From: an uncultured Rubrobacteraceae bacterium
Lineage (GTDB): Bacteria > Actinomycetota > Rubrobacteria > Rubrobacterales > Rubrobacteraceae
Length of the DNA: 12,595 nt
Assembly: GCA_902805985.1 (NCBI GenBank)
Contig: CADCUW010000453.1
Coordinates: 1 to 12,595 of the forward strand
Direction of reading: 5' to 3'
The notes under the pieces are model-generated. The model worked only from the letters and a program-made list of their open reading frames with translations. It was not told where the DNA came from and made no database searches. Below, piece after piece: positions 1-12,595 of this stretch (positions within the stretch are counted from its first letter, which is position 1; every line of letters begins with the position of its first letter). The position numbers and the translations under genes are program-made.

Positions 1-571
1 TGCGCCCCACGACGTACATCGACTCCTCTTCGACCTCGTAGCCGTCCCTAGTAGCGTTGTAGCGGAAACCGAAGTGTGGGCGCTTGGTCGCGATCACCTT
101 GCCCTCCCGCGCCTTCCTGAGCTTCCCCCGGCGGCTGCGCTCCGCGATCTTGAGTCGCTCGTAGCGCGCGATCTGGTCGAGGATGCCGGTAGTCAACTCG
201 CCTTCGGGGCTCCCGTCTGCGCGGTCGTTAAGCGCTCTCAGCTCAGTCCCGCACTCGGAGAACTCCTCCCGCAGGTAGAAGAGGTAGGCGGGCTCGCGGG
301 CGAAGCGGTCGCGGTCCTGCGCCAGCACGATGGAGACGCCGCCGGCCGCTACGAGGTCCCGCACCCGGTCCATGCCGGGCCTCTCCAGGGAAGCCCCGCT
401 CTGCCCCGGGTCCACTACCTCTTCCAAGACCTCGTAGCCTTCGGCGGCGGCGTAGGCCCTGAGGGCTTCTATCTGTTGGGCCAGGGAGTAGCCGCTGCGG
501 GCCTGCTCGTCGGTGGAGACGCGGGCGTAGAGGACGGCTGTCTTCGGGCCGTGGCCGCTGAAGTTGGGCAT
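1..571 (-). CDS. large serine recombinase, N-terminal part (runs off left edge)
   Basis: This is a site-specific DNA integrase/resolvase of the large serine recombinase family, the enzyme that integrates and excises phages and integrative elements. Reading the minus strand from ATG at 571 gives about 190 residues with no stop before the window edge. It starts MPNFSGHGPKTAVLYARVST, with the catalytic serine at about residue 19 in ARVSTDEQ. Further in come the arginine-rich active-site segment QDRDRFARE and the family-typical run GELTTGILDQIARYERLKIA, which leads into the long E helix and the start of the recombinase DNA-binding domain. The C-terminal zinc-ribbon and coiled-coil part lies outside the window. 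The start is set by the upstream XRE gene, whose stop codon TAG ends two bases before this ATG, so the two are almost certainly co-transcribed and translationally coupled. I am sure of the family; whether the whole gene is intact cannot be seen. Confidence 0.9.
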   Translation of the reverse strand, partial: MPNFSGHGPKTAVLYARVSTDEQARSGYSLAQQIEALRAYAAAEGYEVLEEVVDPGQSGASLERPGMDRVRDLVAAGGVSIVLAQDRDRFAREPAYLFYLREEFSECGTELRALNDRADGSPEGELTTGILDQIARYERLKIAERSRRGKLRKAREGKVIATKRPHFGFRYNATRDGYEVEEESMYVVGR

Positions 572-573
572 AG

Positions 574-789
574 CTACTGCCCGGGGGTGAGGGACGCGGG
601 ATCTACGGAGAGGGCTTCCGCTAACTTGCGGATGGTGCGCGGGTGGACCTCGATGGAGTCGCCGCCCTCTATCCGCCAGACCGTGTTGTGGTTGATGCCG
701 GCCTTGTCGGCCAACTCGCGCTGGGAGAAGAAATTCTCTTCCCTTGCAGTCCTGACTTTTACTCCGTCTATTTTCACGTCGGTGAGCAT
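574..789 (-). CDS. XRE-family helix-turn-helix regulator
   Basis: A 71-residue DNA-binding protein of the lambda Cro/CI (XRE) type. It carries a single HTH domain, visible as FSQRELADKAGINHNTVWRIE followed by RTIRKLAEALSVDPASL, the usual helix order of the fold. The ATG at 789 is chosen because AGGAGG lies six bases upstream. The frame stays open to an ATG at 837, but that would read through the AT-rich promoter and has no ribosome binding site. It lies two bases upstream of the serine recombinase and probably controls that gene and itself through the palindromic operator at 840-861. By analogy with other XRE-recombinase pairs it is inferred to keep the element quiescent; binding has not been shown. 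Confidence 0.85.
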   Translation of the reverse strand: MLTDVKIDGVKVRTAREENFFSQRELADKAGINHNTVWRIEGGDSIEVHPRTIRKLAEALSVDPASLTPGQ

Positions 790-826
790 CCTACGCCTCC
801 TGTCTTCGCGCGCCAATTTATAGATG

Positions 827-854
827 ATTTTAGACAATATATAGACAAAAACAA
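827..854 (-). promoter_or_regulatory. promoter of the XRE-recombinase unit
   Basis: On the minus strand a -35 like TTGTTT (849-854) and a -10 like TAAAAT (827-832) are separated by 16 bases, about 40 bases upstream of the XRE start. The surroundings are far more AT-rich than the rest of the window. Other -10 choices in the same AT-rich stretch (TATAAA about 10 bases downstream) are possible. Confidence 0.45.
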
Positions 855-861
855 GTCTATA
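840..861. promoter_or_regulatory. palindromic operator with helically phased repeats
   Basis: TATAGAC (840-846) and GTCTATA (855-861) form a perfect 7-base inverted repeat around an 8-base spacer. Two further TAGA-type half-sites lie at 821 and 831, so TAGAtg, TAGACA and TAGACA start at 821, 831 and 842, about one DNA turn apart. The palindrome sits exactly between the -35 and -10 of the plus-strand promoter and overlaps the -35 of the minus-strand promoter. It is therefore the obvious binding site for the neighbouring XRE protein. Confidence 0.6.
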
Positions 862-870
862 GTGTACAAT
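842..870 (+). promoter_or_regulatory. strong sigma70-like promoter, divergent from XRE gene
   Basis: TAGACA (842-847) and TACAAT (865-870) are separated by exactly 17 bases, each one mismatch from TTGACA and TATAAT. It points rightwards, into the hairpin/mini-ORF at 890-945. No intact plus-strand gene follows before 2050. Confidence 0.6.
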
Positions 871-889
871 TAGGTCGTTGCATAAAGAG

Positions 890-940
890 ATGGCCCCGGC
901 GAGTGCGCCAACACTCCCGAGGCCCGGCCCACTACCTTAA
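890..940 (+). CDS. possible 16-residue leader peptide (mini-ORF)
   Basis: An ATG at 890 opens a 16-codon frame, MAPASAPTLPRPGPLP, ending in TAA at 938-940. It lies about 15 bases after the expected transcription start of the promoter at 842-870 and coincides with the hairpin at 892-924. It has no clear ribosome binding site of its own, and the transcript may be near leaderless. It is proline- and alanine-rich and its stop runs straight into a Shine-Dalgarno sequence, as in a translated leader. It could equally be a meaningless frame inside a structured leader RNA. Confidence 0.25.
   Translation: MAPASAPTLPRPGPLP
892..924. promoter_or_regulatory. GC-rich hairpin (leader structure or terminator)
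   Basis: GGCC-CGG-GAGTG pairs with CACTC-CCG-GGCC around the loop CGCCAA (906-911). There are five, three and four base pairs, broken by one bulged C (900) and one C/A mismatch (896/920). On the plus strand it is the leader between a strong promoter and the orphan Shine-Dalgarno sequence. On the minus strand it lies just downstream of the MerR gene and is followed by ATCTCTTTATG, so it could act as that gene's terminator. Confidence 0.5.
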
Positions 941-945
941 GGAGG
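938..945 (+). promoter_or_regulatory. orphan ribosome binding site
   Basis: TAAGGAGG is an almost perfect Shine-Dalgarno sequence, but no plus-strand start codon with a usable open frame follows at the right distance. The expected start position (about 950) instead holds the 3' end of the opposing MerR gene and an IS-end-like sequence. This suggests that the original downstream gene was removed. Confidence 0.4.
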
Positions 946-946
946 A

Positions 947-1954
947 CTAGGGCCTGTCTGCAAAATCAACATGGATTCTATCGTCGCCGACGCTGCTCGG
1001 AGGCTCCGTTACTTGCCAACGTAGACCCTCGACGAGCCAGCCGTAGGCCTGCGCCATGGTGGCATCGTACTCCCATTGCTTCAGGGTAGCGATCAGCTCC
1101 CAATAGCGTTCCATGCGCGGATCGTACGTTCGCTCGTGATGGGAGAGCATCCGCTCAGCGAAGCGCGCATCGTCCCGTTTGCCTGCGGCACGCGCAGAGG
1201 CATCTACCCAGTCCGCGACAACGCCCTGCCCGTACTCTCCGGTCGGGGGACGTCCCTCTCGAATGGCCGACTTGGCTCTACCGATCGCGGTATTCACGGC
1301 CTCGTTCCAGCCGGTGGTGTCGAGGTTTTCCTCGGCCGTCTCCGAGACGGGTTTCGTTTGGTTCTTGAGGGCTGCGACGAAGCTATCGTCCGAGGCCAGC
1401 TTCGCGAGCTCCGTCCAAGCCGCGAGCTGCTCCTCGTCGAACTCCTCGGGCATGCCGGACACGATCGCTCGCCAGAATCCGGCTTTCGCCTCGGGATCCA
1501 CGGGGGCACCTTGGAGGCCTCTTTCCAGATGTTCGGCGAGGAAGGCCTCCCGTTCCTTCGCCTCGAGCACCCCGAGCGCCTGTGCCCGGTCGGGGTAGCG
1601 CTGCTCGTCTTCCGCGCCGCTTTCGAGAGCGGATTCGAGCAGCTTACGGCGCCTGCGCAAGGTCCGTATCTGGAGGTCCAAGGTCTCCATCTGTAACCTG
1701 AGCGCGTCCGACGCCTCGCTCTCCTCTTCGAGGATGGCACCTATCTCCGAGAGTCCGAAGCCGGCGGCCCTCAGCGTGCGGATCAGTTGGAGACGCGAGC
1801 GGTCCGTCTCGGAGTACATGCGGTAGCCGGCCTCGGTGATCCCCGAAGGGGGCAAAACACCCACGTCCGAGTAGTGTCGAATGGCCTTCACCGTCACCCC
1901 GCTCATGCGGGCCAGTCTACCGATGCTGTACGGCGCTTCTTTTCCCGAATCCAC
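947..1954 (-). CDS. MerR-family transcriptional regulator with long C-terminal effector domain
   Basis: A 335-residue regulator. Residues 1-75 form the MerR winged HTH: YSIGRLARMSGVTVKAIRHY is the standard recognition segment, followed by the wing and the LRAAGFGLSEIGAIL helix. Residues about 80-115 are a charged dimerisation coiled coil with QIRTLRRRRKLL. The remaining 220 residues are mostly helical and acidic, and would hold the ligand-sensing part; I do not recognise a named effector domain. The start is GTG at 1954, with AGGGAG five bases upstream. It is divergent from the DUF2268 gene at 2050 and lies next to a MerR-type promoter at 1965-1995, so it very probably controls that gene and perhaps itself. 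The last residues, HVDFADRP, are encoded by sequence that looks like a transposon end, so the natural C-terminus may be altered. Confidence 0.85.
   Translation of the reverse strand: MDSGKEAPYSIGRLARMSGVTVKAIRHYSDVGVLPPSGITEAGYRMYSETDRSRLQLIRTLRAAGFGLSEIGAILEEESEASDALRLQMETLDLQIRTLRRRRKLLESALESGAEDEQRYPDRAQALGVLEAKEREAFLAEHLERGLQGAPVDPEAKAGFWRAIVSGMPEEFDEEQLAAWTELAKLASDDSFVAALKNQTKPVSETAEENLDTTGWNEAVNTAIGRAKSAIREGRPPTGEYGQGVVADWVDASARAAGKRDDARFAERMLSHHERTYDPRMERYWELIATLKQWEYDATMAQAYGWLVEGLRWQVTEPPSSVGDDRIHVDFADRP
950..967 (+). repeat. possible IS5-type inverted-repeat end
   Basis: GGCCTGTCTGCAAAATC resembles the terminal inverted repeats of IS5-group elements, which often begin with G-rich xxCCTGTCTG and then an A run. 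It is preceded by CTAG, a target sequence used by some of that group. It is read here as part of the MerR 3' end. The opposite end was not found, so this is only a resemblance recalled from the family. Confidence 0.25.
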
Positions 1955-1964
1955 GGGCTCTCCC

Positions 1965-1995
1965 TTGACTCTCCACCGACAGGAGACCTTATGTT
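1965..1995 (+). promoter_or_regulatory. MerR-type promoter and operator
   Basis: TTGACT (1965-1970) and TATGTT (1990-1995) are separated by 19 bases, the overlong spacer typical of promoters activated by MerR proteins through DNA distortion. The spacer contains the inverted repeat TCTCC (1970-1974) and GGAGA (1982-1986), resembling operators of the BmrR/TipA type. Transcription would start near 2002, giving an untranslated leader of about 48 bases to the DUF2268 gene. Confidence 0.75.
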
Positions 1996-2049
1996 ATCCG
2001 ACGAACCGTCTAAAGCCGGACGGGTACGCGAACACGGGAGGTAAAAGAT

Positions 2050-2970
2050 ATGCCGGAGGTAAAGACCATTGACGTTTTGGAAGGGCAGCGCAGCGCGCTC
2101 CTCGCTCCAGCCACCGGCAGACGAGCCCTTTACAGCGAGCGGGTGATGGAGCCCTTGAGGCCGTTGTGGGAGCACATAATGAGCTTCATGCCCGCGGGGG
2201 CGGCCTCGGGATCGGGCGAGGGAGGCGATCCCGCCCTGGCGGCGGCGCGTCTCATCGGCCTCTACGATCCCGACTCCGATGCCGGGGAGGGCATCGACGC
2301 CCTGGCCGAGCTAGACAAGAGAGACTCCTTTGCTGGGTGCGTGCGGGCACAGGAGTCGGCCTTGGAGGCGCTCAGCCCGCAAGAGCATGGAGTGGACTTC
2401 GAGGGCGTGACCTTTGCCCTGGCGCTGGCCGATCCCCGGACGCCCGACCTGATGGAGCGCCATGCAGGGTACATGGGCGGGGCGTCCTTCTCCGACTGGA
2501 TACTGGCTTACGTGTGGCCCACGGACTACAACCTGCCGCGTCTGCCGGCCCTGGCCGTTCACGAGTTGCACCACAAAGTGCGCTTGGCCTTCGAGCCTTG
2601 GGACGAGACGACCACCGTCGGGCAGTACTTGGTTCTGGAAGGACTCGCCGAGGCGTTCGCCGCGGAGAGGTTCGGCGAGGAGTTGCTCGGACCGTGGACG
2701 AAGGCGCTTACCGAGGACGAGCTGGAAACGGCGCGGCCGGGCATGCGAGACGCCCTGGAGGTAAGCGGCTTCAACGAGATTCGCGGCTACATATTCGGGG
2801 ACTGGGCGGCTCCGCAATTCGGCTATGATCCCCGCGGGTTGCCGGACTTCGTCGGCTATTCGATGGGCTACCGGCTGGTGCGAGAGTACCTGCAGCGCAC
2901 GGCGCGCTCGGCGGTGGAGGCCTCCTACGTCCCCTGGGGGGAGATCGTCGAAGGGTCGCGCTACTTCTAG
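2050..2970 (+). CDS. DUF2268 putative zinc-dependent protease
   Basis: A 306-residue protein of the DUF2268 (YjaZ-like) family, predicted zinc metalloproteases of unknown substrate. The zinc-binding motif is clear: AVHELHHKVR at 169-178, with the HExxH histidines at 171 and 175 and the catalytic glutamate at 172. It is followed by LVLEGLAEAFAAERFG at about 194-209, whose glutamates (197, 201) can provide the third ligand. The C-terminal part, FVGYSMGYRLVREYL, is also typical of the family. There is no signal peptide, so it is probably cytoplasmic. GGGAGG ends nine bases before the ATG. The MerR-type promoter directly upstream and the divergent MerR gene make a two-gene sense-and-respond unit. 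Family assignment is firm, the actual substrate is unknown, and proteolysis is only predicted. Confidence 0.85.
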   Translation: MPEVKTIDVLEGQRSALLAPATGRRALYSERVMEPLRPLWEHIMSFMPAGAASGSGEGGDPALAAARLIGLYDPDSDAGEGIDALAELDKRDSFAGCVRAQESALEALSPQEHGVDFEGVTFALALADPRTPDLMERHAGYMGGASFSDWILAYVWPTDYNLPRLPALAVHELHHKVRLAFEPWDETTTVGQYLVLEGLAEAFAAERFGEELLGPWTKALTEDELETARPGMRDALEVSGFNEIRGYIFGDWAAPQFGYDPRGLPDFVGYSMGYRLVREYLQRTARSAVEASYVPWGEIVEGSRYF

Positions 2971-3004
2971 CCGCGCCAACGGCAACCCGAAGAGGCGCGC
3001 GGCC

Positions 3005-3310
3005 ATGAAGGACGAGCTTGCGGACGGGCAGTGGGCGCAGCTCTTGCCGCTGCTTCCTCCACAGAGGCCGATGCGGGGGCGACCGGCCAAAGATCATCGT
3101 GTGGTCGTAAACGCCATCCTGTGGCTGCTGCGCACCGGCGCACCGTGGCGGGACCTGCCGGCCGACGCGGGGGTGTGCTGGAAGACGGCCGCCAGCCGCT
3201 TCTACTGGTGGACCGCTTCCGGCGTGTGGCAGAAGGTGCCCCATGCGCTGCAGGAAGATGCCGACGGGCGCGGAAACCTCGACCGGTCCAGGCACTTCGT
3301 GGACGGCAGC
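3005..3310 (+). pseudogene. IS5-family transposase, N-terminal fragment
   Basis: From ATG at 3005 about 102 residues match the front of IS5-group transposases: ELADGQWAQLLPLLPPQRP, then GRPAKDHRVVVNAILWLLRT, GAPWRDLP, SRFYWWTASGVWQ and finally RSRHFVDGS. In the family HFVDGS is followed by VRAHQHAAG and the rest of the DDE nuclease, about another 150 or more residues. Here the frame continues only as unrelated sequence to a stop at 3383-3385. Only the helix-turn-helix region and the first catalytic aspartate (in FVDG) remain, so it cannot be active. There is a weak ribosome binding site (AGAGG), but no recognisable left inverted repeat between the end of the DUF2268 gene and this start. Confidence 0.8.
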
Positions 3311-3319
3311 TCAGAGTCC

Positions 3320-3795
3320 TCTACATCAAGCGCACTTTCCCGCGCCGCTTGGCCCGGCCCGGGCTCGGGTGGCCCGAACCGGTAGGTGATCTCGACCCTC
3401 GGGCGGCCGTCCTCGCCCCGGCTCACGGTGATCCCTTCCACCAGCAGCGTCGCTAGCTCGCGGCGGGCCCCGAACGCCCCCTCTGTGTCCTGCTCAACGT
3501 CCGCGAGGTTCTCCCTCAGCGTGAGTAGCCACGCCTCGGTGGTCCGGGCTACGAGCGCTCGCTCGTCCTTGGCCGCCAGGTCGACCTCGACGGCGGCGAC
3601 CAGCATCTTGAGGTTCTCAACCTGGTTCTTGAGGTCGGCCAGGTGGCCCTCGAGCTCCTCGTCGTCAACGAGCCCCTGAGCGTAGAGCTTGACGTAGCGA
3701 TCCTTCTCGCCCCGCTTGGACGCCAGTCGCCTCGTGAGGGACGCGTGACGCTCTTCTAGGCCCTCGCCCTCTGGGTCGCGCCGGCGGGTCGCACC
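3320..3795 (-). pseudogene. large serine recombinase, C-terminal remnant
   Basis: Minus-strand translation from about 3795 gives the coiled-coil C-terminus of a large serine recombinase: GLEERHASLTRRLASKRGEK, then DRYVKLYAQGLVDDEELEGH, LKNQVENLKMLV, TEAWLLTLRENLADVEQDTE, RRELATLLVEGITVSRGEDG and VEITYRFGPPEPG. Catalytic and zinc-ribbon parts are absent. Upstream, the frame enters the end of a different gene at about 3770-3800, and downstream it meets the IS5 fragment at about 3310-3330. It does not overlap in domain content with the recombinase at 1-571, so one cannot tell from sequence alone whether the two come from related elements. Non-functional as it stands. Confidence 0.75.
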
Positions 3796-4174
3796 AAACG
3801 CACGCGGAGACGAAAGAGCCCCAGTCGGGACGGAACTTATTGCCGATGTATCGTTCGGGGATGACGCTGCGTGCGATCGACTCCAGGTCTTTGCTCCAGG
3901 CCTCCGACGTGTCGAGCCACTCTTCTAGCTCCTTCTGCGGGTCGGGTAGCCCGGGCGGCGACAACGTCCAGTGTACGGGGTGTGGGGGCAATTGGGCACT
4001 GGCCTCGACCCCCCAACGGTCGCGGACGTCCCTCACCGCCTCCCAGAACGGGCCGTCCTGTGTGAACAGTTGGACCACGAGTTCGCGCTTAAGGGCCACT
4101 ATCTTAGTGTCCGCGCTCGACTGGATAAACCGAAGGTCGTCGGCCCGTTCTTCGTTGCCTGCTAGACTCCCCAT
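3665..4174 (-). CDS. hypothetical protein, 3' end replaced by recombinase remnant
   Basis: The frame starts MGSLAGNEERADDLRFIQSS and has 169 codons. I do not recognise a named family. The first about 130 residues look like a soluble, charged protein with a tryptophan-rich centre (FWEAVRDVRDRWGVEA, HPVHWTLSPPGLPDP, EEWLDTSEAW, VIPERYIGNKFRPDWGSFVS). From about 3782 to the stop at 3665 the frame simply reads the serine recombinase remnant out of frame, giving the arginine-rich tail RPRGRGPRRASR. The gene is therefore probably truncated by the same rearrangement that left the recombinase piece. It lies 61 bases downstream of the ABM gene on the same strand. The start is uncertain because no good ribosome binding site lies in front of the ATG. 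Confidence 0.5.
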   Translation of the reverse strand: MGSLAGNEERADDLRFIQSSADTKIVALKRELVVQLFTQDGPFWEAVRDVRDRWGVEASAQLPPHPVHWTLSPPGLPDPQKELEEWLDTSEAWSKDLESIARSVIPERYIGNKFRPDWGSFVSACVWCDPPARPRGRGPRRASRVPHEATGVQAGREGSLRQALRSGAR

Positions 4175-4235
4175 GAGCTGTGACGCGGACCCCGATCCTC
4201 AATGACCGTCAGGCCCGCGCCGCGCCTCCTTTTTG

Positions 4236-4553
4236 TCAGCTCTGCGGTAGCCCCGGCTCGCGCACTACGACGACTTCGTAGGTGCCCATCTGAGGGTGCC
4301 CTCGCAGCATCCCCGTGCCGCCCCCCCTGCCGTGCGCCGTCTTGAATTCATCGCTACGGACCCAGGAATCGAAGGCATTCTTGTCTTCCCAGCGCGTGAT
4401 CCCCATGACCTCGTCCGCTTCCTCGGAGCGCAGGACCTCCATCGAAACGAAGCCCGGAAAGTCCTGCACGAACCCCCGACCATTCGCGAACCGCTCGACG
4501 ACCTGGTCGGCCAGGCCTTCTTTCACTGGTAACCGGTTAATGACAGCGATCAT
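4236..4553 (-). CDS. antibiotic biosynthesis monooxygenase (ABM/IsdG-like) domain protein
   Basis: A 105-residue protein that is one complete ABM ferredoxin-like domain. Members include cofactor-free quinone-forming monooxygenases and IsdG-type heme-degrading enzymes. Family pattern: MIAVINRLPVKEG at the start, the FPGFVSMEVLRSEE strand region, and ITRWEDKNAFDSWVRSDEFK with the conserved W-E-x-x-x-x-F-x-x-W segment, then AHGRG. The closest character is the IsdG/HmoB-like stand-alone type, which would act as a cytoplasmic dimer, but the substrate cannot be read from sequence. AGAGG lies six bases before the ATG. It is preceded on the same strand by the SDR gene with a 131-base gap containing a hairpin, so it probably has its own promoter. 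Confidence 0.8.
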   Translation of the reverse strand: MIAVINRLPVKEGLADQVVERFANGRGFVQDFPGFVSMEVLRSEEADEVMGITRWEDKNAFDSWVRSDEFKTAHGRGGGTGMLRGHPQMGTYEVVVVREPGLPQS

Positions 4554-4581
4554 CCAGAACCTCTCGTCGTCGATAAGCCAT

Positions 4582-4599
4582 CGAGGCGGTCAAGCCTCG
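4582..4599. promoter_or_regulatory. short perfect hairpin between SDR and ABM genes
   Basis: CGAGGC (4582-4587) and GCCTCG (4594-4599) pair perfectly around the 6-base loop GGTCAA. It lies 28 bases upstream of the ABM start on the leader side and 85 bases downstream of the SDR stop. There is no T-run on the minus-strand side, so a leader structure or operator is as likely as a terminator for the SDR transcript. Confidence 0.35.
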
Positions 4600-4684
4600 T
4601 TCTTATGTTAGCAACAAGCGTCAGCCTCGGAGCGGGTGGAGAAGGTGCAGATGGTTGACATAGCTCTTCCCCACCGGCTCCAGC

Positions 4685-5686
4685 TCAACCCCCGCGTCGG
4701 CTCTGCTCCTTGCGAAGCAAGAGCCAGGTCAGGATGCCCGGGCCGAGCACGGAGGCCCCAATGGCGGCTGCGCGTCGCGCCTTGAGCGCGGCCCGACGTT
4801 TAGCTCCCTGGTTGAACCCGCCGTCCGCCGAAGCCCATTCCGCGGAAGACTCGTAGAGGTTTCCGGGGGAGGACTCCGCCGGCTCCTGGCGCAAGAGACC
4901 GCGCTCGACCGTCCGCGCCGCGGCGCGCTCGACGATCCGCGGCGCGAGGGCGTGCGCGAGTCTCAGGGTTCTCACGGAGTTGCCAACGACCACCTCAGGC
5001 CGCGGCCTCTCGGCGCACCGCACGACCACGCGGGCGATCTTCTCGGGGCTCGCGAGGAACCCATCGAACCCCATCGCCCGCCCCGAGTAGTTCGCGGCGA
5101 GCCGGTAGGCGGGGGTGTCCACGCCGCCAGGCATGATGGTGCACACATGGATGCCGGTGCCGCGCAGCTCGCCCCTCAGGGCCTGGGCGAGGCCGCGCTG
5201 GGCGAACTTGGTGGCCGTGTAGGCGCCCGCGTAGGGCGCCCCCACGAGCCCGAAGCCAGACGACATGTTGATGAGCACGCCGGAGCCCTGCTCCCTGAAG
5301 CGCGGAAGCGCGGCCTGCGCCCCGTAGACGTACCCCAGCAGGTTTGCCTCGACGACCCGCCGGTTCGCCTCGGGCGGGACCTCCTCGAGCCTGCCGACCG
5401 CCGCGAGTACCGCGTTGTTGACCCACACGTCGATGCGGCCGAACCGCTCGACGGCCCGACGCACCAGTTCCTCGACGCTCCCCCACTCCGCCACGTCCGT
5501 CGGCACGGCGAGGGCCTCCCCGCCACGGGCCTCGCACTCGGCGGCGGCCTCGAGCAGCGCCCCCTCCGAGCGTGCCGCGAGGACCACCGAGGCGCCACGC
5601 TCGGCGAAGCGCCTCGCCGTTGCCCGCCCGATGCCGCGGGACGCCCCGGTGATCACCACGACCATTTCCTCAGCACGAGGTCGCAT
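4685..5686 (-). CDS. short-chain dehydrogenase/reductase with C-terminal membrane anchor
   Basis: A 333-residue SDR oxidoreductase, using NAD(P)H on an unknown carbonyl or alcohol substrate. Counting from the ATG at 5686: TGASRGIG nucleotide-binding motif at 13-20, NNA at 90-92 (valine follows instead of the usual glycine), catalytic serine at 143 and YTATK (Tyr156, Lys160), followed by MPGGVDTP. An arginine after the first beta strand region (LAARS) favours NADPH. The classical domain ends near residue 250. An extra tail follows with NLYESSAEW, a basic stretch KRRAALKARRAAA and one hydrophobic segment AIGASVLGPGILTWLLL before RKEQSRRGG, giving a single C-terminal membrane helix with basic flanks. 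The start at 5686 has a G-run (5693-5699) six bases upstream; GTG at 5710 in the same frame is possible. Confidence 0.85.
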   Translation of the reverse strand: MRPRAEEMVVVITGASRGIGRATARRFAERGASVVLAARSEGALLEAAAECEARGGEALAVPTDVAEWGSVEELVRRAVERFGRIDVWVNNAVLAAVGRLEEVPPEANRRVVEANLLGYVYGAQAALPRFREQGSGVLINMSSGFGLVGAPYAGAYTATKFAQRGLAQALRGELRGTGIHVCTIMPGGVDTPAYRLAANYSGRAMGFDGFLASPEKIARVVVRCAERPRPEVVVGNSVRTLRLAHALAPRIVERAAARTVERGLLRQEPAESSPGNLYESSAEWASADGGFNQGAKRRAALKARRAAAIGASVLGPGILTWLLLRKEQSRRGG

Positions 5687-5924
5687 CCATGCACCCCCCG
5701 GCGAAGCCACGCTCGATCATATCCTTGCTCCCACGATCCGTTGAAGACTAAATCCTTACTGCGCGTTCTAGTAGCCGCGTGGACCCTACACCGTGAGCCC
5801 CCACACACCCGTACGCTGGGGAGACGAAGGCGCCCTTGCGACACGAGCGAGCGCCAACGAGACGGGCACAGCGTGTGGTGACACTGAAGGGTCCTCCTAA
5901 CCCGCCGTCAACGCCTTTAATTGC
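5687..5924. other. intergenic spacer, no gene seen
   Basis: About 240 bases between the MFS stop and the SDR start. Short frames exist but have neither family resemblance nor ribosome binding sites. It is somewhat less GC-rich than the flanking genes and should hold the SDR promoter, which I could not place with confidence. No tRNA and no repeat copy were recognised. Confidence 0.4.
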
Positions 5925-7103
5925 TCAGTAAACGCGTCCGCGGCCCGCGCCCAGCGCCAGGGCGACGGCTGCCAGCAGCATGGGCGCGACGACCCCGAAC
6001 GCGGTCCCTATGCCGACCCGGTCGGCCAGCGCCCCTAGCGCGAACGGTGCTATGAGGACCGCGCCGCCCCCGCCGACCGCGAGCCTGGCCGCGGCGGCGT
6101 CGGCGTTGCCTGGGGCCGCGGCCAGGGCCGCCGAGACGCCCAGTGGGTAGACGCTGCCGATGCCGAACCCGGTGAGAAAGAGGCCTAGGAGGGTAGGGGC
6201 GGTCCCCCCGGAGAGCCAGAGCAGGGGGAAGCCCGCCAGGGCGACGCAGAGGGTCGCGGCCAAGAGCGTCGCCGGGGGCAGGGCGCGCGCGAGGCGGCTG
6301 CCCAGGAGGCGCCCGGCCAGCATGGCGACGAAGAAGAGGGTCAAGGCCGTCGCCGCCCCCGGGCGGGTGAGGCCAACGGTGCCCGCGAGGAAGTCCGCCC
6401 CCCAGTACCCGACGCACCACTCCGAGCCCACACCCAAGGTAACGAGTGCCCAGAACGCCCAGTACCGGGGCGGCAACGCCCGCAGCCCGGTCGGCGCGCC
6501 GCCCTCCCCGGCGACATCGCGCTCCGGGGGACCCGCCGACCGGAAAAAGGAGAGGGCGGCTAAGAGGGCGAGCGCCCCAACTGGGGCCACAAGCGCCGGG
6601 CGCCAGCCGAAGCCCGACGCGGCGAAGGCACCGACGAGCAGCGGGGCCGAGATGGCGCAGGCGCTGGCCGCGACGTTGGACTCCGAGAGGGCAACCGCCG
6701 ACCACGGGCCGTGCTTGTCGGAGAGCAGCGCCTCTGAGGCGACGAGCAGCAGGGCGCCGCAGACGCCCATGGAGAGCGCGGCGGGGACGGTAGCCCATAC
6801 GCCGGGGCTCAGGACCAGCAGCAGGGCGCCTAGGGCCATGCCGGCCGCCCCTCCCCAGAGCGCCTCCCTCCTGCCCCAACGGACCAGGACTCGGTCCCCG
6901 AGGAGGCCGACGAGCACGCCGCCGAGCGCGAAGGCGCTGAAGTGGAGGCTTGCCGCGGCGTAGCCGAGGCCCTGCTCCTCACGGAGGAACGGCATGATCG
7001 GCCCGAGTACGGTCATCGTGAAGGCGAAGTAGCCCACAAGCCCGTAGGCCGTCCAGGTGATCGGGTCCCGGACGAAGGCGCCCCGCTCCCGCTTGACGGA
7101 CAT
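5925..7103 (-). CDS. major facilitator superfamily transporter
   Basis: A 392-residue integral membrane protein of usual MFS size. The first helix follows a short basic N-terminus (MSVKRERGAFVRDPITWTAY, then GLVGYFAFTMTVLGPIMPFL). The segment GDRVLVRWGRREALWGG between helices 2 and 3 is the MFS signature loop (G-D-R-x-x-x-R-x-G-R-R). Hydrophobic segments continue regularly, with a charged central loop (FFRSAGPPERDVAGEGGAPT) dividing two six-helix halves. The second half has the repeated motif GRLLGSRLA and ends in ALALGAGRGRVY. The substrate cannot be told; drug or metabolite export is plausible for this type. Start at 7103 is preferred for length; an in-frame ATG at 7151 is possible because no strong ribosome binding site decides. 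Confidence 0.85.
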   Translation of the reverse strand: MSVKRERGAFVRDPITWTAYGLVGYFAFTMTVLGPIMPFLREEQGLGYAAASLHFSAFALGGVLVGLLGDRVLVRWGRREALWGGAAGMALGALLLVLSPGVWATVPAALSMGVCGALLLVASEALLSDKHGPWSAVALSESNVAASACAISAPLLVGAFAASGFGWRPALVAPVGALALLAALSFFRSAGPPERDVAGEGGAPTGLRALPPRYWAFWALVTLGVGSEWCVGYWGADFLAGTVGLTRPGAATALTLFFVAMLAGRLLGSRLARALPPATLLAATLCVALAGFPLLWLSGGTAPTLLGLFLTGFGIGSVYPLGVSAALAAAPGNADAAAARLAVGGGGAVLIAPFALGALADRVGIGTAFGVVAPMLLAAVALALGAGRGRVY

Positions 7104-7250
7104 CGGTTCTTCGCGCACCTTCCCCCTCGTCGCCCGGACACGCGCGAGCATAGCAGCCCCGCCGGGGGGCATCCAGGTACGCAAATAGCACCCTCGCAAG
7201 ACCCTTGAGCCAGCCGGCCCGCACACGAGAAGGCCGCTCGGTAAAGGACC

Positions 7251-7300
7251 AGACCTCGCCAAGTTCCGACGATTGCCCTTCCATGCAATTTGGTGAATAC
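7251..7300 (+). repeat. dispersed intergenic repeat, copy A
   Basis: Contains CGCCAAGTTCCGAC (7257-7270), CCTTCC (7277-7282) and, after exactly 10 bases, GTGAATA (7293-7299). The blocks and their order match copies B and C. It lies between the start of the MFS gene and the end of the dihydrofolate-reductase-like gene. Confidence 0.6.
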
Positions 7301-7347
7301 GAAGAGGTGCGCGCCGCGACCGGTTGCCTACAGGTCCCGGGCGTTTT

Positions 7348-7377
7348 GGAGACGGAGCAGGCGGAAGAACCGTCTCC
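7348..7377. terminator. perfect 8-bp hairpin directly after DHFR-like stop
   Basis: CCGTCTCC (7370-7377) and GGAGACGG (7348-7355) pair perfectly around a 14-base loop. On the minus strand the first base of the stem follows the TAA stop (7378-7380) immediately. No T-run follows, so this is an actinobacterial-type terminator without a U tail, or a 3'-end-stabilising hairpin. Confidence 0.5.
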
Positions 7378-7938
7378 TTAAGTCTCGGTGTGGTAGCGGA
7401 GGTAAACCATGCCGCCTCCGAAACGGCGCTCGTCAAGCAGCTCGAGCTCCAGGCGGATGCCGTCAGGGAGGGACCGTTTGCCGCCCCCCACCACGACGGG
7501 TACGATGAACAGGTGGCACTCGTCGACCAGCCCGGCTCCGAAAGCTTGGGCGGCGAGATCGGCGCCGCCCACGGCAAGGTCGCGCCCCACCGACCCTTTC
7601 ATCCGCCGCACCGCCTCGGGGTCGAAGCCCCGCTCGATCCGCGTCTTGGAGGTTGACACTGCCTCCAGTGTTCTAGAGTACACGACCTTGTCGGCCGCTT
7701 GCCAGATCTCCGAGAAGTCGCGCATGAGCGGCGACTGGTCGGCGAGGGTGGGGTCGGTCTCCCAACCTACCATCGTCTCGTACATACGGCGCCCATAAAG
7801 GTAATACCCAACCGGTCGTTCGAGGTCGTTGATGAAGGCGTGCACCTCCTCGTCCGGCATGGCCCAGTCGAAGTTACCGTCCTCGTCGGCGACGTAGCCG
7901 TCGAGCGACGCGATCGCCGAGTAGACCAGCTTGGCCAT
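7378..7938 (-). CDS. dihydrofolate-reductase-like protein (RibD C-terminal domain family)
   Basis: A 186-residue stand-alone RibD-C/DHFR-fold protein. It starts MAKLVYSAIASLDGYVADED, the family's first strand with the S-L-D-G-x-x-A-D motif, followed by FDWAMPDEEVHAFIND. YYLYGRRMYETMVGWE is the conserved G-R-x-x-Y-E-x-M segment, and VGGADLAAQAFGAGLVDECH the nucleotide-binding G-G-A region, then VPVVVGGGKR and the terminal GMVYLRYHTE. Such proteins are common in actinobacteria as NADPH-dependent reductases of unknown substrate; only some have folate activity, so the DHFR label describes the fold, not the proven reaction. The ATG at 7938 is set by GGGAGG six bases upstream. It is divergent from the aac(3) gene. 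Confidence 0.85.
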   Translation of the reverse strand: MAKLVYSAIASLDGYVADEDGNFDWAMPDEEVHAFINDLERPVGYYLYGRRMYETMVGWETDPTLADQSPLMRDFSEIWQAADKVVYSRTLEAVSTSKTRIERGFDPEAVRRMKGSVGRDLAVGGADLAAQAFGAGLVDECHLFIVPVVVGGGKRSLPDGIRLELELLDERRFGGGMVYLRYHTET

Positions 7939-8049
7939 GGTGGACCTCCCTCCACGCGCACCCTTTGCGTTTCGCGACCAGCCCACGAAGGATAAGGCAC
8001 CGACCACGCAATCCAACGGGTCTTCCGCAGGCCTACCTAGCGTGGGCCA

Positions 8050-8116
8050 GGCGAACTTTGGAGAATCTCTTCAAGGCGAAGTTCCGAGCCCCCCTTCCAC
8101 GTACTCGAGTGAATAG
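8050..8116 (+). repeat. dispersed intergenic repeat, copy B
   Basis: Left block GGCGAACTTTGGAGAATC, middle block GGCGAAGTTCCGAG (8075-8088), CCTTCC (8093-8098) and GTGAATA (8109-8115) after exactly 10 bases. It aligns end to end with copy C at 9143-9208 by eye at roughly two thirds identity. GAACTT and AAGTTC within it form an inverted pair. Confidence 0.65.
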
Positions 8117-8126
8117 GGTCGAGAGT

Positions 8127-8156
8127 GGAGGCAGGCGCTATTATGCGCCTGCCTTC
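8127..8156 (+). promoter_or_regulatory. strong stem-loop in the aac(3) leader
   Basis: AGGCAGGCGC (8129-8138) and GCGCCTGCCT (8145-8154) are perfectly complementary around the loop TATTAT. With a G-U and a G-C pair the RNA stem can extend to 8127-8156. It lies 102 bases before the aac(3) start and 11 bases after repeat copy B. There is no T-run, so a leader regulatory structure or a palindromic protein-binding site is more likely than a simple terminator. Confidence 0.55.
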
Positions 8157-8258
8157 GGCCTCGAATACGTTCCCCGGGAGCTAACCCAATTACCGGTGGT
8201 GATAGTTCGTCGTCGCGGGCATTGGCCGACCTCCAGCGCTCCTGCTACCGTGTGGGGC

Positions 8259-9092
8259 ATGCTACCGACGCGAGCACGGCTCGCTCTCGATCTGGAGAAT
8301 CTCGGACTAAGACCGGGCGGGCTGGCGATGGTCCATTGCCGGATGAGCGCCCTCGGCCGCGTGGTCGGCGGGGCGGAGACCGTCGTGCGCGCCCTGCTCG
8401 ACGCCGTGGGACCAGACGGGACGCTCATGGCCTACACCGGCTGGCAGGACGCCCCGCCCGACGACCTCGGCGCCCTCGACGCGGAGGCGAGGCGCATCTA
8501 CCTCGAGGAGCACCCGGCCTACGACCCGCGCGTCGCGCTCTCCAGCCGCGACCACGGGCGGGTGGCCGAGGCCCTGAGGACCTGGCCGGGCTCCCGCCAC
8601 AGCGGTCACCCTGAGGCGGGCGTGGCGGCGGTGGGGCGTCTCGCCGGGGAGCTCACCGCGGGGCACCCCTACGACAACCCATACGGCGCGGGCACGCCCT
8701 ACGCGAGGCTGGTCGAACTCGGGGGCCAGGTGCTGATGTTGGGTGCGCCACTGGACACAGTCACCTTGATCCATCACGCGGAGGCCGTGGCGAGGGTTCC
8801 GGACAAGCGTCGGGTCAGCTACGGGATGCCCGTGGTCGTGGACGGGGAGCGCGTGTGGCGGACCTTCTCGGACATCGACACTGGGGAAGGCGCCCTGCCC
8901 TACGGGCGCGTCATAGGCGGGGAGGACTACATAGCGCACATAGCGCGCTCGGCACTTGCCGCGGGGGCCGGGAGGGACGGGCCGGTCGGAGACGCGACGG
9001 CCCACCTGTTCGGCGCGCGTGAGCTCCTCGAGCACGCGGTCGGCTGGATCGAGCGGAGCTTCCCGTCCGGGGGCGCGACGTACCCCGCGTAG
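8259..9092 (+). CDS. aminoglycoside N(3)-acetyltransferase, actinomycete AAC(3) type
   Basis: A 277-residue acetyl-CoA-dependent enzyme that acetylates the 3-amino group of 2-deoxystreptamine aminoglycosides; cytoplasmic. The pattern follows the AAC(3) family and especially the actinomycete AAC(3)-VII/VIII/IX/X group. MVHCRMSALGRVVGGAETVV is at about 24-43, GPDGTLMAYTGWQDAPP at 51-67 and EEHPAYDP at 83-90. RHSGHPEAGVAAVG, HPYDNPYGAGTPYARLVELG and VLMLGAPLDTVTLIHHAEAV (catalytic-site histidine region at 172-173) follow, then DIDTGEGALPYGRV. Length is normal for the family. ATG at 8259 is chosen because it aligns with family starts; only GGGG lies closely before it, so the start is less sure than the identity. 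Whether it confers resistance or acetylates a natural substrate is unknown. Confidence 0.92.
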   Translation: MLPTRARLALDLENLGLRPGGLAMVHCRMSALGRVVGGAETVVRALLDAVGPDGTLMAYTGWQDAPPDDLGALDAEARRIYLEEHPAYDPRVALSSRDHGRVAEALRTWPGSRHSGHPEAGVAAVGRLAGELTAGHPYDNPYGAGTPYARLVELGGQVLMLGAPLDTVTLIHHAEAVARVPDKRRVSYGMPVVVDGERVWRTFSDIDTGEGALPYGRVIGGEDYIAHIARSALAAGAGRDGPVGDATAHLFGARELLEHAVGWIERSFPSGGATYPA

Positions 9093-9142
9093 GCCGACCG
9101 AGCTACAGGGTCGAGGCCCGCGTGGCCCCCTCTCGGCCTGAG

Positions 9143-9208
9143 GCGCGAACTTCGGAGAACCCCCTACAGCCAAGTTCCGAGACCTCTTCCACGCGCACCG
9201 GCGAATGG
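9143..9208 (+). repeat. dispersed intergenic repeat, copy C
   Basis: Left block GCGAACTTCGGAGAAC, middle block GCCAAGTTCCGAGA (9169-9182), CTTCC (9186-9190) and GCGAATG (9201-9207), again 10 bases after CTTCC. Placed between the converging ends of the aac(3) and GNAT genes. It could incidentally serve as part of a bidirectional terminator, since GAACTT and AAGTTC are inverted copies. Confidence 0.65.
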
Positions 9209-9228
9209 AGGTTTGTCGTTCTTCGTGT

Positions 9229-9729
9229 CTACAGGTTCTTGAAGTAGCGTGCTATGGGCAGGAGCGTGAAACCGGCCTTCTCGTAGGCGCGCCGCGCGGG
9301 GGCATGTCCGGGGTCCCCCCCTGTCTCGACCATCGCCACCCCCATCCCCGCTTCCTTGAGCCTTTCGAGTGCGAACATGGTGAGGGCGGTGCCTATGCCC
9401 GCGCCCTGGCGGTCGGGTTCGACGCCCAGCATGGAGATCTCGCCCATGCCTTCCTCGGGGTGGTCGGTTTCCACGGCCACGAAGCCCGCCACGGCGCCCG
9501 CCCTCGCCACGGGGTCAGCCTCGGCGACCCACACGTTCCCCTTGTTCGCGGCGAGGACGCTCCGCACCGCCCGCCGCTGGTCCTCCCACCAGTCGGGGTG
9601 CTGGCGCCGGAAGATCTCGGCGCCCAAGACCCGCTCGAGGGAGGCGTAAGCCGGCTCCCACGCCCTGAGCGAGAGGCCGACTATCTCCTCGGCATCTCGG
9701 TCTTCGAATGGCCGGATCGTTGGCCGCAC
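9229..9729 (-). CDS. GNAT-family N-acetyltransferase
   Basis: A 166-residue single-domain GNAT protein transferring an acetyl group from acetyl-CoA to an unidentified amine. It begins VRPTIRPFEDRDAEEIVGLS, the normal first strand and helix of the fold. The acceptor-side region is EISMLGVEPDRQGAGIGTAL, in which V-x-P-x-x-Q-G-x-G-I-G-T is motif A, the acetyl-CoA pyrophosphate loop. The end, ARRAYEKAGFTLLPIARYFK, is motif B with the catalytic-type tyrosine. Start GTG at 9729 is preferred because AAAGGT lies six bases upstream and the protein then begins where the family does. An in-frame GTG at 9810 would put repeat copy E inside the gene. It converges on aac(3). No sign of antibiotic specificity can be read. 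Confidence 0.85.
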   Translation of the reverse strand: MRPTIRPFEDRDAEEIVGLSLRAWEPAYASLERVLGAEIFRRQHPDWWEDQRRAVRSVLAANKGNVWVAEADPVARAGAVAGFVAVETDHPEEGMGEISMLGVEPDRQGAGIGTALTMFALERLKEAGMGVAMVETGGDPGHAPARRAYEKAGFTLLPIARYFKNL

Positions 9730-9794
9730 AGGTTGACCTTTCGGTAGGTTACGGACGGATATTACCCGCGACGGCAGGGCGACGCTTCCGGGCA

Positions 9795-9836
9795 CAACCT
9801 CGCAGAGCACCCCTTCCGAGCACTCCGGTGGATAGG
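9795..9836 (+). repeat. dispersed intergenic repeat, copy E (degenerate)
   Basis: CCTTCC (9812-9817) followed after exactly 10 bases by GTGGATA (9828-9834), in the spacer between the divergent GNAT and DUF5946 genes. The ACTCCG just before GTGGATA resembles the same place in copy B. The AAGTTCCGAG block is not well kept, so membership is likely but less certain. Confidence 0.4.
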
Positions 9837-9905
9837 CGTGTGCTCTTGTCGAGGTACCGCTTGGGGTAACCTAAGCTGCAAGGACTTATCGAGGGGAGGG
9901 TGCGC

Positions 9906-10418
9906 ATGGACGAGCGAGCGGGCCTGAGGGCGTGTGCGGGATGCGGGGCGCTGGTACCGGACCCCGAGGGCCCCACCCACCGCTACATCGGGGCCTCGCC
10001 GGGGTGCTGGGCGGCCTACGGTGAGCTCTCGGAGAGGGAGGCCTCAGACTTCCGCTTCATGCGCTACCACCAGCTCTCCGTGGACGCCTACTGCGCCCAG
10101 CACCCGGGCGCGCCCTCCCCGCAGGCCGTCCGCTCGGTGGCCGTGCACCTGGTCGCGCTCCACCTCCAGCTGGAGCGCGGGACGCCCCTCGAGGGGCTCT
10201 ACGCCGCCCGACAGCGGGTGGCTTCGCTTGGCAAGGAGGGGAGGCTGGGCCTCCGGTGGCTGGAGCCTCCCGCCTCGATGGGGGAGGTCACCGTCCTGCG
10301 GGCGCTGGAGGCCCGCGACCCGGCCGAGTACGGGGAGGTCGCGCGCCTGTGGGCCGAGTCGGTGTGGTGGGCGTGGTCCGCCCACCACGCGACCGTGCGC
10401 CTGTGGGCGGCCTTCTAG
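9906..10418 (+). CDS. DUF5946 family protein
   Basis: A 170-residue protein of the DUF5946 family, whose function is unknown. Near the N-terminus CAGCGALVPDPEGPTHRYIG carries a C-x-x-C pair (Cys10, Cys13), which may bind a metal, and the G-P-T-H-R-Y-I-G-A-S-P-x-C-W motif typical of the family. YHQLSVDAYCAQHPG and SVAVHLVALHLQLERG follow and are the other conserved blocks. The C-terminal half is tryptophan-rich (VWWAWSAHHATVRLWAAF). GGGGAGGG ends five bases before the ATG at 9906; GTG at 9900 overlaps that ribosome binding site and is unlikely. Single gene, divergent from GNAT and converging on the hydrolase. Confidence 0.85.
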   Translation: MDERAGLRACAGCGALVPDPEGPTHRYIGASPGCWAAYGELSEREASDFRFMRYHQLSVDAYCAQHPGAPSPQAVRSVAVHLVALHLQLERGTPLEGLYAARQRVASLGKEGRLGLRWLEPPASMGEVTVLRALEARDPAEYGEVARLWAESVWWAWSAHHATVRLWAAF

Positions 10419-10510
10419 GGGCGGGTCATAGCCAAGGGGCGCCAGAGATTTGTAGTTCCGAGGTCGCTGGAGTTCCGGGTGGCATCCTGGGTCGGCGTCG
10501 TGGACTGCTC

Positions 10511-11443
10511 TCAGGCTGCGGACGCCGTGTGCCGCAATATCGCGGGCACGACGACGTCCCACAGATCCCGATGGGGCACCTCGTGACCCACCCGCTCCAG
10601 CGCGAGCAGCCGGGCGCCGGGTACCTCCTTCGCCAGCGCGACCGCGTTGCCGTAGGGGAACATGGGATCCTCGGTGCCGTGTATGACGAGCGCGGGGGCG
10701 CTCACCTCCCCGAGTCGCTCCCTCCAGCGCCTTCCCGTGTCGATGCCCGCGTGATTGGCAATGCCGGAGGCGAGGTTGGCCGTGCGATCGAAGGCGCGGG
10801 CCGCTATCTCGCGTACGGCCGCCTCGTCGAAGGGACGAGAGCCCGCGAACGGGCGCTCGCCTTCGACCATGTAGTCGATCACGGCGTCCCGATCCGACCA
10901 GTCCGGCTCGGGGGCCTCTTCTGCGAAGGAGGCTCGTAGTTCCTCGGACATCTCGGGTAGGTCCGGATCGCCTGGCCCGGCGGTGGGGCTCGTCGAGACC
11001 AGGATCAGCGACGCGACCCGATCGGGATGGTCCAGCGCAACGAGCTGGCCGATCCACCCGCCCACCGACATACCCATCAGATGGGCGCTCTCGAGGCCTA
11101 AGGCGTCGAGCAGACCGACGGCGTCCTCTGCCAGGTCGCGCAGCGAATAGGGCGCGGCCCCTCGCTCGTAGCTGATCGATCTGCCGGTGTCGCGGTGGTC
11201 GTAGCGGATGACGAACCGGGAGCCGGCCATCAGTCCCTCGCAGAACCCCTCCTCCCACCAGTCCATCGAGGATGCCCCTCCCATAATGAGCAGGATGGGG
11301 GGGTCGGCAATGTCGCCGAACGTCTGGGCGCAGAGGTCGACCCCGTTGGCCCGGAGGATCCTCTCGTTGGGTTCCATAGGCCGAACCACGGGACCCGGTG
11401 TGGGCGGCTGCTCTGGGACCTGGGCGTGGTCGCCGTTCGTCAT
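10511..11443 (-). CDS. alpha/beta-fold hydrolase
   Basis: A 310-residue hydrolase of the alpha/beta fold, acting on an unidentified ester or similar bond in the cytoplasm. Catalytic triad by position: nucleophile Ser126 in the elbow GMSVGG, acid Asp259 in HGTEDPMFP, and His287 in VGHEVP. The oxyanion region PPILLIMGGASSMDWWEEG and the segment YDHRDTGRSI are typical of the aclacinomycin-methylesterase-like and related branches, as is the helical cap between about 155 and 235. The first about 25 residues are proline-rich and not part of the fold. AGGAG lies nine bases before the ATG. The gene is alone on its transcript side, with 214 bases to the sigma factor upstream on the same strand. Confidence 0.88.
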   Translation of the reverse strand: MTNGDHAQVPEQPPTPGPVVRPMEPNERILRANGVDLCAQTFGDIADPPILLIMGGASSMDWWEEGFCEGLMAGSRFVIRYDHRDTGRSISYERGAAPYSLRDLAEDAVGLLDALGLESAHLMGMSVGGWIGQLVALDHPDRVASLILVSTSPTAGPGDPDLPEMSEELRASFAEEAPEPDWSDRDAVIDYMVEGERPFAGSRPFDEAAVREIAARAFDRTANLASGIANHAGIDTGRRWRERLGEVSAPALVIHGTEDPMFPYGNAVALAKEVPGARLLALERVGHEVPHRDLWDVVVPAILRHTASAA

Positions 11444-11600
11444 GACGGGCGCTCCTAAAAGGTTACGGCATCGTCTACTCGGAGCATACGCCGATGATCC
11501 TAAGATCCACCATCGATCTAGCCTTCGGAGCGGGACCGAGGTCTCGAGACGGGCTCTCGGGGGCCTATCCGACCTCGGCTAGGCAAGATCTCGGATGCTA

Positions 11601-11640
11601 ACTTTCTCGAATACTCCTTCCGGGCATCCCAGTGAATAAA
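11601..11640 (+). repeat. dispersed intergenic repeat, copy D (degenerate)
   Basis: CCTTCC (11616-11621) followed after exactly 10 bases by GTGAATA (11632-11638). AACTTTCTCGAATA before it is a weak match to the AAGTTCCGAG block of copies A to C. It lies in the spacer between the sigma factor stop and the hydrolase start. Confidence 0.45.
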
Positions 11641-11657
11641 CAGGGCGGCTACGGCGG

Positions 11658-12536
11658 TCAGCGACTGAGCGTGGCCACCTCGTCCAGCCGGGTGAGCTTG
11701 TGCGGGTTGCGGATCGCGTAGATGCGGGCGATCCGGCCGTCCTCGACCACGAAGGTGACTGCCGTGTCGAGCTCGCCGGCCAGGTCGATCCGCGCGGCCG
11801 GGGCGCCATTGAGCCACGCCGTGTCGACCCGGGCACGGGGTGCGACCTGCGCGAACTTGGCGAGGAGCCGCGCCACCGCCTCGGCACCCTCGATCGGGCG
11901 CCGGGCCGCGGGCACCAGGCCGCCACCATCTGCCACCACGACAACATCGGGCGCGAGCACGTCCATCAGGCCCTGCACGTCACCCGTGGCGAGGGCGGCA
12001 AGGAACCGCTCGACGACCTGCCGCTGCTCGGTGCGGCTCACCTCCGCCCGCGGGCGCCGCGCGGCCACGTGCCGGCGCGCCCGATGCGCGATCTGCCTGA
12101 CCGCCGCGGAGGACTTGCCCACGGCCTCGGCGATCTCGTCGTATGGCACCTCGAACACCTCGCGCAGCACGAAGACCGCACGCTCTGCCGGCCCGAGTGT
12201 CTCGAGCACGGTGAGCATCGCGATCGAGACGCTCTCGGCGAGCTCGACGTCCTCGGCTACGTCGGGGCTCGTCAGCAGCGGCTCGGGCAGCCACTCCCCG
12301 ATGTACTCTTCGCGCCGCCGGGCCAGCGTGCGGAGCCGGTTTAGCGCCTGCCGGGTGACTATCCGCACTAGATATGCGCGCGGGTCGCGCACCTCCTGCC
12401 GGGCGGCGTGGCCGATTCCGGCCCACCGCAGCCAGGTCTCCTGTACGACGTCCTCGGCGTCGACCGCGGAGCCGAGCATCTCGTAGGCGACGGTGAAGAG
12501 CAAGCTGCGGTGGGCGACGAACGGGTCTTCGGTCAT
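11658..12536 (-). CDS. ECF41-type (SigJ-like) sigma factor with SnoaL-like C-terminal domain
   Basis: A 292-residue extracytoplasmic-function sigma factor that directs RNA polymerase to its own promoter class. Sigma region 2 covers about 5-70 (YEMLGSAVDAEDVVQETWLR, then DPRAYLVRIVTRQALNRLR) and region 4 about 105-160 (LGPAERAVFVLREVFEVPYD, EIAEAVGKSSAAVRQIAHRA). The linker has the ECF41 hallmark WLPEP at 82-86. The extra C-terminal SnoaL/NTF2-like domain (about 170-290) carries the DGGG motif at 203-206 and the NPHKL motif at 277-281, both diagnostic for the group. In characterised ECF41 members this tail, not a separate anti-sigma factor, regulates activity. ATG at 12536 overlaps the stop of an upstream frame in ATGA; a GTG start at 12593 is possible. 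Confidence 0.92.
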   Translation of the reverse strand: MTEDPFVAHRSLLFTVAYEMLGSAVDAEDVVQETWLRWAGIGHAARQEVRDPRAYLVRIVTRQALNRLRTLARRREEYIGEWLPEPLLTSPDVAEDVELAESVSIAMLTVLETLGPAERAVFVLREVFEVPYDEIAEAVGKSSAAVRQIAHRARRHVAARRPRAEVSRTEQRQVVERFLAALATGDVQGLMDVLAPDVVVVADGGGLVPAARRPIEGAEAVARLLAKFAQVAPRARVDTAWLNGAPAARIDLAGELDTAVTFVVEDGRIARIYAIRNPHKLTRLDEVATLSR

Positions 12537-12595
12537 GAAGCGGACGCGACCCCCGGCCGTGCGGTCGGCACGGCCAGCGGCTTCAGGTCGCACGC
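12533..12595 (-). CDS. possible C-terminal end of an upstream gene, unidentified
   Basis: On the minus strand the frame ACDLKPLAVPTARPGVASAS runs in from the right edge and stops at TGA (12533-12535), which overlaps the sigma factor's ATG by four bases (ATGA). This is the standard arrangement of two translationally coupled genes, and the sigma factor has no other good ribosome binding site. In ECF41 loci a gene for an oxidoreductase or carboxymuconolactone-decarboxylase-like protein is often adjacent, but 20 residues are too few to identify it. Confidence 0.35.
   Translation of the reverse strand, partial: ACDLKPLAVPTARPGVASAS

Follow-up and report, generated by a model that had tools for sequence, protein, structure and literature searches.

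The window analysed here, a stretch of 12,595 nucleotides from an uncultured Rubrobacteraceae bacterium, contains five copies (A to E) of a short repeat interspersed with predicted genes, with the following features.

7257..7310, + strand: repeat copy A, unit 2 and core (model positions 40-93), core 7278-7299 exact, 19.2 bits
7378..7938, - strand: cassette A-B gene, RibD C-terminal (reductase-like) domain protein (PF01872, E 9.8e-19)
8044..8125, + strand: repeat copy B, full length with units 1 and 2, core 8094-8115 exact, 56.2 bits
8250..9092, + strand: cassette B-C gene, aminoglycoside 3-N-acetyltransferase-like protein (PF02522, E 1.6e-62)
9139..9207, + strand: repeat copy C, both units present, 2 mismatches in core 9186-9207, 27.9 bits (profile match 9139-9206)
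9229..9810, - strand: cassette C-D gene, GNAT acetyltransferase, longest frame, start uncertain (PF00583, E 1.9e-13)
9796..9841, + strand: repeat copy D, unit 2 present, 1 mismatch in core 9813-9834, 27.8 bits
9900..10418, + strand: first gene of interval D-E, DUF5946 protein (PF19371, E 2.5e-33)
10511..11443, - strand: second gene of interval D-E, alpha/beta hydrolase (PF00561, E 4.4e-27)
11581..11642, + strand: repeat copy E, exact core at 11617-11638 after a degenerate left part, 19.8 bits
11658..12593, - strand: gene following copy E, sigma-70-like protein with a SnoaL domain (PF04542 and PF12680)

The start of the RibD C-terminal domain gene is an internal ATG picked by eye. A homologue of the aminoglycoside 3-N-acetyltransferase-like gene also lies between repeats (L056 3016-3895, 81% identity), and homologues of the DUF5946 gene follow repeats in L087 and L135 (86-87% identity). 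The sequence-only reading had reported a CTTCC block followed at a fixed spacing of 10 bases by GTGAATA or a near match in five spacers, always in the same orientation. All five copies were recovered on the + strand, starting one base to the right of the positions first given. With up to two mismatches, CTTCC-N10-GTGAATA matches the window six times, five of the matches being copies A-E and the sixth (11128-11149), within the hydrolase gene, having no profile match. Shuffled windows held a mean of 0.37 matches and a maximum of 3, and none of 200 reached six, which bears out the earlier view that chance is an unlikely origin of the fixed spacing. Copies A-E scored 19-56 bits against a profile built from 118 copies, with the window excluded, and the best score among 200 shuffled windows was 11.8 bits. 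A profile search of the window gave no match for a suspected sixth degenerate copy near 10450. The statement that no copy lies inside a gene holds or fails with the start codon of the GNAT gene, the first bases of whose longest frame are overlapped by copy D.

The window repeats are members of a family with more than 100 copies in this uncultured soil bacterium. A genome-wide search, which had been proposed as a check on the sequence-only reading, recovered the family above background, the core pattern with at most one mismatch matching the host genome 151 times against 7 for a reversed-pattern control. In the 61 host contigs examined (60 contigs among the matches listed, of 151, plus the window), 2 of 206 repeat midpoints fall within predicted genes. 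Hardly any copies occur outside Rubrobacteraceae, and their density is highest in the host's genus. Four Rubrobacteraceae genomes each carry about 100 or more copies by profile search, the highest counts being lower bounds because at most 100 candidates were scored per genome. Among the Rubrobacteraceae genomes searched, those that are complete or from cultured strains mostly have zero copies. The loci were drawn from fragmented MAGs, that of the host being 88.6% complete, and the contigs of G002, G003, G008, G014, G026 and G031 were chosen by hand for carrying several matches. The repeat consensus had no match in the plasmid and phage collections searched, and the exact core was absent from IMG/VR. 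A literature search outside subscription journals and preprints listed no paper that, judged by its title, deals with this repeat family.

Each repeat comprises a left part of one or two units, GCGAA(C/G)TTCnnAGAACnnCC, and a 22-bp core, CTTCCACGCACTC(C/G)GGTGAATA. The units are direct, not inverted, and agreement between copies averages 33% for unit 1 and 52% for unit 2. The GTGAATA consensus is kept at 95-99% per position among 122 copies, which were selected by that same pattern. The repeat also serves as a target for two insertion-sequence families. Terminator-like inverted repeats often follow the copies, as judged by eye and not counted.

Neighbouring copies point in the same direction in 242 of 263 pairs pooled from three sets (95/102, 65/72 and 82/89; 21 pairs disagree), matches below 25 bits being excluded. 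In G004 and G005, where the next copy lies within 3 kb for 56 of 131 matches against an expected 4-5%, neighbours agree in 47/56 pairs within 3 kb and in 5/13 beyond 10 kb. Replication-strand bias was rejected as the cause because repeat orientation flips within single contigs, as the 5/13 agreement beyond 10 kb shows. In one array, 14 same-direction copies occupy 14.4 kb, from L124 11384 to L125 5827, with long repeat-free stretches on either side; one inverted copy, 0.5 kb ahead of the array, is an exception in the repeat-free flank. Many copies are solitary on long contigs. Exactly one gene, as predicted by a purpose-written simple codon-usage script, occupies 165 of 251 inter-repeat intervals (matches below 20 bits excluded); 145 genes lie on the same strand as their repeat and 175 on the opposite strand. 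The way a repeat points does not depend on the strand of either flanking gene: the genes on the two sides of 254 repeats show all four strand combinations (85, 68, 57 and 44), a count that leaves out matches below 30 bits and those lacking, on either side, a gene no more than 700 bases away.

Of 86 ends of DNA homology (at least 85% identity), 28 lie no more than 60 bp from a repeat at each of the two loci, against a mean of 0.26 and a maximum of 3 for repositioned repeats. When a gene is found in two contexts, the left part of the repeat is linked to the upstream cassette and the sequence after GTGAATA to the downstream cassette. In pairs chosen by flanks that do not overlap the parts measured, 30 independent downstream-shared families have identity at background in unit 1 (0.317 versus 0.326) and unit 2 (0.514 versus 0.518) and high identity right after the core (0.705 versus 0.338). 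The 30 upstream-shared families, by comparison, have raised identity in unit 1 (0.523 versus 0.326) and unit 2 (0.640 versus 0.518), with that in the core not raised (0.624 versus 0.658). The linkage switches from the upstream to the downstream cassette within the 22-bp core, at a resolution short of the exact base; excess linkage in the core is -0.10 (sd 0.12) on the upstream side and 0.20 (sd 0.12) on the downstream side, weak values of limited power because the core is conserved. A 2,988-bp cassette shared by G000 and G004 is 99.93% identical between unrelated flanks. In 5 of 10 upstream-shared pairs, this one included, homology stops before unit 2 or unit 1 and not in the core, and a putative later exchange between units would explain such breaks. 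Cassette genes are also present as unlinked single genes in repeat-poor relatives, and genes are therefore shuffled in Rubrobacteraceae by other routes too.

Based on these observations, the repeat is probably where cassettes attach in a system resembling integrons. A cassette would carry a single gene, or in some cases a small operon, and would end on one side in the left part of a repeat, and neighbouring cassettes would be joined at the 22-bp core. A site-specific recombinase could join a cassette to a resident array through exchange within the core, which would give head-to-tail cassettes with all sites pointing one way and genes either way. A dedicated recombinase would act at the core, cassettes would exist as circles when excised, and units 1 and 2 are putative recombinase binding sites. 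Of the three identities first considered for this family of intergenic repeats, a protein-binding repeat came closest, the best reading being a recombinase site that bounds mobile gene cassettes; the view that these are a family of intergenic repeats was right. We also lean, by a little, towards cassette shuffling outside the integron lineage, in which an unrecognised recombinase would act on a double-stranded, non-palindromic site made up of two direct units and a 22-bp core, and integron-like gene stockpiling would have evolved independently in Rubrobacteraceae, members of a phylum in which complete integrons are reported to be lacking.

No recombinase linked to the arrays was found among integron integrase, Y1/RAYT, large serine and tyrosine recombinase candidates or array-end genes, and none of the gene families that recur at array ends is recombinase-like. 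The integron integrase model TIGR02249 has no match above cut-off in the host MAG and one among 39 family genomes, in a genome that carries a single repeat profile match, and so does not track the repeats. Large serine recombinases (PF07508) occur in 27 of the 39 genomes and in none of the incomplete MAGs G001, G007 and G031, which do carry repeats (29, 14 and 20 profile matches); across this set, incomplete MAGs among it, their presence appears not to track the repeats. One array has a tyrosine recombinase beside its 5' end (L326 2950-4119), which was set aside as a common phage type with relatives regardless of repeats (33/39 genomes at E <= 1e-40). Y1/RAYT transposases (PF01797) are found in 3 of 39 genomes and were likewise rejected, since four of the genomes richest in repeats (G000, G002, G003 and G004) lack them and they do not track the repeats.

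The copies could instead be REP- or MITE-like elements, each inserted singly between genes that are ordinary neighbours. Their intergenic position, the many solitary copies and the relatives that carry the same genes without repeats fit this explanation, but independent insertion would not yield so many same-direction neighbours with mixed gene strands, and cassette partners change inside the core. The four repeat-rich genomes without a RAYT/Y1 gene also argue against it, and among the relatives listed, with few candidates scored in each, none has two neighbouring array genes of the window adjacent without repeats. A non-autonomous mobile repeat, as suggested earlier, leaves both the shared orientation independent of gene strand and the in-core change of partner unexplained, and we regard this account as unlikely.

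It is improbable that the repeats are homology patches at which RecA-type recombination among copies shuffles genes with no dedicated recombinase. Many similar same-direction sequences would give circles and re-insertions, and in half of the upstream-shared pairs the break falls outside the core. However, sequences as weakly alike as the two units would be poor substrates for homologous recombination, and the linkage switch is confined to about 22 bp.

A cis-acting RNA or regulatory element of the adjacent gene, such as a promoter, terminator, riboswitch or regulator site, would account for copies in spacers and for the inverted repeats seen by eye after them, but it is very hard to reconcile with an orientation independent of both neighbours' strands. 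RNAalifold on 60 copies gave a consensus structure of -0.08 kcal/mol with 4 pairs, none compensatory, and thus no conserved hairpin; folding of 40 of these copies with DNA parameters was no better than that of shuffles (mean z -0.42 for the top and -0.51 for the bottom strand). The repeat consensus has no conserved palindrome, and the window has no Rfam match at the gathering threshold. The earlier suggestion of a structured RNA is accordingly not supported. A genuine but divergent integron, with attC clusters lacking a nearby integrase, would share the array logic of one site and one gene per cassette with sites one way, but is scarcely credible given no conserved hairpin on either strand, GTGAATA in place of the GTTRRRY box, and the TIGR02249 result described above.

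Integrons are the textbook gene-capture platform. If the cassette system proposed here is real, it would be a second system with integron array logic and a different type of site, and cassette stockpiling would have evolved more than once. The search for a new site-specific recombinase would have a clear starting point, and a mobile gene pool of soil bacteria, including homologues of aminoglycoside-modifying enzymes, would become annotatable. These arrays would escape integron programs that rely on attC structure, and the lack of copies in most of the cultured or complete genomes searched may explain why the system was overlooked.

The Rubrobacteraceae arrays resemble integrons and CALINs in their head-to-tail, mostly single-gene cassettes (about one gene per site), each bearing the larger part of a site on one side, in exchange at a fixed point towards the opposite end of that site, and in sites targeted by insertion sequences, as is described for attC with ISKpn4 and ISPst6 (PMC11187229). 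The attC sites are described as imperfect inverted repeats with GTTRRRY at their boundaries, which are recognised in the form of a folded single strand (PMC3053210, PMC9024848), and complete integrons are reported to be absent from Actinobacteria in the IntegronFinder 2.0 paper (PMC9024848). In contrast, the Rubrobacteraceae site has direct units with neither a conserved hairpin or other fold nor a GTTRRRY box, no IntI was found in the host, and 175 of 320 cassette genes oppose their sites. REP/RAYT systems are likewise short intergenic repeats in many copies, and REPs are described as targets of IS1111/IS110-type elements (PMC11187229). The Rubrobacteraceae repeats differ from them in having no conserved palindrome and in the absence of RAYT/Y1 from 36/39 family genomes, the four with about 100 or more copies among them. 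The dif modules of Acinetobacter plasmids offer another parallel. Their pdif sites are 28 bp long and alternate in orientation from one to the next, whereas the Rubrobacteraceae sites are longer, point in one direction and lie in chromosomal arrays. According to one account of pdif modules, in which adaptive genes, often single, lie between short repeated sites, these sites resemble chromosomal dif and function via the host Xer system, XerC/XerD (PMC6449649). The layout of units 1 and 2 plus core resembles that of attI1, in which a simple recombination site is described as being combined with direct repeats to which the integrase binds (PMC3053210). However, attI occurs once per integron beside intI, whereas the Rubrobacteraceae cassettes each have such a site.

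The five repeat copies that the sequence-only reading had reported in spacers of the window were recovered, shifted by one base, and belong to a repeat family of the host genome (4.23 Mb in 707 contigs, 88.6% complete), in which the window is contig C453. With a profile built without any window copy, they scored 19-56 bits, against at most 11.8 bits in 200 shuffled windows, and the host genome holds 151 matches to the core pattern CTTCC-N10-GTGAATA (up to one mismatch), compared with 7 for the reversed pattern. The consensus over 122 copies, GCGAACTTCCnAGAACCCCCTCnGGCGAAGTTCGGAGAACnnCCCTTCCACGCACTC(C/G)GGTGAATAggg, consists of two directly repeated units, each about 26 bp long (units 1 and 2), followed by a 22-bp core, the ends of which are constant (CTTCY and GGTGAATA) and the middle of which is more variable. 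A variant left part was also noticed by eye, in which TATGCGGGATCCTGCAT and then GGACTTCGGAGAAC replace units 1 and 2 ahead of a normal core (L067 about 7200-7285, L020, L028, L030, and other loci). In a search of 246 related genomes with a stricter pattern, all nine genomes of the same genus, host included, gave 2 to 156 matches each; outside the family Rubrobacteraceae, 19 of 207 genomes gave a single match each, which is not above the level of a control pattern there. By the sequence profile, 23 of 39 family genomes carry copies and 16 do not. Exact-core stretches in genome contigs (n = 76) were mostly titled Rubrobacteraceae or Rubrobacter (61), and the others came from "Actinobacteria bacterium isolate 28" (12), one Actinomycetota MAG, one actinobacterium MAG and, outside the family, one Thermomicrobiales MAG, whose single copy (L201 7576 (-), 51.7 bits) may reflect transfer or misbinning.

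Of 102 pairs of neighboring copies in the host, 95 are co-oriented, as are 65 of 72 pairs in two other family genomes (G004 and G005) and 82 of 89 in six further genomes. In the complete match lists of G004 and G005, the next copy lies less than 3 kb away for 56 of 131 matches, against an expected 4-5%, and co-orientation holds for 47/56 pairs at <3 kb, 6/6 at 3-10 kb and 5/13 at >10 kb; direction is thus a property of local arrays and not of the replichore. Repeat direction does not follow the genes: the strands of the upstream and downstream genes relative to 254 repeats were -/- in 85, +/- in 68, -/+ in 57 and +/+ in 44, and interval genes run along the repeat direction in 145 cases and against it in 175. 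Among 251 intervals between co-oriented copies, one gene was predicted in 165, two in 43, none in 26 and three to six in 17. The intervals of the window, between copies A to E, hold the following genes.

Genes between neighboring repeat copies in the window
A-B: (-), RibD-C protein
B-C: (+), aminoglycoside 3-N-acetyltransferase-like protein
C-D: (-), GNAT
D-E: DUF5946 (+) with hydrolase (-)

An array of 14 copies in G005 (L124 11384 to L125 5827) is flanked on both sides by long copy-free stretches, with the one exception of an inverted copy 0.5 kb ahead of its start, and encodes APH, methyltransferase, glyoxalase, formate/nitrite transporter, MFS and RibD-C domains.

Site-specific recombination of cassettes, in arrays that work like integron cassette arrays, is the probable explanation. 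Homologous cassettes were found in differing neighborhoods (141 loci, 1.23 Mb), and of 86 ends of homology (at least 85% identity), 28 had a repeat no more than 60 bp away in each of the two loci, compared with a mean of 0.26 and a maximum of 3 for repositioned repeats; of 36 usable alignments, only 2 were bounded by repeats at both ends. Identity inside the repeat was then measured for pairs of repeats with just one flank in common, either the downstream or the upstream one, chosen by selection windows outside the repeat. In the 40 pairs (30 families) with a common downstream cassette, identity stays at background in units 1 and 2 and rises sharply after GTGAATA (0.705 vs 0.338 background). 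Where the upstream cassette is shared (47 pairs, 30 families), identity is above background in both units (unit 1, 0.523 vs 0.326; unit 2, 0.640 vs 0.518), is not raised in the core (0.624 vs 0.658), and is near background past it (0.397 vs 0.338). The units therefore move with the preceding cassette, and the change of partner falls inside the core. The core middle shows a slight tilt toward the downstream side, with an excess of 0.20 (sd 0.12), so the exchange point is not fixed to an exact base.

Ten close pairs sharing the upstream side fit this breakpoint unevenly: homology ends before unit 2 or unit 1 in five, ends inside the core in one, crosses most of the core in two that are non-independent, and is ambiguous in two. 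The strongest case for mobility, a 2,988-bp cassette that is 99.93% identical between the host and G004 and has different flanks on both sides, is among those five. A pair breaking to the left of the core would require that a further exchange took place between units or that the original neighbor was lost. Furthermore, repeat-poor relatives carry homologues of the window genes (71-83% identical) at unlinked sites with no repeat beside them; therefore, single genes in this family also move without the repeat, or have lost it. Single-gene shuffling seems common in Rubrobacteraceae. The acetyltransferase gene was seen at unlinked places with no flanks in common, even in repeat-poor genomes (G006, G030, G004, G005; L286, L290, L296, L300). 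Binning calls for caution: window positions 2-6180 are 100% identical over 6,179 bp to a contig end in the MAG of another species (L304 10438-16616, G003:C48), by recent transfer or a shared or misbinned assembly.

The repeats are also targets of insertion sequences. In ten host copies, an insert separates two halves that are both still there; nine of these inserts measure 131-145 bp, have ends like GAGACTGTCTGGAAA...TTTCCAGACAGTCTC, and lie at the same core position every time, after CTTC(C/T), with TCC or TCT duplicated. Such MITE-like ends also border IS4/5-type transposase genes (L088; PF13340, PF01609). In addition, an IS110-family element (PF01548, PF02371) lies inside unit 1 in the host and G005, with a left flank like GCGAACTTCC and a right flank like GAGAAC; L081 has the same right end.

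Insertions in the repeats
MITE-split repeats: L078, L083, L052, L076, L055, L040, L063, L060, L059
L076 4497-5540 (-): IS110-family element
L133 about 7786-8832 (-): IS110-family element

IS1111/IS110 elements target attC and REP sites (PMC11187229), and the insertions are therefore the expected draw of an abundant dispensable site; this targeting is not evidence for the recombination mechanism. Within the window, an ORF at 3004-3385 (+) resembles by eye an IS5-type transposase remnant.

Examination of the 39 family genomes for candidate classes did not identify the recombinase of the arrays. Y1/RAYT transposases occur in 3 of these genomes, large serine recombinases in 27, with a presence that does not follow the repeats, and phage-type tyrosine recombinases akin to one array neighbor in 33. 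By analogy with integrase-less attC clusters, the recombinase may be encoded elsewhere, or the role may fall to a host protein, for instance Xer. At the contig end, window 2-571 (-) encodes a serine recombinase fragment (Resolvase domain PF00239), a 621-aa relative of which, with PF07508, lies at L053 1002-2867.

The suggestion of a structured RNA was not supported: the consensus fold of 60 aligned copies has an energy of -0.08 kcal/mol and contains four pairs, none showing a compensatory change. With DNA parameters, 40 of those copies were close to shuffles (mean z -0.42 and -0.51). A GTTRRRY box is absent from the consensus of the 122 copies, and on these features the repeat matches neither an RNA element nor attC. 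Among the 39 family genomes, the integron integrase model (TIGR02249) exceeded its cut-off in G038 alone, which has one repeat profile match and whose integrase gene (L144, G038:C12) contains a TAG stop within frame. By the features tested, the repeat arrays are not members of the integron family, and they are new relative to the literature searched.
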